Positions 1-64,000 of a stretch of DNA of 64,000 bases are shown one piece after another. A program made the translations under genes and the position numbers. Position 1 is the stretch's first letter. Every line of letters begins with the position of its first letter. The stretch is from Rhizobacter sp. OV335. GTDB lineage: Bacteria > Pseudomonadota > Gammaproteobacteria > Burkholderiales > Burkholderiaceae_C. The stretch lies in assembly GCF_900142965.1 (NCBI RefSeq), contig NZ_FRCQ01000003.1, positions 248,001-312,000 of the forward strand, read 5' to 3'. The notes beneath the pieces are model-generated. The model did no database searches and was not told the origin of the DNA. It worked only from the letters and a program-made list of their open reading frames with translations.

Positions 1-297
1 CCGCTGCCGCAGCAGAGCAACCTCGCGGTCGTGCGCGAGTACATGCAGCTGAAGGCCGCGTCGAACAACCCGGACCTGTCGGCCCGTTCGATCGAAGGCT
101 TCATCGCCGCGAAGGCGCTGGTCAAAGTGCTGGAGACCACCAACTCGCTGACGCCGGCCGGCGTGACCGCTGCGCTGAACGCGGCCAACGCGATCGACGT
201 TGGCGGCTACACGCTCGACTTCAGCCTGAACGACAAGCCGGGTTCGCACTACGTGAACTTCGCGATGTTCGGCGCGAACGGCAAGATCCTCAACTGA
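1..297 (+). CDS. ABC transporter substrate-binding protein, C-terminal fragment
   Basis: This is the last 98 codons of a gene that begins before the window, open from base 1 and ending in TGA at 295-297. The sequence looks like the second lobe of a type 1 periplasmic-binding (LivK-like) receptor: a helix rich in Ala and Leu (SIEGFIAAKALVKVLE), then a TPAGVTAAL helix and a final strand pair ending in NGKILN. Receptors of this family capture amino acids or other small organic anions in the periplasm for a Liv-type ABC importer. The ligand cannot be judged from this piece. The family call is inferred from the C-terminal pattern only. Confidence 0.7.
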   Translation, partial: PLPQQSNLAVVREYMQLKAASNNPDLSARSIEGFIAAKALVKVLETTNSLTPAGVTAALNAANAIDVGGYTLDFSLNDKPGSHYVNFAMFGANGKILN

Positions 298-305
298 TTC
301 CCCGG

Positions 306-339
306 GCGTCCCTGCCCCGCGGGAGCGGAGGCGGGACGC
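306..339. terminator. Terminator-like hairpin after the receptor gene
   Basis: GCGTCCC at 306-312 pairs with GGGACGC at 333-339, and an inner CCGC/GCGG pair (317-320 with 325-328) can form. It lies 9 bases after the receptor stop codon. There is no T-tract, so it may be a processing or attenuation hairpin rather than a rho-independent terminator. Confidence 0.35.
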
Positions 340-424
340 TCCTGTCCGGGCACGTCGGATCGGTCCGCGTGCAGCCTGGGGATGGATGCGTAAACTGCGT
401 CCGTCTTCGCTGCACTGCAACATC

Positions 425-1102
425 ATGACCACCGACCTGCAAGAACTCCTGGACAGCAACCGCCTGTGGGCGCAGCGCACCGAAGCACGCTCGCCGGGCT
501 TCTTCACCGGGCTGCTGAAGCAGCAGGCGCCGCAGTACCTGTGGATCGGCTGCGCCGACAGCCGCGTGCCGGCCAACGAACTGGTCGACCTGGCGCCGGG
601 CGAGCTGTTCGTGCACCGCAACGTCGCCAACGTGGTGGTGCACTCCGACCTGAACTGCCTGTCGGTGATCCAGTTCGCGACCGACATGCTGAAGGTCAAG
701 CACATCATCGTGGTCGGCCACTCCGGCTGCGGCGGCGTCGCGGCGGCACTGCACGACCGCCACGTCGGCCTGGCCGACAACTGGATATGCCACGTCAAGG
801 ACGTGCGCAACAAGCACCAGGCCTGGCTCGACACGGTGCAGGAAGCGCGCCGCGTCGATGCGCTGTGCGAGCTGAACGTGATCGAGCAGGCGCGCAACGT
901 CTGCCAGACCACCGTCGTCGAAGAGGCCTGGCGGCGCGGCCAGGACCTGGTCGTGCACGGCTGGTTCTACGGCCTGTACAACGGGTTGCTGCAGGACATG
1001 AAGATCACGATCGGCCGTGCCGACGAGGTCGGGCCGGCGTACGAAGCGGCGCTGGCCGGCCTGCAGTCGCGCTATGCCTCCATCGGGGCCACGACCGGCT
1101 GA
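425..1102 (+). CDS. can: Beta-class carbonic anhydrase (Can type)
   Basis: Cytoplasmic zinc enzyme interconverting CO2 and bicarbonate, which supplies bicarbonate to biotin-dependent and other carboxylases. The 225-residue product aligns along its length with E. coli Can (220 residues). Zinc ligands are visible as C43, H99 and C102, and the D45/R47 dyad lies in CADSR. The HSGCGG motif and LFVHRNVAN segment are typical. An in-frame ATG exists 39 bases earlier, but the start at 425 gives the N-terminus MTTDLQELL expected for the family. The aceK gene follows after 13 bases, so co-transcription is likely. Confidence 0.95.
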
Positions 1103-1115
1103 CCAGGCGCGCCCG

Positions 1116-2915
1116 ATGTTCCCGCAGGCCCTCACCGACGCGCGCGCGTTCGGCATCGCGCAGGCGATGCTCGACGGCTTCAACCGCCACTACCGGTTGT
1201 TCCGCGCGGCCAGCGCCGGGGCCAAGCAGCGCTTCGAGGTGGCCGACTGGCACGGCCAGCAGCGCGCGCAGCGCGAGCGCATCGAGTTCTACGACCTGCG
1301 CGTCGACGAGGCCGTCGAGCGGCTGCAGACCGAGTTCGATGCCGCCAGCCTGAGCTCCGAGGCCTGGCAGGAGGCCAAGCTGCACTACATCGGGCTGCTG
1401 ACCAACCACCACCAGCCCGAGCTCGCCGAGACCTTCTTCAATTCGGTGACGACGAAGATCCTGCACCGCAGCTACTTCAACAACGACTTCATCTTCGTGC
1501 GCCCGGCGGTGTCGACCGAGTACATCGAGAACGACGAGCCGGCCTCGCAGCCGACCTACCGCGCCTACTACCCGACGCGCGAGACGCTGCGCGAGACCTG
1601 GCTGCGCGTGGTGCACAACTTCCAGCTCGATTGCGAGTTCGAGGACCTGGAGCGCGACATCGACCACGTGCTGGCGGCGGTGAACGAGCAGATGGGCGAT
1701 TTCCGGCCGCGCGCGAACTTCCAGATCCAGGTGCTGAGCTCGCTGTTCTTCCGCAACAAGGGCGCGTACGCGGTCGGCAAGGTGATCAACGGTTTCCGCG
1801 AGACGCCGTTCGCGTTGCCGATCCTGCACAGCGCCGGCGGCAAGGGCCTGACGATCGACACCGTGCTGCTCAGCGAGGACGACCTGCTGATGCTGTTCAG
1901 CTTCGCGCGGGCGTACTTCCTGGTCGACATGGAGATCCCGTCGGCCTACGTGCAGTTCCTGCGCACGCTGATGCCGCGCAAGCCGCGCTCGGAGCTGTAC
2001 AGCGCGCTCGGGCTGCAGAAGCAGGGCAAGAACATCTTCTACCGCGACCTGCTCGCGCACCTGCGCCACAGCAGCGACACCTTCCGCATCGCGCCCGGCA
2101 TCAAGGGCATGGTGATGCTGGTGTTCGACCTGCCGTCGTTCCCGTACGTGTTCAAGGTGATCAAGGATTTCTACCCGCCGCAGAAGGAGACCACGCGCGA
2201 GCTGATCAAGAGCAAGTACCTGCTCGTGAAGCAGCACGACCGCGTCGGGCGCATGGCCGACACGCTGGAGTACAGCAACGTGGCCTTCCCGCGGGTGCGC
2301 TTCGACGACGAGCTGGTGGCCGAGCTGAAGCACTTCTGCGGCAGCCTGCTCGAGGAAGACGGCGCCGACCTGGTGATCCGCCACGTCTACATCGAGCGCC
2401 GCATGATCCCGCTGAACATCTACCTGCAGGAGGCGACGCCCGAGCAGATGGCGCACGCGGTGGTCGAGTACGGCAACGCGATCAAGGACCTGGTCGCGGC
2501 CAACATCTTTCCCGGCGACATGCTGTGGAAGAACTTCGGCGTCACGCGCAACGGCAAGGTGGTGTTCTACGACTACGACGAGATCGAGTACCTGAGCGAC
2601 TGCAGCTTCCGCCGCGTGCCGGCCGCGCGCACCGAAGAGGAAGAACTGTCCGGCGAGGTCTGGTACCGGGTCGGGCCGCGCGACGTGTTCCCCGAGACCT
2701 TCGGGCCCTTCCTGCTCGGCCACCCGGGGGTGCGCGAGGTGTTCATGAAACACCATGCCGACCTGCTGGATGCCGATTTCTGGCAGCGTCGCAAGGAGCG
2801 CATCCAGGCCGGGCATGTGCACGACGTGTTCCCGTACGACCCGGCGCGGCGTTTCAAGAACCAGAGAAGGCTGCGCGCAGCGCAGCAAAGCTCCGACGTG
2901 ACGACATCGACATGA
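1116..2915 (+). CDS. aceK: Isocitrate dehydrogenase kinase/phosphatase
   Basis: Bifunctional enzyme that phosphorylates isocitrate dehydrogenase to divert carbon into the glyoxylate shunt during growth on acetate-like substrates, and reverses this when energy is short. The product has 599 residues against about 580 in E. coli. The AceK ATP-binding stretch [20 protein letters not shown] and the later [19 protein letters not shown] catalytic/metal segment are both present. The ATG at 1116 gives the expected N-terminus. The stop overlaps the bioA start by four bases (ATGA at 2912-2915). aceBA are not adjacent here; the gene leads straight into biotin synthesis. Confidence 0.96.
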
Positions 2916-4216
2916 CGACATTGAATGAACGCAGCCGCGCCGCGGTGTGGCACCCCTGCAGCCAGATGAAGCAGCACGAGACGCAGCCGCTGCTCGAAGT
3001 GGCGAGCGCCGAGGGAGTGTGGCTGGTCGACACGGCCGGCCGGCGTTACCTCGACGGCATCAGCTCGTGGTGGGTCAACCTGTTCGGCCATGGGCACCCG
3101 CACCTGCGCGCGGCACTGCATGCGCAGCTCGACACGCTGTGCCACGTGATGCTGGCCGGCTGCACGCACGAGCCGGTGGTCGCGCTGTCGGAGCGGCTGG
3201 CCGAGCTGACCGGCCTGGGCCATGCGTTCTACGCGAGCGATGGCGCGGCCGCCACCGAGATCGCGCTGAAGATGAGCGCCCACCACTGGCGCAACCGCGG
3301 CCGGCCCGGCAAGACGAAGTTCATCGGCCTGGAGGGCGGCTACCACGGCGAGACGGTGGGTGCGCTGTCGGTCACCGACATCCCGCTGTTCCGCGAGGCC
3401 TACGGCCCGCTGGTGCGGCTGAGCGCGACGGTGCCGAGCCCCGATGCGCGCAACGCGTTGCCGGGCGAGACGGCGGCCGACCTGGCGCGCCGTTGCGCGC
3501 AGGCGCTGCAGGCGGTGCTGGAGACGCGGCACGACGAGATCGCTGCGGTGATCGTCGAGCCGCTGATCCAGTGCGCCGCCGGCATGGCGATGCACGACCC
3601 GGCCTACCTGCGCGAGCTGCGCGCGCTGTGCGACCGCTACGAGGTGCACCTTGTCTGCGACGAGATCGCGGTCGGCTTCGGCCGCACCGGCAGCCTGTTC
3701 GCGCACCAGCAGGCCGGCATCCGGCCCGACCTGCTGTGCCTGTCGAAGGGGCTGACGGGCGGCACCATGGCGCTGTCCACCGTGCTGACCACCGACGAGG
3801 TGTTCGCGTCGTTCTACGACGACAGCACCGCGCGCGGCTTCCTGCATTCGCATTCGTACACCGGCAACCCGCTGGCCTGCCGCGCCGCGCTCGCGACGCT
3901 GGAGATCTTCGGCCAGCGCGACTGGATGGCGCACAACGCGGTGACGGCCGCGACGCTCGACGCACTGTGCGAACCGCTGCGCGCGCACCCGGCGGTGCTG
4001 CGCAGCCGCCGGCTCGGCATGGTGTGGGCGTTCGACATCGACAGCGCCGACCCGCTGTTCGCACGCCGCTACCACGCGGCCGCGCTGCGGCACGGGCTGA
4101 TGCTGCGGCCGATCGGCAGCACGCTGTACTTCATGCCGCCGTACGTGATCGACGAGGCAGCGTGCGAGCAGCTTGCGGCGGGTGCACTCGCCGCATTGCA
4201 GGAGACCCTGGCATGA
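2912..4216 (+). CDS. bioA: Adenosylmethionine-8-amino-7-oxononanoate aminotransferase
   Basis: PLP enzyme that transfers the amino group of S-adenosylmethionine to KAPA to make DAPA, the third step of the biotin-ring pathway. It has 434 residues. Seen: the N-terminal HPCSQM segment, [13 protein letters not shown], the [11 protein letters not shown] motif, [11 protein letters not shown] with the PLP-ring Asp, and the Schiff-base lysine K279 in LSKGLTGG. It is coupled by ATGA overlaps to aceK upstream and bioD downstream. No bioB, bioC or bioH lies in this window. Confidence 0.96.
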
Positions 4217-4884
4217 GCGTCGAAGGCTATTTCGTCACCGGCACCGACACCGGCGTCGGCAAGACCCTCGTCAGCTGCACGCTGATGCTCGACCTGCGCC
4301 GGCGCCACAAGCGCGTCGTCGGCATGAAGCCGGTGGCCGCCGGCACCATCGCGACGCCGCACGGCGATGACAACGAAGACGTGCTCGCGCTGCGCGCCGC
4401 CGGCAACGTGACCGTGCCGCGCGAGCTGGACAACCCGTACTGCCTGCCGCTGCCGATGTCGCCGCACCTGGCGGCCCACGCGGCCGGCGAGGCCATCGAC
4501 ATCTGCCTGCTGTCGCGGCGCTACCGCGAACTGGCGTCGCTGGCCGACGCGGTGGTCGTCGAAGGCGCCGGCGGCTTCCTGGTGCCCTTGAGCGACACGC
4601 ACACCGGCGCCGACCTCGCGCAGGCGCTCGACCTGCCGGTGCTGCTGGTGGTCGGCCTGCGGCTCGGCTGCCTAAACCACGCGTTGCTGACGCAGGAGGC
4701 GATCCGTTCGCGCGGCTTGCGCCTGGCCGGCTGGGTCGCGAACCGCGTCGACCCGGCGATGCGCGCGGTCGACGAGAACATCGCGACGCTGCGGAATCGC
4801 ATCGACGCCCCGCTGTGGGCCGAGCTGCCGCACCAGCCGCACGCGAACGCGCAGGACATGCTGCGCCACTGGACCGCCCGATGA
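4213..4884 (+). CDS. bioD: Dethiobiotin synthetase
   Basis: ATP-dependent enzyme closing the ureido ring of dethiobiotin from DAPA and CO2. The 223-residue product has the P-loop GTDTGVGKT at residues 10-18, the GMKPVAAG segment and the [13 protein letters not shown] motif that contacts substrate. Its start overlaps the bioA stop and its stop overlaps the bioF start, each as ATGA. The reaction consumes CO2, which fits the presence of carbonic anhydrase at the head of the gene string, although that link is inference. Confidence 0.95.
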
Positions 4885-6089
4885 ACGCCTTCGACCTCGG
4901 CGAGATGGCCGCGCAGCTCGACGCGCTGGACGGCCACAGCCTGCGCCGCCGGCGCCGCGTGGTGCAGCAGGTCGACGGGCCGCGCATGGTGGTCGACGGC
5001 GAAGCGCTGCTCGCGTTCTGCAGCAACGACTACCTCGGCCTCGCGCAGCACCCGGACCTGATCGCCGCGGCGCAGCGCGCGGCGCAGCAGTGGGGCGTCG
5101 GCGCGACCGCGTCGCCGCTGGTCTGCGGCCACACCGAAGCCCACGATGCACTGGAGCGCGAACTGGCGGCCTTCGTCGGCATGCCGGCCGCGCTGAGTTT
5201 CTACGCCGGCTTCGCGGCCAACGTCGGGCTGCTGCCGGCGCTGGTCGGGCGCGGCGATGCGCTGTTCTGCGATGCGTTGAACCACGCCTGCCTGATCGAC
5301 GGCTCGCGGCTGTCGGGTGCGCAGATCAGCGTGTATCCGCACGGCGACCTGGCGGCGCTGGCCGAGCGGCTCGCCGCATCGACCGCCGAGCGCAAGCTGG
5401 TCGTCACCGATGCGGTGTTCAGCATGGACGGCGACCTCGCGCCGCTGCCCGAACTGCTGGCGCTGTGCGAGCAGCATGACGCCTGGCTGCTGGTCGACGA
5501 TGCGCACGGCTTCGGCGTGCTCGGGCCCGACGGCCGCGGCAGCGCGGCGCACTTCGGGTTGAGCTCGCAGCGGCTCGTCTACATGGCGACGCTCGGCAAG
5601 GCGGCCGGCGTGGCCGGCGCGTTCGTCGCCGGCCACGAGACGCTGATCGACTGGCTGCTGCAGCGCACCCGCAGCTACATCTTCGCGACTGCAATGCCGG
5701 CGATGCAGGCCGAGGTGCTGCGCGAGAGCCTGCGCGTGATGCAGCGCGAGCCGCAGCGCCGCGCGCACGTGATGGCGCTGGTGCAGCGGCTGCGCGCCGG
5801 GCTGGCCGGGCTGCCGTGGGCCAACCCGCCGTCGTCGACGCCGGTGCAGCCGCTGATCCTCGGCGGCAATGCCGAGGCGCTTGCGATGGCGGCGGCGCTG
5901 CGCGAACGCGGCCTGTGGGTGCCGGCGATCCGGCCGCCGACGGTGCCGGTCGGCAGCGCCAGGCTGCGCATCACCTTGTCGGCGGCGCACACCGAGGCCG
6001 AGGTCGACCGGCTGCTCGGTGCATTGCGAGAGATCGCCGCGAGGCGTAAAACCGATTCACCCCACCATGAAGGAGACCCTCATGTCTGA
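4881..6089 (+). CDS. bioF: 8-amino-7-oxononanoate synthase
   Basis: PLP-dependent condensation of pimeloyl thioester with L-alanine to form KAPA, the first ring-forming step in biotin synthesis. It has 402 residues, somewhat longer than the usual 380-390. Motifs include [10 protein letters not shown], the [14 protein letters not shown] strand and the Schiff-base lysine K240 in [12 protein letters not shown]. The C-terminus runs past the typical end and overlaps the start of the following thiolase by 8 bases, which probably gives translational coupling. The order bioA-bioD-bioF, with substrate-order reversed, is plain in the sequence. Confidence 0.95.
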
Positions 6090-7260
6090 CCCCATCGTCA
6101 TCGTGTCCGCCGCCCGCACGCCCATCGGTGGCCTGCTGGGTGATTTCAGCGCGCTGGCCGGCCACCAGCTCGGTGCCATCGCGATCAAGGCCGCGGTCGA
6201 GCGCGCCGGCATCACCGGCGACGCCGTCAACGAGGTGCTGATGGGCAACTGCCTGATGGCCGGCCAGGGCCAGGCACCGGCGCGCCAGGCCGCGCTCGGC
6301 GCCGGGCTGCCGCAATCGGCCGGCGCGGTGACGCTGTCGAAGATGTGCGGCTCGGGCATGCGCGCGATGATGTTCGCGCACGACATGCTGAAGGCCGAGA
6401 GCGTCGACGTGATGGTGGCCGGCGGCATGGAGAGCATGACGAATGCGCCGCACCTGATGTTCGCGCGCAAGGGCGTGCGCTATGGCGCGGCCCAGATGTT
6501 CGACCACATGGCGATCGACGGGCTGGAAGACGCCTACGACCGCGGCCGTGCGATGGGCGTGTTCGCCGAGGAGTGCGTGGCCAAGTACCAGTTCAGCCGC
6601 GAGGCGCAGGACGCGTTCGCGATCGCGTCGACGCAGCGCAGCAAGCAGGCCAACGAAGACGGCAGCTTCGACTGGGAGATCGCACCGGTCAGCGTGGCCA
6701 GCAAGGGCGGCGACACGGTCGTGAAGTTCGACGAACAGCCGTTCAAGGCCAGGCTCGACAAGATCCCGACGCTGAAGCCGGCGTTCAAGAAAGACGGCAC
6801 GATCACCGCGGCGAACGCGTCGAGCATCTCCGACGGCGCCGCGGCGCTGGTGCTGATGCGCGAGAGCACCGCGAAGCGGCTGGGCAGCACGGTGCTGGCG
6901 CGCATCCATGCGCACGCGGTGCATGCGCAGGCGCCGAACTGGTTCACGACGGCACCGATCGGCGCGATCGACAAGGTGCTGAAGAAGACCGGCTGGGCCG
7001 CGAAAGAGGTCGACCTGTGGGAGGTCAACGAGGCCTTCGCCGCGGTGACGATGGCGGCGATGCACGAGTTCAAGCTGCCGCACGAGATCGTCAACGTGCA
7101 CGGCGGTGCGTGCGCGCTGGGCCACCCGATCGGCGCGAGCGGCGCGCGCATCGTCGTCACGCTGCTGGGCGCACTGCGCAAGCGCGGGCTGAAGCGCGGC
7201 GTCGCGGCGCTGTGCATCGGCGGTGGCGAGGCGACGGCGATGGCGGTGGAACTGGCCTGA
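6082..7260 (+). CDS. Acetyl-CoA C-acetyltransferase (thiolase)
   Basis: Degradative/biosynthetic thiolase that reversibly condenses two acetyl-CoA to acetoacetyl-CoA. The 392-residue product carries the acyl-enzyme cysteine C89 ([10 protein letters not shown]), the [11 protein letters not shown] histidine H348 and the proton-shuttling C378 in [17 protein letters not shown] is also typical. A clear AAGGAGA ribosome site precedes the ATG at 6082. It could serve acetoacetate use after leucine or 3-hydroxybutyrate breakdown, or PHB synthesis as a PhaA. The sequence alone does not separate atoB from phaA. Confidence 0.92.
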
Positions 7261-8036
7261 TGGGCGTGCGGGGAGCGACGCCTTCGCCGGCGGCGATCCG
7301 CATCGGCACCGCGGGCTGGGCGATCTCCGCCGCGCAGGCCGAGGCGCTGCCCGGCGAAGGCACGCACCTCGAACGCTACGCACGGCGGATGAACTGCGTC
7401 GAGATCAATTCGTCGTTCTACCGCAGCCACCGGATGCAGACCTATGCACGCTGGGCCGACAGCACGCCCGACGACTTCCGCTTTGCCGTGAAGCTGCCGA
7501 AGCGCATCACGCACGAATGCCGCTTCGAGGGTGTCGACGAGCTGCTGGCGGCGTTCGTTGCCGAAGCGGGGGGCCTGGGCGCCAAGTGGGCCGTCACGCT
7601 GGTCCAGTTGCCGCCCTCGCTGGCGTTCGACGACAAGGTGGCGGGCCGGTTCTTCGAGCAGCTGGGCGAGGCCTTCGATGGCGCCGTCGTCTGCGAGCCG
7701 CGGCATCTCAGCTGGTTCACGCCGCAGGCCGAGCAGCTGCTGGAGCAGTGCGAAGTCGCCCGTGCGGCCGTCGACCCGTCGAAGTGGCCGCAGGCGAACG
7801 AACCCGGCGGCTGGACGGGCCCGGCGACGGCGCGCCGCCCGGCCGTTTTCTACCACCGCTGGCACGGTTCGCCGCGGATCTACTGGTCGACCTACAAGAC
7901 CGACTGGCTGCGCGAGCGCGCGCAGGAACTCGCGCAACTGCCGGCCCACGCGGACCGCTGGTGCATCTTCGACAACACGGCGGCGGGCGCGGCATTGCCG
8001 AACGCCCTGCAGCTGGAGACACTCACCTCCCCATGA
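7260..8036 (+). CDS. DUF72 family protein
   Basis: A 258-residue protein of the DUF72 (YecE-like) family, a TIM-barrel-like fold with no settled biochemical role. Family hallmarks are RIGTAGW near the N-terminus, the EINSSFYR segment, FAVKLPKRITHECRF and the C-terminal YHRWHGSPRIYWSTY followed by WCIFDNTAAGAALPNAL. The ATG shares one base with the thiolase stop (7258-7260), and its own stop overlaps the next gene as ATGA, so it is an operon member. Confidence 0.88.
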   Translation: MGVRGATPSPAAIRIGTAGWAISAAQAEALPGEGTHLERYARRMNCVEINSSFYRSHRMQTYARWADSTPDDFRFAVKLPKRITHECRFEGVDELLAAFVAEAGGLGAKWAVTLVQLPPSLAFDDKVAGRFFEQLGEAFDGAVVCEPRHLSWFTPQAEQLLEQCEVARAAVDPSKWPQANEPGGWTGPATARRPAVFYHRWHGSPRIYWSTYKTDWLRERAQELAQLPAHADRWCIFDNTAAGAALPNALQLETLTSP

Positions 8037-8698
8037 ACATCCTGATCATCGGCGCCTCGCGCGGCATCGGCCTCGAATTCGTCCGCCAGTACCGCGAGGC
8101 CGGCGCCCGCGTCACCGCCACCGCGCGCGACGAGGCCGGCATCGCACGCCTGCAGCAACTGGGCGCCGAGGCCTTCGCGCTCGACGTGACCGACACCGCC
8201 AGTGCCGCGGGCGTCGCCTCGCGCATCGACGGGCAGGCGTTCGACGTCGTCGTCGTCAACGCCGGTGTCCTCGGGCCGCGCCTCGCGGCACCGCAGACGC
8301 CGAGCGAGGCCGATTTCGATGCGGTGATGCACACCAACGTGCTCGGTGCGATGCGCATCCTGCCGCAGGTGATGGCGTCGCTCGCGCCCGGCGCGAAGCT
8401 CGCGGTGCTGTCGTCGCGCATGGGCTCGATCGGGCTGCGCAGCTCGGGCAGCAGCTGGCTGTACCGCGCGTCGAAGGCGGCGCTGAACTCGGTGCTGAAG
8501 GACGTGTCGTTCTCGCTCGACGGCCGCGCGACCTGCGTCGCCTTCCACCCCGGCTGGGTGCGCACCGACATGGGCGGCTCGTCGGCCGACATCAGCGTCG
8601 AGCAGAGCGTGGCCGACATGCGGCGCACGCTGGCCGCGCTGACGCCGTCGGAGAACGGCAGCTTCCTGAACCACGACCACCAGCCGCTGGCCTGGTGA
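8033..8698 (+). CDS. Short-chain dehydrogenase/reductase
   Basis: NAD(P)-dependent SDR of the CsgA/sniffer-like small type, 221 residues. It shows the nucleotide-binding GASRGIG near the N-terminus, the NAG-type motif in VVVNAGVLG and the catalytic YRASK (Y144, K148) preceded by VLSSRMGSIG. The substrate is not predictable. Its position between a DUF72 gene (ATGA overlap) and an acyl-CoA dehydrogenase suggests lipid or acyl metabolism, but this is only context. Confidence 0.85.
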   Translation: MNILIIGASRGIGLEFVRQYREAGARVTATARDEAGIARLQQLGAEAFALDVTDTASAAGVASRIDGQAFDVVVVNAGVLGPRLAAPQTPSEADFDAVMHTNVLGAMRILPQVMASLAPGAKLAVLSSRMGSIGLRSSGSSWLYRASKAALNSVLKDVSFSLDGRATCVAFHPGWVRTDMGGSSADISVEQSVADMRRTLAALTPSENGSFLNHDHQPLAW

Positions 8699-8728
8699 AC
8701 TGAAGAAGAACGCGAGGAGACAAGACCC

Positions 8729-9859
8729 ATGCTGACCGAAGACCACCGCGCGGTGCAGGACGCCGTGCGCGCCTACGTGCAGGACCGCATCGCGCCGCAG
8801 GCCGCCCGCTGGGACAAGGCGCACCACTTCCCGAAGGACGAGCTGCGCGGCCTGGCCGAGCTCGGCTGCTACGGCGTCGCGGTGCCCGCCGAGTGGGACG
8901 GCGCCGGGCTCGACTACCTGAGCCTGTCGCTGATCCTCGAGGAGATCGCGGCCGGCGACGGCGCCACGTCGACCATCGTCAGCGTCAACAACTGCCCGGT
9001 GTGCTCGATCCTGATGGCCTGGGGCGACGACGCGCAGAAGGTGCTGTGGCTGAAGCCGCTGGCGCGTGGCGAGATGCTCGGCGCGTTCTGCCTGACCGAA
9101 CCGCACGTCGGCTCGCAGGCCGACGGGCTGAAGACGACCGCGGTGCGCGATGGCGACCACTTCGTGCTCAACGGCGTCAAGCAGTTCATCACCAGCGGCA
9201 AGCACGGCGACGTGGCGATCGTGATGGCGGTGACCGACAAGACGGCCGGCAAGAAGGGCATCAGCGCGTTCATTGTGCCGACCTCGACGCCGGGTTACGT
9301 GGTGGCGCGGCTGGAAGACAAGATGGGCCAGCACGCGAGCGACACCGCGCAGATCCTGTTCGAGAACTGCCGCATCCCGGTGGCGAACCGGCTGGGCGAT
9401 GAAGGGCAGGGGCTGAAGATCGCGTTGTCGGGGCTGGAGGGCGGGCGCATCGGCATCGGCTCGCAGGCGGTGGGCATGGCGCGCGCGGCCTTCGAGGCGG
9501 CGCTGCGCTACGCGAAGGAGCGGGTCGCGTTCGGCAAGCCGATCTTCGAGCACCAGGCGCTGCAGTTCCGGCTGGCCGAGATGGCGACGCAGATCGAAGC
9601 GGCGCGGCAGCTGATCCACCATGCGGCGCGGCTGAAGGATGCCGGCCAGCCATGCCTGAAGGAGGCGGCGATGGGCAAGCTGTTCGCGAGCGAGATGGCC
9701 GAGCGCGTGTGCAGCGAGGCGATCCAGATCCACGGCGGGTATGGGTACGTCAGCGATTTCCCGGTCGAGCGCATTTATCGCGACGTGCGGGTGTGCCAGA
9801 TCTACGAGGGCACGAGCGACGTGCAGAAGATCCTGATCGGGCGGGCGCTGGCGGGGTGA
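8729..9859 (+). CDS. Acyl-CoA dehydrogenase, short/branched-chain type
   Basis: FAD enzyme introducing the alpha-beta double bond in an acyl-CoA; electrons pass to ETF. It has 376 residues with the family signatures AFCLTEPHVGSQ, the GRIGIGSQAVGMA helix and QIHGGYGY. The catalytic base is E360 in IYEGTSDVQ, the position used by short- and medium-chain enzymes. Isovaleryl-CoA dehydrogenases place the base on another helix, so I do not read this as liuA despite the liu genes 9 kb away. A GAGGAGAC ribosome site precedes the ATG. Confidence 0.92.
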   Translation: MLTEDHRAVQDAVRAYVQDRIAPQAARWDKAHHFPKDELRGLAELGCYGVAVPAEWDGAGLDYLSLSLILEEIAAGDGATSTIVSVNNCPVCSILMAWGDDAQKVLWLKPLARGEMLGAFCLTEPHVGSQADGLKTTAVRDGDHFVLNGVKQFITSGKHGDVAIVMAVTDKTAGKKGISAFIVPTSTPGYVVARLEDKMGQHASDTAQILFENCRIPVANRLGDEGQGLKIALSGLEGGRIGIGSQAVGMARAAFEAALRYAKERVAFGKPIFEHQALQFRLAEMATQIEAARQLIHHAARLKDAGQPCLKEAAMGKLFASEMAERVCSEAIQIHGGYGYVSDFPVERIYRDVRVCQIYEGTSDVQKILIGRALAG

Positions 9860-9866
9860 TGCCGAC

Positions 9867-10262
9867 GTGAACGCCCTTCACACCCTCGGCTACGCCGTCG
9901 CCTTCTTCATCGGCTCCAACCTCGCCTCGTTCGTCTCCAAGTTCATCAGCAGCTTCTTGGCAGCGGCGAAGCGGCCACTGTCTCCCGATGCGCTGTTCAT
10001 TCTCGAACGGGTGGAGGACCTGGCCGAACTGCTGCTGTGGATCGCCGTCATGGTGCATGCGTTGCGACATCCGTCGCCCGAGCCCGGTCTCACCATCGCC
10101 AGCTCATTCCTGCTGGTGACCGTGGTCGCCTTCTTCATCGAGAAGAAGTTCGGCAAGATCTCCAGCCGCGTGTTCTGGCTGAGAATTTCGGCGTCGTTCA
10201 TGGCTTGCCTGTGGATCGCGTCCACGATCGTCGAGCATCTGTCGCGCACACGTCCCGCGTAG
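9867..10262 (+). CDS. Small hypothetical membrane protein
   Basis: A 131-residue protein of no family I recognise. Three or four hydrophobic segments are visible: roughly residues 5-30, 50-66 (LAELLLWIAVMVHAL), 78-93 (ASSFLLVTVVAFFIE) and 105-122. A basic EKKFGK stretch separates the last two. It follows the acyl-CoA dehydrogenase after 7 bases and probably shares its transcript. Base composition is a little less GC-rich than its neighbours. No function is proposed. Confidence 0.6.
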   Translation: MNALHTLGYAVAFFIGSNLASFVSKFISSFLAAAKRPLSPDALFILERVEDLAELLLWIAVMVHALRHPSPEPGLTIASSFLLVTVVAFFIEKKFGKISSRVFWLRISASFMACLWIASTIVEHLSRTRPA

Positions 10263-10351
10263 CCACGAAGAACTTCTCGCCATTTGCAGCGACATGGAAG
10301 TTTCCCGATCACCATCGCATTCGCCCGCGACCGCCCGGAATCGCTTTTGCC

Positions 10352-10963
10352 ATGAACGCCATGAACACCCCCATCGACTTCTACTTCGACTTCTCGTCGC
10401 CCTATTCCTACATCGCCTCCGAGTGGATCGAGGCGCTGGCCGCGCGCCATGGCCGCACCGTCGAATGGAAGGCGGTGATGCTCGGCGCGGTGTTCCAGGC
10501 GGCCGAACTGAAGAGCCCCGTCTCGCACCCGATCAAGCGCGAGTACTCGCTGCACGACTTCGAGCGCTCGGCGCGCTTCGCCGGCGTGCCATTCGCGATC
10601 CCGTCGAAATTCCCGGTCGCGACCCAGAACGCGTCGCGCGTGTTCTGGTTCCTGCATGCCGACGACCCGGCGCGCGCCGTGGCCTGGGCCCGGCTGTGCC
10701 TGCGCGCGTACTTCACGCGCGGCGTCGATCTGGGCGACACGACGGCGCTGGCCGCACTGGCCACCGAGGCCGGCCTCGAAGCGGGCGCCGCCGAGCGCGT
10801 GTGGACCGATCCGCACTGGAAGGATCGCCTGCGCCAGGCCAACGACGCGGCAATCGCGGCCGGTGTGTTCGGCGCGCCATTCTTCGTGCTCGATGGCGAG
10901 CCGTTCTGGGGCAACGATCGACGCCCGCAGATCGAGCGCTGGCTGGAGAGCGGCCCGTTCTGA
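10352..10963 (+). CDS. 2-hydroxychromene-2-carboxylate isomerase family (DsbA-like kappa-GST)
   Basis: A 203-residue thioredoxin-fold protein of the HCCA isomerase/kappa glutathione transferase group. The N-terminal FYFDFSSPYSYIASE carries the serine that activates glutathione in this family, and FGAPFFVLDGEPFWG near the C-terminus is the conserved cis-Pro segment. The classic role is isomerisation in naphthalene breakdown, but many members sit in unrelated contexts, and none of the naphthalene genes are here. ATG codons at 10352 and 10361 are both possible. It is convergent with the LysR gene. Confidence 0.85.
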   Translation: MNAMNTPIDFYFDFSSPYSYIASEWIEALAARHGRTVEWKAVMLGAVFQAAELKSPVSHPIKREYSLHDFERSARFAGVPFAIPSKFPVATQNASRVFWFLHADDPARAVAWARLCLRAYFTRGVDLGDTTALAALATEAGLEAGAAERVWTDPHWKDRLRQANDAAIAAGVFGAPFFVLDGEPFWGNDRRPQIERWLESGPF

Positions 10964-10975
10964 TCAAGCCTCGGA

Positions 10976-11929
10976 TCACGGGCTGCGGATCGGCTTCTTG
11001 CGGCTGACGCGGCCGCTGCCACCGGCCCCCGCCTTCGTCCCCTCCGGCGGCCGCGCCATCACCCACTCATACAAGCCCTGCGCCGCCACCGACAACCCGC
11101 GGTCGCGCCGCCGCACCAGGTAGAGCTGCCGTTGCAGCCCCGCCCACGGCAGCGGCCGCGTCACCACCCCGGGCGCCTTGAAGTGGAACAGCGTCAGCCA
11201 CGGCACGATGCTCACGCCCAGCCCCGCGCGCACCATGCCCATCACGGTGGCGAGCTGGTCGACCTCCATCACCGCGTTCATCACCTGCGGATGCGTCGCG
11301 GCATCCAGGTACTGCCGCACGCTCGAGGTGCGCGACAGGTGGATGAAGGGCCAGGCCGCCACGTCCTTCGGCCGCACCTCGGCCAGCCGCGCCAGCGGAT
11401 GGCGGGTCGGACACACCAGGTGGAAGTCGTCGCTGCAGAACGGCTCGGCGCGCAGCTCGGGCGTCTCGGCGCGCGTGGCCGCGAGCGCGAAATCCGCATG
11501 CCCGCTGCGCACGAGCTCGATGCACGGCTCGGACAGCACGTCGGCCACCTGCAGCTCGATGCCCGGCCAGGCCTTGCGGAACTCCGCCAGCACCGGCGGC
11601 AGCCAGCCGGCCGCGAGCGACGGCAGCAGCGCGATCGAGACCCGCCCGCGCCGCCGCGCGGCCTGGTCGCGCACGCCGGCCAGCGCGCCGTCGAACTCGT
11701 CGAGCACACGCCGCGCCGACAGCTCGAACTCGCGGCCCTCGGTCGTCAGCTCGACCGAACGCGTGCTGCGGTCGAACAGCCGCAGCCCGAGTGCCTCTTC
11801 CAGCTGGCGAATCAGCGCACTGAAGGCCGGCTGCGACAGGTGCATCGCCGCCGCGGCCCGCGTGAAGTTGCGCTGCGCCGCCAACAGCACGAAGGCACGC
11901 AGCTGGCGGGTCGACACATTCATTTGCAT
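10976..11929 (-). CDS. LysR-family transcriptional regulator
   Basis: A 317-residue LysR activator/repressor. The N-terminal winged helix-turn-helix has RQLRAFVLLAAQRNFTRAAAA followed by LSQPAFSALIRQLEEALG. The remainder is the two-lobed inducer-binding domain, and the C-terminus is a basic tail. It starts 64 bases from the divergent AtuA-like gene and probably controls it, responding to the substrate or intermediate of that pathway. The start at 11929 reads MQMNV; the second ATG at 11923 is equally acceptable. Confidence 0.92.
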   Translation of the reverse strand: MQMNVSTRQLRAFVLLAAQRNFTRAAAAMHLSQPAFSALIRQLEEALGLRLFDRSTRSVELTTEGREFELSARRVLDEFDGALAGVRDQAARRRGRVSIALLPSLAAGWLPPVLAEFRKAWPGIELQVADVLSEPCIELVRSGHADFALAATRAETPELRAEPFCSDDFHLVCPTRHPLARLAEVRPKDVAAWPFIHLSRTSSVRQYLDAATHPQVMNAVMEVDQLATVMGMVRAGLGVSIVPWLTLFHFKAPGVVTRPLPWAGLQRQLYLVRRRDRGLSVAAQGLYEWVMARPPEGTKAGAGGSGRVSRKKPIRSP

Positions 11930-11993
11930 TGCAGATCAACTCATCCGAAATTGCGAATTCACATATTAATCGCCGCTGCCTACAGTCGGCGCG
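11930..11993. promoter_or_regulatory. Shared LysR/AtuA divergent control region
   Basis: This AT-richer 64-base gap separates two divergent starts. It contains GAAATTGCGAATTC at 11947-11960, with GAA and TTC arms 8 bases apart, next to an ACATATTAAT stretch (11961-11970) that could hold a -10 element. This is where a LysR site would be expected, but no clear T-N11-A pair can be singled out. Confidence 0.45.
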
Positions 11994-13355
11994 ATGAATC
12001 GAACCCCCTTGCGCATCGGCTGCGCCGCAGGCTTCTCCGGCGACCGCACCGATGCGGCCGGCCCGGTGGTCGACGCGCTGATCGCCGCGGGCGGCGGCGT
12101 GCTGATCTTCGAGACGCTGGCCGAGCGCACGCTGGCGCTGGCCCAGCTGGCGCGCCGCGACGATCCGCACGCCGGCTACGAACCGCTGCTCGACGACCTG
12201 CTGCGCCCGGTGCTCGCGCGCTGCCTGGCCGGCGGCGTGCGCGTCGTCAGCAACTTCGGTGCGGCCAACCCGCCGGGCGCGGCACGGCGCATCGCGGCAC
12301 TGGCCCGCGAGCTGGGCCTGCGCGTGCCGCGCATCGCGGTGGTGTCGGGCGACGATCTCGCCGGCGACACGCACCGCGGGCTGCTGCTCGAAGCGCTGGG
12401 TCGCCAGGCGGCCGCGCTCGACATCGTCGCGGCCAACGCCTACCTCGGTGCCGAGGCGATCGCCGATGCGCTGCTGGCCGGCGCCGAGATCGTCGTCTGC
12501 GGGCGGGTCGCCGATCCGTCGCTGACCGTCGGCCCGGCGCTCGCGCATTTCGGCTGGGCACGCGACGACTGGGACCGCATCGCCGGCGCCACGATGGCCG
12601 GGCACCTGCTCGAATGCGGCGCGCAGGTCAGCGGCGGCTACTACGCCGACCCGGGCTACAAGGACGTGCCCGGGCTGGCGACGCTGGGCTACCCGATCGC
12701 CGAGATCGATGCCGACGGCGGCTGCGTCATCACCAAGCCCGCCGGCAGCGGCGGGCGCATCGACGAGCACACCGTGAAGGAGCAGTTGCTCTACGAGGTG
12801 CACGACCCCTTCGCCTACCTGACGCCCGACGTCGTGGCCGACATCGGCCAGGCGCAGGTGCGGCAGCTCGGGCCCGACCGTGTGCGGCTCGACGGCGTGC
12901 GCGGCCATGCGCGACCGGCGCAGCTGAAGGTGAACGTGTGCCACGAGACCGGCTGGCTGGCCGAAGGGGAGATCTCGTACGCCGGCCCGCGGGCCGAGGC
13001 GCGCGCGCGGCTCGCGGCCGAGGTGCTGCGCGAGCGGCTGCACGGCCTGGGCACGCTGCGCGCCGACCTGATCGGCGTCAGCAGCGTGTTCGCCGACGAC
13101 GCCGGCACCTGGGACGATGCCGCGATCGCGCACGACGGCCGTGACGTGCGGCTGCGCGTGGCGCTGCAGCATGCCGACCGCCGGCAGGCCGAACGCCTCG
13201 CGCGCGAGGTGACTGCGCTGTACACCTGCGGTCCGGCCGGCGGCGGCGGCGTGCGCACCGCGCTGCGCCGTCGTCTGGGCATCGCCAGTTGCAGCGTGCC
13301 GCGCGAGCGCGTCGATGCGGGTTTCACCTTCCTGCCGGATGGAGAGGGCGCATGA
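11994..13355 (+). CDS. AtuA-family (DUF1446) acyl-CoA catabolism protein, large part
   Basis: A 453-residue protein of the DUF1446/AtuA family, named for acyclic terpene utilisation in Pseudomonas. Visible hallmarks are IGCAAGFSGDR at the N-terminus, the FGAANPPGAARRI segment, VVCGRVADPSLTVGPALAHFGW, and GGYYADPGYKDVPGLATLGYPIAEI. The biochemical role of AtuA is not established. In many species this region is fused to a C-terminal ferredoxin-like domain; here that part is the next gene, overlapping by ATGA. Divergent LysR control and a downstream TTT receptor point to breakdown of an imported carboxylate. Confidence 0.85.
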   Translation: MNRTPLRIGCAAGFSGDRTDAAGPVVDALIAAGGGVLIFETLAERTLALAQLARRDDPHAGYEPLLDDLLRPVLARCLAGGVRVVSNFGAANPPGAARRIAALARELGLRVPRIAVVSGDDLAGDTHRGLLLEALGRQAAALDIVAANAYLGAEAIADALLAGAEIVVCGRVADPSLTVGPALAHFGWARDDWDRIAGATMAGHLLECGAQVSGGYYADPGYKDVPGLATLGYPIAEIDADGGCVITKPAGSGGRIDEHTVKEQLLYEVHDPFAYLTPDVVADIGQAQVRQLGPDRVRLDGVRGHARPAQLKVNVCHETGWLAEGEISYAGPRAEARARLAAEVLRERLHGLGTLRADLIGVSSVFADDAGTWDDAAIAHDGRDVRLRVALQHADRRQAERLAREVTALYTCGPAGGGGVRTALRRRLGIASCSVPRERVDAGFTFLPDGEGA

Positions 13356-13759
13356 GCGACGAGATGGACATCGAGGTCCCGCTGTACCGCGCCGCGCACG
13401 CCCGCACCGGCGACAAGGGTGACCGCGCCAACATCAGCCTGATCGCCTGGCACCCGCAGCTGTGGCCGCTGCTGGTCGCGCAGATCGACGAAGACGCGGT
13501 GCGCCGCCAGTTCGCGCACCGCCGGCCGGGCCGCATCGTGCGGCACCTGCTGCCGCTGCTGCACGCGATGAACTTCGTGCTCGATGAGGTGCTCGACGGC
13601 GGCGTCAACGGCTCGTTGAACCTCGACGGCCATGGCAAGGCCTTGTCCTTCCTGCTGCTGGAGTTGCCGCTGCGCGTGCCGCGCGCACTCGTGCCGCTGC
13701 TGGCCGGCCCACCGATCGACGCTGACGAATCCAAGAACCACACCGGAGACAAACAATGA
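13352..13759 (+). CDS. AtuA-type C-terminal ferredoxin-like domain as a separate protein
   Basis: The 135-residue product matches the small domain that ends longer AtuA proteins: the start VPLYRAAHARTGDKGDRANISLIA, then a helix with HLLPLLHAMNFVLDEVL and the final GGVNGSLNLDGHGKALSF. It probably forms a complex with the preceding large part. ATGA overlaps with both neighbours suggest tight stoichiometric coupling. The ribosome site GGAGAGGG lies a few bases before the ATG. Confidence 0.82.
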   Translation: MSDEMDIEVPLYRAAHARTGDKGDRANISLIAWHPQLWPLLVAQIDEDAVRRQFAHRRPGRIVRHLLPLLHAMNFVLDEVLDGGVNGSLNLDGHGKALSFLLLELPLRVPRALVPLLAGPPIDADESKNHTGDKQ

Positions 13760-14730
13760 AGATGTACCGTTCCCTGCACGCGGCCGCACTGGCGCTCACG
13801 GCACTCGCCGCCCTGCCGCTGCACGCGCAGGCGCAGGCCTGGCCCGCCAAGCCGATCACCTTCATCGTGCCGTTCGCGGCCGGCAGCGCGACCGACCAGC
13901 TGGCGCGCGCGCTCGGCCAGTCGATCACCGTCGACACGAAGCAGGCGGTCGTCGTCGACAACAAGGCCGGCGCAAGCGGCATGCTGGCGGCGCAGAGCGT
14001 GGCCCGCGCCGCGCCCGACGGCTACACCGTGCTGATCACCACCAACACCACGCATGCGGCCAACGAGCACCTCTACAAGAAGCTGCCCTACGACCCGGTG
14101 AAGGATTTCGTGCCGGTCACCGGGCTCGGCAAGGGCGGGCAGGTGATGGTGGTGAACGTGAACTCGCCGTACAAGACGGTGGCCGACGTGCTCGCCGCGG
14201 CGAAGCAGCAGCCGGGCAAGCTGAGCTTCGGCAGCGGCAGCTCGTCGAGCCGCGTGGCCGGCGAGCTGTTCAAGCAGATGGCGCACGTCGACCTGCTGCA
14301 CGTGCCGTACAAGAGCAACCCGCTCGCGATCACCGACCTGCTGGGCGGCCAGATCGACCTGATGATCACCGACACCTCCACCGGCGTGCCGCAGGTCAAG
14401 GCGGGCAAGCTGCGCGCGCTGGGCATCTCGACGGCGCAGCGCTCGCCGCTGCTGCCCGAGGTGCCGACCATCGACGAGGCCGGCGTGAAGGGCTACGACA
14501 TGGGCTACTGGTTCGCGGCCTACGTGCCGGCCGGCACGCCCGCCGCGGTGGTGCAGCGGCTGCGCGAGCTGCTGGTCAGCGGCACCGGCAGCGCCGCGGC
14601 GAAGAGCTTCTTCGACGCGAGCGGCTCGGTGCCGTTCACGACCACGCCCGAGGGGCTGGCGGCGTTCCAGGCGACCGAGACCCAGAAGTGGGGCAAGGTC
14701 ATCAAGGCGGCCGGCATCGACCCCGAGTAG
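13756..14730 (+). CDS. TTT-family (Bug) periplasmic receptor
   Basis: A 324-residue extracytoplasmic receptor of the tripartite tricarboxylate transporter type. A Sec signal peptide runs to about residue 27 (HAQAQA), followed by the family signature WPAKPITFIVPFAAGSATDQLAR. VDNKAGASGMLAAQ and the NTTHAANEHLYKKLPYDP loop are typical of Bug proteins, which bind di- and tricarboxylates, aromatic acids or related anions. It is coupled by ATGA overlap to the AtuA small subunit, so the ligand is probably the pathway substrate. The membrane parts TctA and TctB are not in this window. Confidence 0.93.
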   Translation: MKMYRSLHAAALALTALAALPLHAQAQAWPAKPITFIVPFAAGSATDQLARALGQSITVDTKQAVVVDNKAGASGMLAAQSVARAAPDGYTVLITTNTTHAANEHLYKKLPYDPVKDFVPVTGLGKGGQVMVVNVNSPYKTVADVLAAAKQQPGKLSFGSGSSSSRVAGELFKQMAHVDLLHVPYKSNPLAITDLLGGQIDLMITDTSTGVPQVKAGKLRALGISTAQRSPLLPEVPTIDEAGVKGYDMGYWFAAYVPAGTPAAVVQRLRELLVSGTGSAAAKSFFDASGSVPFTTTPEGLAAFQATETQKWGKVIKAAGIDPE

Positions 14731-14822
14731 TTCCGCGCCACGGCGCATCCCCTTCGCCACCCACCAGCGGGCGCCGCCAGAGCGCTCCGGGGGCGGAGCC
14801 TTTCCAAAACCAGGAGACATCG

Positions 14823-16958
14823 ATGACGAAGCTTTCGCTGAACCGCGTGGCCACGCTTGCGCTGGCCTGCGGACTGGCCGCCTGTGGCGGCGATTCCGGC
14901 GATGCCGGCGGCAACGCGCCGCCGCCCGCCGCCCAGGCTCCCCGCATGCACCTGAGCATCACCGCCACCGAAGACTTCGCCGGCAGCTACGGCGCTGTCG
15001 GCGCCTACGAGAAGCTCAGCGGCACCTTGCGCGGCGAGGTCGATCCGAAGGATGCGCACAACGCGATCATCCAGGACCTGGACCTCGCGCCGGTGAATGC
15101 CCGCGGCATGGTCGAGTACAGCGCCGACTTCGTGCTGCTGAAGCCCAAGGACATGAGCAAGGCGAGCGGCGTGCTGCGCTACGACGCGCCGAACCGCGGC
15201 AACATCCTGACGATGCCGAACCCGGCCGCGACGCCGAGCGATGCGGTGTTCCTCGAGCGCGGCTACGTGCTGCTGTATTCGGCGTGGCAGGGCGACGTGC
15301 CGAAGAGCAGCGCCGCGCGGCTGACGCTCACGGTGCCGGTGGCGGTCAACCGCGACGGCTCGTCGATCACCGGCACCTACCGCAGCGAACTCGTTCCATC
15401 GGCCTCGACGCCGGTGATGACGCTGCCCGGCGGCGTCTTCAACGGCACGATGATCCCGTACGCACCGGCCAGCCTGGACAACAGCTTGCCGGGCCACTCG
15501 CTGACGCGGCGGCTGAACGACACCGATGCGCGCGTGGCGATCCCGCCGTCCGACTGGAAGTTCGCCGACTGCGATGCCGCGGCCAGGCCCTTCCCCGGCG
15601 CGCCCGACGGCAGCAAGGTCTGCCTGAAGGGCGGCTTCGACCCGGCCTGGCTGTATGAGCTGGTCTACGTCGCGAAGGACCCGAAGGTGATGGGCGTGGG
15701 CCTGGCGGCACTGCGCGACACGGTGAGCTTCTTCCGCCACCAGGCGGCCGATGCCGACGGCGTGGCCAATCCGCTCGGCGGGCGCATCACGCATGCGATC
15801 GGGCAGGGCACCTCGCAATCGGGCAATGCGATGAAGACCTTCCTGCACCTGGGCTTCAACCAGGCGCTCGACGGCAGCAAGGTGTTCGACGGCGTGTACG
15901 CCCACGTCGCGGCGCGGCAGACCAACATCAACACGCGCTTCGCGGTGCCGGGTGGCGGCGGTGCGATCCGCACCGACCACACCGCGTTCGGCCAGACCGC
16001 GCCGCGCGCGCTGGACAAGGACTATGTCGACCCGATCACCGGCCGCAAGGGCGGCGTGATGACGCGCTGCGCCGCGAGCAACACCTGCCCGAAATTCTTC
16101 CTCGGCCTGTCGGGCACCGAGTTCTGGCAACTGCAGGGCTCGCCGGTGCTGACCGATGCCTGGGGATTCGCCGACCTCGCGCAACCCGACAACGCGCGCA
16201 TCTACTACTACGCGAGCACGCAGCACGGCGGCGCGGGCGGCACCGCGAGCATCGCGTACGTGCCGGCCAACAGCGTCTACCCGCGGGGCACGGTGGCGCA
16301 CCACAGCGACACCTTCCGCGCGCTGTTCATCGCGCTGGAGGACTGGGTGGTGCACGACACCGCGCCGCCGCCGAGCCAGGTGCCGGCCATCGCGGCCGGC
16401 ACGCTGGTGCGGCCCGAGCAGCTGAGCTGGCCCGCGATCAAGGGCCTGAGCTGGCCGGTCGGCGGCGTCGCGACCGCGATCCCCGACTTCAGCTACCGCG
16501 GCTGGTTCAACGCCTACCGGGTGCTGGACTTCGGTCCGCAGTACGTGCCGCAGGACGAGAGCGGTGTCGCGACGCAGCTGCCTCCGCTGGCCGGCACCGA
16601 CTACGCGATCCTGGTGCCGAAGGTCGATGCGTCGACCGGCCTGGCGTTGGCCGGCATCCGCGGCATCGAGGTGCAGGCGCCGCTGGGCACCAGCATCGAG
16701 TTCAACTACGTCGCGACGCCGGGCCAGGTCGACCTGACGAGCCTGACCGGCAGCTACCTGCCGTTTCACAGGACCGAGGCATCGCGGCTCGCCGCCGGCG
16801 ACGCGCGGCCGTCGCTGGAGTCGCTGTACGGCAACCAGGCGGGGTATGTGAGCGCGGTGACGGCGGCGGCGAGCCGCCTGGTGGCGCAGCGCTTCCTGTT
16901 GCAGCGCGATGCGGACCTGCGGATCCAGCAGGCGACGGCGGCAACGGTTCTGCCGTAG
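14823..16958 (+). CDS. Lipoprotein alpha/beta hydrolase domain protein
   Basis: A 711-residue exported protein with a lipobox LAAC at the end of a short signal peptide (cysteine at about residue 21) followed by CGGDSGDAGG, so it is probably a membrane-anchored lipoprotein. The body resembles the large alpha/beta-hydrolase-domain family of unassigned esterases: a beta-rich first part, then the nucleophile elbow GTSQSG with S333 as the likely catalytic serine. The gene begins 92 bases after the TTT receptor with a CCAGGAGAC ribosome site and may extend that operon. An esterase releasing the acid that the receptor captures is an attractive but untested reading. Confidence 0.75.
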   Translation: MTKLSLNRVATLALACGLAACGGDSGDAGGNAPPPAAQAPRMHLSITATEDFAGSYGAVGAYEKLSGTLRGEVDPKDAHNAIIQDLDLAPVNARGMVEYSADFVLLKPKDMSKASGVLRYDAPNRGNILTMPNPAATPSDAVFLERGYVLLYSAWQGDVPKSSAARLTLTVPVAVNRDGSSITGTYRSELVPSASTPVMTLPGGVFNGTMIPYAPASLDNSLPGHSLTRRLNDTDARVAIPPSDWKFADCDAAARPFPGAPDGSKVCLKGGFDPAWLYELVYVAKDPKVMGVGLAALRDTVSFFRHQAADADGVANPLGGRITHAIGQGTSQSGNAMKTFLHLGFNQALDGSKVFDGVYAHVAARQTNINTRFAVPGGGGAIRTDHTAFGQTAPRALDKDYVDPITGRKGGVMTRCAASNTCPKFFLGLSGTEFWQLQGSPVLTDAWGFADLAQPDNARIYYYASTQHGGAGGTASIAYVPANSVYPRGTVAHHSDTFRALFIALEDWVVHDTAPPPSQVPAIAAGTLVRPEQLSWPAIKGLSWPVGGVATAIPDFSYRGWFNAYRVLDFGPQYVPQDESGVATQLPPLAGTDYAILVPKVDASTGLALAGIRGIEVQAPLGTSIEFNYVATPGQVDLTSLTGSYLPFHRTEASRLAAGDARPSLESLYGNQAGYVSAVTAAASRLVAQRFLLQRDADLRIQQATAATVLP

Positions 16959-16976
16959 CCCGGGTGCTAACCCGGG
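16959..16976. terminator. Bidirectional hairpin between convergent genes
   Basis: CCCGGGT (16959-16965) pairs with ACCCGGG (16970-16976) around a GCTA loop. It lies exactly between the hydrolase stop and the AraC-family stop on the other strand and overlaps the last codons of the latter. T-tracts are short or absent, so efficiency is uncertain. Confidence 0.55.
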
Positions 16977-18040
16977 TTGCGGAACTCGCGCGGTGACTTG
17001 CCCGTCCACTGCTTGAACGCCCGCGCGAAGCTCTTGTCGTTGTCGAACCCGACCGCCTGCGCCACCTGCTTGACCGGGCGGGCGGTGCGCAGCAGCAGCT
17101 CGCAGGCCTGGTCGCGCCGCACCTCGTCCTTCAGGGCCTGCAAGCCGACGCCCTCGTCCTTCAGCTGCCGGTGCAGGCTGCGCACTGAAAGATTCAGCGC
17201 CTGCGCCAACGCGTCCGCGGTGCCGAGCCGCGCGGCATCCTGCCGCAACAGCTCGCGCACGCGGCGCGCCAGCAGCCGGTCGCGCCGATACGGCAGCACC
17301 GTCAGCGGCAGCGCGCGTTGCAGCATCGATTGCAGTGCGCGCTCGTCGCGCCGCAGCGGCATCGCCAAATCCTGCGCATCGAAGCTGAAGCCGGCCTGCG
17401 CGGCATCGAACTGCACCGGCCCGGGGAACAGCACCGGGTAGACGTCGCGGTGCGGCGGCGGCGCGAACGGAAAGCGCGCGTCGCGCAGCGCGATCCGCGA
17501 GTCGATCGCCCAGCACGCGAAGCCGTGCAGGTAACGCAGGCTGGTGACCAGGCAGAACTCGCGCAGCGCGCCGAAGCGGCGGTGCTCGTCGATCGTCACG
17601 GTGGCGAGCGGGCCGTCCACCGTCAGCTCGAGCACCAGGTCGTCCGTCAACAGCCGGTGGTGCCGGCACCAGCGCTTCAACGCGACCCCCAGCGTCGGCG
17701 CCGTGATCGAGGCCCGGCACAGCATGCCGTAGCTGCCCCACGGCAGCTTGCGCGCGAACCAGCCGAGCGCTTCGTCATCCAGCTCCTGCATCGCGAAGGC
17801 GCACAGCGCCTCCATCTGCGCCGCGGTGATGCGGGCCTCGCTGCGCCGCAGTTCGGCTGGCGTGATTTGTGCCTGCTGCAGTGCGCCGCGCGGATCGACG
17901 CCGTAGCGCTCGTAGGCCAGCACCACGGCGCGCACGAAGGCCATCGGCGTGGCGGCGGTGCGGCTGCCGCGCAGCGGGGCGGGGGTGGGGGACGGGGCTC
18001 TCGGCATGCCGGCAAGTCTGGCACGATTTGCAACCTGCAT
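16967..18040 (-). CDS. AraC-family transcriptional regulator (arabinose_bd/OruR-like)
   Basis: A 357-residue regulator. The N-terminal two-thirds resembles the Arabinose_bd-type ligand domain found with fatty-acid and amino-acid regulators: RAVVLAYERYGVDPRGALQQAQI, and later LPWGSYGMLCRASI. The C-terminal AraC domain has two helix-turn-helices ending in VKQVAQAVGFDNDKSFARAFKQWTGKSPREFR. It is transcribed away from the methylcrotonyl-CoA carboxylase gene, with 89 bases between starts, and is a likely regulator of the leucine genes. Other bacteria use the MerR-type LiuR for this. Confidence 0.88.
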   Translation of the reverse strand: MQVANRARLAGMPRAPSPTPAPLRGSRTAATPMAFVRAVVLAYERYGVDPRGALQQAQITPAELRRSEARITAAQMEALCAFAMQELDDEALGWFARKLPWGSYGMLCRASITAPTLGVALKRWCRHHRLLTDDLVLELTVDGPLATVTIDEHRRFGALREFCLVTSLRYLHGFACWAIDSRIALRDARFPFAPPPHRDVYPVLFPGPVQFDAAQAGFSFDAQDLAMPLRRDERALQSMLQRALPLTVLPYRRDRLLARRVRELLRQDAARLGTADALAQALNLSVRSLHRQLKDEGVGLQALKDEVRRDQACELLLRTARPVKQVAQAVGFDNDKSFARAFKQWTGKSPREFRNPG

Positions 18041-18129
18041 GGCCGCCGATGCGGCCCGGGCCTGCGTATGCTGCGCAGGCCTAGACTTCGCCCAGCGCGG
18101 CGCCGACGACCGCGCGCCCAGGAGACTTC

Positions 18130-19737
18130 ATGCCCGCCCTCGCGTCCAAGCTCAGCCCTCGCTCGGAAGACTTCAAGGCCAATGCCGCGGCGATGCGCGC
18201 ACTGGTCGACGACCTGAACGCCAAGCTCGCGCGCATCGCCCAAGGTGGCGGCGACGGTCCGCGGGCCAAGCACCTCGCGCGCGGCAAGCTGCTGCCGCGC
18301 GACCGCGTCGAGATGCTGCTCGACCCCGACACGCCCTTCCTCGAGGTGGCGCCGCTCGCCGCGCTCGGGCTCTACAACGACGATGCACCGGGCGCCGGGC
18401 TGATCGCCGGCATCGGCCGGGTCTCGGGCGTCGACTGCATGATCGTCTGCAACGACGCCACGGTGAAGGGCGGCACCTACTACCCGATGACCGTCAAGAA
18501 GCACCTGCGCGCGCAGGAGATCGCGCAGGCCAACCGGCTGCCGTGCATCTACCTGGTCGACAGCGGCGGCGCGAACCTGCCGAACCAGGACGAGGTCTTT
18601 CCCGACCGCGACCACTTCGGCCGCATCTTCTTCAACCAGGCGCAGATGAGCGCGCAGGGCATCCCGCAGATCGCGGTGGTGATGGGCTCGTGCACCGCAG
18701 GCGGCGCCTACGTGCCGGCGATGAGCGACGAATCGATCATCGTGAAGAACCAGGGCACGATCTTCCTGGCCGGCCCGCCGCTGGTGAAGGCCGCCATCGG
18801 CGAGGTGGTGAGCGCCGAAGACCTGGGCGGCGGCGACGTGCACACGCGGCTGTCCGGCGTGGCCGACCACCTGGCGCAGAACGACACCCATGCGCTGGCG
18901 ATCGCGCGCACCGCGGTCGCGCACCTGAACTGGCGCAAGGAGATGCCGGTGCGCTGCATCGCGCCGCGCGCGCCGCTGTTCGATGCCGCCGAGCTGCACG
19001 GCGTGATCCCGACCGACACCCGCAAGCCGTTCGACGTGCGCGAGATCATCGCCCGCATCGTCGACGCGAGCGAGTTCGAGGAGTTCAAGGCGCGCTACGG
19101 CACGACGCTGGTCACCGGCTTCGCGCACATCGACGGCATGCCGGTGGGCATCGTCGCGAACAACGGCGTGCTGTTCTCCGAATCGGCGCAGAAGGGCGCG
19201 CACTTCATCGAGCTGTGCTGCCAGCGCAAGATCCCGCTGGTGTTCCTGCAGAACATCACCGGCTTCATGGTCGGCCGCAAGTACGAAGCCGAGGGCATCG
19301 CCAAGCACGGCGCGAAGATGGTGACGGCGGTGTCGACCGCGCAGGTGCCCAAGTTCACCGTGATCATCGGCGGCAGCTTCGGCGCCGGCAACTACGGCAT
19401 GTGCGGCCGCGCGTTCGATCCGCGGCTGTTGTGGATGTGGCCGAACGCGTGCATCTCGGTGATGGGCGGCGAGCAGGCCGCGAGCGTGCTGGCCACCGTG
19501 CGGCGCGACGGCATCGAGGCCAAGGGCGGCAGCTGGAGCGCCGACGAAGAGGCCGCCTTCAAGCAGCCGGTGCTCGACCAGTTCGAGCGGCAGGCGCACC
19601 CGTACTACGCGAGCGCACGGCTGTGGGACGACGGCGTGATCGACCCGGCCGACACGCGCCGCGTGCTGTCGCTCGCGATCAGCGCGAGCCTGAACGCGCC
19701 GATCCCCGACGTGAAGTTCGGCGTGTTCCGGATGTGA
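18130..19737 (+). CDS. liuB: Methylcrotonyl-CoA carboxylase beta (carboxyltransferase) subunit
   Basis: Carboxyltransferase half of the biotin enzyme that converts 3-methylcrotonyl-CoA to 3-methylglutaconyl-CoA in leucine breakdown. The 535-residue length and segments [37 protein letters not shown] and [21 protein letters not shown] are characteristic of this subunit rather than of propionyl-CoA carboxylase. A CCAGGAGAC ribosome site precedes the ATG. The biotin subunit is encoded 2.6 kb further on, separated by three genes, and the hydratase for the next step follows immediately. Confidence 0.95.
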
Positions 19738-19753
19738 TGCGAAAGGACGCCGC

Positions 19754-20539
19754 ATGACCACCCTCGATGTTCAACGGCACGGCCCGGTGGCTCGCGTCTA
19801 CCTGAACCGCCCCGACGTGCGCAACGCCTTCAACGACGGTGTGATCGCCGAGCTGTGCGAGACCTTCGCCACGCTGGGCGCCGATGCCGGCCTGCGCGCG
19901 ATCGTGCTCGGCGGCCACGGCAAGGCCTTCTGCGCCGGCGCCGACCTGGCGTGGATGCGCGCGATGGCCGACTACAGCTGGGAGCAGAACCGCGCCGATG
20001 CGCAGGCGCTGGCCGACATGCTGTGGGCCGTCTACAGCTGCCCGGTGCCGGTGGTCGGCCGCATCCACGGCGACTGCTATGCCGGCGGCGTCGGCCTGGC
20101 CGCGGTGTGCGACGTGCTGGTGGCGTCCGATGCGGCGGCCTTCTGCCTCAGCGAAGCGAAGCTCGGCCTGCTGCCCGGCACCATCGGCCCCTACGTGATC
20201 CGCGCGCTGGGCGAGCAGGCCTCGCGGCGCTACATGGTGACGGCCGAGCGCTTCACGGCCACGCAGGCGCATGCGCTCGGCTTCGTGCACGAGGTCTGCC
20301 CGGCCGACGCGCTGGACGCCAAGGTCGACGAGGTCGTCGCCGCCTTGGTGGCGAACGGCCCGATGGCGGCGCGCGCCTGCAAGCGGCTGGTGCAGGACAT
20401 CGCCGGCCAGCCGATCACCGCGGCGCTGCGCGAGGACACCGCGCGCCGCATCGCCGACATCCGCGCGAGCGGCGAGGGCCGCGAGGGCGTGCAGGCCTTC
20501 CTGGCCAAGCGCAAGCCCGCGTGGCTGGAGCCGGGCTGA
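19754..20539 (+). CDS. liuC: Methylglutaconyl-CoA hydratase / enoyl-CoA hydratase
   Basis: Crotonase-fold hydratase of 261 residues, presumably adding water to 3-methylglutaconyl-CoA to give HMG-CoA. The oxyanion-hole segments are visible as HGKAFCAGADLAWMRAM and IHGDCYAGGVGLAAVCD, and SEAKLGLLPGTIGPYVIRALG is shared with AUH-type hydratases. It lies 16 bases after liuB with an AAAGGAC ribosome site, so it is in the same operon. Assignment to methylglutaconyl-CoA rather than a general enoyl-CoA rests on the neighbourhood. Confidence 0.88.
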   Translation: MTTLDVQRHGPVARVYLNRPDVRNAFNDGVIAELCETFATLGADAGLRAIVLGGHGKAFCAGADLAWMRAMADYSWEQNRADAQALADMLWAVYSCPVPVVGRIHGDCYAGGVGLAAVCDVLVASDAAAFCLSEAKLGLLPGTIGPYVIRALGEQASRRYMVTAERFTATQAHALGFVHEVCPADALDAKVDEVVAALVANGPMAARACKRLVQDIAGQPITAALREDTARRIADIRASGEGREGVQAFLAKRKPAWLEPG

Positions 20540-20546
20540 CCCCGCC

Positions 20547-21173
20547 ATGAACCTCGACACGCCGCAACTGCTCGCGATCGCCGCCGCGCTCGGCTGGGCC
20601 AGCGGGCTGCGCCTGTATGCGGTGCTGTTCCTGACCGGTGCGGCCGGCGCGCTGGGCTGGATCGAGCTGCCGCACGGGTTGCGACTGCTGCAGCATCCGC
20701 TGATGCTGGGCGCGAGCGGGGTGATGCTGTGCGTCGAGTTCTTCGCCGACAAGATTCCCGGCGTCGACAGCCTGTGGGACGTGCTGCACACCGTGCTGCG
20801 CATCCCGGCCGGCGCGGCGCTGGCGGCCGCGGTGTTCGGCGCCGACCAGGCCACGTGGGCGACGATCGCGGCGGTGCTGGGTGGCGGGCTGGCGGCCAGC
20901 AGCCACGTCGCGAAGGCCACCACGCGCGCGGCCGCCAACACCTCGCCGGAGCCGTTCTCGAACATCGGCCTGTCGCTGCTGGGCGACGGGCTGGTGCCGG
21001 CGGTGCTGTGGTTGTCGTGGACGCATCCGCTGGTGTTGGCGGCGTTCCTGGTGCTCGCGCTCGCGGTGTCGGCGGCGCTGGTGTGGGTGCTGGCCAAATT
21101 CCTGCGGCAGCTGGTGCGCCGCTTTTCTGCCATGTCGCGTGGCACCGGCGCTGCCGTCAGGGAGAGATCTTGA
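20547..21173 (+). CDS. DUF4126 family membrane protein
   Basis: A 208-residue integral membrane protein. Hydrophobic segments alternate with the family pattern near the start (GWASGLRLYAVLFLTGAAG), a central FADKIPGVDSLWDVLHTVLRIP stretch, then GGGLAASSHVAKATTRAAANTSPEPFSNI and two C-terminal transmembrane spans. The charged, conserved middle segment is what identifies DUF4126, whose function is unknown. It begins 7 bases after liuC and sits inside the leucine operon without an obvious role in it. Confidence 0.82.
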   Translation: MNLDTPQLLAIAAALGWASGLRLYAVLFLTGAAGALGWIELPHGLRLLQHPLMLGASGVMLCVEFFADKIPGVDSLWDVLHTVLRIPAGAALAAAVFGADQATWATIAAVLGGGLAASSHVAKATTRAAANTSPEPFSNIGLSLLGDGLVPAVLWLSWTHPLVLAAFLVLALAVSAALVWVLAKFLRQLVRRFSAMSRGTGAAVRERS

Positions 21174-22354
21174 AAGCAATCTGGACATCGGCATCGACCC
21201 TGGCGCGGCTTGCAGCCGTGCTGTTGCTCGGCCTGTGGGGTGCAGGGGCCGGCGCGCAGGCGCAGGCCCCGGACGAGGCGGCCGTGCTGAGGGACCTGCG
21301 CGAGCAGACGCAGTTCATCAGCGTCACCGTGACCGACCTGTACGGCAAGCAGCAGACGCGGCAGATCCCGGTGATGATCTTCCGCCCGGCTGGCGACGGG
21401 CCGTTTCCGCTGGTCATCATGAACCACGGCCGCGCGACGGCCGAGAAGCGATCGGCGCAAGGCCGCCAGCGCTACGAATGGCTGTCGCGCTACCTCGTCG
21501 GCAAGGGGTTCGCGGTGCTGCTGCCGACGCGCGTGGGCTATGCCGACACGTATGGCGATTTCGACCCGGAGGACACCGGCAGCTGCCAATCGCGGCGTCC
21601 CGGGCCGATGGCCGTCGCGGTGGCCGACCAGGTGATGGCCACGCTGGCATTCGCGAAGACGCTGCCCTACGTCGACACCTCGCGCTGGCTCGTGATGGGC
21701 CAGTCGGCGGGCGGCCTGACGGCGGTCGCCACCGTGTCGCGGCATCCGCCCGGCCTGGTGGGTGCGATCAATTTCTCGGGCGGCAGCGGTGGCGATCCGG
21801 ACGGCCGCCCGCGCAATCCCTGCAGCCCTCAGCAGATCGAGAGCCTGTGGAAGGAGCAAGCGCGCAGCGCGACGGCACCGATGCTGTGGCTCTACTGGGA
21901 GAACGACCTCTACTGGGGGCCGGACGTGCCGCGCCGCTGGCACGAGGCCTGGACCGCCGGCGGCGGCAAGGCCGAGTTCCACACGCTGGCCGCGGCCGGC
22001 CAGAACGGCCACGGCGCGGTCAACTTCGACATGGACCACTGGGTGCCGTATGCCGAGGCCTTTCTCGCGAAGCTCGGCTTCGAGACGCCGGGCGTGATCG
22101 CGCGTCCGCCGGCATCGTCGTTCGCGGCCGTCGACGAGGTCGACAAGGTGCCGGTCCATGCCGCGACACGCGAAGGCCACTACCGCAAGTTCCTCGCCTC
22201 GAAGCTGCCGCGCGCCTACGCCATCGGCCCGAAAGGCGCGGCCGGCACCGCCAGCGGCGACTGGGCCATCGGCCGCGCCCTGGGCTTCTGCCAGCGCAAG
22301 GGCGAGCCCTGCAAGCTGTACGCCGTCGACAACGACGTGGTGTGGACGCCCTGA
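21170..22354 (+). CDS. Exported alpha/beta hydrolase (dienelactone-hydrolase-like), TTG start
   Basis: A 394-residue periplasmic hydrolase. The only start that fits is TTG at 21170, which overlaps the preceding TGA. AGGGAG lies five bases upstream and the encoded N-terminus (KAIWTSASTLARLAAVLLLG...AQAQA) is a good Sec signal peptide. The hydrolase fold shows FPLVIMNHGR as the oxyanion strand and GQSAGG as the nucleophile elbow. A late HGAVNF may carry the histidine. The substrate is unknown. Its place between liuC and liuD suggests accidental or loosely related cargo. Confidence 0.8.
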   Translation: MKAIWTSASTLARLAAVLLLGLWGAGAGAQAQAPDEAAVLRDLREQTQFISVTVTDLYGKQQTRQIPVMIFRPAGDGPFPLVIMNHGRATAEKRSAQGRQRYEWLSRYLVGKGFAVLLPTRVGYADTYGDFDPEDTGSCQSRRPGPMAVAVADQVMATLAFAKTLPYVDTSRWLVMGQSAGGLTAVATVSRHPPGLVGAINFSGGSGGDPDGRPRNPCSPQQIESLWKEQARSATAPMLWLYWENDLYWGPDVPRRWHEAWTAGGGKAEFHTLAAAGQNGHGAVNFDMDHWVPYAEAFLAKLGFETPGVIARPPASSFAAVDEVDKVPVHAATREGHYRKFLASKLPRAYAIGPKGAAGTASGDWAIGRALGFCQRKGEPCKLYAVDNDVVWTP

Positions 22355-22370
22355 AAACCCGGAGACGACG

Positions 22371-24371
22371 ATGTTCATCAAGATCCTGATCGCCAACCGT
22401 GGCGAGATCGCCTGCCGCGTCGCGGCCACCGCACGCAAGCTCGGCATCCGCACCGTGGCGGTGTACTCCGACGCCGATGCCGGCGCGAAGCACGTGCAGG
22501 CCTGCGACGAGGCGGTGCACATCGGCGGCCCTGCGCCGAAGGACAGCTACCTGCGCGGCGAACGCATCATCGCGGCGGCCCGCGCCACCGGCGCGCAGGC
22601 CATCCACCCCGGCTACGGCTTCCTCAGCGAGAACGAGGAGTTCGCACAGGCCTGCGCCGATGCCGGGCTGGTCTTCATCGGCCCGCCGCCGTCTGCCATC
22701 CAGGCGATGGGGCTGAAGGCCGAGTCGAAGCGCCTGATGGCCGAGGCCGGCGTGCCGCTGGTGCCCGGCTACCACGGAGCCGACCAGGACCCGCAGCTGC
22801 TGCAGCGTGAGGCCGACCGCATCGGCTACCCGGTTCTGATCAAGGCCAGCGCCGGTGGCGGCGGCAAGGGCATGCGGGCAGTGCAAGCGTCGGCCGACTT
22901 CCAGGACGCGCTCGCGTCGTGCAAGCGCGAGGCGATCAACAGCTTCGGCGACGACGCGGTGCTGGTCGAGCGCTACGTGACCCGGCCGCGCCACATCGAG
23001 ATCCAGGTGTTCGCCGATGCGCACGGCCGCTGCGTCTACCTGTTCGAGCGCGACTGCTCGGTGCAGCGCCGCCACCAGAAGGTGCTCGAGGAAGCACCGG
23101 CGCCCGGCATGACCGAGGCGCGGCGGCGCGAGATGGGGCAGGCCGCGGTCGCGGCGGCGCAGGCGGTGGGCTACGTCGGCGCCGGCACGGTGGAGTTCAT
23201 CGCCGAGCCGGCGGCCGACGGCGACCTGCGCTTCTACTTCATGGAGATGAACACCCGGCTGCAGGTCGAGCACCCGGTGACCGAGGCGATCACCGGGCTC
23301 GACCTGGTGGAGTGGCAGCTTCGCGTGGCCGCGGGCGAGCCGCTGCCGCTGGCGCAGGATCAACTGCGCATCCACGGCCATGCGATCGAGGCGCGGCTGT
23401 GCGCCGAGAACCCCGATGCGCAGTTCCTGCCGGCCACGGGCACGCTGCAGGTGTTCCGCACGCCGCAGGCCGCCGCGTTCGAGCGCGGCGAGCTGCGGCT
23501 GGATGCCGGCGTGCGCGAGGGCGACGCGATCTCGCCGCACTACGACTCGATGATCGCGAAGCTGATCGTCTGGGGCGCCGACCGCGAGCAGGCGCTCGCG
23601 CGGCTGGATGCGGCGCTCGCGCAGACGCACATCGTCGGGCTGCACACCAATGTCGCGTTCTTGCGGCGGGTGGTCACGAGCCAGTCGTTCGCGACGGCCG
23701 ACCTCGATACCGCGCTGATCGAGCGCGAGCGCGTCGCGCTGTTCGAGGCGCCGCCGCTGCCGCTCGAATGCGTCGCGGCCGGCGTCGTCGCGCATGCGAT
23801 GGCGGCCGAGGCGGCGCTGCAGACCGACGACCCGTGGTCGCGGCGCGACGGCTGGCGGCTGCACGGCGGTGCGCACCGGCGCTTCGACATCGAGCTGCAG
23901 GGCACGCACCACACGGTGATGCTGGAACGCAACCACCGCGGCGCGATGACGCTGGCGATCGGCGCGCAGCGGCATGCGTTCGCGCTGCAGTCGCTGTCAG
24001 CGCAGCGGCATGCGGTGGTGGTCGGCGGGCGCCGCTGGGTGTTGACCGTCTACGCGGTGGGCGAGCGCATCGCGGTGTTCGCGCCCGAGGGTTCGGCGCT
24101 GGCGAGCGAGGTCGATTTGCTGGCGCATGCCGGCGACGGCGCGGCCGAAGGCGGCCGGCTGACCGCGCCGATGCCGGGCAAGGTGGTGGCCTTCCTTGCG
24201 AAGGTGGGCGAGCAGGTCAAGCAGGGCCAGCCGCTGGCGGTGCTGGAGGCGATGAAGATGGAGCACACGATCACCGCGCCGCGTGACGGCACGGTGGAGG
24301 AGTTGCTCTACGGGGTCGGTGACCAGGTGGGCGAGGGCGGCGAACTGCTGCGGCTGCGGGCCGCCGGCTGA
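22371..24371 (+). CDS. liuD: Methylcrotonyl-CoA carboxylase alpha (biotin carboxylase/BCCP) subunit
   Basis: Biotin-bearing subunit of 666 residues. Domain order: biotin carboxylase (residues 1 to about 445, starting IKILIANRGEIACRV, with the ATP-grasp KASAGGGGKGMR and EMNTRLQVEHPVTE), a linker/BT domain, and a C-terminal biotinyl domain whose biotin lysine is K629 in EAMKMEH. It makes carboxybiotin from bicarbonate and ATP and passes it to LiuB. The gene starts 16 bases after the exported hydrolase with a CCGGAGAC ribosome site. Confidence 0.95.
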   Translation: MFIKILIANRGEIACRVAATARKLGIRTVAVYSDADAGAKHVQACDEAVHIGGPAPKDSYLRGERIIAAARATGAQAIHPGYGFLSENEEFAQACADAGLVFIGPPPSAIQAMGLKAESKRLMAEAGVPLVPGYHGADQDPQLLQREADRIGYPVLIKASAGGGGKGMRAVQASADFQDALASCKREAINSFGDDAVLVERYVTRPRHIEIQVFADAHGRCVYLFERDCSVQRRHQKVLEEAPAPGMTEARRREMGQAAVAAAQAVGYVGAGTVEFIAEPAADGDLRFYFMEMNTRLQVEHPVTEAITGLDLVEWQLRVAAGEPLPLAQDQLRIHGHAIEARLCAENPDAQFLPATGTLQVFRTPQAAAFERGELRLDAGVREGDAISPHYDSMIAKLIVWGADREQALARLDAALAQTHIVGLHTNVAFLRRVVTSQSFATADLDTALIERERVALFEAPPLPLECVAAGVVAHAMAAEAALQTDDPWSRRDGWRLHGGAHRRFDIELQGTHHTVMLERNHRGAMTLAIGAQRHAFALQSLSAQRHAVVVGGRRWVLTVYAVGERIAVFAPEGSALASEVDLLAHAGDGAAEGGRLTAPMPGKVVAFLAKVGEQVKQGQPLAVLEAMKMEHTITAPRDGTVEELLYGVGDQVGEGGELLRLRAAG

Positions 24372-24376
24372 CGATG

Positions 24377-24805
24377 TCAGTGTCGACTCGACCCCAGGCG
24401 CAGCCAGCTCGACGGCTTGTGCCAGCGGGCGCCGGTGGTGTCCGCCTCCGGCGGCGACAGCTCGGCCGGTTGCGTGATGCCGAAGCCGCTGGTGTCGCGG
24501 GCCCAGGCCAGGTCCTGCTTGGCGGCGGCGCGTGGTGCGGCGGTCTTGGGCGTGCTCGGCCGGGCCACCGGCTTCTCTGCCACGGCGCGCGGCCGGGCGG
24601 CCTTCTTCAGCTCGCCCCGGGCGTCGGCCCATTGCCGGGCCAGCGATTCCAGCTCGGCGTTGCCCGACGCCTGGCACACGAAGAGGATCTCGCGGGCTTC
24701 ATCGGGCTGCCGCAGCATCACCTCGACGTCGATGCCCTCCCCGAGCCATTGCTTCAGGCCGAAGTGGATTCGGGTCGCGATGCGCAGTTCGGAGGGTGTG
24801 GACAC
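24377..24805 (-). CDS. Hypothetical protein with Ala/Pro/Lys-rich linker
   Basis: A 142-residue protein I do not recognise. The first 70 residues look structured (ELRIATRIHFGLKQWLGEGIDVEVML and a helix ending in ARQWADARGEL). A basic, low-complexity stretch rich in Ala, Pro and Lys follows at about 72-103, then a tail containing GFGITQPAELSPPEADTTGARWHK. It is transcribed against the liu genes and ends only 5 bases from the liuD stop. Coding quality is supported by codon pattern only. Confidence 0.55.
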   Translation of the reverse strand: MSTPSELRIATRIHFGLKQWLGEGIDVEVMLRQPDEAREILFVCQASGNAELESLARQWADARGELKKAARPRAVAEKPVARPSTPKTAAPRAAAKQDLAWARDTSGFGITQPAELSPPEADTTGARWHKPSSWLRLGSSRH

Positions 24806-24910
24806 GACGTGCTCCAGTCAGTTCAGGTATCTTCGACAGACCCCGCACGGCTCGCCATCCCCGGACAAAGGGGGGTGCCGCACGCGGTTCTTCCAATCGA
24901 GACTTAAGTC

Positions 24911-25834
24911 ATGATTCCAACCCATGTCACGCTGGTCGATGTCAGTCCACGCGATGGATTGCAGAACGAAGCGAAGCAGGTCGACGCCGCGCACAAGATC
25001 GAGCTGGTGCACCGGCTGCAGGCGGCCGGGCTGCGCGAGATCGAGGTCACCAGCTTCGTCAGCCCCAAGTGGGTGCCGCAGATGGCCGACAACGCCGAGG
25101 TGATGGCCGGGCTGCAGCGCAAGCCGGGCGTGCGCTATTCGGTGCTGACGCCGAACCTGCGCGGCTTCGAGGCGGCGCTCGCGACCCAGCCCGACGAGAT
25201 CGTCGTGTTCGCAGCCGCCACCGAGGCCTTCAGCCAGCGCAACATCAACTGCAGCATCGAAGAGAGCATCGAGCGCTTCCGCCCGGTGGTCGACGCGGCG
25301 CATGCGAACGGCATCAAGGTGCGCGGCGCGATCTCGTGCGCGCTCGGCTGCCCGTACCAGGGCGAGGTCAGCCCCGACGAAGTCGAGCGCGTGGTGCGGC
25401 TGATGCGCGGCATCGGCGTCGACCATTGCGGCGTGGCCGACACCATCGGCGTCGGCACGCCGAAGCGGGTGCAGGCCGCGCTGGAGCGCGCGCTGCGCCA
25501 CTACCCGCTGGTGGAGGTGAGTGGGCATTTCCACGACACCTACGGCCAGGCGCTGGCCAACATCTACGCCAGCCTCGAGCTCGGCGTGCACACCTTCGAC
25601 GCCAGCGCGGCCGGCCTGGGCGGCTGCCCGTATGCGAAGGGCGCGACCGGCAACGTCGCGACCGAAGACGTGCTGTTCATGCTCGACGGCCTGGGCATCG
25701 ACACCGGGATCGACCTGGATGCGTTGGTCGACACCGGCAATTTCATCTCGCAGGTGCTGGGCCGCGCGCCGGTGTCGCGCGCGGGCAAGGCCTTGCTGGC
25801 GAAGCGGGCGGCCAAGGCGGAGGTGAAGGCATGA
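24911..25834 (+). CDS. liuE: Hydroxymethylglutaryl-CoA lyase
   Basis: Cleaves HMG-CoA to acetoacetate and acetyl-CoA, the final step of leucine breakdown. The 307-residue TIM-barrel product shows VDVSPRDGLQNE at the N-terminus, the HFHDTYGQALAN metal-binding histidines and the AAGLGGCPYAKGATGNVATED loop with the catalytic cysteine. It restarts the liu direction after the small minus-strand gene and overlaps the following ybaK-like gene by ATGA. Also called mvaB. Confidence 0.95.
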   Translation: MIPTHVTLVDVSPRDGLQNEAKQVDAAHKIELVHRLQAAGLREIEVTSFVSPKWVPQMADNAEVMAGLQRKPGVRYSVLTPNLRGFEAALATQPDEIVVFAAATEAFSQRNINCSIEESIERFRPVVDAAHANGIKVRGAISCALGCPYQGEVSPDEVERVVRLMRGIGVDHCGVADTIGVGTPKRVQAALERALRHYPLVEVSGHFHDTYGQALANIYASLELGVHTFDASAAGLGGCPYAKGATGNVATEDVLFMLDGLGIDTGIDLDALVDTGNFISQVLGRAPVSRAGKALLAKRAAKAEVKA

Positions 25835-26349
25835 GCGATGCCACGGTGACGCAGGACTTGCCCGACGGCTTCCGCCACGTCAGCGCGGTGCTGGGCACGC
25901 TCGGCCATCCGCATGTGCCGATCCTGCTGGCGGTGAACGCGCGCACCGCGCAAGAGGCCGCCGATGCGCTGGGCGTGCAGCTCGGCCAGATCGCGAAGAG
26001 CGTGATCTTCCGGCGCCGCGCCGACGACGTCGCGGTGCTGGTCGTGACCTCGGGCGACCGCCGCGTCGACGAGAAGAAGGTGGCCGCGCTGGCCGGCCCG
26101 CTCGGCCGCGCCGATGCCGATTTCGTGAAGGCGCAGACCGGCTTCACGATCGGCGGCGTGTCGCCGGTCGGCCATGCGAACACGCCGGTGACGCTGATCG
26201 ACCGCGAGCTGCTGCGCTTCGACGAGATCTGGGCAGCGGCGGGGCACCCGAAGGGCGTGTTCAGGCTGAGCCCGGCGCAGCTGCAGGGTCTGACGCAGGC
26301 GCCGGTGGCCGACGTGACGCAAGTCGCGCCAAGCCCGCAAAGCCCGTAA
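25831..26349 (+). CDS. YbaK/EbsC-family aminoacyl-tRNA deacylase-like protein
   Basis: A 172-residue member of the YbaK/ProX fold that hydrolyses mischarged tRNAs in trans. Typical are QLGQIAKSVIFR, SGDRRVDEKKVAALAG and the TGFTIGGVSPVGH loop that forms the substrate pocket. The final 25 residues are a poorly conserved tail. It is coupled to liuE by an ATGA overlap but is unlikely to be metabolically related. The exact tRNA specificity cannot be read. Confidence 0.88.
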   Translation: MSDATVTQDLPDGFRHVSAVLGTLGHPHVPILLAVNARTAQEAADALGVQLGQIAKSVIFRRRADDVAVLVVTSGDRRVDEKKVAALAGPLGRADADFVKAQTGFTIGGVSPVGHANTPVTLIDRELLRFDEIWAAAGHPKGVFRLSPAQLQGLTQAPVADVTQVAPSPQSP

Positions 26350-26402
26350 TGCCCGGCCGGCCGCCGCGACCAAGGCACAGCTCCACTTCTGCAGGCCGCG
26401 CC

Positions 26403-26921
26403 ATGACCTCCCGCATCGATCGCCGTTTCTTCCTGTCGGCCACGGCTTCGGCCCTGCTCGGCACCGCCGTCCCGCTGCGCGCTGCGCCAGCAGTCCCAGC
26501 CCATGCACTGGCCGGCAACACGCTGGAGGGCCAGCGCTACGAGCTGGCGCAGGACGCGGGCAAGGCGGTGCTGGTGTTCTTCTGGTCAACCGACTGCGCG
26601 GTGTGCCGCGACAAGATGCCCGAGCTGCGCGCGAACTACGAGGCCTGGCGCGACAAGCCGTTCCAGCTGGTCGCGGTGAGCCTCGACCGCAGCCTGGCCG
26701 CGGTGCGCGAGTACGACGCGATCCTGAACCGCGTCGTGCCGATGAAGCAGCAGTTCCCGATGCTGTGGCGCGCCGATGCGACGCACCGCGACGATTTCGG
26801 CGCGATGGCGCAGACGCCGACCTCGTTCATCCTCGACAAGCAGCACCGCGAGGTGAAGCAGATCCGGGGCCGCATCGATGCGTCGCTGTGGGACGACATC
26901 GCCGAACTGGTGCTCACCTGA
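26403..26921 (+). CDS. Tat-exported TlpA-like thiol-disulfide protein
   Basis: A thioredoxin-fold protein of 172 residues with a twin-arginine signal (RRFFLS at residues 7-12) cleaved near PLRAAPA. The redox centre is CAVC in FFWSTDCAVCRDKMPEL, and the family cis-Pro lies in QTPTSFILD. It probably maintains periplasmic thiols, for instance in cytochrome or copper-enzyme maturation. I chose the ATG at 26403, which puts the RR motif near the N-terminus; an in-frame ATG at 26349 would add 18 residues. Two small genes follow with overlaps. Confidence 0.85.
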   Translation: MTSRIDRRFFLSATASALLGTAVPLRAAPAVPAHALAGNTLEGQRYELAQDAGKAVLVFFWSTDCAVCRDKMPELRANYEAWRDKPFQLVAVSLDRSLAAVREYDAILNRVVPMKQQFPMLWRADATHRDDFGAMAQTPTSFILDKQHREVKQIRGRIDASLWDDIAELVLT

Positions 26922-27127
26922 TGGATGAAGCGGCCGCCGTCCCCAGCCCTTGCGTGAACATCTGCCGGATGGACGCGGCCAGCGGGCTGTGCGTTGGCTG
27001 CTGGCGCACGATCGACGAGATCGCGGCGTGGTCGAAGATGGATGACAACGGCAAGCGCCAAGTCTGGCAGGTGATCGCGCTGCGCAGGGCGGATGCGCCT
27101 GTTGTCGATGGGGAGCGATCGCGATGA
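26921..27127 (+). CDS. DUF1289 family small cysteine protein
   Basis: A 68-residue protein with the DUF1289 cysteine pattern PCVNICRMDAASGLCVGCWRT, four cysteines spaced for a metal site, followed by IDEIAAWSKM. Function is unknown. It shares one base with the preceding stop codon and overlaps the next gene as ATGA, so it is translated as part of that small cluster. Confidence 0.85.
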   Translation: MDEAAAVPSPCVNICRMDAASGLCVGCWRTIDEIAAWSKMDDNGKRQVWQVIALRRADAPVVDGERSR

Positions 27128-27768
27128 AGCAACTCCGGTTCTGGTTCGACGTGATCTCGCCGTACGCGTACCTCGCGTTCGAGCGCCTGCCGCAGGTGCT
27201 GGAGGGCCGCAGCGTCGAAGTGGTCTACCAGCCGGTGCTGTTCGCCGGCTTGTTGTCGCAATGGGGGCAGAAGGGCCCGGCCGAGATCGGGCCGAAGCGC
27301 GACTGGACCTACCGGCAGGTCGCGTGGCTCGCGCACCGGCACGGCATCCCGATGCAGATGCCGGCGCAGCACCCGTTCAACCCGCTCGCGCTGCTGCGCC
27401 TGGGCCTGGCCTGCCGCGGCCCGCTCGCGACGCCGAACCGCTGGGTGTGCGAGCAGCTGATGCACCATGTGTGGCGCGGCGGCGCGGATGCGAACGAGCC
27501 GCAGCGCCTGTCGGAGCTCACGCAGCGGCTGCAACCGGCGCTCGATCCGCAGGGCGACGAGGTCAAGGCGGCGCTGAAGGAGGCGACGGCGCAAGCGGTG
27601 TCGCTCGGCATCTTCGGCGTGCCGACGGTCGAGGTCGACGGCCGGCTGTTCTGGGGTCTCGATGGCCTGGAGCTGCTGCAGGGCTACCTCGGCGGCGACC
27701 CCTGGTTCGACGGACCGGCGTGGGACGACGCGGCGCGGCAACCGTTGGGGCTTCAGCGTAAGCCCTAG
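27124..27768 (+). CDS. 2-hydroxychromene-2-carboxylate isomerase family (DsbA-like)
   Basis: A 214-residue kappa-GST/HCCA isomerase-like protein, a distant paralogue of the one at 10352. The start RFWFDVISPYAYLAFERLP matches the FDxxSPYxY pattern, and GIFGVPTVEVDGRLFWGLD is the cis-Pro segment. The glutathione-activating serine is present. It overlaps the DUF1289 gene by four bases. The substrate is unknown. Confidence 0.86.
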   Translation: MKQLRFWFDVISPYAYLAFERLPQVLEGRSVEVVYQPVLFAGLLSQWGQKGPAEIGPKRDWTYRQVAWLAHRHGIPMQMPAQHPFNPLALLRLGLACRGPLATPNRWVCEQLMHHVWRGGADANEPQRLSELTQRLQPALDPQGDEVKAALKEATAQAVSLGIFGVPTVEVDGRLFWGLDGLELLQGYLGGDPWFDGPAWDDAARQPLGLQRKP

Positions 27769-27797
27769 GTCGGGTCATCCCTCGTTTCCCACGATGA

Positions 27798-27908
27798 GAA
27801 ACGTTTCGTCAGGGTTGTCACTGAAGTTGTCAGCCGGCGTTCAGCTTGGCGTCAGGGATGGGTCAGAGGGCGTCGTGAAGATGCGGCACGCCCTGCCGTT
27901 CGGCAGGG
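27798..27908 (+). promoter_or_regulatory. MFS gene leader: palindrome and hairpin
   Basis: In the 165-base gap before the MFS gene, GAAACGTTTC (27798-27807) is a perfect 10-base palindrome of the kind bound by LacI- or TetR-like repressors. Two direct GTTGTCA copies follow (27814-27820 and 27826-27832). A stable hairpin, CCCTGCC/GGCAGGG around GTTC (27891-27908), lies 25 bases before the ATG. These could form an operator plus a leader structure; no -35/-10 pair is convincing. Confidence 0.4.
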
Positions 27909-27933
27909 AGCCTGACGACAAGGAGACATTCCA

Positions 27934-29613
27934 ATGGCAACTGCAGTGGCCAAACCGGCACGCAACCCCGCGGGGCCGATGACGCGCGAGGAGCGCAAGG
28001 TCATCTTCGCGTCCAGCCTCGGCACGGTGTTCGAGTGGTACGACTTCTACCTGTACGGCACGCTCGCCGCCATCATCGGCAAGCAGTTCTTCTCCAACCT
28101 CGACCCGGCCTCCCAGGTCATCTTCTCGCTGCTCGCGTTCGCGGCCGGCTTCATCGTGCGGCCGTTCGGCGCACTGGTGTTCGGGCGGCTGGGCGACATG
28201 ATCGGGCGCAAGTACACCTTCCTGGTGACGATCCTGATCATGGGCCTGTCGACCTTCATCGTCGGCGTGCTGCCCACCTACGCATCGATCGGCGTCGCCG
28301 CCCCGGTGATCCTGATCGGCCTGCGCCTGCTGCAGGGCCTGGCACTCGGCGGCGAGTACGGCGGTGCAGCCACCTACGTGGCCGAGCATGCGCCGCACGG
28401 CAAGCGCGGTGCGTTCACGTCGTGGATCCAGACCACGGCGACGCTCGGGCTGTTCCTGTCGCTGCTGGTCATCCTGGGCACGCGCACCTGGATCGGCGAA
28501 GAGGCGTTCGCCGACTGGGGCTGGCGCATTCCGTTCCTGGTCTCGATCCTGCTGCTGGCCGTCAGCGTGTGGATCCGCCTGTCGATGAACGAATCGCCGG
28601 CCTTCAAGAAGATGAAGGAAGAGGGCAAGACCTCGAAGGCGCCGCTGACCGAGTCGTTCGGCCAGTGGAAGAACCTGAAGATCGTGATCCTGGCGCTGGT
28701 CGGGCTGACGATGGGCCAGGCGGTGGTCTGGTACACCGGTCAGTTCTACGCGCTGTTCTTCCTGACCGGCGCGCTGAAGGTCGACGGGCCCACCGCCAAC
28801 GTGCTGATCGCTGCCGCGCTGCTGATCGGCACGCCGTTCTTCATCGTCTTCGGCACGCTGTCGGACAAGATCGGCCGCAAGCCGATCATCATGGCCGGCT
28901 GCCTGATTGCCGCGCTGACCTACTTCCCGCTGTTCAAGGCGCTGACCGAGGCCGCCAACCCGGAACTCGCGGCGGCCCAGAAGAGCGCCAAGGTCACCGT
29001 GACGGCCGACCCGTCGGAATGCTCGTTCCAGTTCAACCCGACCGGCGTGGCCAAGTTCACCAGCTCGTGCGACATCGCCAAGCAGGTGCTGGCCGCGGGA
29101 TCGGTGAGCTATGAGAACGTGGCGGGCACCGGCCCGGCGAAGATCGTGATCGGCGACAAGACGATCGAGTCCTTCACGTCGAAGGGCTTGCCCGCCGACG
29201 AAGCCAAGGCCAAGGACGCGGCGTTCAAGAAGGACGTGGCCGCGGCGCTGAAGGAGCACGGCTACCCGGCGAAGGCCAAGCCGATCCCCTTCATGAGCGG
29301 CCAGTGGTGGACGCTGGTGTCGATCCTGACGCTGCTGGTGATCTACGTGACGATGGTCTACGGCCCGATCGCCGCGATGCTGGTGGAGATGTTCCCGACG
29401 CGCATCCGCTACACCTCGATGAGCCTGCCGTACCACATCGGCAACGGCTGGTTCGGCGGCCTGCTGCCGGCCACCGGGCTGGCGATCGTGGCGCAGACCG
29501 GGAACATGTACAACGGCCTGTGGTACCCGATCGTGTTCGCGTCGATCACCTTCGTGGTGGGGATGCTGTTCGTCAAGGAGACGAAGGACGTCGATATCTA
29601 CGCGAGCGATTGA
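27934..29613 (+). CDS. MFS transporter of the metabolite:proton symporter (MHS) type
   Basis: A 559-residue inner-membrane carrier, related to the ProP, KgtP and ShiA group, which import osmolytes or organic acids with protons. The start SLGTVFEWYDFYLYGTLAA and the loop GRLGDMIGRKYTF are the MHS signatures, and LRLLQGLALGGEYGGAATYVAEHAP is typical of helix 4-5. It is about 100 residues longer than usual because of a hydrophilic insertion at about 337-453 between two transmembrane segments. An AAGGAGAC ribosome site precedes the ATG and a strong terminator follows, so it is a single-gene unit. Confidence 0.92.
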   Translation: MATAVAKPARNPAGPMTREERKVIFASSLGTVFEWYDFYLYGTLAAIIGKQFFSNLDPASQVIFSLLAFAAGFIVRPFGALVFGRLGDMIGRKYTFLVTILIMGLSTFIVGVLPTYASIGVAAPVILIGLRLLQGLALGGEYGGAATYVAEHAPHGKRGAFTSWIQTTATLGLFLSLLVILGTRTWIGEEAFADWGWRIPFLVSILLLAVSVWIRLSMNESPAFKKMKEEGKTSKAPLTESFGQWKNLKIVILALVGLTMGQAVVWYTGQFYALFFLTGALKVDGPTANVLIAAALLIGTPFFIVFGTLSDKIGRKPIIMAGCLIAALTYFPLFKALTEAANPELAAAQKSAKVTVTADPSECSFQFNPTGVAKFTSSCDIAKQVLAAGSVSYENVAGTGPAKIVIGDKTIESFTSKGLPADEAKAKDAAFKKDVAAALKEHGYPAKAKPIPFMSGQWWTLVSILTLLVIYVTMVYGPIAAMLVEMFPTRIRYTSMSLPYHIGNGWFGGLLPATGLAIVAQTGNMYNGLWYPIVFASITFVVGMLFVKETKDVDIYASD

Positions 29614-29631
29614 GCGCTGAGTTGAATCGAG

Positions 29632-29666
29632 ACGCGGGCCGTGGCGACACGGCCCGCGTTTGCTTT
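29632..29666 (+). terminator. Rho-independent terminator of the MFS gene
   Basis: ACGCGGGCCGTG (29632-29643) pairs perfectly over 12 bases with CACGGCCCGCGT (29648-29659) around a GCGA tetraloop. A T-rich stretch (TTTGCTTT) runs to 29666. It begins 18 bases after the stop codon. This is the clearest terminator in the window. Confidence 0.88.
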
Positions 29667-29777
29667 GGGGCCGCAGGAACTTCCTCCGGCGCGGGGTCAC
29701 TCAGTCCCGATTGGCGAGAACGACGCGCTGCGCAGCGATGGGGTGTTCTTGCCAAATCGGCATCGATGACTGAAGGG

Positions 29778-30020
29778 TCACTGTCGCCGCGAGGGGTTCC
29801 GCTCGAGCTGCGCGTCGAGATCAGCAGCCTGAGACATCTCGATCAGGCAATTGCCACACAGGCACCGGTCGTACGCCGACCGAAGCCGCGCCAGCATCCC
29901 TGCGCTGAGCACCATTCGACTGCACCAGCACGGCTGGTCGTCATTGACGCCGCAACGGAACGCCTGCTCGCAGCGCGGGCAGGTGCTGCCGTCGTCGCTG
30001 TCAGCCGGTAGCGCGTCCAC
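29778..30020 (-). CDS. Cysteine-rich CWC family protein
   Basis: An 80-residue protein with the cysteine-rich CWC signature: CPRCEQAFRCGV followed by CWCSRM, then CLCGNCL, seven cysteines likely to bind metal. Function is unknown. The start is GTG at 30020, which lies inside the end of the upstream cytochrome-like gene (20-base overlap), so it probably depends on that gene's translation. Confidence 0.75.
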   Translation of the reverse strand: MDALPADSDDGSTCPRCEQAFRCGVNDDQPCWCSRMVLSAGMLARLRSAYDRCLCGNCLIEMSQAADLDAQLERNPSRRQ

Positions 30021-30846
30021 GTTGCCGCCGCAGCAGTGCTGTCGTCAGCGCCAAGCCGCCCAGCCAGCCGAAGCCCAGCGCACCGCCGCCCTCGTCGCTG
30101 TTGCTGTTGCCACTGCTGCCACCCCCATTCCCGCCGCTCGGCGGCGGCGTCGTCACCACGCCGACCGCGCCGTCGAGCGCGACCGTGCGAGTGAACTTGG
30201 TGGTCGAGGTGCCTTGGTGCATCGTCATGGTCAGCGTCGCACTGTAGCCCGCGGTGTCGGCCGCGCTGAACGAAATGGTGGCCCGGCAGGTGGCCGAGGC
30301 GGCCAGCTTCTGCGCGGTGCAGGTGTCGGTCTTCAGCGTGAAGCGTGCCGCGCCGGCGCCGCCGATCGCGACGCTGTCGACCGTGACCTGCCCGAAGGTC
30401 ACGCCGTTGCTCAGGTCCAGGTTCTGCGACACCGTCGGCACGTTGACCGCGCCGGCCGAGAAGCTCAGCGCGGCGTCGCTGGTCTTCGGCGTGTCGGCGA
30501 TGAAGGCGGCGAGGTCGGTCATCTCTTCCGCGTCCAGCACCTGGAACTGCTTCATCGCGCTGACGTTGTTCAGCGCATAGCCGATGCGGTTCACCGCGGT
30601 CTCGGAATCGATCGCGGCGAACGGATCGCGTGCGCCGCCGCCGGTCTTGAAGTAGATCTCCGCGCGGCGGTTCTGCACGTTGGTGTGGCAGCTCGTGCAG
30701 TTGCCGGTGAACGACAGGCCCGTCTGGTTCATCGTGTCCTCGAACAACAGCTTGCCGGTGGCCGGGTTGTAGTTCGCGTGGGCGGCGAAAGCGCTCGTCG
30801 CCAGGGCGGCGGCGAGGGCAGTGCGGGCAAGGATCGAGGAGGGCAT
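30001..30846 (-). CDS. Exported monohaem cytochrome c-like protein with C-terminal sorting signal
   Basis: A 281-residue protein with a Sec signal peptide (cleavage near HANYN) and one haem c motif, CTSCH at residues 50-54. The haem domain is short and ends with an EEMTDLAAFIADTP helix. A beta-sandwich part of the choice-of-anchor type follows (about residues 100-215). A glycine/serine-rich spacer, a hydrophobic segment and a basic RRQRGR end then resemble the GlyGly-CTERM signal processed by rhombosortases. It was probably once surface-bound. It lies after matB with a 184-base gap and may not belong to the malonate operon. Confidence 0.78.
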   Translation of the reverse strand: MPSSILARTALAAALATSAFAAHANYNPATGKLLFEDTMNQTGLSFTGNCTSCHTNVQNRRAEIYFKTGGGARDPFAAIDSETAVNRIGYALNNVSAMKQFQVLDAEEMTDLAAFIADTPKTSDAALSFSAGAVNVPTVSQNLDLSNGVTFGQVTVDSVAIGGAGAARFTLKTDTCTAQKLAASATCRATISFSAADTAGYSATLTMTMHQGTSTTKFTRTVALDGAVGVVTTPPPSGGNGGGSSGNSNSDEGGGALGFGWLGGLALTTALLRRQRGRATG

Positions 30847-31030
30847 GCGGCATTCCCGGTGAGCGTGAGCTCAGAACCCTGCAAGGGCCCTGCCACCCGC
30901 GCTGGAACACCCGTTCCCCGTAGGACCGCCGCGGCGAGCGACGATTCGCGCCCACCCGAGTGCCGCAGCGTGTCAGTCACGTTGCGCGCCCTCACAGCCG
31001 ACGCATTCGCTTACGCCGCGCGCGCGAAGC

Positions 31031-32569
31031 TCAGCCCGTGGCGAACAGCCCCTTGTGCCTCTCGCGCAGCAGGTTCTTCTGCACCTTGCCCATCGTGTTG
31101 CGAGGCAATTCCTGCACCAGCTCGACCAGCTTCGGCACCTTGAAGTTCGCGATCTGCGCCTTCAGCGCCGCCGCGATCGCGGCCCCTTCGAGCTGCGCAC
31201 CGGCGCGCGGCACCACCACCGCGACCACCGCCTCGCCGAAATCGGGATGCGGCACGCCGACCACCGCGCTCTCGGCGACGCCCGGCATGTCGTTGATGTA
31301 GCCCTCGATCTCGGCCGGGTAGACGTTGTAGCCACCGCTGATGATCAGGTCCTTGCTGCGCCCGACGATGCACACGTAGCCGCGCTCGTCGATGCGGCCG
31401 ACGTCGCCGGTCTTGAACCAGCCGTCGTCGGTGAACTCTTCCTTCGTCTTCTCGGGCAGGCGCCAGTAGCCGGCGAACACGTTCGGGCCCTTCACCTCGA
31501 TGCCGCCGATCTCGCCGCGAGGGCAGTCGCGGCCTTCGTCGCGCACGCGCAACTGCACGCGGGGCAGCGGGAAGCCCACCGTGCCGGCGCGGCGCTCGCC
31601 GTCGGCCGGGTCGTACGGGTTCGAGGTCAGCATCACCGTCTCGCTCATGCCGTAGCGCTCGAGAATGGCCTGCCCGGTGCGCTCGCGCCAGGCGTTGAAG
31701 GTCTCGGGCAGCAGCGGCGCCGAGCCGGCGACGAACAACCGCATGCCCGAGCACGCCGCGCGCGTGAGACCCGGCTCGGCCAGCAGCCGCACGTACAGCG
31801 TCGGCACGCCCATGAACACCGTGGCGCGCGGCAGCGCGGCCAGCACGCGCTTCGGGTCGAACTTCGCGAGCCAGATCATCTTGCTGCCGTTCAGCAGCGC
31901 ACCATGGATCGCGACGAACAGGCCGTGCACATGGAAGATCGGCAGCGCATGCACCAGCACGTCGCCCGGCTGCCAACCCCAGTACGCCTTCAGCGTGCGC
32001 GCATTGCTCAGCATGTTGCCGTGCGTCAGCATCGCGCCCTTGCTGCGCCCGGTCGTGCCGCTGGTGTACAGGATGGCCGCCAGGTCGTCGGCACCGCGCA
32101 CTGCGGGCACGTGCTGGTCGCCCTGGTGCGAAGCCCGCTCCAGCAGGCTGCCGCTGCGGTCGTCGCCGAGCGTGAACACATGGCGCGTGCCGGCCTTGAA
32201 CGCGAGCTTGCTGACCCAGCCGAAGTTCTTCGGCGCGCACACCACCACCGCCGGTTCGGCGTTGCCGATGAAGTACTCGATCTCGGCCGCCTGGTAGGCG
32301 GTGTTCAGCGGCAGGTAGACGAAGCCGGCGCGCAGCACCGCGAGGTACAGCATCAGCGCCTCGACCGACTTCTCGGTCTGCACCGCGACGCGGCTGCCGG
32401 CCGGCAGCTCCAGCGACTCGAGCAGGTTCGCGAGCATCGCGGTGGCGCGCTCGAGGTCGCGCCAGCTGTAGCTGAGCGGCGCCTCGCCATCGGCCACCTC
32501 GATCGCGGTCGCGTCGAGGTCGGCGGGAAAGGCCGCGCGCAACGCGGCGAACAGGTTGTCACTACTCAT
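31031..32569 (-). CDS. matB: Malonyl-CoA synthetase (AMP-forming)
   Basis: Adenylate-forming ligase of 512 residues that converts malonate, ATP and CoA to malonyl-CoA. The P-loop is YTSGTTGRSKGAMLTHGNM, with ERYGMSETVMLTSNPY, the hinge GYWRLPEKTKEEF and WFKTGDVGRIDERGYVCIVGR. The catalytic lysine lies in NTMGKVQKNLL. Malonate rather than a fatty acid is inferred from strong MatB-like features and from the malonyl-CoA decarboxylase gene in the same operon. It lies 20 bases after the hydratase gene. Confidence 0.92.
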   Translation of the reverse strand: MSSDNLFAALRAAFPADLDATAIEVADGEAPLSYSWRDLERATAMLANLLESLELPAGSRVAVQTEKSVEALMLYLAVLRAGFVYLPLNTAYQAAEIEYFIGNAEPAVVVCAPKNFGWVSKLAFKAGTRHVFTLGDDRSGSLLERASHQGDQHVPAVRGADDLAAILYTSGTTGRSKGAMLTHGNMLSNARTLKAYWGWQPGDVLVHALPIFHVHGLFVAIHGALLNGSKMIWLAKFDPKRVLAALPRATVFMGVPTLYVRLLAEPGLTRAACSGMRLFVAGSAPLLPETFNAWRERTGQAILERYGMSETVMLTSNPYDPADGERRAGTVGFPLPRVQLRVRDEGRDCPRGEIGGIEVKGPNVFAGYWRLPEKTKEEFTDDGWFKTGDVGRIDERGYVCIVGRSKDLIISGGYNVYPAEIEGYINDMPGVAESAVVGVPHPDFGEAVVAVVVPRAGAQLEGAAIAAALKAQIANFKVPKLVELVQELPRNTMGKVQKNLLRERHKGLFATG

Positions 32570-32589
32570 CGAACCTCCTCGGGGGATCT

Positions 32590-33396
32590 TCAGCCGCGCT
32601 GGAAATGCGGCGGTCGCTTCTCGATGAAGGCCTGGATGCCTTCACGGTGTTGGGGGCTGTCGGCATAGCCGTAGTGCGCGCGGCGCTCGTCGGCGCTCGG
32701 CCCGCCGGCGGCCAGCTGGCGCAGCGTGCGCTTGTTGATGCGCGCGGCCTGCGGTGACAAGGCCGCGAGCGCGCGGGCGCGCTGCAGCGTGTGCGGTGCG
32801 ACCTGCTCGTCGGCCACCACCGCATGCACCAGGCCGCGTTGCAGCGCGATCGACGCATCGACGAGGCGCGCTTCGAGCAGCATCTCGCGCAAGGTGGGCG
32901 CGGGCACCACGCGCGCGAGCATCTGCAGCTCGCCGGGCGCCATCGGGAAGCCGAGCTTCGCGATCGGCGCACCGAAGCGGCTGCCCATGCCGGCGATGCG
33001 GATGTCGCAGCAGGCCGCGATCTCGAGCCCGCCGCCGACGCAGGCACCTTCGATCTGCGCGACGACCGGGATGTCGCAGTCGAGCAGCGCCTGCAGCGCC
33101 GGCGCGACGGTGTGCTCGTGGAAATCGTGCAGCCGCTGCTCGTCGAAGCGGAACTGCGCGAACTCGCCGATGTCACCGCCGGATGCGAACTGGCCATCGG
33201 CGCCGCAGACGATCACCGCATGCGGCGCCTGCGCGGCGTCGAGCGCCTGCAGCCGCGCGAACACGTCGCGCAGCGCCTGCCACATCGCGATGTCGATCGC
33301 GTTGTGCTTGCCGGGATTCGCGATGACGACCCGGGCGATGCCCGGTTCGTCGTGGCTCAGCGTGATGGAACCGGGCACGCTTGCCTCGTCAATCAA
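32590..33396 (-). CDS. Enoyl-CoA hydratase/isomerase family protein in the malonate operon
   Basis: A 268-residue crotonase-fold protein. The oxyanion-hole segments are GADGQFASGGDIGEFAQF and IEGACVGGGLEIAACCDIRI; GAPIAKLGFPMAPGELQMLARVV follows. The usual catalytic glutamates of hydratases are not clearly in place, so it could be a decarboxylase, thioesterase or isomerase of the family. Its start overlaps the receptor gene by 8 bases. No crotonase step is needed for malonate use, so its presence is unexplained. Confidence 0.85.
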   Translation of the reverse strand: MIDEASVPGSITLSHDEPGIARVVIANPGKHNAIDIAMWQALRDVFARLQALDAAQAPHAVIVCGADGQFASGGDIGEFAQFRFDEQRLHDFHEHTVAPALQALLDCDIPVVAQIEGACVGGGLEIAACCDIRIAGMGSRFGAPIAKLGFPMAPGELQMLARVVPAPTLREMLLEARLVDASIALQRGLVHAVVADEQVAPHTLQRARALAALSPQAARINKRTLRQLAAGGPSADERRAHYGYADSPQHREGIQAFIEKRPPHFQRG

Positions 33397-34390
33397 GTTT
33401 TGCGCCCGAGGCCTTCACCACATCGGCCCAGCGCTTGATCTCGCTGTTGACGAACTTGCCGAAGGCGTCGCCGTACAGGTTGGGCGTCTCGGCGCCGAGG
33501 CCGTTCCAGGACTTCACGAGGTCGTCGGAGGTCAGCGCCTTCTTCATCTCGGCACGCATCGACTCGACGATCTCCTTCGGCGTGTTCTTCGGCGCCCACA
33601 GGCCGTACCAGGTGGCGACCTGGTAGCTCGGCAGGCCGGCCTCGGTCGAGGTCGGCACGTCGGCGAAGCCCGGCGCGCGCCGCTCCGAGGCGACGGCCAG
33701 CGCCTTGATGCGCCCGCCCTTGATGTGGTTGGCCGACGAGCCCAGGCCGTCGAACATCATGTCGACCTGCCCGGCGATCAGGTCCTGCAGCGCGGGGCCC
33801 GCACCGCGGTAGGGGATGTGCGTGATGAAGGTCTTGGTCTGCAGCTTGAACAGCTCGCCGGCCAGGTGGTGCGAGGTGCCGTTGCCGGCCGAGCCGTAGT
33901 TCAGCTTGCCCGGGTTCTTGCGGGCGTACTCCAGCAGGCCCTTCAGGTCGGTGACCGGCACGCGCTGCGGGTTGACCACGACCACCTGCGGCACGCTGGA
34001 GATCAGGCCGACCGGGATGAAGTCGGTCTCGATGTTGTAGTCGAGCTTCGGGTACATCGACGGCGCGATCGTGTGGTGCACCGCGCCCATGAAGAAGGTG
34101 TAGCCGTCGGCAGCCGCATGCGATGCGACGGTGGCGCCGACGTTGCCGCCCGCGCCGCCCTTGTTGTCGATCAGGAACTGCTTGCCGGCGTTCTTGCTCA
34201 TCAGCCCGAACAGCGGTCGCGCGAAGGCGTCGGTGCCGCCGCCGGCCGGGAACGGCACGATGATCGTGACCGGCTTGCTCGGCCAGGCGCTCTGCGCGCC
34301 GGCGAACGGCATGGCCAGCGTGGCAGCCGCCGCGGCGCCGGTGCGAAGAACGTCTCGGCGTGTCGGCGCGCGTCGTGATTCGAAGCTCAT
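33389..34390 (-). CDS. TTT-family (Bug) receptor, probable malonate binder
   Basis: A 333-residue periplasmic receptor with a twin-arginine leader (TRRDVLRTGAAAAATLAMP) cleaved near AGAQS, followed by WPSKPVTIIVPFPAGGGTDAFAR. IDNKGGAGGNVGATVASH is the canonical Bug anion-binding loop. Malonate is the likely ligand, because the gene sits between malonyl-CoA decarboxylase and malonyl-CoA synthetase. Known mat and mdc operons carry MatC or MadLM carriers in this place. No TctA/TctB membrane proteins are encoded nearby. Confidence 0.9.
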   Translation of the reverse strand: MSFESRRAPTRRDVLRTGAAAAATLAMPFAGAQSAWPSKPVTIIVPFPAGGGTDAFARPLFGLMSKNAGKQFLIDNKGGAGGNVGATVASHAAADGYTFFMGAVHHTIAPSMYPKLDYNIETDFIPVGLISSVPQVVVVNPQRVPVTDLKGLLEYARKNPGKLNYGSAGNGTSHHLAGELFKLQTKTFITHIPYRGAGPALQDLIAGQVDMMFDGLGSSANHIKGGRIKALAVASERRAPGFADVPTSTEAGLPSYQVATWYGLWAPKNTPKEIVESMRAEMKKALTSDDLVKSWNGLGAETPNLYGDAFGKFVNSEIKRWADVVKASGAKLD

Positions 34391-34441
34391 GTTGTCTCCC
34401 GGTCGTTGATGTGAAGCAAGGGGGCCGAGGGCGGCCCGGGG

Positions 34442-35749
34442 TCAGAGCAGGGCGGCCACGGCGCGCGAATGCGCCACGTCGCCCTGGGTGAATTTCTCGT
34501 GGCTGGTCTCGACCTTCTGGAGGTCGTAGAGGTAATTGACCATCATCCCGAACGATTGCTTGAGTCCTTTGCGCGACAGGTTACCCGAAGGATTGAGCCG
34601 TTCGAGCCGCGCGCCGTTGTCGAGATGAAAACGCGCCACCGCATCGCCGCCCGGCGTGGTCGACACGTGCACCAGGTAGGCGGCGCACAGGCGGGCCAGC
34701 GCCTCGCGTTCGGCCTCGGCCAGGCCGTTCAAGGTGGCCGCGGTGGCGAGCGTTGCCAGGTCGCCACCGCTGGCTTCGTCGAGCAGCTCGCGCGCCTGCA
34801 CCAGGCGCTCGGCCTCGCCGCGTTTCAGGCCGGGCAGCGCGGCCAGGTCGCTGCGGCTGGTCAGCCACGTGGCGAAGCCGGGGATCGGCGACAGCGTGCA
34901 GAAGGTCTTGAGCTGCGGCAGCTCGCGCTTCAGCTGCTCGGCCACGCGCTTGATCAGGAAGTTGCCGAGCGACACGCCCTTCAGCCCGGGCTGGCAGTTG
35001 CTGATCGAGTAGAACGCCGCCACCTTGAACTGGTCGGGTGGCAGCGGCTGCGAGTTCTTGTCGATCAGCGGCGCGATCGCGCCCGGCATCTCGGGCAGCA
35101 GCGCCACCTCGACGAAGATCAGCGGCTCGTCGGGCAGCTGCGGGTGGAAGAACGCGAAGCAGCGGCGGTCGGGCTGCAGGCGGCGGCGCAGGTCGTCCCA
35201 GCCGTCGATCTCATGCACCGCCTCGTGGTGGATGATCTGTTCCAGCAGCTGCGCGGGCGAGCGCCAGTCGACCTTCTGCATCTGCAGGAAGCCGGGGTTG
35301 AACCACGACGACAGCAGGTGCAGGAAATCGGCTTCCAGCGCGCGCAGCTCGGGCTGCGCCTTCACGCGGGCCAGCAGCTTGCGGCGCATCGAGACGATGT
35401 GCGCGGTGCCGCCGGGCGTGCGGTTGATGCGGCGCAGCAGCTCCTGGCGCGGCGGCTCGGCCAGGTGCGTCAGGCGGATCAGGTTGTCGGCCGAGGGCTC
35501 GTCGGCATAGGCCTGCGCGACCGACAGCACCGCCTTCGGGTCGGGGCTGAAATCGCGCGACAGGCGCTCGAAGAAACCGGCCTGCTGGTCGTCGGCCAGG
35601 TTGCTGAAGCGCGCCACCAGGCCGCTCGCGATCGCGACGCTGTTGGCCTCGCCGCGCTCCGAGAGCAGGCGCCGGCAGTCGAGCATCAGGCTGCGCAGCG
35701 CGCGGTCGTTGCCGGCGCGGCGCGCGGCGTTCTTCAGGCCTTCAAGCAT
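34442..35749 (-). CDS. matA: Malonyl-CoA decarboxylase
   Basis: Converts malonyl-CoA to acetyl-CoA and CO2. The 435-residue product is a full-length MCD: an all-helical N-terminal domain (to about residue 165) followed by a GNAT-fold catalytic domain containing HHEAVHEIDGWDDLRRRL, FYSISNCQPGLKGVSLGNFLIK and TLSPIPGF with the catalytic serine. I place the start at 35749, overlapping the matR stop by 8 bases; an in-frame ATG at 35791 would extend into matR. It lacks an export or peroxisomal signal, as expected for bacteria. Confidence 0.94.
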   Translation of the reverse strand: MLEGLKNAARRAGNDRALRSLMLDCRRLLSERGEANSVAIASGLVARFSNLADDQQAGFFERLSRDFSPDPKAVLSVAQAYADEPSADNLIRLTHLAEPPRQELLRRINRTPGGTAHIVSMRRKLLARVKAQPELRALEADFLHLLSSWFNPGFLQMQKVDWRSPAQLLEQIIHHEAVHEIDGWDDLRRRLQPDRRCFAFFHPQLPDEPLIFVEVALLPEMPGAIAPLIDKNSQPLPPDQFKVAAFYSISNCQPGLKGVSLGNFLIKRVAEQLKRELPQLKTFCTLSPIPGFATWLTSRSDLAALPGLKRGEAERLVQARELLDEASGGDLATLATAATLNGLAEAEREALARLCAAYLVHVSTTPGGDAVARFHLDNGARLERLNPSGNLSRKGLKQSFGMMVNYLYDLQKVETSHEKFTQGDVAHSRAVAALL

Positions 35750-36446
35750 GGTGTTGTCCCTGGTCCAAGGTGGCTTCCTGGGCCGCTTCATGCGCGCGCA
35801 ATGCCTTCAGCGCGGCGAGCTGGGCCATCAGGTGGTCGTGCATCAGCTGCTCGGCGCGCGCGGCGTCGCGCTGCTCGATGGCGTCGATCAGGCGACGGTG
35901 CTCGCCGATCGATTCCTCGATGCGGCCCGGCCAGTTCAGCTGGCGCCCGCGCAGCAGCCGCACGAAGCGGCGCAGGTCGGTGGTGGCGCGGTCGAGCCAG
36001 CGGTTGGCGGCCAGGGCCTGCACCGTGCTGTGGAAATCGTGGTTCGCGCGGTAGTAGCCGTCGATGTTGCGGGCCGCGGCGTGCTTCTCGAGCGCGGCGT
36101 GCAGGCGCTGCAGCAGCTTGATGTCGGCGGGCGTCGCCTTGCGCACCGCCTCGAACGCGCAGCGGCCTTCGAGCAGGGCCATCACCGGGAACAGCTCGTC
36201 GGCATCGTCCTCCGACAGCTCGGTCACCCTGCAGCCCTGGCGCGGCACCAGCTCGACCAGCCCTTCGGCGGCCAGCACCTTCAGCGCTTCACGCAGCGGC
36301 GTGCGGCTGATCTTCCAGTCGCTGGCCAGCGCGAGCTCGTCGATCCACTGCCCGGGCACCAGCTGGCGCTCGAACACCATGTTGCGCAGGCGAGCGGCCA
36401 CTTCTTCGTGGAGCGATGCCAGGCGCAGGGGTGTCGGGTCAACCAT
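35742..36446 (-). CDS. matR: GntR-family (FadR/FCD) regulator of malonate use
   Basis: A 234-residue repressor. The N-terminal winged helix has LHEEVAARLRNMVFERQLVPGQWIDELALA and SRTPLREALKVLAAEGLVEL. The C-terminal FCD domain contains the metal-binding histidines (ANHDFHSTV, HRRLIDAIEQRD, HDHLMAQ). Position at the head of the malonate operon and overlap with matA point to control by malonate or malonyl-CoA, as for MatR in rhizobia. A palindrome 55 bases upstream is its probable operator. Confidence 0.9.
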   Translation of the reverse strand: MVDPTPLRLASLHEEVAARLRNMVFERQLVPGQWIDELALASDWKISRTPLREALKVLAAEGLVELVPRQGCRVTELSEDDADELFPVMALLEGRCAFEAVRKATPADIKLLQRLHAALEKHAAARNIDGYYRANHDFHSTVQALAANRWLDRATTDLRRFVRLLRGRQLNWPGRIEESIGEHRRLIDAIEQRDAARAEQLMHDHLMAQLAALKALRAHEAAQEATLDQGQHHA

Positions 36447-36500
36447 GGGTGCTCACCGGTGGACCGCCACGGCGCGGCGGTTCAAGCCACTCTAAATCCA

Positions 36501-36515
36501 GTAATTCATAATTAC
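36501..36515. promoter_or_regulatory. Probable MatR operator
   Basis: GTAATT-CAT-AATTAC is a perfect inverted repeat in an AT-rich patch of an otherwise GC-rich gap. Read on the minus strand, TTGTCG and TATGAA elements with 16-base spacing flank and overlap it, so a bound repressor would block the matR-matA promoter. It lies 55-69 bases upstream of the matR start. Confidence 0.6.
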
Positions 36516-36579
36516 AAGAGGGGCTGCGACAAAGACAAACCCTGAGTGCGCGGCGCGGCGTGCTCGCTACAGTGTCCGC

Positions 36580-38052
<1,473 letters not shown>

Positions 38053-38169
38053 GTCCGCGTCGATTGGAAATCTGCATGCGTCGCACAACTGAAGTGCGAT
38101 GGATCTGCATCATTCGCGCCGGTGTGACGCAGGCTCACTTCACGTGAGGGAACGGCAAATCGTCAACAA

Positions 38170-38279
38170 CTGTCGGCGAGTCGCGACAGGCACTTGCTCC
38201 GGTCATTCTGTTCCCGTCTAATGCGCTCGCTCCGCTGTTGATCCACTCCCACGAAGAGGGTGCGACAGCGGGCCTGTCG
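38170..38279 (+). promoter_or_regulatory. RHS promoter flanked by paired CTGTCG inverted repeats
   Basis: A sigma-70-like promoter reads TTGCTC (38194-38199), a 17-base spacer and TCTAAT (38217-38222). It lies between two inverted repeats of the same hexamer. CTGTCG/CGACAG is at 38170-38175 and 38184-38189, and CGACAG/CTGTCG is at 38263-38268 and 38274-38279. The arrangement resembles an upstream and a downstream operator for one dimeric regulator. Confidence 0.5.
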
Positions 38280-38307
38280 AGGTACGCGGGTCATCAGGGA
38301 GAACTGA

Positions 38308-40818
38308 ATGTCGAGCAGATGGAAGCGCCTGTGGGCGCTGGCGGCGCCGTGGATGTGTGTGCTGGCGATGGCGGTGGCGAGCGATCCTGCGAGGGCCGCA
38401 GGGTACTGGGAGCTGGACACGGGAAACCCGGTGAATTGCCAGGGTGCAATTCTGAAAGCTGCCACGCCCGAAGGCGTGATGCGGGCGTGGATCGCGTGGG
38501 CCGATGGCTGTCCGCACGACGCGATCGAGCACTATGAGTACCTGTCGTGTTCGTATTCCACCTCGAACGTCTCATGGGCGGGAAGCGCCGGCTGCTGGGA
38601 ACGCACCTATGCATGGTGGGGCGCTCTGGACCATCCGCACTCGATCACCAAGTACTGTCTTTCGGGGACCATCTACAGCAACGACGCACATGATTGCGTC
38701 TGCCCGCCAGGCCAGGTCTGGGATGAAGCGACGCAGGCTTGTGCGGTCGAACTCGAGGAGATCTCCGTGCCGTACGCCTCGGACCCCCCGCCCCCCGAGT
38801 GCGAGGTGTGCAAGGGCAACCCGATCTACCCGCTGCGCGGGGTCAAGCGCGAGGTGGTGGACACGGGGCTGGCGATCGGGCGCACGACGCTGCAGTTCAC
38901 CTACGACAACGCGAGCCGAATCCCGACCGCCTCGGGGGCGCTGACCGACATCGGCGCGGTGGAGAACCGCGCCGGCGTGATGGGCAGCCTGCAGTGGGTC
39001 AGCAACCTGCACCGGCAGGTGAACCTGTTCACGGTCGGCAGCGGTTCGGCCCCGGGGCTGCCGGTGCCCACCGTCTTCCCGCGCGGCAACGGCGTGACCA
39101 AGACGATGACGAGCACGGACGGCGGCCCGCGGGTGGGGCAGGCGGACAACGCGGATCGCTTCGTGCAGCTGCCCAATGGCGATGCCTCGTACACCGACAG
39201 CGCCGCCAACCTGCAGGAGACCTACACCGGCGTCGGCATTCTGACGGCGATGACATGGGCCGACGGCACGCGCATAGTCTTCACGTACGACACCACCAGC
39301 GGCGTCCGCCGGCTGGCGCAGGTGAGCGACAACCTGGGGCGCAGCCTGAGCTTCGGCTACACGCTGTCGACCAGCGGCGTGCCGCGGGTGAGCAGCATCA
39401 CCGATGCGACGGGCGGGATCACGACGCTGAGCCACGACAGCCGCAACAACCTGGTGGGCATCACCTGGGCGGACGGCCGCACAAGGAGTTTCCTGTACGA
39501 GAACGCGGACCTGCCGTGGGCGCTGACGGGGGTGAGCGACGAGCGGGGCCTGCGGTATGCCAGCTTCGGCTACGACGCGCAGGGCCGGGCGATCAGCACC
39601 GAGCACGCCGGGGGCACGCAGAAGTACACGGTGAGCTACACGACGCCGCCGAGCATCCAGGTGACGAAGCAGAACTTTGGAAGTGCTGTTGCGCGTTTCC
39701 ACACCTGGAACCTGCCGCAGGGCACGGTGATGACCGAGCCGAGCGGGCAGGTGACGAGCTGGAGCGCGCTCAGCCTGAACGGCAAGAACTACTTCAGCAG
39801 CCAGACCCAGCCGGCGGGGGCGGGGAGCCTGCAGAGCAGCAGGAGTCAGGCCTATGACGCCAACGGCAACATCGCGAGCCGGGATGATTTCAACGGCAAG
39901 CGAAGCTGCTACCTGAACGATCTGCCGCGCAATCTGAAAATTGCGCAGGTCACCGGGCTGAACCAGGGCCAGGACTGCACAGCCGTGACCACGACGAACG
40001 CCACGTTGCCGGCCGGTGCGCTGAAGACCAGCACGCAGTGGCACCCGGACTGGAGCCTGCCGATCAAGGTGGCCGAACCGAGCCAGATCACGATCAACGT
40101 CTACAACGGGCAGCCGGATCCGCTCAACGGCAATGCCGTCGCGAGCTGCGCACCGACCGCGGCCACGCTGCCGGACGGCAAGCCGATCGCGGCCCTTTGC
40201 AAGCAGGTGACGCGGGCGACGACCGATGCAGACGGGCACCTGGGGTTCGGTGCCGCACTGCAGGCCGGCACCATCGACACGGTGCGCACGTGGACCTACG
40301 ACGCAGATGGAAGGATGTTGACGGCAACCGATCCCGACACCGACACGACGACCTTCGGCTACCACACCGAGGCGAACGCCGACCATCAGCGTAGTGACCT
40401 GAAGTCGATCACGACCTCGCTTGGCAAGGTGACCACCTTCGATCGCTACAACCGATACGGCCAGGTGCTGCAGAGCACGGACCCGCGTGGGATCGTGACG
40501 GTCAACACCTATGACCTCCGGCAGCGTTTGCTGACCAACACGGTCGGTGGCGAGACGACCACGTATGCCTACGACGAAGCCGGTCAGCTAAAGAAAGTGA
40601 GCTTCGACAACGGCACGTGGGTGGGCTTCGACTACGACGACGCGCACCGGCAGGTGGCGGCCTACGACAACAAGGCCAATCGCATCGACTACGTGCTCGA
40701 CAACGCCGGCAACCAGACCGATCAGCGGGTGAAGGATCCAGTCGGTGCGCTCAAGCGCGGCTTGGCCCGGGCGATGGATGCGCTGGGTCGTGCGCAGCAA
40801 AGCACGGGCAAGGAGTGA
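38308..40818 (+). CDS. Exported RHS/YD-repeat protein, first of a tandem pair
   Basis: An 836-residue protein with a Sec signal peptide (KRLWALAAPWMCVLAMAVASDPARAAG) and a cysteine-containing N-terminal domain (about 30-150). From about residue 170 (CKGNPIYPLRGVKREV) it consists of YD-type repeats such as FTYDNASRI, FGYDAQGRAI, WTYDADGRM and YAYDEAGQL, which build the beta-cage shell of RHS proteins. It stops before any RHS core or toxin tip. The next gene, which has both, starts 4 bases later. The pair probably makes a two-chain RHS assembly. Promoter and operators lie directly upstream. Confidence 0.88.
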   Translation: MSSRWKRLWALAAPWMCVLAMAVASDPARAAGYWELDTGNPVNCQGAILKAATPEGVMRAWIAWADGCPHDAIEHYEYLSCSYSTSNVSWAGSAGCWERTYAWWGALDHPHSITKYCLSGTIYSNDAHDCVCPPGQVWDEATQACAVELEEISVPYASDPPPPECEVCKGNPIYPLRGVKREVVDTGLAIGRTTLQFTYDNASRIPTASGALTDIGAVENRAGVMGSLQWVSNLHRQVNLFTVGSGSAPGLPVPTVFPRGNGVTKTMTSTDGGPRVGQADNADRFVQLPNGDASYTDSAANLQETYTGVGILTAMTWADGTRIVFTYDTTSGVRRLAQVSDNLGRSLSFGYTLSTSGVPRVSSITDATGGITTLSHDSRNNLVGITWADGRTRSFLYENADLPWALTGVSDERGLRYASFGYDAQGRAISTEHAGGTQKYTVSYTTPPSIQVTKQNFGSAVARFHTWNLPQGTVMTEPSGQVTSWSALSLNGKNYFSSQTQPAGAGSLQSSRSQAYDANGNIASRDDFNGKRSCYLNDLPRNLKIAQVTGLNQGQDCTAVTTTNATLPAGALKTSTQWHPDWSLPIKVAEPSQITINVYNGQPDPLNGNAVASCAPTAATLPDGKPIAALCKQVTRATTDADGHLGFGAALQAGTIDTVRTWTYDADGRMLTATDPDTDTTTFGYHTEANADHQRSDLKSITTSLGKVTTFDRYNRYGQVLQSTDPRGIVTVNTYDLRQRLLTNTVGGETTTYAYDEAGQLKKVSFDNGTWVGFDYDDAHRQVAAYDNKANRIDYVLDNAGNQTDQRVKDPVGALKRGLARAMDALGRAQQSTGKE

Positions 40819-40822
40819 GAAC

Positions 40823-43213
40823 ATGAAGAAGACGATGAAGCACAACCTGACCGCCGCGGCTGCAGCGGCCTTGCTGACCCACGCGGCGATGGCCCAGGTG
40901 CCGCCCCCGCCGGTGTCGCCAACGCCGGTGACGACCTATGAGTACGACGCCGAGGGCAGTCCGACCAAGGTGACCAAGGCTCCCGAGAGTCTGAACCTGC
41001 AGAACAAGGCGAGCTACGACGCGCAATACCGCGTGAAGGAGCTGACCGACCCGAAGAACGGCAAGACCGCCATCGAGTACGACGGCGGTGGCCGACCGAC
41101 CAAGGTGACCGACCCACGCAGCCTGGTCACGCAGTACCCGCGCAACGGCTTCGGTGACGCGACACAGTTGATCAGCCCGGACACCGGCATCACCAACATC
41201 ACCTACGACGCCGCCCGGCGGCTGAAGACCCGCACCGACAGCCGCGGCGTCACCGAGACCTACACCTACGACCTGGAAGGCCGGCTGGCCAGCGTCGTCT
41301 ACACGCAGAGCGGCCAGCCGAGCCAGACCATCACGTGGAGTTGGGACCTGACCGGCCCCGACTACACCTACAGCATCGGCCGCCTGAGCCGCACCGATCA
41401 CCCGGCTGGCTTCGCCCGCGTCAAGTACGACCCACGGGGACGGATCACGGAAGCCGTGCAGTCGGTGAACGCGAAGGCCGGAGCGAACACCGTGCCGATC
41501 GTGACGACGGTGAAGTACGCCTACTCGCACGGCGACCTGATGACCATCACCTACCCGTCGGGCCGGGTGCTGGTGATCACGCGCGATGTCGGCGAGCTCA
41601 TCGGCATGAGCTTGGCCAAGGACGCGGGGAGCACGCCCGTCCCGTTGATCAGCAACGTGAAGTGGGAGCCCTTCGGCCCGGTGAGCGGCTGGGACTGGCA
41701 CATGACGAGCGGCTTGGTGCCGCACCAGCGGCAGTTCGACCTGAGCGGTCGCATCGTGCGCTACCCGATGGGTAACGCGCTGCGCGACGTGACCTACGAT
41801 GCGGCCGATCGCATCACCGGCTTCACGCACCTGCTCGCAAGCGATGGCACCGCGCAGCCCGCGTTGGACCAGAGCTTCGGCTACGACGAGAACAGCCGGC
41901 TGACCAGCATCACGACAGCCGCATCGAGCTGGTCGATCGCGTATGACCCGAACGGCAACCGCACGAGCGTGAGCCTGAACGGCAGCCCGAGCACCTACAC
42001 AACCGAGGCGACGAGCAACCGGCTCACGAGCATCACGAACCCGGCCCGCAGCTTCGGCTACGACAACGCCGGCAACACGACCAGCGACAGCGCGGGCTAC
42101 ACGGCGACCTACGGCCTGAACGGCTCGGTCGCGAGCATCACCAAGGCGGGCGTGACCGGCAGCTACGACCACGACGCCGAGCGGCGGCGCATCCGAAAGG
42201 TGACGAGCACCGGCGAGACGGTGATCTTCGTGTACGACCTCGAAGGCCAGCTACTCGGCGAATACGACCAGACCGGCAAGGCGCTGCGCGAATACGTGTG
42301 GCTGGACAACATCCCGGTGGCGATGTTCGTGTCGGATCCAGCCAACCCGAGCAACCCGCCGCTGGTGTTCTACATCCACGCCGATCACCTGAACGCGCCG
42401 CGGATTGTGGTGGACCAGAACGGCGCCAAGCGCTGGCGCTGGCTGGCCGAGCCGTTCGGTACGACGGCGCCGGAGACGAATCCGGAAGGGCTTGGGGTCT
42501 TAGTGCAGAACCTGCGGTTCCCGGGGCAGTATGCGGATGCGGAGAGCGGGCTTTGGTACAACTACTTCCGAAACTACGATCCGTTGCGCGGCTATATCCA
42601 GAGCGATCCTATTGGGTTGGCAGGAGGGAGTCCCTCGACGTACACGTACGTCGACGGCAACCCGTTGATCGGCACGGACTCCCTTGGACTTTTCAACTTC
42701 GGCAACTCTCAGCAGACTCTGCAAATCCTTGCGCCGGCTGCTGGGGCTGTCGGAGCAGTACCTGCTCTGGGCGCAGGTGCCGTGGCCGGTGGCGCTGTGG
42801 TCGGTCTTGGAGTTGGTGTGGGAATAGGTTTGGGTATCAATGCCGGAGTCGAGAGTTTGACGGGGAATTCCATTGGATCGATTCTCTATGACATTACTCA
42901 CCCCGACCCATTGAATTTGTATCCACTCAGTGACAAAGACCTTCAGAAAGCGATCGAAAAGGGTGCAAATCAAAGCGAAGCTCATCGAATTTGTGATGAA
43001 CCACCGCCCCCGGGCCTGGATCCTTGTCAACTTCTTCGATGGAATCTGACTAAACAGCTACGATGCAAAGCGGCGAGAAACAATCTTTCCAATAAATGGT
43101 TCGGTGGTCCGGATCAAGCTCACGTCGATCACATCAAGAATTATGTTGATCCAGCAATCCAAAGGTTGCGAGATGCAATTGATCGGCAATGTAAGCCCTG
43201 CCCATACAGGTGA
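40823..43213 (+). CDS. Exported RHS protein with core domain and C-terminal toxin-like tip
   Basis: A 796-residue protein with its own signal peptide (HNLTAAAAAALLTHAAMAQV) and ribosome site (AAGGAG), so it is a true second gene rather than a frameshift product. YD repeats fill residues 35-560. The RHS-associated core at 562-623 includes YADAESGLWYNYFRNYDP and the SDPIGL motif; the second, usually DPxGL, site reads TDSLGL. After residue 624 composition changes sharply. A glycine-rich hydrophobic stretch (about 640-680) leads to a Cys/His-containing domain (HRICDEPPPPG, KWFGGPDQAHVDHIKNY, RQCKPC) that looks like the variable toxin. Confidence 0.9.
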   Translation: MKKTMKHNLTAAAAAALLTHAAMAQVPPPPVSPTPVTTYEYDAEGSPTKVTKAPESLNLQNKASYDAQYRVKELTDPKNGKTAIEYDGGGRPTKVTDPRSLVTQYPRNGFGDATQLISPDTGITNITYDAARRLKTRTDSRGVTETYTYDLEGRLASVVYTQSGQPSQTITWSWDLTGPDYTYSIGRLSRTDHPAGFARVKYDPRGRITEAVQSVNAKAGANTVPIVTTVKYAYSHGDLMTITYPSGRVLVITRDVGELIGMSLAKDAGSTPVPLISNVKWEPFGPVSGWDWHMTSGLVPHQRQFDLSGRIVRYPMGNALRDVTYDAADRITGFTHLLASDGTAQPALDQSFGYDENSRLTSITTAASSWSIAYDPNGNRTSVSLNGSPSTYTTEATSNRLTSITNPARSFGYDNAGNTTSDSAGYTATYGLNGSVASITKAGVTGSYDHDAERRRIRKVTSTGETVIFVYDLEGQLLGEYDQTGKALREYVWLDNIPVAMFVSDPANPSNPPLVFYIHADHLNAPRIVVDQNGAKRWRWLAEPFGTTAPETNPEGLGVLVQNLRFPGQYADAESGLWYNYFRNYDPLRGYIQSDPIGLAGGSPSTYTYVDGNPLIGTDSLGLFNFGNSQQTLQILAPAAGAVGAVPALGAGAVAGGAVVGLGVGVGIGLGINAGVESLTGNSIGSILYDITHPDPLNLYPLSDKDLQKAIEKGANQSEAHRICDEPPPPGLDPCQLLRWNLTKQLRCKAARNNLSNKWFGGPDQAHVDHIKNYVDPAIQRLRDAIDRQCKPCPYR
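42692..43213 (+). other. Variable toxin-tip region of the RHS protein
   Basis: This stretch encodes residues 624-796. It leaves the high-GC style of the core abruptly and uses AT-ending codons, as expected of a horizontally exchanged tip. A pretoxin glycine-zipper segment comes first. The final 75 residues hold several Cys and a DQAHVDHI motif that could be catalytic or metal-binding. I cannot assign an activity. Confidence 0.6.
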
Positions 43214-43217
43214 AACC

Positions 43218-43877
43218 ATGTCCATAGAGCACGTTGACGAAGCATTGGAATTTTTCCTTGAAGGGATAGTTGTGGCGGATGAAAGCAATCCCGATGCGCT
43301 TGATCATTGGATAATGGCCTCCTCCAATGAAGAGAGGTTGAATTTTATTGGAGGAGTCTTTGATAAGATCGTTGCTTCAGATGGGGCGTTGCCTGATCCC
43401 ATTGTTTTAGGAGGACTGCGTGCAGCAATCGATCCGGGCATTACTCTCTTGCCGTACTCCATTCTTTCTGAGGACATCTCTGAAGATTCACGCAGTTTGG
43501 TGATCGAAAAGATGTATGAATGTTTCGAAGTTATTCTGAGTAGGCGTTGCGATTCGATCTTAATGAAGGACTCAAGAGTTGCTGGCGCGATTTCTGAATG
43601 GAATCTTCTCTGCTATATGTGGTGGGATATATTTCCGAGGCATGGAATTCCGAGCATTGGTTACTTGAAGGGTGCTGATAAAAAAATAATTGGCGTGTTG
43701 AAGGACATTTTGTCAATTGACAATCTGTCATGCAAGGAATCGGCGCTTCATGGACTTGGGTTGTGGTGCCTTGCCTATCCGACCGAAGTCAGTGCGTTGA
43801 TCAAGGAGGCGCATGCGTCAATTCCCGAAGAATTGAAGGATTACGCGGCAAGGGCTGCTGTCGGCAATATTCAATAG
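43218..43877 (+). CDS. Probable immunity protein for the RHS toxin tip
   Basis: A 219-residue, acidic, mostly helical protein of no family I can name. It begins 4 bases after the RHS stop with ATG at 43218 (an upstream in-frame ATG at 43104 would lie inside the toxin gene). Its base composition is low in GC, like the toxin tip. The C-terminal part, with KESALHGLGLWCLAYP and ELKDYAARAAVG, looks like a HEAT-type helical repeat. Position directly behind a polymorphic tip is the main evidence for an immunity role. Confidence 0.7.
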   Translation: MSIEHVDEALEFFLEGIVVADESNPDALDHWIMASSNEERLNFIGGVFDKIVASDGALPDPIVLGGLRAAIDPGITLLPYSILSEDISEDSRSLVIEKMYECFEVILSRRCDSILMKDSRVAGAISEWNLLCYMWWDIFPRHGIPSIGYLKGADKKIIGVLKDILSIDNLSCKESALHGLGLWCLAYPTEVSALIKEAHASIPEELKDYAARAAVGNIQ

Positions 43878-43880
43878 CAT

Positions 43881-44070
43881 TGGCCGGGACTGGCACATGG
43901 CCAGCGGCTTGGTCACTCATACGCGCTTGTTCGACTGAGCGGGCGCATCGTGCGCTACCCGCTGGGCGACGTGACCTATGACGCGGCCGACCGCATCACC
44001 GGCTTCAGGCATCTGAGTTCAATGACGGCACCGCGCAGCCTGCACTCAACCAGAGCTTCGGCTGCGACCA
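43881..44070 (+). pseudogene. Decayed fragment of a second RHS gene
   Basis: The DNA matches 41689-41885 of the upstream RHS gene over its whole length: GACTGGCACATG, GCGCATCGTGCGCTACCC, GCGGCCGACCGCATCACC and CAGAGCTTCGGCTGCGAC are recognisable. It carries a one-base loss that creates TTCGACTGA where the intact gene has TTCGACCTGAGC, a further deletion of about 12 bases, and no start. It marks where an older RHS terminus was displaced. Confidence 0.85.
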
Positions 44071-44099
44071 ATGCAGGTTTAGTTCTTATGAGATGACTC

Positions 44100-44357
44100 A
44101 TGAATAAATATTTGAAACTTTATGGGGCATCAAGATATCCCAAGCCGCCGGAAATTGTCGAGCACGATGATTTCTCTATTGCGGCGGATCCAGATACCTT
44201 TCGCAAGCTATCGAATTTCTTTTTGCAATGCGCAGCGGAGTTGGAGAATATCCGCGGAGATGCGACAAATGATTGGCACCGCCATTTCAGGGATTTCTCT
44301 GAGAACTGGACCGAAGACATGTGTGACTTGGTAGTTTGTGCGCCGCCTGTGAAGTAG
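44100..44357 (+). CDS. Orphan immunity-like small protein
   Basis: An 85-residue protein encoded in low-GC DNA directly behind the RHS remnant. The layout (HDDFSIAADPDTFRKLSNFF, a Cys-containing helix, then WHRHFRDFSENW and a C-terminal strand LVVCAPP) distantly resembles small immunity proteins of the Imm32 kind, but I hold that weakly. Together with the remnant it looks like the surviving antidote of a displaced toxin cassette. The ribosome site is poor. Confidence 0.5.
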   Translation: MNKYLKLYGASRYPKPPEIVEHDDFSIAADPDTFRKLSNFFLQCAAELENIRGDATNDWHRHFRDFSENWTEDMCDLVVCAPPVK

Positions 44358-44389
44358 TCAGTCGCCGGCTCAGCAAGTCGCACCTTTCT

Positions 44390-44440
44390 TTGCACACCTG
44401 AAACCCACCCGATACGCTCTCCCACGACGATCGCATCGTC
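44390..44440 (+). promoter_or_regulatory. Weak promoter and inverted repeat before the DUF6515-like gene
   Basis: TTGCAC (44390-44395) and TACGCT (44413-44418) are 17 bases apart and could be a promoter. GACGAT-CGC-ATCGTC (44426-44440) is a perfect inverted repeat placed just before the CAGGAGAC ribosome site, where it could act as an operator or mask translation. Confidence 0.35.
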
Positions 44441-44452
44441 CAGGAGACCGAC

Positions 44453-45106
44453 ATGGCAACCATCCAGCGATTCGTGTTGACCGGTGCGATCCTCGCGCTG
44501 GCAGTTCTTTCAGGCATGACCCAGGCCCAGGAGCGCCACGGCCGCGGCGGCCCGCCGCCCGGCTACCGCTCCCCGCACTGGCAGTTCGACAACCGCTACC
44601 ACCACGACCACTACTACCCGTCGCGCGGGTATGTCGCCGCGGCGCTGCCGGGCGGCAGCATCAGCATCGGGTTCCACGGCGGCAACTACTTCTACCAAGG
44701 CGGCGTCTGGTTCCGCCCGCAGGGCCCGCGCTACGTCGTCGTCGCGCCGCCGTTCGGCATCGTCGTGCCGCTGCTGCCGCCGGCCTACACCACGCTCTAC
44801 ATCGGCGGCGCGCCGTACTACTACGCGAACGGTGCGTACTACGCGACCGCGCCGGGCGGTTATGCCGTGGTCGAGCCGCCACCGGGCGCCGATGCCGCGC
44901 AACCGGCACCGGTTCCGCCGCCGCCGAAGCCCGAGCCGGATCCGATCCTCTACCCGCGCACCGGTCAGAGCCCAGCGCAGACCGAGGCCGACCGCCAGGA
45001 ATGCAACCGCTGGGCGACCACGCAGCCGGCGGCGATGGCGGATGCCTCCGTCTTCCAGCGCGCAGTGGCGGCCTGCATGGACGGGCGCGGCTACACGGTT
45101 CGGTGA
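44453..45106 (+). CDS. Secreted proline/tyrosine-rich protein, DUF6515-like
   Basis: A 217-residue exported protein with a Sec signal peptide (to about residue 26, MTQAQ). A His/Arg-rich stretch (RHGRGGPPPGYRSPHWQFDNRY region) follows. The core then has GGSISIGFHGGNYFYQGGVWFR and GIVVPLLPPAYTTLYIGGAPYYYANGAYY, a pattern shared with DUF6515 proteins. A proline-rich linker and a C-terminal helical segment with two cysteines (RQECNRWATTQ and AACMDGRGY) complete it. Function is unknown; a cell-envelope role is likely. Confidence 0.75.
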   Translation: MATIQRFVLTGAILALAVLSGMTQAQERHGRGGPPPGYRSPHWQFDNRYHHDHYYPSRGYVAAALPGGSISIGFHGGNYFYQGGVWFRPQGPRYVVVAPPFGIVVPLLPPAYTTLYIGGAPYYYANGAYYATAPGGYAVVEPPPGADAAQPAPVPPPPKPEPDPILYPRTGQSPAQTEADRQECNRWATTQPAAMADASVFQRAVAACMDGRGYTVR

Positions 45107-45109
45107 CCT

Positions 45110-45126
45110 AGGGGGCCTGACCCCCT
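45110..45126 (+). terminator. Hairpin after the DUF6515-like gene
   Basis: AGGGGG (45110-45115) pairs with CCCCCT (45121-45126) around CCTGA, three bases after the stop codon. No T-tract follows. It is probably a weak or factor-assisted terminator. Confidence 0.4.
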
Positions 45127-45193
45127 CGGCTGGGCGGTTGTGGGCAGGGAGCGGGGCCGTTAAGTTTCGGCTCCACGCCCTCTCGCCCGACCG

Positions 45194-46096
45194 ATGCGCC
45201 TGCCCACCCTCCTGCTGTTGCTCTGTTGCCTCGCCGGAACGGCGCGGGCGCAGGTGCAGTCGGATGCATCCACGTCAGATGACCTGCTGGTCCGCCTGAC
45301 GCGCGACGAAGCCGTCGCCTACGAAAACGGCGAAGGCGTGCCGCGCGATCCGGTGCGCGCCGCGCAGCTGTATTGCCAGGCCGCCCGCCAGGGCGACGCC
45401 GAATCGCAATACAACCTCGCGTGGATGTACGCGAACGGTCGCGGCATCGACCGCAACGACGCGACCGCCTCGTTCTTCTTCCACGCTGCCGCCGAGCAGG
45501 GCCTGCCGCAGGCGGTGCGCATGCTCGAACGCGTCGGCCAGCCCGGCACCGACATTCCCGATTGCATGCGCCCGCCCGCACCGGTGGTCGCCGCCGCGGT
45601 GCAGGCCACGCCCGCCGCCGCCGCACCCGCTGCCGAGCTGCGCAGCAACGGTCCGAAGTACATCGTCGACCTGGTGAAGACCATCGCACCGGAGTACCGC
45701 GTCGACCCGCAGCTCGCGCTCGCGTTCATCCAGGTCGAGTCGAACTTCGACGTGGTCGCGCAGTCGCCGAAGAACGCACAGGGCCTGATGCAGCTGATCC
45801 CCGAGACCGCGGCCCGCTTCAACGTGAAGCGGCCGTTCGACCCGGCGCAGAACATCCGCGGCGGGCTCGCCTACATCCGCTGGCTGCTCGCCTATTACCG
45901 GGGCGACGTGACGCTGGTCGCCGCCGCCTACAACGCCGGTGAAGGCGCGGTGAACCGCTACCGCGGCGTGCCGCCGTATGCCGAGACGCTGGGCTACGTG
46001 AGCCGCATCCTGAAGTCGTCGCGCATGCTGACGCACCCGTTCGACACCACGGTCACCGAGGCCTCACCGCAGCTCGCGGTCATGCGCAAGTTCTAG
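45194..46096 (+). CDS. Lytic transglycosylase with N-terminal Sel1 repeats
   Basis: A 300-residue periplasmic murein hydrolase. A signal peptide (to TARAQ) is followed by two Sel1-like repeats (YENGEGVPRDPVRAAQLYCQAA and MYANGRGIDRND...). An Ala/Pro linker leads to an SLT domain. The catalytic glutamate is E182 in FIQVESNFD, with SPKNAQGLMQLIPETAARF and YNAGEGAVNRYRGVPPY as the other SLT motifs. It cleaves the glycan strand to anhydromuramyl ends. The gene is free-standing between two regulatory gaps. Confidence 0.92.
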   Translation: MRLPTLLLLLCCLAGTARAQVQSDASTSDDLLVRLTRDEAVAYENGEGVPRDPVRAAQLYCQAARQGDAESQYNLAWMYANGRGIDRNDATASFFFHAAAEQGLPQAVRMLERVGQPGTDIPDCMRPPAPVVAAAVQATPAAAAPAAELRSNGPKYIVDLVKTIAPEYRVDPQLALAFIQVESNFDVVAQSPKNAQGLMQLIPETAARFNVKRPFDPAQNIRGGLAYIRWLLAYYRGDVTLVAAAYNAGEGAVNRYRGVPPYAETLGYVSRILKSSRMLTHPFDTTVTEASPQLAVMRKF

Positions 46097-46108
46097 CCAC
46101 TCTGCCTG

Positions 46109-46132
46109 CTGTCCGGACAGTGCGCACTGTCC
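46109..46132. promoter_or_regulatory. Probable enhancer site (UAS) for a sigma-54 activator
   Basis: CTGTCCGGACAG (46109-46120) is a perfect 12-base palindrome, and it overlaps a perfect 18-base palindrome GGACAGTGCGCACTGTCC (46115-46132). The array thus has three CTGTCC/GGACAG half-sites. Its centre is about 125 bases upstream of the sigma-54 promoter, the usual distance for enhancer-binding proteins. Confidence 0.65.
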
Positions 46133-46242
46133 GCGTTCCGTTCACGGCCGCGTGGCCCGGCCTGCGGGACAACCCGAAGACGCCGGCACAAAGTCCTTGC
46201 CGCTCAAGGGCTTGAACGCCGCGGCGCACGATCGTCCCGGCG

Positions 46243-46257
46243 TGGCACGTCGCTTGC
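46243..46257 (+). promoter_or_regulatory. Sigma-54 (RpoN) promoter of the PHB-utilisation operon
   Basis: TGGCACG-TCGC-TTGC has the strict GG-N10-GC spacing (GG at 46244-46245, GC at 46256-46257) and matches the RpoN consensus at every conserved position. Transcription would begin near 46269, leaving a leader of about 37 bases with a CAGGAGAC ribosome site before the ATG at 46306. Confidence 0.85.
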
Positions 46258-46305
46258 GCTGTGCTGGTGCACGCGCTTCCCCATTCCAATAAAACAGGAG
46301 ACAGC

Positions 46306-47511
46306 ATGACCGCGACCCGACAGCGCCCGATGGCGCTGCTGGCCTGCCTTGCCCTGGCCGGCGCTTTGATCGCCGCCGCCGGCGCGCAGGCGCAGACCCA
46401 GGACATTCGCATCGCCCACGTCTACAGCAAGACCGGCCCGCTCGAGGCCTACGGCAAGCAGACGCAGACCGGCTTCATGATGGGGCTCGACTACGCGACC
46501 GGCGGCACGATGACGGTGGCCGGCCGCAAGCTCACGGTGATCGAGCGCGACGACCAGGGCAAGCCCGACGTCGGCAAGAGCCAGCTCGCCGCGGCCTATG
46601 GCGACGACAAGGCCGACATCGCGGTCGGCCCGTCGTCGTCGGGCGTCGCGCTGGCGCTGCTGCCGGTGGCCGAGGAGTACAAGAGAGTGCTGCTCGTCGA
46701 GCCCGCGGTCGCCGATTCGATCACCGGCGACAAGTGGAATCGCTACATCTTCCGCACCGGCCGCAACAGCTCGCAGGACGCCATCGCGAATGCGGTCGCG
46801 CTCGACAAGCCCGGCGTCACGATCACGACGCTCGCGCAGGACTACGCGTTCGGGCGCGACGGCGTGAAGGCCTTCAAGGAGTCGATCAAGAAGGCGAAGC
46901 TGATCGACGGCGAGTACCTGCCGACCAGCACCACCGACTTCACCGCCGGCGCGCAGCGCCTGATCGACAAGCTGAAGGACCAGCCCGGCCGCAAGATCAT
47001 CTGGATCCTGTGGGCCGGCGCCGGCAACCCGTTCAAGATCGCCGACCTCGACCTGAAGCGCCACGGCATCGAGATCGCGACCGGCGGCAACATCCTGCCG
47101 GCGATGGCCGCGTACAAGAACTTCCCCGGCATGGAAGGCGCCACCTACTACTACTTCGGCATCCCGAAGAACCCGGTCAACGAATGGCTGGTGGCGAACC
47201 ACTACAAGCAGTTCAAGACACCGCCGGATTTCTTCACCGCGGGCGGCATGAGCGCGGCGATCGCGGTCGTCGAGGCGCTGAAGAAGACGCAGGGCGCGAC
47301 CGCCACCGACAAGCTGATTGCCGCAATGGAAGGCATGGCCTTCGAGACGCCGAAGGGCCGCATGGTGTTTCGCAAGGAGGATCACCAGGCGATGCAGAGC
47401 ATGTACCACTTCCGCATCAAGGCCGACCCGGCCTTCGCCTGGGGCGTGCCGGAGCTGGTGCGCGAGATCAAGCCCGACGAGATGGACGTGCCGATCCGCA
47501 ACAAGCGCTGA
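46306..47511 (+). CDS. LivK-like ABC substrate-binding protein, possibly for 3-hydroxybutyrate or oligomers
   Basis: A 401-residue periplasmic receptor. The signal peptide ends near GAQAQT, and the mature part starts DIRIAHVYSKTGPLEAYGKQ. It is a type 1 binding fold with the hallmark VGPSSSGVALALLPVAEEYKR and TLAQDYAFGRDGVKAF segments. Receptors of this family bind branched-chain amino acids, urea, amides or organic acids. Here a PHB depolymerase follows directly, so I infer a ligand made by that enzyme. It is the first gene after the sigma-54 promoter. Confidence 0.88.
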   Translation: MTATRQRPMALLACLALAGALIAAAGAQAQTQDIRIAHVYSKTGPLEAYGKQTQTGFMMGLDYATGGTMTVAGRKLTVIERDDQGKPDVGKSQLAAAYGDDKADIAVGPSSSGVALALLPVAEEYKRVLLVEPAVADSITGDKWNRYIFRTGRNSSQDAIANAVALDKPGVTITTLAQDYAFGRDGVKAFKESIKKAKLIDGEYLPTSTTDFTAGAQRLIDKLKDQPGRKIIWILWAGAGNPFKIADLDLKRHGIEIATGGNILPAMAAYKNFPGMEGATYYYFGIPKNPVNEWLVANHYKQFKTPPDFFTAGGMSAAIAVVEALKKTQGATATDKLIAAMEGMAFETPKGRMVFRKEDHQAMQSMYHFRIKADPAFAWGVPELVREIKPDEMDVPIRNKR

Positions 47512-47545
47512 GCAACGTCCACTAACCCACCAAGGAGACATCACG

Positions 47546-48985
47546 ATGAAGAACCGGTTCGCCAGGATCGGGGCTGCGGCCTCGCTCGTGTTCGCTGCGG
47601 CCTGCCAGGCCACCCCGCTGCCGCAACTGCAGATCGACCCCGCCGAGGTCAGCGTGTCCGGCCTGTCGTCCGGCGGCTTCATGGCGGTGCAGATGCACGT
47701 TGCCTACTCGGCCACCTTCAAGCGCGGTGCCGGCATCGTGGCCGGCGGGCCGTATTACTGTGCCGAAGGCTCGATCGTCAACGCGACCGGCCGCTGCATG
47801 ACGCACGCCAGCACCATCCCCGTCAGCAGCCTCGTCAGCACCACCAACAGCTGGGCCACGAGCGGCCTGATCGACCCGGTATCGAATCTCACCAACTCGA
47901 AGGTCTACCTCTACTCCGGCACCTCCGACAACACCGTCAAGCAAGCGGTGATGAACGACCTGAAGACCTACTACCAGAGCTTCGTGCCGGCGGCGAACCT
48001 CTTCTACAAGAACACCATCGCGTCCGGCCACGCGATGATCACCGACGACTACGGCAGCAGCTGTGCCACGACCGCGTCGCCCTACATCAACGACTGCGAT
48101 TTCGACCTCGCCGGTGAGATCCTGAAGCAGCTGCACGGCACGCTGAACCCGCGCAACAACGGCACGCTGTCGGGCACGTTCACCGAGTTCGACCAGACCG
48201 CCTTCATCTCCGGCCACGGCATGGCCACCACCGGCTGGGTCTACGTGCCGCAGAGCTGCAGCACGGGCGCCGTGTGCAAGCTGCACGTGGTGTTCCACGG
48301 CTGCCAACAGAACACCGCGCTGGTCGGCCAGCAGTACGTGCGCAACACCGGCTACAACCGCTGGGCCGACACCAACAACATGGTCGTGCTGTACCCGCAG
48401 ACCAGCACGCAGGCCACCAACAGCTGCTGGGACTGGTGGGGGTATGACAACGCGAACTACGCGAAGAAGTCCGGTCCGCAGATGGCGGCGGTGCGCGCGA
48501 TGATGACGACGCTGGGCAGCGGCTCGGCACCGTCCGGCCTGCCGGCTCCCACCGGCGTCGGCACCTCGGGCGCGACCGCCAGCAGCATGGTGATCGGCTG
48601 GGGCAGCGTCAGCGGCGCGAGCGGCTACAACGTGTACCGCGGCGGCAGCAAGGTCAACGCGAGCCTCATCGCGGGCACGAGCTACACCGACACCGGGCTG
48701 GCCGCCGGCACCACCTACTCCTGGACGGTGAAGGCGGTCGATGGCGGCGGCGTCGAAGGGCCGTCGTCTGCTGCTGCCACCGGCACCACCACCGGCGCAC
48801 CGCCGGCCGCCACCTGCACCACCGCGAGCAACTACGCGCACGTCGCGGCCAATCGCGCGCACGTGCAGGGCGGCTATGCGCTCGCGAACGGCTCGAACCA
48901 GAACATGGGGCTATGGAATCTCTTCGTCACGACGACGCTGAAGATGACCGGCACCAACTTCTACGTGATCGGAACCTGCCCTTGA
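47546..48985 (+). CDS. Extracellular short-chain PHA (PHB) depolymerase
   Basis: A secreted 479-residue esterase. After the signal peptide (to about residue 23) comes a type 2 catalytic domain with the lipase box near its start, GLSSG with S41 as nucleophile. HVVFHGCQQNT is the oxyanion segment, and the cysteines are probably disulfide-bonded. A fibronectin type III linker (about 335-420) and a short C-terminal polymer-binding domain (NYAHVAANRAHVQGG to VIGTCP) complete it. It hydrolyses solid poly-3-hydroxybutyrate outside the cell. An AAGGAGAC ribosome site precedes the ATG, 35 bases after the receptor gene. Confidence 0.92.
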   Translation: MKNRFARIGAAASLVFAAACQATPLPQLQIDPAEVSVSGLSSGGFMAVQMHVAYSATFKRGAGIVAGGPYYCAEGSIVNATGRCMTHASTIPVSSLVSTTNSWATSGLIDPVSNLTNSKVYLYSGTSDNTVKQAVMNDLKTYYQSFVPAANLFYKNTIASGHAMITDDYGSSCATTASPYINDCDFDLAGEILKQLHGTLNPRNNGTLSGTFTEFDQTAFISGHGMATTGWVYVPQSCSTGAVCKLHVVFHGCQQNTALVGQQYVRNTGYNRWADTNNMVVLYPQTSTQATNSCWDWWGYDNANYAKKSGPQMAAVRAMMTTLGSGSAPSGLPAPTGVGTSGATASSMVIGWGSVSGASGYNVYRGGSKVNASLIAGTSYTDTGLAAGTTYSWTVKAVDGGGVEGPSSAAATGTTTGAPPAATCTTASNYAHVAANRAHVQGGYALANGSNQNMGLWNLFVTTTLKMTGTNFYVIGTCP

Positions 48986-49740
48986 ATGCCTGACGCCCCG
49001 ATGCTCGAGACCCAGGACCTCACCATCCGCTTCGGCGGCCACGTCGCGGTCGACCGCGTCAGCTGCAGCTTCGAGGCCGGCACGCTGACCGCGATCGTCG
49101 GGCCGAACGGTGCCGGCAAGACGACGTACTTCAACCTGGTCTCGGGCCAGCTGCGCGCGAGCGCCGGCCGCGTGCGCCTGCACGGCGTCGACATCACCGC
49201 CGAAGGCCCGGCCGCGCGCACGCAGCACGGCATCGGCCGGGCCTTCCAGCTCACCCAGCTGTTCCCCGGCCTGCCGGTGCGCGAGAACGTGCGGCTGGTC
49301 GTGCAATCGCGGGCGCGGCTCGGCCTGAACCTGTGGTCGGTGTGGCGCGACCACCGCGACACGCTCGAACGCACACAGGCGCTGCTCGAACAGGTGCGCC
49401 TCACCGATCAAGCAGACCGGCTTGCCGGCAGCCTGCCGCACGGCGACCAGCGCAAGCTGGAGGTCGCGATGCTGATGGCGCTGGAGCCGCGCGTCTTCAT
49501 GTTCGACGAGCCCACTGCCGGCATGAGCGTCGACGAGGTCCCCGTGGTGCTGGACCTGATCCGCATGCTGAAGGCGCGCCGCGATTGCGCGATCCTGCTG
49601 GTCGAGCACAAGATGGACGTGGTGCGCGAACTCGCCGACCGCATCGTCGTGCTGCACAACGGCCAGCTCGTCGCCGACGGCGAGCCCGACATCGTGATCG
49701 CGTCGCCGATCGTGCAGCAGGCCTACCTGGGGCTGGCGGC

Positions 49741-49744
<4 letters not shown>
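48986..49744 (+). CDS. livG: LivG-type ABC transporter ATPase
   Basis: A 252-residue cytoplasmic ATPase of the branched-chain-type importer. Walker A is GPNGAGKTT, the GIGRAFQLTQLFPGL loop is typical of LivG, and Walker B is VFMFDEPTAGM. The signature motif reads LPHGDQRKLEVAM instead of LSGGQ, which is common in this family. The ATG follows the depolymerase stop without a gap, so translation is coupled. Confidence 0.93.
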
Positions 49745-50465
<721 letters not shown>

Positions 50466-50469
<4 letters not shown>

Positions 50470-51461
50470 GCACCACGCTGCCCCGTTCGTCGTTCGACTG
50501 GCTTCCGATCGCGCTGGTGCCGCTGCTCGCGCTCGCCGCCTGGCCGCTGATCGGCTCGTCGTCGAGCTGGCTGACGCTGACCGTCGCCGGCCTCGCGATG
50601 GGGATGATCGTCTTCATCGTCGCGTCGGGCCTGACGCTGGTGTTCGGCCTGATGGACGTGCTGAACTTCGGCCACGGCGTGTTCATCGCGTTCGGCGCCT
50701 TCATCGCGACCAGCGTGCTCGGCGGCCTGGCCGACTGGACCGGCGCCGACAGCCTGTGGCTGAACCTGGCGGCGCTGTTCCCGGCGATGCTGGCCGCGAT
50801 GGCGCTGGCCGCCGCGGTGGGCTGGGCCTTCGAGCGCGTGCTGGTGCGCCCGGTCTACGGCCAGCACCTGAAGCAGATCCTGATCACGATGGGCGGCATG
50901 ATCATCGGCGAGGAGCTGATCAAGGCGATCTGGGGCCCGGCGCTGATCCCGTTGTCGCTGCCGCAGGCGCTGCGCGGCGTGTTGGCGCTCGGCGATGCGT
51001 CGGTCGAGAAGTTCCGGCTGCTCGCCACCGGCCTCGGCGCCATCGTGCTGGCCGCGATGCTGTACACGCTGAACCGCACCAAGCTCGGCCTGCTGGTGCG
51101 CGCCGGCGTGCAGGACCGCGAGATGGTCGAGGCCCTCGGCTACCCGGTGCGCACGCTGTTCGTCGGCGTGTTCGTCGCCGGCTCGGCGCTGGCCGGGCTC
51201 GGCGGCTCGCTGTGGGCGCTGTACCAGCAGGGCGTGGTGCCGCAGATCGGCGCGCAGCTGAACGTGCTGATCTTCATCGTGATCATCATCGGCGGGCTCG
51301 GCTCGACACTCGGCTGCTTCGTCGGCGCGCTGCTGGTCGGGCTGCTCGCCAACTACACCGGCTTCCTGTGGCCGAAGGTCGCGCTGTTCTCGAACATCGG
51401 GCTGATGGTCGCGGTGCTGCTGTGGCGCCCGCGCGGGCTGTACCCGGTGAGTTCGCGATGA
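50466..51461 (+). CDS. livH: LivH-type ABC transporter permease
   Basis: A 331-residue inner-membrane permease with 8-9 hydrophobic spans. GLTLVFGLMDVLNFGHGVFIAFGAF is the LivH signature, and the cytoplasmic coupling loop is seen in RAGVQDREMVEALGYPV. It pairs with the following permease. ATGA overlaps on both sides. Confidence 0.92.
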
Positions 51462-52522
51462 GGGCTCGCCCGCTGGACCGCCTGCTGTCGCACGACTTGC
51501 CGCGCAGCCGACCGCTCGCGGCGCTGCTGGTCGCCATCGTGCTCGGCCTCGCGCTGACGCCGTTCGTGTTCCCCGGCACGCAGGCGATGAACGTCGCCGC
51601 CAAGGTGATGGTCTTCATCGTGCTGGTCGCGAGCTTCGACCTGCTGCTCGGCTACACCGGCATCGTCAGCTTCGCGCACACGATGTTCTTCGGCATCGGC
51701 GCCTACGGCATCGCGATCGCCAGCACGCGGCTCGGGCCGGGCTGGCTTGCGCTGGCGCTGGGCGTCGCGGTGGCGCTCGCGGTCTCGCTGGTGCTGTCGC
51801 TCGTGATCGGCCTGTTCAGCCTGCGCGTGAAGGCGATCTTCTTCGCGATGATCACGCTGGCGGTGGCCTCGGCCTTCCTGACGCTCGCGTCGCAGCTGTC
51901 GGACTGGACCGGCGGCGAAGACGGCCTGAGCTTCCGCTTGCCTGAAGCCTTGAGCGACCGCCGGGTCGCGTACTACCTGCTGTTCGCATGCGCCACCGCG
52001 CTGGTGCTCGCGATGCTGCGCATCGTCAACTCGCCGTTCGGCCGCGTGCTGCAGGCGATCCGCGAGAACGACTTCCGCGCCGAGGCGATCGGCTACCGCA
52101 CGGTGGTGTACCGCACGCTGTCGAACGTGCTGTCGGCGCTGTTCGCGACGCTCGCCGGTTGCCTGCTCGCGCTCTGGCTGCGCTACAACGGGCCGGACAC
52201 CTCGCTGAGCTTCGAGATCATGCTCGACGTGCTGCTGATCGTCGTGATCGGCGGCATGGGCACGGTGTATGGCGCGGTCATCGGCAGCCTGCTGTTCGTG
52301 CTGGCGCAGAGCTACCTGCAGAACCTGATGGCGCTCGCGGCGCCGCTGGTGGGTGGCGTGCCGCTGCTCTCCACGCTGATCTCGCCCGAGCGCTGGCTGT
52401 TGTGGCTCGGGGTTCTCTTCGTGCTGTCGGTCTACCACTTCCCGAACGGGATCGTGGGGCGGCTGCGTGCGATGCGAACAAGCCAGCCGGCCCATCCCAC
52501 CCAGAAGGAGACATCGCCATGA
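51458..52522 (+). CDS. livM: LivM-type ABC transporter permease
   Basis: A 354-residue permease. FDLLLGYTGIVSFAHTMFFGIGAY is the LivM signature, and LQAIRENDFRAEAIGYRTVVYR is the coupling loop. GGMGTVYGAVIGSLLFVL precedes the final spans. The C-terminal tail extends to overlap the oligomer hydrolase start as ATGA, which ties the hydrolase to the transporter operon. Confidence 0.92.
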   Translation: MRARPLDRLLSHDLPRSRPLAALLVAIVLGLALTPFVFPGTQAMNVAAKVMVFIVLVASFDLLLGYTGIVSFAHTMFFGIGAYGIAIASTRLGPGWLALALGVAVALAVSLVLSLVIGLFSLRVKAIFFAMITLAVASAFLTLASQLSDWTGGEDGLSFRLPEALSDRRVAYYLLFACATALVLAMLRIVNSPFGRVLQAIRENDFRAEAIGYRTVVYRTLSNVLSALFATLAGCLLALWLRYNGPDTSLSFEIMLDVLLIVVIGGMGTVYGAVIGSLLFVLAQSYLQNLMALAAPLVGGVPLLSTLISPERWLLWLGVLFVLSVYHFPNGIVGRLRAMRTSQPAHPTQKETSP

Positions 52523-54714
52523 AGATGAACCTGCACCCGCTCACGCTCGCCGCCCTCGGACTGTCTGCCGTGGCCCTCGCCGGCTGCGGCAGCGACGACG
52601 ACACGCCGCCGCCCGTCAACGCGCTGCCTGCCAACGTCACGCAGCAGTCGGTGACGGACTATCCCGCGACCACCGTCGGCAGCGGCAGCACCGCGGCCAC
52701 GCAGGACCTGCTGACCGGTGGTCTTGGCAAGTCCGGCCTGATCTTGACCGCGCCCACCCCCACCTACGCCGACCCGCTGAACCCGACCGCCGCCGAGCTG
52801 CGCCGCAACGCGCTGTTCAGCAACTACCGCGGCTTGGTCGACGTGAGCGCGGCCGGCGGCTACGGCACGCTGTACGGCCCGAACGTCGATGTGACCGGCC
52901 AGGCGACGACCGGCGAAGGGCTGATCCCGGGTCGCGAGTACGTCGCGGTGCTGGACAACGCGGGCGGCACCAAGCGGGTCGCGATTGCGGTGCAGATCCC
53001 CGACACCTTCAACCAGAGCGCGCCCTGCCTCGTGCTCGGCCCGTCGTCCGGCTCGCGCGGCGTGTATGGCGCGATCGCGACCTCGGCCGAGTGGGGCCTG
53101 AAGCACGGCTGCGCGGTCGCGCTGACCGATGCCGGCAAGGGCATGGGCCTGTACGACATGAGCGACGACACGGTGACCCGCATCGACGGCACACGCGTGA
53201 CGCGCGCTGCGGCCGGTGCCACCAGCTCGTTCGCCGCCGCGGTGACCGACACCGCGCGCGCCACGTACAACGCGCTGTGGCCGAACCGGCTGTCGCTGAA
53301 GCAGGCGCACTCGCAGCAGAACGCCGAGAAGGACTGGGGCAGCGACACGCTGGTGGCCGCCGCCTACGCGCTGTATGCGTTGAACGATCGCTACGGCAAC
53401 GCGGCCGCGCCGCTGCCGTTCACCGCGGCGAACACGCTCGTGATCGCCGGCTCGGTGTCGAACGGTGGCGCCGCGGTGCTGCGTGCAGCGGAGGCCGACT
53501 CAACTGGCCTGATCGACGGCGTGGTCGCCGGCGAACCGGTCACCGAGCTGCCGACCACCACCGGCTACGGCGTGCAGTTCGGCGGCGTGGCGGTCATCGG
53601 CTACGGCAAGAAGCTGGGCGATTTCACGACCTTCGGCAACGTCTACCAACCCTGCGCCGCGCTGGCCGTGGGCGCGGCGATGGCCGAGAGCTCGACCTTC
53701 AACTACCTCGTCGCGACCGCGCAGACCGGCAAGGCCGCGGCTCGTTGCACCGGCCTCGCGGCCAAGGGGCTGGTGAGCGGCGCCGACACCGCGGCGCAAT
53801 CGGCAGATGCATTGGCGAAGCTGCGCGCCTACGGCTGGACCGCCGACAACGACCAGATGCACAACGCGCACTACGCGCTCGGCAACGGGCCGATCCTGTC
53901 GGCCATGTACCCGATGATGTACGGCCGCTTCTCGGCGATCGACAACCTGTGCAACACGAGCTTCGCGCAGGTGGATGCCGGCGGCAACCCGATCGCGGCG
54001 CTTGCGACGAGCAAGGCGCCGAGCTTCGCGACCGGCAACGGCACGGCCAACGGGTCGCCGGCCAGCGTGGTCTACAACGACTCCGTCGGTGGCGCGAAGC
54101 TGTGGTCGGTGGCGACCTCGGTGTCGACCGGCGTGCAGGACTTCGGTCTCGACAACGCGCTGTGCCAGCGCGCGCTGGTGACCGGCGTCGACGAGACCGG
54201 CGCGGCGCTGACGGCCACCGCCACGTCGACGCGCCCGACCGCGGCGCAGGCCGCCGCCGTGCAGGCCGGCATGGCCGAGGTGGTGGTCAACGGCAACCTG
54301 CGCGCGAAGCCGGCGCTGGTGGTGGCGGGCCGCAGCGATGCGCTGGTGCCGGTCAACAACAACGCGCGGGCCTATGTGGCGTTCAACAAGACGGTGGAGG
54401 CGGCGGCGAGCAAGCTGGGCTACATCGAGGTGGCGAACGCGCAGCACTTCGACGGCTTCCTGTCGTTCGCCGGCTTCGACACCCGCTTCGTGCCGCTGCA
54501 CGTGTACTTCAACCGCGCGATGGACGCGATGTATGCGCACCTGAAGACCGGCGCCGCGCTGCCGCCCAGCCAGGTGGTGCGGGCAACGCCGCGTGGCGGC
54601 CTGCCGGGTGCGGCACCGGCGATCACCGCGGGCAACGTACCGGCGATCAGCGCGACGCCGCTGGTGGCCGACCAGATCGGGTTCAGCGGCACGTCGGTGG
54701 CCGTTCCGAACTGA
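52519..54714 (+). CDS. D-3-hydroxybutyrate-oligomer hydrolase, lipoprotein
   Basis: A 731-residue member of the 3HB-oligomer hydrolase family, which cleaves soluble 3-hydroxybutyrate oligomers released by PHB depolymerase into monomers. The signal peptide ends in the lipobox LAGC, so it is probably membrane-anchored facing the periplasm or surface. Nucleophile S314 lies in GSVSNGG, the arrangement seen in characterised members. Other landmarks are LVLGPSSGSRGVYGAIATSAEWGLKHG and YGRFSAIDNLCNTSFA. The start at 52519 overlaps livM, with AAGGAGAC upstream. Confidence 0.92.
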   Translation: MKMNLHPLTLAALGLSAVALAGCGSDDDTPPPVNALPANVTQQSVTDYPATTVGSGSTAATQDLLTGGLGKSGLILTAPTPTYADPLNPTAAELRRNALFSNYRGLVDVSAAGGYGTLYGPNVDVTGQATTGEGLIPGREYVAVLDNAGGTKRVAIAVQIPDTFNQSAPCLVLGPSSGSRGVYGAIATSAEWGLKHGCAVALTDAGKGMGLYDMSDDTVTRIDGTRVTRAAAGATSSFAAAVTDTARATYNALWPNRLSLKQAHSQQNAEKDWGSDTLVAAAYALYALNDRYGNAAAPLPFTAANTLVIAGSVSNGGAAVLRAAEADSTGLIDGVVAGEPVTELPTTTGYGVQFGGVAVIGYGKKLGDFTTFGNVYQPCAALAVGAAMAESSTFNYLVATAQTGKAAARCTGLAAKGLVSGADTAAQSADALAKLRAYGWTADNDQMHNAHYALGNGPILSAMYPMMYGRFSAIDNLCNTSFAQVDAGGNPIAALATSKAPSFATGNGTANGSPASVVYNDSVGGAKLWSVATSVSTGVQDFGLDNALCQRALVTGVDETGAALTATATSTRPTAAQAAAVQAGMAEVVVNGNLRAKPALVVAGRSDALVPVNNNARAYVAFNKTVEAAASKLGYIEVANAQHFDGFLSFAGFDTRFVPLHVYFNRAMDAMYAHLKTGAALPPSQVVRATPRGGLPGAAPAITAGNVPAISATPLVADQIGFSGTSVAVPN

Positions 54715-54718
54715 AACC

Positions 54719-55561
54719 GTGGTCGCCTTCACCTCGCACTACGTCGCCTGCGAAGGCCGCGAACTCCACTACACCGAGTGGGGCGCCGGCCGCGCCGAGA
54801 CCGTGATCGCCTGGCACGGCCTCGCGCGCACCTGCCGCGACATGGACGAGGTGGCGGCGCACCTGTCGCAGCGCTTCCGCGTGATCTGCCCGGACACGCT
54901 GGGCCGCGGCTTGAGCGAATGGAGCCGCGATCCCGAGCGCGAGTACTGCCTGGCGTTCTACGTGCAGCAGGCGGTGTCGCTGGTCGACCAGCTGGGGCTG
55001 CACGAGGTTCATTGGCTGGGCACGTCGATGGGTGGGGCGATCGGCACGCTGGCGGCGGCGGGGCTCTTGCGAGGCCGCATCCGCAAACTGGTGCTGAACG
55101 ACAACGGACCGGAGCTCGCCGAGCCGGCGATCGCGCGCATCCGCGGCTATGCAGGCCGGCCGGCGGCCTTCGAGACGGTGAGCGAGCTGGAGCGGTACTT
55201 CCGCAAGATCTACCAGCCCTACGGCTGGCTGAGCGACGGCCAGTGGCGGCGCCTGACCGAGACCTCGACGCGCCGCCTGCCCGACGGCCGCGTGACGCCG
55301 CACTACGACCCGGCGATGGTGATGCAGTTCACCCACCACGACGACGACTACGGGCTGTGGGATGCGTGGGACACGCTGACGCTGCCGGTGCTGTGCCTGC
55401 GCGGCGAGCACTCCGACCTGCTGCTACCCGAGGTCGCCGAGCAGATGCGCCGGCGCGGCCCGTGCGCGCAGGTGGTGACCGTGCCGGGCTGCGGGCATGC
55501 GCCGGCGTTGAACGTGCCGGAGCAGTTGACGGCGGTGGAGCGGTTCTTGATGGCGCCGTAA
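54719..55561 (+). CDS. Alpha/beta hydrolase at the end of the PHB operon
   Basis: A 280-residue cytoplasmic hydrolase without a signal peptide. The start is GTG at 54719, four bases after the oligomer-hydrolase stop. Oxyanion segment is AWHGLARTCRDMDEV, nucleophile S103 lies in GTSMGG, acid residue probably in LCLRGEHSDLL, and the histidine in VPGCGHAPAL. It could cleave imported 3-hydroxybutyrate dimers or esters, which would suit an intracellular finishing enzyme; the substrate is inference from context. It is the last gene of the operon. Confidence 0.82.
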   Translation: MVAFTSHYVACEGRELHYTEWGAGRAETVIAWHGLARTCRDMDEVAAHLSQRFRVICPDTLGRGLSEWSRDPEREYCLAFYVQQAVSLVDQLGLHEVHWLGTSMGGAIGTLAAAGLLRGRIRKLVLNDNGPELAEPAIARIRGYAGRPAAFETVSELERYFRKIYQPYGWLSDGQWRRLTETSTRRLPDGRVTPHYDPAMVMQFTHHDDDYGLWDAWDTLTLPVLCLRGEHSDLLLPEVAEQMRRRGPCAQVVTVPGCGHAPALNVPEQLTAVERFLMAP

Positions 55562-55599
55562 GGATCTTCTTCGGATTGGGCCGGCCGGATGTGGCGGGA

Positions 55600-55779
55600 G
55601 TGAAGCGCAAGCGTCTGCATGTCTCGGTTGCTTTGGCGCACGAACACGATTTCACAGGTTTCGTGAAGATCGACATGGCGGAAATCGATGTACTGAAGGG
55701 CCGCGACGGCGTGTATGTTGTGCTTGGTCGAGAGCCCCTCGATCTCTCGGGGCGGCTCATTCGCAGTGGAGAAAACTGA
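55600..55779 (+). pseudogene. Possible toxin C-terminal remnant (59 codons)
   Basis: An open stretch ending in TGA at 55777-55779 encodes KRKRLHVSVALAHEHDF, then TGFVKIDMAEIDVLKGRDGVYVV and LGREPLDLSGRLIRSGEN. It abuts the DUF6881 gene without a gap. It could start at GTG 55600 or 55591, but no ribosome site is convincing. Codon use and composition differ slightly from the hydrolase before it. It may be a small gene, or the last piece of a polymorphic toxin whose antidote follows. Confidence 0.4.
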
Positions 55780-56079
55780 ATGGACTACGTGAAAGTTCGC
55801 TGGCTGCACCAGCATGCGTCCGAGCCGATTCTTCTCCTGAGCGAACTCGATGCGGAGCGCTATGAGGTTCGCAAGGTGGAGGTCTTCGCCGACGGCCACA
55901 TGGGCTTCGCCAGCGACCACCAGACGAGCGGGCACACGGTTCTGGGCGAAAGACCCGTGCCGCCTGCTGCCGATATCGCGGCCGACCCGGAGTTCGTGGT
56001 CGAGGGGCTGGACGGTCGGGAGTTCGAGATGGCGTGGCGGGCCGCCATCACCGGATCACGCTGGAAACTGCAAGCCTGA
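55780..56079 (+). CDS. DUF6881 family protein, likely immunity protein
   Basis: A 99-residue protein starting YVKVRWLHQHASEPILLLSEL with RYEVRKVEVFADGHMGFASD, the DUF6881 pattern. Proteins of this family often sit behind polymorphic toxins and are presumed antidotes, although activity is unproven. The ATG immediately follows the stop of the possible toxin remnant. It is convergent with the purine operon. Confidence 0.7.
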   Translation: MDYVKVRWLHQHASEPILLLSELDAERYEVRKVEVFADGHMGFASDHQTSGHTVLGERPVPPAADIAADPEFVVEGLDGREFEMAWRAAITGSRWKLQA

Positions 56080-56093
56080 AACCTGCAAGGCCT

Positions 56094-58105
<2,012 letters not shown>

Positions 58106-58108
58106 GGC

Positions 58109-59272
58109 CTACTTGCCTCCAGGAACCTTGCCTTCGACGCCCTTGACGAAGAACTTGATGCCGCTCATGAACTTGTCGTCGGCGACCTCGTCCTTCTTCA
58201 GCACTTCCTTGCCGTCGTTGCCGACGATCGGGCCCTTCCAGATCGCGAAGCTGCCGTCCTTCAGGCCGGCCTTCACCTTCTCGACCTTGTCCTTCAGCTC
58301 GGCCGGCACCTTGTCGGAGATCGACACCAGGTCGATCGCGCCTTCCTTGACGCCCCACCACGACGCGCTGTTGCCGGTCCACTTGCCGTCCAGTGCATCC
58401 TTGGTCGCCTTGATGTAGTACGGCCCCCAGTTGATGACGCTCGAGGCCAGGTGGGCCTTCGGGCCGTAGGCGGTCATGTCGCTGTCCCAGCCGAACGCGT
58501 ACTTGCCGGCCTTCTCGGCCGTCTGCAGCACCGCGCTCGAATCGGTGTTCTGCATCAGCACGTCGGCGCCGCCGTTGATCAGCGATTGCGCGGCCTCGGT
58601 CTCCTTCGGCGGGTTGAACCATTCGTTGACCCAGACCACCTTGGTCTTGATCTTCGGGTTCACCGACTGCGCACCCAGCGTGAAGCTGTTGATGTTGCGG
58701 ATCACCTCGGGGATCGGGATCGAGCCGACCACGCCCAGCGTGTTGGTCTTGGTCATGCCGCCGGCGATCACGCCGGCCATGTACGCGCCTTCATAGGTGC
58801 GGCTGTCGTAGGTGCGCATGTTCTCGGCCTGCTTGAAGCCGGTGGCATGCTCGAACTTCACGTCCTTCAGGTCGGCCGCGACCTTCAGCATCGGCTCCAT
58901 GTAGCCGAAGGTGGTGCCGAAGATCAGCTTGTTGCCCTGGCCGGCCATGTCGCGGAACACCCGTTCGGCATCGGCCGCCTCGGGCACCTTCTCGACGAAG
59001 CTGGTCTGGATCTTGTCGCCGAATTCCTTCTCGAGCGCCTTGCGCGCGTTGTCGTGCGCGAAGGTCCAGCCGCCGTCACCGACCGGGCCGACGTAGGCGA
59101 ACGCGATCTTCAGCGGCTCGGGCTTCGGCGCCGGGGCCGACGCGGCGGCCACCGGGGTCGGCGCCGGCGCGGGCGCCTCTTCCTTCTTGCCGCAGCCCAC
59201 CAGCGCGGTGCCGGCCGCCAGCGTGCTCCACCCTGCGAGCTTCAGCAGGGCACGTTTCGAGAATGAGGTCAT
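58109..59272 (-). CDS. BMP-family nucleoside/purine ABC substrate-binding lipoprotein
   Basis: A 387-residue lipoprotein receptor (lipobox LVGC at the end of a leader that begins SFSKRALLKLAGWST). The mature part starts after an Ala/Pro linker with KIAFAYVGPVGDGGWTFAHDNAR, the BMP/Med signature whose Trp stacks on the base. GADVLMQNTDSSAVLQTAEKAG is the sugar-binding-like second motif. It delivers purine nucleosides or bases to the permeases encoded upstream. Confidence 0.92.
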   Translation of the reverse strand: MTSFSKRALLKLAGWSTLAAGTALVGCGKKEEAPAPAPTPVAAASAPAPKPEPLKIAFAYVGPVGDGGWTFAHDNARKALEKEFGDKIQTSFVEKVPEAADAERVFRDMAGQGNKLIFGTTFGYMEPMLKVAADLKDVKFEHATGFKQAENMRTYDSRTYEGAYMAGVIAGGMTKTNTLGVVGSIPIPEVIRNINSFTLGAQSVNPKIKTKVVWVNEWFNPPKETEAAQSLINGGADVLMQNTDSSAVLQTAEKAGKYAFGWDSDMTAYGPKAHLASSVINWGPYYIKATKDALDGKWTGNSASWWGVKEGAIDLVSISDKVPAELKDKVEKVKAGLKDGSFAIWKGPIVGNDGKEVLKKDEVADDKFMSGIKFFVKGVEGKVPGGK

Positions 59273-59311
59273 GGGAACTCCAGGGTGAGGAACGCAAGAA
59301 TTTATCAGCAG

Positions 59312-60232
59312 CTAGCTGCCGGGGAAGAAGGGCTTGCCCAACGAGGCCGGCATGTTCACGCGGATCCAGCCGGCATTGCGCGAGATCAGCACCAGCACGA
59401 CGATGGTCGACAGGTAGGGCAGCATCGTCAGCAGCTGCGCCGAGACCTGCACGCCTTCGCCCTGCAGGTAGAACTGCAGCATCGTCACGCCGCCGAACAG
59501 GTAGGCGCCGAGCAAGACGCGTGCCGGTCGCCAGGTCGCGAAGGTGGTGAGGGCCAGCGCGATCCAGCCCTTGCCGGCGATCATGCCCTCGACCCACAGC
59601 GGCGTGTAGACCACCGAGATGTAGGCGCCCGACAGCCCGCACAGCGCGCCGCCGGCCAGCACCGCGGCGAGGCGGATGCGGCGCACCGGGTAGCCGAGCG
59701 CATGCGCCGATTCGGGCGATTCGCCGACCGCGCGCAGCACCAGTCCGGCGCGCGAGCGGTACAGGAACCACGCGAGCCCGGCCGTCAGCGCGATCGCCGC
59801 ATACACCATCGGGTGCTGGCGGAACAGCGCCGGGCCGAGCAGCGGGATGTCGGCCAGGAACGGCAGCTCGAAGTGCGGCCGCTCGCTCAGCTTCGCCTGC
59901 ACGAAGTTGATGCCGAGGAAGGCCGAGAAGCCGCTGCCGAACAGGCTGAGCGCGAGGCCGGTGGCGTACTGGTTGGTGTTGAGCCAGATCACCAGCACGC
60001 CGAAGGTCGCGGCCAGCAGCGCGCCGGCCCCGGCACCGGCGGCGAACGCGAGCCAGTCGTTGCCGGTGTGCACCGCGGTCGCGAAGCCGGCGATCGCGGC
60101 GATCAGCATCATCCCCTCGGCACCGAGGTTGACGATGCCGGCGCGTTCGTTGATCAGCAGCCCGAGCGCGGCCAGCGCCAGCACGGTGCCGGAGTTCAGC
60201 GTCGCGGCGATCAGCAGGGCGATGGCGTCCAT
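59312..60232 (-). CDS. Nucleoside ABC transporter permease (YufQ/BmpC-like)
   Basis: A 306-residue inner-membrane permease, mostly hydrophobic. LALAALGLLINERAGIVNLGAEGMM is the family signature near the N-terminus, and LRAVGESPESAHALGYPVRRIRL is the coupling loop. The start at 60232 shares one base with the stop of the preceding permease. Confidence 0.9.
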   Translation of the reverse strand: MDAIALLIAATLNSGTVLALAALGLLINERAGIVNLGAEGMMLIAAIAGFATAVHTGNDWLAFAAGAGAGALLAATFGVLVIWLNTNQYATGLALSLFGSGFSAFLGINFVQAKLSERPHFELPFLADIPLLGPALFRQHPMVYAAIALTAGLAWFLYRSRAGLVLRAVGESPESAHALGYPVRRIRLAAVLAGGALCGLSGAYISVVYTPLWVEGMIAGKGWIALALTTFATWRPARVLLGAYLFGGVTMLQFYLQGEGVQVSAQLLTMLPYLSTIVVLVLISRNAGWIRVNMPASLGKPFFPGS

Positions 60233-61365
60233 CAGGCTTGTCCTTCGGCCGGGGCCGGCTGCACGGTGTTGGTGTCGGTGCTGGCGGGTGCCGGTTCGGC
60301 CGGCACGTGCGCCGGCTTCCAGCGGAGGCGGTAGTGGATCAGCGTGTCGCAGGCCAGCAGCGTGAACAGCAGCAGGCCCTGGAACACGCCGGTCAGCGAT
60401 TTCGGCAGGCCGAGGCGCGACTGCGCGAGCTCGCCGCCGATGTAGAACATGCTCATCAGGATCGCCGAGAACACGATGCCCACCGGGTGCAGACGGCCGA
60501 CGAACGCGACGATGATGGCCGCGAAGCCGTAGCCCGCCGGCACGTGCGGCGTCAGCTGCCCGAGCGGCCCGGCCGCCTCCAGCCCACCGGCCAACCCCGC
60601 CATGCCGCCCGACAGCAGCAGCGCCGTCCACAGCGCGCGCCGCGACGAGAAGCCGGCGTAGCGTGCCGCGGCCGGCGCCAGCCCGCCGACCTGCAGCTGG
60701 AAGCCGGCGTAGGTGCGGAACAGGAAGGCCCAGAACCCGGCCACCGCGAGCAGCGCGATCAGCAGGCCGATATTGACGCGCGAGCCGGCGAACAGGCGCG
60801 GGATCTTGGTCGCCTCGAGGAAGGTGATGGTCTGCGGGAAGTTGTAGCCGTCCGGGTCCTTCCACGGCCCGTAGACCAGGTAGCCGAGCACCTGGTCGGC
60901 GACGTAGACGAGCATCAGGCTGACCAGGATTTCGTTCGCGTTGAAGCGGTCGCGCAGCAGCGCGACGATCGCGGCCCAGGCCATGCCGCCGAGCACGCCG
61001 GCCAGCAGGATCGGCACGACGATCCAGCGGCCCGTGCCTGGCTCGGCCAGCATCGCGACGCCGCCGGCCGCAATCGCCCCGAGCACGAACTGCCCCTCGG
61101 CGCCGATGTTCCAGACGTTGGAGCGGAAGCACACCGCCAGCCCGAGCGCGATCAGCAGCAGCGGCGTCGCCTTCACGGCCAGCTCCGACAGCGCGTACAC
61201 GCTCTTCAGCGGCTCGACGAAGAACACCTGCAGCCCGCGCAGCGGGTCCTTGCCGAGCAGCAGGAACAGCACGACGCCGATCACCACCGTGATCGCCAGC
61301 GCCAGCAGCGGCGAGGCGATCGACATCACGCGGCTCGGCGCCGGGCGCGGCTCAAGTTTCAGCAT
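60232..61365 (-). CDS. Nucleoside ABC transporter permease (YufP-like)
   Basis: A 377-residue permease. The N-terminal hydrophobic span ALAITVVIGVVLFLLLGKDP is followed by AVCFRSNVWNIGAEGQFVLGAIAAG, a family signature, and GGLAPAAARYAGFSSRR near the coupling region. The gene overlaps the ATPase by 14 bases. A proline-rich tail ends the protein. Confidence 0.9.
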   Translation of the reverse strand: MLKLEPRPAPSRVMSIASPLLALAITVVIGVVLFLLLGKDPLRGLQVFFVEPLKSVYALSELAVKATPLLLIALGLAVCFRSNVWNIGAEGQFVLGAIAAGGVAMLAEPGTGRWIVVPILLAGVLGGMAWAAIVALLRDRFNANEILVSLMLVYVADQVLGYLVYGPWKDPDGYNFPQTITFLEATKIPRLFAGSRVNIGLLIALLAVAGFWAFLFRTYAGFQLQVGGLAPAAARYAGFSSRRALWTALLLSGGMAGLAGGLEAAGPLGQLTPHVPAGYGFAAIIVAFVGRLHPVGIVFSAILMSMFYIGGELAQSRLGLPKSLTGVFQGLLLFTLLACDTLIHYRLRWKPAHVPAEPAPASTDTNTVQPAPAEGQA

Positions 61366-62887
61366 GCGTCGCCTCCTGGTGGAAGGCCGCGCCGCGTGGC
61401 GCCCACAGCCCGCTCATCCATTCGCCGATCTGCTCGACCGTCGCCTGCGAGGTCGCGATCGACGGCGACACGCGGCCCTGCGCGATCACCACCAGCCGGT
61501 CGCAGACCTCGAACAGCTCGTCGAGTTCTTCGCTGACGACCAGTACCGCGCAGCCCTGGTCGCGCAGCTTCAGCAGCTCGCCGCGGATCTGCGCGGCCGC
61601 GCCGACGTCGACGCCCCAGGTCGGCTGCGAGACGATCAGCAGGCGCGGCGCGGCGTCGATCTCGCGGCCGACGATGAACTTCTGCAGGTTGCCGCCCGAG
61701 AGGCTCTTGGCCGGCGCATCGGGGCCGCCGGCCTTCACGTTGAAGCGCTGGATCAGCCGGTTCGCGAGCGCGGCGACCTCGGCGGTGCGGATCCAGCCCT
61801 GCGCCGTCACCGCGGTGGTGCGCGTCAGCAGCGTGTTCTGCGCGAGCGACAGCGACGGCACCGCGCCGCGGCCGAGGCGTTCCTCCGGCACGAAGTTCAG
61901 CCCCTGCGCGCGGCGCCGGCGCGGCGACTGGCGGCCCACCGGCCGGTCGAACAGCACGATGCTCTCGGCCTCGGCGCGCGGGTCCTCGCCCGACAGTGCC
62001 GCCATCAGCTCCTGCTGGCCGTTGCCGGAGACGCCGGCGATGCCGACGATCTCGCCGCAGCGCACGTCGAAGCTGATGCCGTGCAGGTCCATGCCGAACT
62101 GGTCGCGCTTCGGCACGCCGAGCTCGCGCACCGACAGCGCCACGTCGCCGAGCCGCGCCTGCAGGTGCTGCAGCTGCGGCGGCTCGGCGCCGATCATCAG
62201 GCGCGACAGGCTGGCGTTGGTTTCCTGCGTCGGGTCGACCTCGCCGGTGACGCGGCCGCCGCGCAGCACGGTGCAGTGGTGGCACAGCGCGCGGATCTCG
62301 TCGAGCTTGTGGCTGATGTAGAGGATGCTGCAGCCCTCGGCGGCGAGCTGGCGCAGCGTGATGAACAGCGTCTCGACCGCCTGCGGCGTCAGCACCGAGG
62401 TCGGCTCGTCGAGGATCAGCAGCTTCGGGTTCGTCATCAGCGCGCGCACGATCTCGACGCGCTGGCGCTCGCCGACCGACAGCGTGTGGACCGGGCGCAG
62501 CGGGTCGACCTCGAGGCCGTAGACGCGGGCCACTTCGGTGATGCGCTGCGTCACGGCGGCGAGCGTCAAGGATTTGTCGAGGCCCAGCCAGACGTTCTCG
62601 GCGGCGGTGAGGGTGTCGAAGAGGCTGAAGTGCTGGAACACCATGCTGATGCCCAGCGCGCGCGCCTCCTGCGGGTTGCGGATCTCGACCGGCTGGCCGT
62701 TCCAGCGGATCACGCCGGCATCGGGGCGGACGGCGCCGTAGATCATCTTCATCATCGTCGACTTGCCGGCGCCGTTCTCGCCGAGCACGGCATGGATCTC
62801 GCCCGGCTTGACGCGCAGGTTCACGCGGTCGTTGGCCTTGACGGCGGGGTAGCTCTTGCTGAGGTCGGTCAGTTCCAGTCGAAGCAT
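61352..62887 (-). CDS. Nucleoside ABC transporter ATPase with two nucleotide-binding domains
   Basis: A 511-residue duplicated ATPase (YufO-like). The first domain has Walker A GENGAGKST and signature LSVGERQRVEI; the second has the degenerate P-loop GVSGNGQQE and signature LSGGNLQKFIVGREI. The start at 62887 is preceded by GAGGGGAC; an in-frame ATG at 62914 would overlap the guanine deaminase gene further. It powers uptake through the two permeases. Confidence 0.91.
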   Translation of the reverse strand: MLRLELTDLSKSYPAVKANDRVNLRVKPGEIHAVLGENGAGKSTMMKMIYGAVRPDAGVIRWNGQPVEIRNPQEARALGISMVFQHFSLFDTLTAAENVWLGLDKSLTLAAVTQRITEVARVYGLEVDPLRPVHTLSVGERQRVEIVRALMTNPKLLILDEPTSVLTPQAVETLFITLRQLAAEGCSILYISHKLDEIRALCHHCTVLRGGRVTGEVDPTQETNASLSRLMIGAEPPQLQHLQARLGDVALSVRELGVPKRDQFGMDLHGISFDVRCGEIVGIAGVSGNGQQELMAALSGEDPRAEAESIVLFDRPVGRQSPRRRRAQGLNFVPEERLGRGAVPSLSLAQNTLLTRTTAVTAQGWIRTAEVAALANRLIQRFNVKAGGPDAPAKSLSGGNLQKFIVGREIDAAPRLLIVSQPTWGVDVGAAAQIRGELLKLRDQGCAVLVVSEELDELFEVCDRLVVIAQGRVSPSIATSQATVEQIGEWMSGLWAPRGAAFHQEATHAET

Positions 62888-62897
62888 CGCTGTCCCC

Positions 62898-64000
62898 TCA
62901 ATCGCGTCGCCCATGCCGTTGCACTCCGTTCACCCACGTCGACACCAGATTCCGCTCGTCCGCCAGCGTCATCCACGCAAAAACCTTCTCATGCAAGCCC
63001 CGCGCCACCTCCATCCGACGCTCGGCGACCGGCCCCACGGCCCAGTCCCAGACGCACAGGTCGGCGACCCGCCCGATCTCCAGCGAGCCGATCTCGTCGG
63101 CCAGCCCGAGCGCCTTCGCAGCGCCCCGCGTGCAGGCGTGCAGCGCCTTCCAGGCCGTGAGCCGCTCGCCGGCCATCGCCTGCACCCGGTAGGCATCGCT
63201 CGCCGCGCGCAGCAGGCACAGGCTGGTGCCGCCGCCCACGTCGGTCGCCAGGCTCACCGCGCAGCCGGCCGCCTCGGCCGCGCGCCAGCCGAACAGCCCG
63301 CTGCCGAGAAACAGGTTCGACGACGGGCTGTGGGCGATCTGCGCACCGCTCGCGTGGATCGCGGCCCGGTCGGCATCGTCCAGCCAGATGCCGTGCGCCA
63401 GCACGCTGCGCTCGTTCAGCAGCCCGGCGCGGGCGTACACGTCGAGGTAGCTGCGCGCCTCGGGGAACAGCTCGGCCACCCACAGCACCTCGTCGCGGTT
63501 CTCGGCCACGTGGGTCTGCATGTAGATGCCGGGGTACGCCGCGCACAGCCGGCCGGCCATCGCGAGCTGTTCCGGCGTGCTGGTCGGCGCGAAGCGCACC
63601 GTCACCGCATAGGCGAGCCGGCCGGTGCCGTGCCAGCGCTCGATCAGCTCGACGCAATCGCGTTCGGCCTGGTCGACGTCGTCGCGCAGCCCGTCGGGCG
63701 CATGCCGGTCCATCAGCACCTTGCCGGCGATCAGCCGCATGCCGCGCGCCTGCGCGCCGGCCAGCAGCCGGTCGGCGCTGACCTTGTGCACCGTCGGGAA
63801 CACCACCGCGGCGGTCGTGCCGTGCGCCAGCAGCGCATCGAGGAAGCGCGCGGCGCCGCGCTCGGCCTCGCCCTCATCCGCATAGCGTCGCTCGGCCGGG
63901 AAGGTGTAGGTGTCCAGCCAGTCGAGCAGCGCGGTGCCGTAGCTCGCGATCACGTCGAGCTGCGGGCTGTGCACGTGGGTGTCGATGAAGCCGGGCATCA
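62898..64000 (-). CDS. guaD: Guanine deaminase, N-terminus outside the window
   Basis: A zinc amidohydrolase converting guanine to xanthine. The visible 367 residues begin at the metal-binding MPGFIDTHVHSPQLDVIASYG, which in this family sits some 70 residues from the start, so the gene runs beyond the right edge. VFPTVHKVSADRLL, QTHVAENRDEVLWV, VLAHGIWLDD and SLATDVGGGTSLCLL supply the other ligands. It is the first visible gene of the purine operon and ends just before the ATPase start. Confidence 0.92.
   Translation of the reverse strand, partial: MPGFIDTHVHSPQLDVIASYGTALLDWLDTYTFPAERRYADEGEAERGAARFLDALLAHGTTAAVVFPTVHKVSADRLLAGAQARGMRLIAGKVLMDRHAPDGLRDDVDQAERDCVELIERWHGTGRLAYAVTVRFAPTSTPEQLAMAGRLCAAYPGIYMQTHVAENRDEVLWVAELFPEARSYLDVYARAGLLNERSVLAHGIWLDDADRAAIHASGAQIAHSPSSNLFLGSGLFGWRAAEAAGCAVSLATDVGGGTSLCLLRAASDAYRVQAMAGERLTAWKALHACTRGAAKALGLADEIGSLEIGRVADLCVWDWAVGPVAERRMEVARGLHEKVFAWMTLADERNLVSTWVNGVQRHGRRD

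Follow-up and report, generated by a model that had tools for sequence, protein, structure and literature searches.

A candidate importer of 3-hydroxybutyrate or its oligomers in a sigma-54-linked, Liv-type operon of Rhizobacter sp. OV335

What does a Liv-type ABC transporter carry when its genes share an operon with genes for PHB degradation? The question is raised by eight genes on the + strand (46306-55561) of a 64,000-nucleotide stretch of the Rhizobacter sp. OV335 genome, hereafter the window, which encode, in this order, a receptor, a PHB depolymerase, LivG-, LivF-, LivH- and LivM-type subunits, a 3-hydroxybutyrate (3HB) oligomer hydrolase and an alpha/beta hydrolase (table 1). The answer that we consider likely, on the strength of gene families and gene order, is a sigma-54-controlled importer of 3HB and/or short oligomers. 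The locus would then be an operon for polyester utilisation whose foundation is a Liv-type ABC importer with its own specific receptor.

Table 1. Features of the operon and of its upstream region, in window coordinates.
Feature	Position	Strand	Basis
PAS/AAA+/Fis sigma-54 activator	36580..38052	+	64% identity to L067 activator
Lytic-transglycosylase-like gene, between activator and receptor	45194..46096	+	named by reading
Sigma-54 (-24/-12) promoter-like site, TGGCACG-TCGC-TTGCG	46243..46258	+	11/12 scored positions
Periplasmic receptor, Peripla_BP_6, 401 aa including leader	46306..47511	+	PF13458; 3n0x match
PHB depolymerase, extracellular kind, catalytic domain type 2, fn3 and C-terminal domain, 479 aa	47546..48985	+	NF050059
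livG-type ATPase	48986..49744	+	PF00005; below LivG and UrtD curated cut-offs
livF-type ATPase	49741..50469	+	PF00005; below LivF and UrtE curated cut-offs
livH-type permease	50466..51461	+	PF02653, 112.5 bits
livM-type permease	51458..52522	+	PF02653, 124.4 bits
3HB-oligomer hydrolase (PhaY1 type), lipoprotein-type leader (LAGC)	52519..54714	+	PF10605, 909.9 bits
Alpha/beta hydrolase, GTG start, 280 aa, leader none seen	54719..55561	+	PF12697/PF00561

Gene content and predicted control of the operon

The gene order that the first-pass annotation had described, with genes joined by overlaps or short gaps, is correct for all eight genes, and their strand and outer coordinates are exact. A 34-base gap separates the receptor end (47511) from the depolymerase ATG (47546), the livG ATG (48986) comes immediately after the depolymerase stop, four-base overlaps join livG/livF, livF/livH, livH/livM and livM to the oligomer hydrolase gene, and the GTG of the last gene (54719) lies 4 bases past the stop of the preceding one. 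The same order, which that annotation had suggested seeking in other Burkholderiales, recurs in many of them, whether or not both PHB enzymes are included, and is thus not due to chance. A PF13458 receptor, two PF02653 (BPD_transp_2) permeases and two PF00005 (ABC_tran) ATPases, all in one operon, place the transporter in the Liv (HAAT) group.

The depolymerase scores 409.8 bits against NF050059 (cut-off 280), carries an additional fn3 domain and, in an alignment of the catalytic domain, places Ser41, Asp128 and His162 on residues of the solved PHB depolymerase 2d80/2d81 that we take to be the catalytic triad; judged by its sequence, it is a PHB depolymerase of the extracellular kind with catalytic type 2. 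A leader is present, as judged by reading, and a permissive lipobox pattern fits this protein (AAAC), 7/47 homologs overall and not the nearest kin (L063, L064). The PF10605 match of the oligomer hydrolase extends over residues 2-688 of 688 (gathering score 27), and the lipobox pattern is found in 37 of the 44 homologs that have a complete start and lie beside Liv genes. None of 102 homologs of the alpha/beta hydrolase displays this pattern; the enzyme is presumed to be cytosolic, with no export signal, and its GTSMG Ser103 and His260 are invariant in all ten aligned sequences.

Upstream sequences were scored against the sigma-54 -24/-12 consensus. A site matching at 10/12 positions or better precedes 93 of the 116 receptor genes with more than 70% identity, compared with 128 of 3100 dinucleotide shuffles. 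Good sites precede 4/22 receptor genes at 60-70% identity and 0/17 below 60%, and none was found upstream of the Cupriavidus receptors; the lack of a good site in these last two groups counts against the 3HB-importer reading. The window activator is 64% identical (E 1.8e-186) to the activator located just upstream of the receptor gene in locus L067, in which a Pfam scan, run on this homolog rather than on the window protein, recognises PF00158, PAS and HTH_8; the motif GAYTGA is present in the window protein itself. This ortholog lies 8 kb upstream of the receptor gene, past an Rhs-like insertion, and homologs of the intervening lytic-transglycosylase-like gene occupy the same place in L064 and L205. 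Activator and sigma-54 site are conserved with the receptor in Burkholderiales, a point in favour of that reading, and activator homologs also adjoin a depolymerase gene (L085, L086, L090) or an oligomer hydrolase gene (L243; at a distance of 3.2 kb in L246). The operon, whose receptor gene is preceded by a -24/-12 site and which has a PF00158 activator linked to it, fits a predicted sigma-54-dependent unit, and the activator is its probable regulator. The first-pass annotation included neither the site at 46243-46258 nor the activator at 36580-38052.

The surroundings of the activator bring in malonate or another dicarboxylate as a conceivable substrate, which we regard as most improbable. 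Genes read as malonyl-CoA decarboxylase and synthase (window 31031-35791) are divergent from the activator, decarboxylase homologs are likewise divergent from it in L064, L066 and L205, the malonyl-CoA synthase of L065 reaches 806.7 bits (cut-off 558), and TctA-type genes occur near the activator in L067, L078, L118, L158, L165, L185 and others. Such flanking genes do speak against 3HB as the substrate. However, the set of flanking genes differs between genera whereas the activator-receptor pair is constant, the malonate-type cluster has its own Bug/Tct-like receptor, and malonate import would need neither a hydrolase nor a 3HB dehydrogenase; malonate as the main substrate was rejected.

Core and accessory genes in homologous loci

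The conserved core consists of the receptor gene, livGFHM and a hydrolase gene without export signal, whereas the depolymerase and the oligomer hydrolase are both accessory. Of 130 distinct receptor loci, 97 are accompanied by the alpha/beta hydrolase, more than by any other partner, and 80 are devoid of both PHB enzymes. The depolymerase is present in 6/21, 4/18 and 29/74 complete loci of three samples, the second being an order-wide sample in which 18 of the 19 order-level carriers were read (G172, with its receptor at a contig end, was left out); two further carrier sets, of 8 and 20, were read completely. A set of 80 named loci is biased, as it comprises the best matches among at least 585. 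The notion that the depolymerase defines the operon had to be given up, since most homologous loci lack it, a finding that the first-pass annotation had itself named as telling against its reading and that weighs against import of 3HB. Some relatives encode a TonB-dependent receptor beside the receptor gene.

On the depolymerase tree, two supported lineages occupy the slot behind the receptor (10/16 and 31/35 rows). The receptor tree, from which identical receptors and loci with less than 7.5 kb behind the receptor were dropped, requires at least eight changes in the state of this slot, by gain or loss, along its supported branches. Several lineages of the oligomer hydrolase are found in the operon, and its tree requires at least five switches between presence inside and outside this operon. 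All trees were made rapidly with FastTree and contain several long branches, and the positions of L048 and L172 are not trusted. In L094, L201, L247, L257, L258 and L280, which represent three families, the oligomer hydrolase is linked to a second Liv cassette that has a different receptor, a further point in favour of 3HB import; L094 and L201 also have a depolymerase, and L280 has a 3HB-dehydrogenase-like gene (63%).

Several results of this survey count against import of 3HB. The presence of the depolymerase and that of the oligomer hydrolase are not significantly correlated on the receptor tree once relatedness is allowed for. Elsewhere both enzymes are mostly encoded apart from Liv genes, which are missing from 16 of 20 fetched oligomer hydrolase loci and from all 19 fetched depolymerase loci (one lone livF-like match), some of them on short contigs. 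Receptors L210, L225 and L226, finally, have no Liv cluster of the window's kind.

What the importer may carry

The Liv-type architecture speaks for an importer of amino acids or amides, as does the fact that the permeases are annotated automatically as transporting branched-chain amino acids, but we hold this to be very unlikely. All five subunits remain below the curated NCBIfam cut-offs for LivJ/K (51.9 against 477 bits), LivG (194.1/362), LivF (165.2/441), LivH (66.3/379) and LivM (71.2/366), as well as for the urea importer subunits UrtA (52.4/492.75), UrtB (147.4/250.3), UrtC (119.3/296.2), UrtD (207.5/304.1) and UrtE (210.4/285.8). The column of LivJ Glu226, presumably the acidic residue holding the alpha-ammonium group of the amino acid, contains Ile, Thr or Leu in all 22 receptors of a low-identity sequence alignment and an acidic residue in none. 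In this alignment the operon receptor is without the acid that marks a branched-chain amino acid receptor, its sequence argues against binding of amino acids or amides only, and its identification with a known amino-acid or urea receptor was rejected on both counts. PHB and 3HB genes, moreover, recur beside it, whereas none of six control Liv loci (probably two sets of three orthologs) has these partners or the promoter.

Import of 3HB or short oligomers, as the first-pass annotation had proposed, is the best reading for two reasons: three distant groups have a 3HB dehydrogenase gene joined to the receptor-Liv operon, and the depolymerases and oligomer hydrolases that occupy the operon each come from more than one lineage. 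In the genus g181, which belongs to the same class and another order, the dehydrogenase gene comes right after livM in all four receptor genomes found and fetched (L217, L221, L222, L223), its product exceeding the cut-offs of NF009931 and NF009093 in all three loci scanned. In both receptor genomes of f23, another Burkholderiales family, it follows a receptor-depolymerase-LivGFHM-thiolase-like-AMP ligase series, and the two proteins score 1.5 bits over and 6.6 bits under NF009093, both being under TIGR01963. The alphaproteobacterium Mariluticola halotolerans displays the order sigma-54 regulator, 3HB dehydrogenase, receptor, LivGFHM, hydrolase, with a TIGR01963 score of 369.8 (cut-off 307). 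Genes of this kind are rare, as only 1 of 77 TIGR01963 matches in the window's genome passes the cut-off; that genome's own 3HB dehydrogenase gene lies outside the operon, divergent from a paralog of the alpha/beta hydrolase (39.8%). Evidence to the contrary comes from the order of G349, where the 17 loci read (of 34 carriers) include none with a 3HB dehydrogenase or activator and four with a hydrolase of the window's kind.

The main rival, which we find doubtful though worth serious consideration, is a general importer of short (hydroxy)acids or esters, with a range including 3HB, acetoacetate, crotonate, 3-hydroxyvalerate and branched short acids, to which PHB users added the depolymerase and oligomer hydrolase. 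It accords with a core that lacks a depolymerase in most loci, with the acyl-CoA ligase gene between livM and the oligomer hydrolase gene in Cupriavidus L175, and with the AMP ligase, enoyl-CoA hydratase and MaoC/thiolase-like genes of alphaproteobacterial and some Burkholderiales loci. Named alphaproteobacterial loci often lack a 3HB dehydrogenase and adjoin genes for an AMP ligase, enoyl-CoA hydratase and MaoC, and in Haematobacter the neighbours are acyl-CoA dehydrogenases, so the ligand may belong to a broader short-acid class. On the other hand, genes scoring as a dedicated dehydrogenase are, where present, those of 3HB dehydrogenase, and the recurrent additions in Burkholderiales are PHB enzymes. 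The two explanations overlap, since a receptor of broad range that accepts 3HB among other acids would count under both.

The observations cover gene content and order, families, leader types, promoter conservation and the recurrent linkage to PHB and 3HB genes; from them we infer the following scheme, including the ligand, how regulation runs, what the cytosolic hydrolase acts on and whether monomer or oligomer is carried. The PAS-containing activator would sense the supply of 3HB and fire the sigma-54 promoter ahead of the receptor gene. The secreted depolymerase would convert PHB to oligomers and monomer, and the lipoprotein oligomer hydrolase would trim the oligomers, either at the outer membrane or within the periplasm. 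The receptor would catch 3HB and/or short oligomers for LivGFHM to pump inward, the cytosolic hydrolase would split imported esters to 3HB, and the latter would be oxidised by the 3HB dehydrogenase encoded elsewhere in the genome. Somewhat short of an even chance, in our estimate, is the fuller version under the same sigma-54 control, in which oligomers too cross the outer membrane, are bound, imported intact and split in the cytosol; the crossing might be mediated by the TonB-dependent receptor in relatives encoding one.

We know of no earlier ABC importer of PHB breakdown products. If oligomers are imported, this receptor family would be the first known to serve one, it would span several proteobacterial orders, and many species without a depolymerase at the locus may scavenge oligomers freed by others. 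The transporter is a strong, testable candidate for a 3HB/oligomer importer, represented by one gene family whose operon, promoter, activator and associated hydrolase are conserved, and can be tested directly in Variovorax, Acidovorax, Cupriavidus and Mariluticola. Confirmation would mend the annotation of a "branched-chain amino acid" transporter clade and help to separate PHB degraders from oligomer scavengers.

Comparison with known systems

The single-component permeases HbuT (Bacillus subtilis) and BhbP (Pseudomonas putida), which are presumed or annotated to take up 3HB, have this role in common with the proposed importer but are not receptor-dependent ABC importers, and we know of no case in which either is joined to a depolymerase. 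In the passages concerned, 3HB uptake by HbuT is "presumed" (PMC8000602, which cites a 2015 paper whose title describes a membrane transporter that B. subtilis requires to take up 3HB) and BhbP is named (PMC6296734). In Alcanivorax sp. 24 grown on PHB, a periplasmic binding protein (ALC24_2998, log2 4.4) and an NHL-repeat protein (ALC24_2995, log2 5.4) are upregulated, according to passages of PMC7187450. The g181 loci likewise have two genes between the receptor and an NHL-repeat gene, which speaks for import of 3HB, the match resting on gene spacing.

The oligomer hydrolase is of the same PF10605 kind as PhaY1 (H16_A2251) of C. necator, and in C. necator SHC 2-3 such a gene lies behind receptor-LivGFHM. 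The alpha/beta hydrolase agrees with PhaY2 (H16_A1335), compared by description, in size and fold, via an Azohydromonas homolog listed as an 870-base alpha/beta hydrolase in a passage of PMC11767486. The literature passages on PhaY1 and PhaY2 tie neither enzyme to a transporter.

The receptor matches the solved structures 3n0x (586 bits) and 3nnd (562 bits), both titled "Possible substrate binding protein of ABC transporter system", along almost all of the mature protein; their source is, we assume, Rhodopseudomonas palustris. A literature search found neither a paper nor a ligand for them, and they go unmentioned in the main text of a binding screen of R. palustris proteins (PMC3223731). With E. 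coli LivJ/LivK-LivHMGF (HAAT, 3.A.1.4) the transporter shares the subunit set of a Type I PF13458 receptor, two BPD_transp_2 permeases and two ATPases, and differs in the hydrophobic residue or Thr at the Glu226 position, the attached PHB and 3HB genes and the sigma-54-type promoter; its five subunits, all below the curated cut-offs, set it apart from both Liv and Urt systems.

Polysaccharide utilisation loci combine a secreted depolymerase, an envelope hydrolase, a dedicated importer and an activator of their own. Although its substrate would be a polyester, its importer is a Liv-type ABC system and no SusD was seen, the window locus resembles them in having a depolymerase, an envelope hydrolase, an importer and an activator, with a TonB-dependent receptor added in some relatives.

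Organization of the operon and its regulatory surroundings

The eight genes of the operon are arranged in the order and on the strand proposed by the first-pass annotation (receptor, PHB depolymerase, livG, livF, livH, livM, 3-hydroxybutyrate (3HB)-oligomer hydrolase (3HBOH), alpha/beta hydrolase), and Pfam and NCBIfam confirmed the family of every one of them. A gap of 34 bases separates the receptor and depolymerase genes, livG starts on the very next base after the depolymerase stop, each junction in livG-livF-livH-livM-3HBOH is a 4-base overlap, and the last hydrolase begins with GTG 4 bases past the 3HBOH stop.

Features of the operon and its neighbourhood (window coordinates)
Feature	Position	Strand	Basis or remark
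Malonate-type cluster (acyl-CoA/malonyl-CoA synthase, enoyl-CoA hydratase, Bug/Tct-like receptor, malonyl-CoA decarboxylase)	31031-35791	-	reading and homology
PAS/AAA+/Fis sigma-54 activator ortholog	36580-38052	+	homology
Insertion, with Rhs/YD-repeat-like genes at 38308-40818 and 40745-43213	38044-44548		genes named by reading
Sigma-54-type site (candidate promoter)	46243-46258	+	pattern scan
Eight-gene operon	46306-55561	+	sequence reading
Adenosine-deaminase-like gene	56094-57131		ORFs only
ABC cluster resembling the BMP/nucleoside type	58109-63998	-	ORFs only; downstream of the operon, with the preceding gene

A sigma-54-type site (at least 10 of 12 positions) occurs upstream of 93 of the 116 receptors whose identity exceeds 70%, of 4 among the 22 at 60-70%, and of none of the 17 below 60%, against a shuffled background of 128/3100. 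The activator is encoded within about 10 kb of the receptor, usually immediately upstream of it, in 18 of the 21 complete loci from relatives and 63 of 74 named ones, as well as in 8/18 loci of the order sample and 0/17 in the order of the compared genome G349. Its distance of 8 kb in the window is explained by an insertion of about 6.5 kb carrying Rhs/YD-repeat-like genes, which has entered between the activator and the transglycosylase/receptor genes; the insertion is absent from G006, where matching DNA resumes 0.24 kb past the activator, and in G002 related DNA is found at the end of a contig, upstream of the transglycosylase/receptor genes.

The malonate-type cluster is divergent from the activator and has homologs in L064, L066 and L205. 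A tctA gene (tripartite tricarboxylate transporter) adjoins the activator in L078, L118, L158, L165 and L185, and lies within a few kb of it in L067 (Pfam run on this locus) and L132.

The catalytic domain of the depolymerase aligns with 2d80, a PHB depolymerase of known structure, and with the mutant form 2d81, Ser41, Asp128 and His162 falling on the catalytic triad. The window enzyme has a leader by reading; a permissive lipobox pattern fits it, and likewise 7 of 47 homologs, though the enzymes most closely related to it lack the pattern. A lipobox is present in 3HBOH and in 37 of 44 homologs adjoining Liv genes, while the last hydrolase has no leader and the lipobox pattern is found in 0/102 of its homologs. 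Judging from these leader types, the operon seems to encode extracellular cutting, trimming in the envelope, import and intracellular cutting. PhaY2 of C. necator (H16_A1335) appears as a 3HB-oligomer hydrolase in PMC3430594 and PMC3734047, and a homolog in Azohydromonas is an 870-base alpha/beta hydrolase (PMC11767486).

PHB enzymes as accessory partners of a receptor family

The receptor locus was compared in 60 relatives and in 80 named loci (the best matches of at least 585), and the receptor was searched for in 250 genomes of the order, 349 of the phylum and the orders to which two distant carriers belong. The receptor represents a tight subfamily. Copies with at least 63% identity occur in 23 of 36 searched genomes of the window's family; outside that family the receptor is sparse (19/250 in the order, 20/349 in the phylum, 8/244 and 34/195 in two other orders), with identities of 50-68% outside the order. 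The commonest unit, encountered in 97 of 130 distinct complete loci, is receptor-livG-livF-livH-livM plus an alpha/beta hydrolase of varying position (it precedes the receptor in L188, L192 and L199). Tandem duplicate receptors, 74-77% identical to the query, lie directly upstream of the main one in L125, L130, L135 and L158.

The first-pass annotation regarded the depolymerase as integral to the operon, which does not hold: it follows the receptor in 6 of the 21 complete loci from relatives, 29 of 74 named loci and 4 of 18 from the order sample, and is therefore accessory. Yet it is usually joined to the receptor in genomes having both: the receptor and a type-2 depolymerase are adjacent in four of five such genomes of the order and in nine of 13 relatives, two more of which have the depolymerase beside a second receptor type. 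3HBOH is found near the receptor in 6/21, 32/74 and 2/18 loci of the same sets, and together with it in two of the four order genomes holding both.

In the trees, receptor-slot depolymerases fall in two supported lineages (10/16 rows of one, 31/35 of the other). With gains, losses and replacements counted alike, the receptor tree requires a minimum of eight changes in the state of the depolymerase slot on its supported branches, and the 3HBOH tree a minimum of five in the label 'in this operon'. Outside the receptor family, 16 of 20 fetched 3HBOH loci and all 19 depolymerase loci, some on short contigs, are without a Liv cluster. Six control Liv loci, probably two sets of three orthologs, yielded the partners in 0/6 cases. 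The commonest partner of the putative importer is the hydrolase without a leader, and the PHB enzymes were probably added more than once.

A second Liv cassette, distinguished by its receptor (SBP11), is linked to 3HBOH in L094, L201, L247, L257, L258 and L280, spanning three families; L094 and L201 also contain a depolymerase, and L280 a 3HB-dehydrogenase-like gene. Counting proximity to any of these three genes adds L085, L086 and L090, where activator homologs adjoin the cassette's depolymerases. The SBP11 cassette is a candidate second importer for PHB products. Activator homologs (51-54%) also lie beside 3HBOH, or 3.2 kb from it, in L243 and L246.

An additional Liv-type receptor, SBP16, occurs in L067 (15094-16242), L072, L132, L158, L165, L201 and L280, either flanked by 3HBOH and the last hydrolase or adjoining 3HBOH or the depolymerase. 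Genes for TonB-dependent receptors (Pfam run on L068 and L195) adjoin the receptor gene in L068, L070, L073, L082, L083, L088, L188, L195, L198 and L200, and may provide an outer-membrane route for oligomers.

The likely substrate

The strongest clue to the ligand is linkage to 3HB dehydrogenase. In g181, a genus of the same class and another order, this gene directly follows livM in all four fetched receptor genomes, and all three dehydrogenases scanned exceed NF009931 and NF009093. Both receptor genomes of the Burkholderiales family f23 have the operon receptor-depolymerase-LivGFHM-thiolase-like-AMP ligase-3HB dehydrogenase-like, one dehydrogenase scoring just over and one just under NF009093, and both under TIGR01963. 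By its RefSeq annotation, Mariluticola halotolerans (Hyphomicrobiales) has a single row of genes in which a sigma-54 regulator and a 3-hydroxybutyrate dehydrogenase precede a substrate-binding protein, two ATPases and two permeases, with an alpha/beta hydrolase last; the dehydrogenase reaches 369.8 bits (cut-off 307), and the regulator and hydrolase are 47% and 51% identical to those in the window. In the window's own genome one of 77 dehydrogenase matches passes the cut-off; its gene lies outside the operon, with a paralog of the last hydrolase (39.8%) as its divergent neighbour.

The main rival is that the receptor serves a wider short-acid importer, as suggested by loci without PHB or 3HB genes and by their other neighbours. 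Neither depolymerase nor 3HBOH is present in 80 of 130 loci. In the order of G349, 17 loci were read: none contains 3HB dehydrogenase, four carry a hydrolase like the window's and three more one of another alpha/beta hydrolase family (one scanned). Six plasmid-borne loci were also read: in five, livM is followed by an annotated alpha/beta hydrolase (only Mariluticola's being close to the window's), one has 3HB dehydrogenase, and in four the neighbours include genes for AMP ligase, enoyl-CoA hydratase and MaoC. Malonate, whose candidacy stems from the malonate-type genes adjoining the activator in the window, is a weaker alternative than the short acids.

Import of 3HB or short oligomers, the substrate put forward by the first-pass annotation, gains from the dehydrogenase linkage and the repeated joining of PHB enzymes, and loses from the lack of a depolymerase in most loci; the first-pass interpretation is upheld in part and made more specific. 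We consider it probable that the operon encodes a sigma-54-controlled importer of this substrate class (3HB and/or short oligomers); that oligomers are taken up intact is a more tentative proposition, somewhat short of an even chance.

Comparison with known systems

No description of an ABC importer of 3HB emerged from the largely open-access literature searched, and a review describes the 3HB uptake system as unknown save for the presumed HbuT of B. subtilis (PMC8000602). In an exoproteome study of Alcanivorax sp. 24 (PMC7187450), two proteins became more abundant on PHB: ALC24_2998, a periplasmic binding protein (0.32% to 7.33% of the exoproteome), and ALC24_2995, an NHL-repeat protein (0.28% to 15.79%); the authors of that study suggest for 3HB import ALC24_2998 and, more specifically, the keto-acid receptor 2082. 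An NHL-repeat protein gene (~820-843 aa) is located near the receptor in L217, L221, L222 and L223, and its product is possibly the counterpart of ALC24_2995. Two genes, TetR-like and enoyl-CoA-hydratase-like by reading, separate the receptor and NHL-repeat genes in the g181 loci, and from this arrangement ALC24_2998 is probably an ortholog of the receptor.

The leucine-contact residues of LivJ were mapped onto 22 receptors by low-identity alignment. In LivJ, leucine is held by Ser79, Thr102, Tyr150 and Glu226, the last binding the ammonium group. In this low-identity alignment Ser79 is kept, Thr102 is replaced by Ala and Tyr150 by Phe. These replacements, together with that of Glu226, argue against an alpha-amino acid ligand and would fit a hydroxy acid or ester: where LivJ has the acidic Glu226, the receptor family, as aligned at low identity, has Ile, Thr or Leu.
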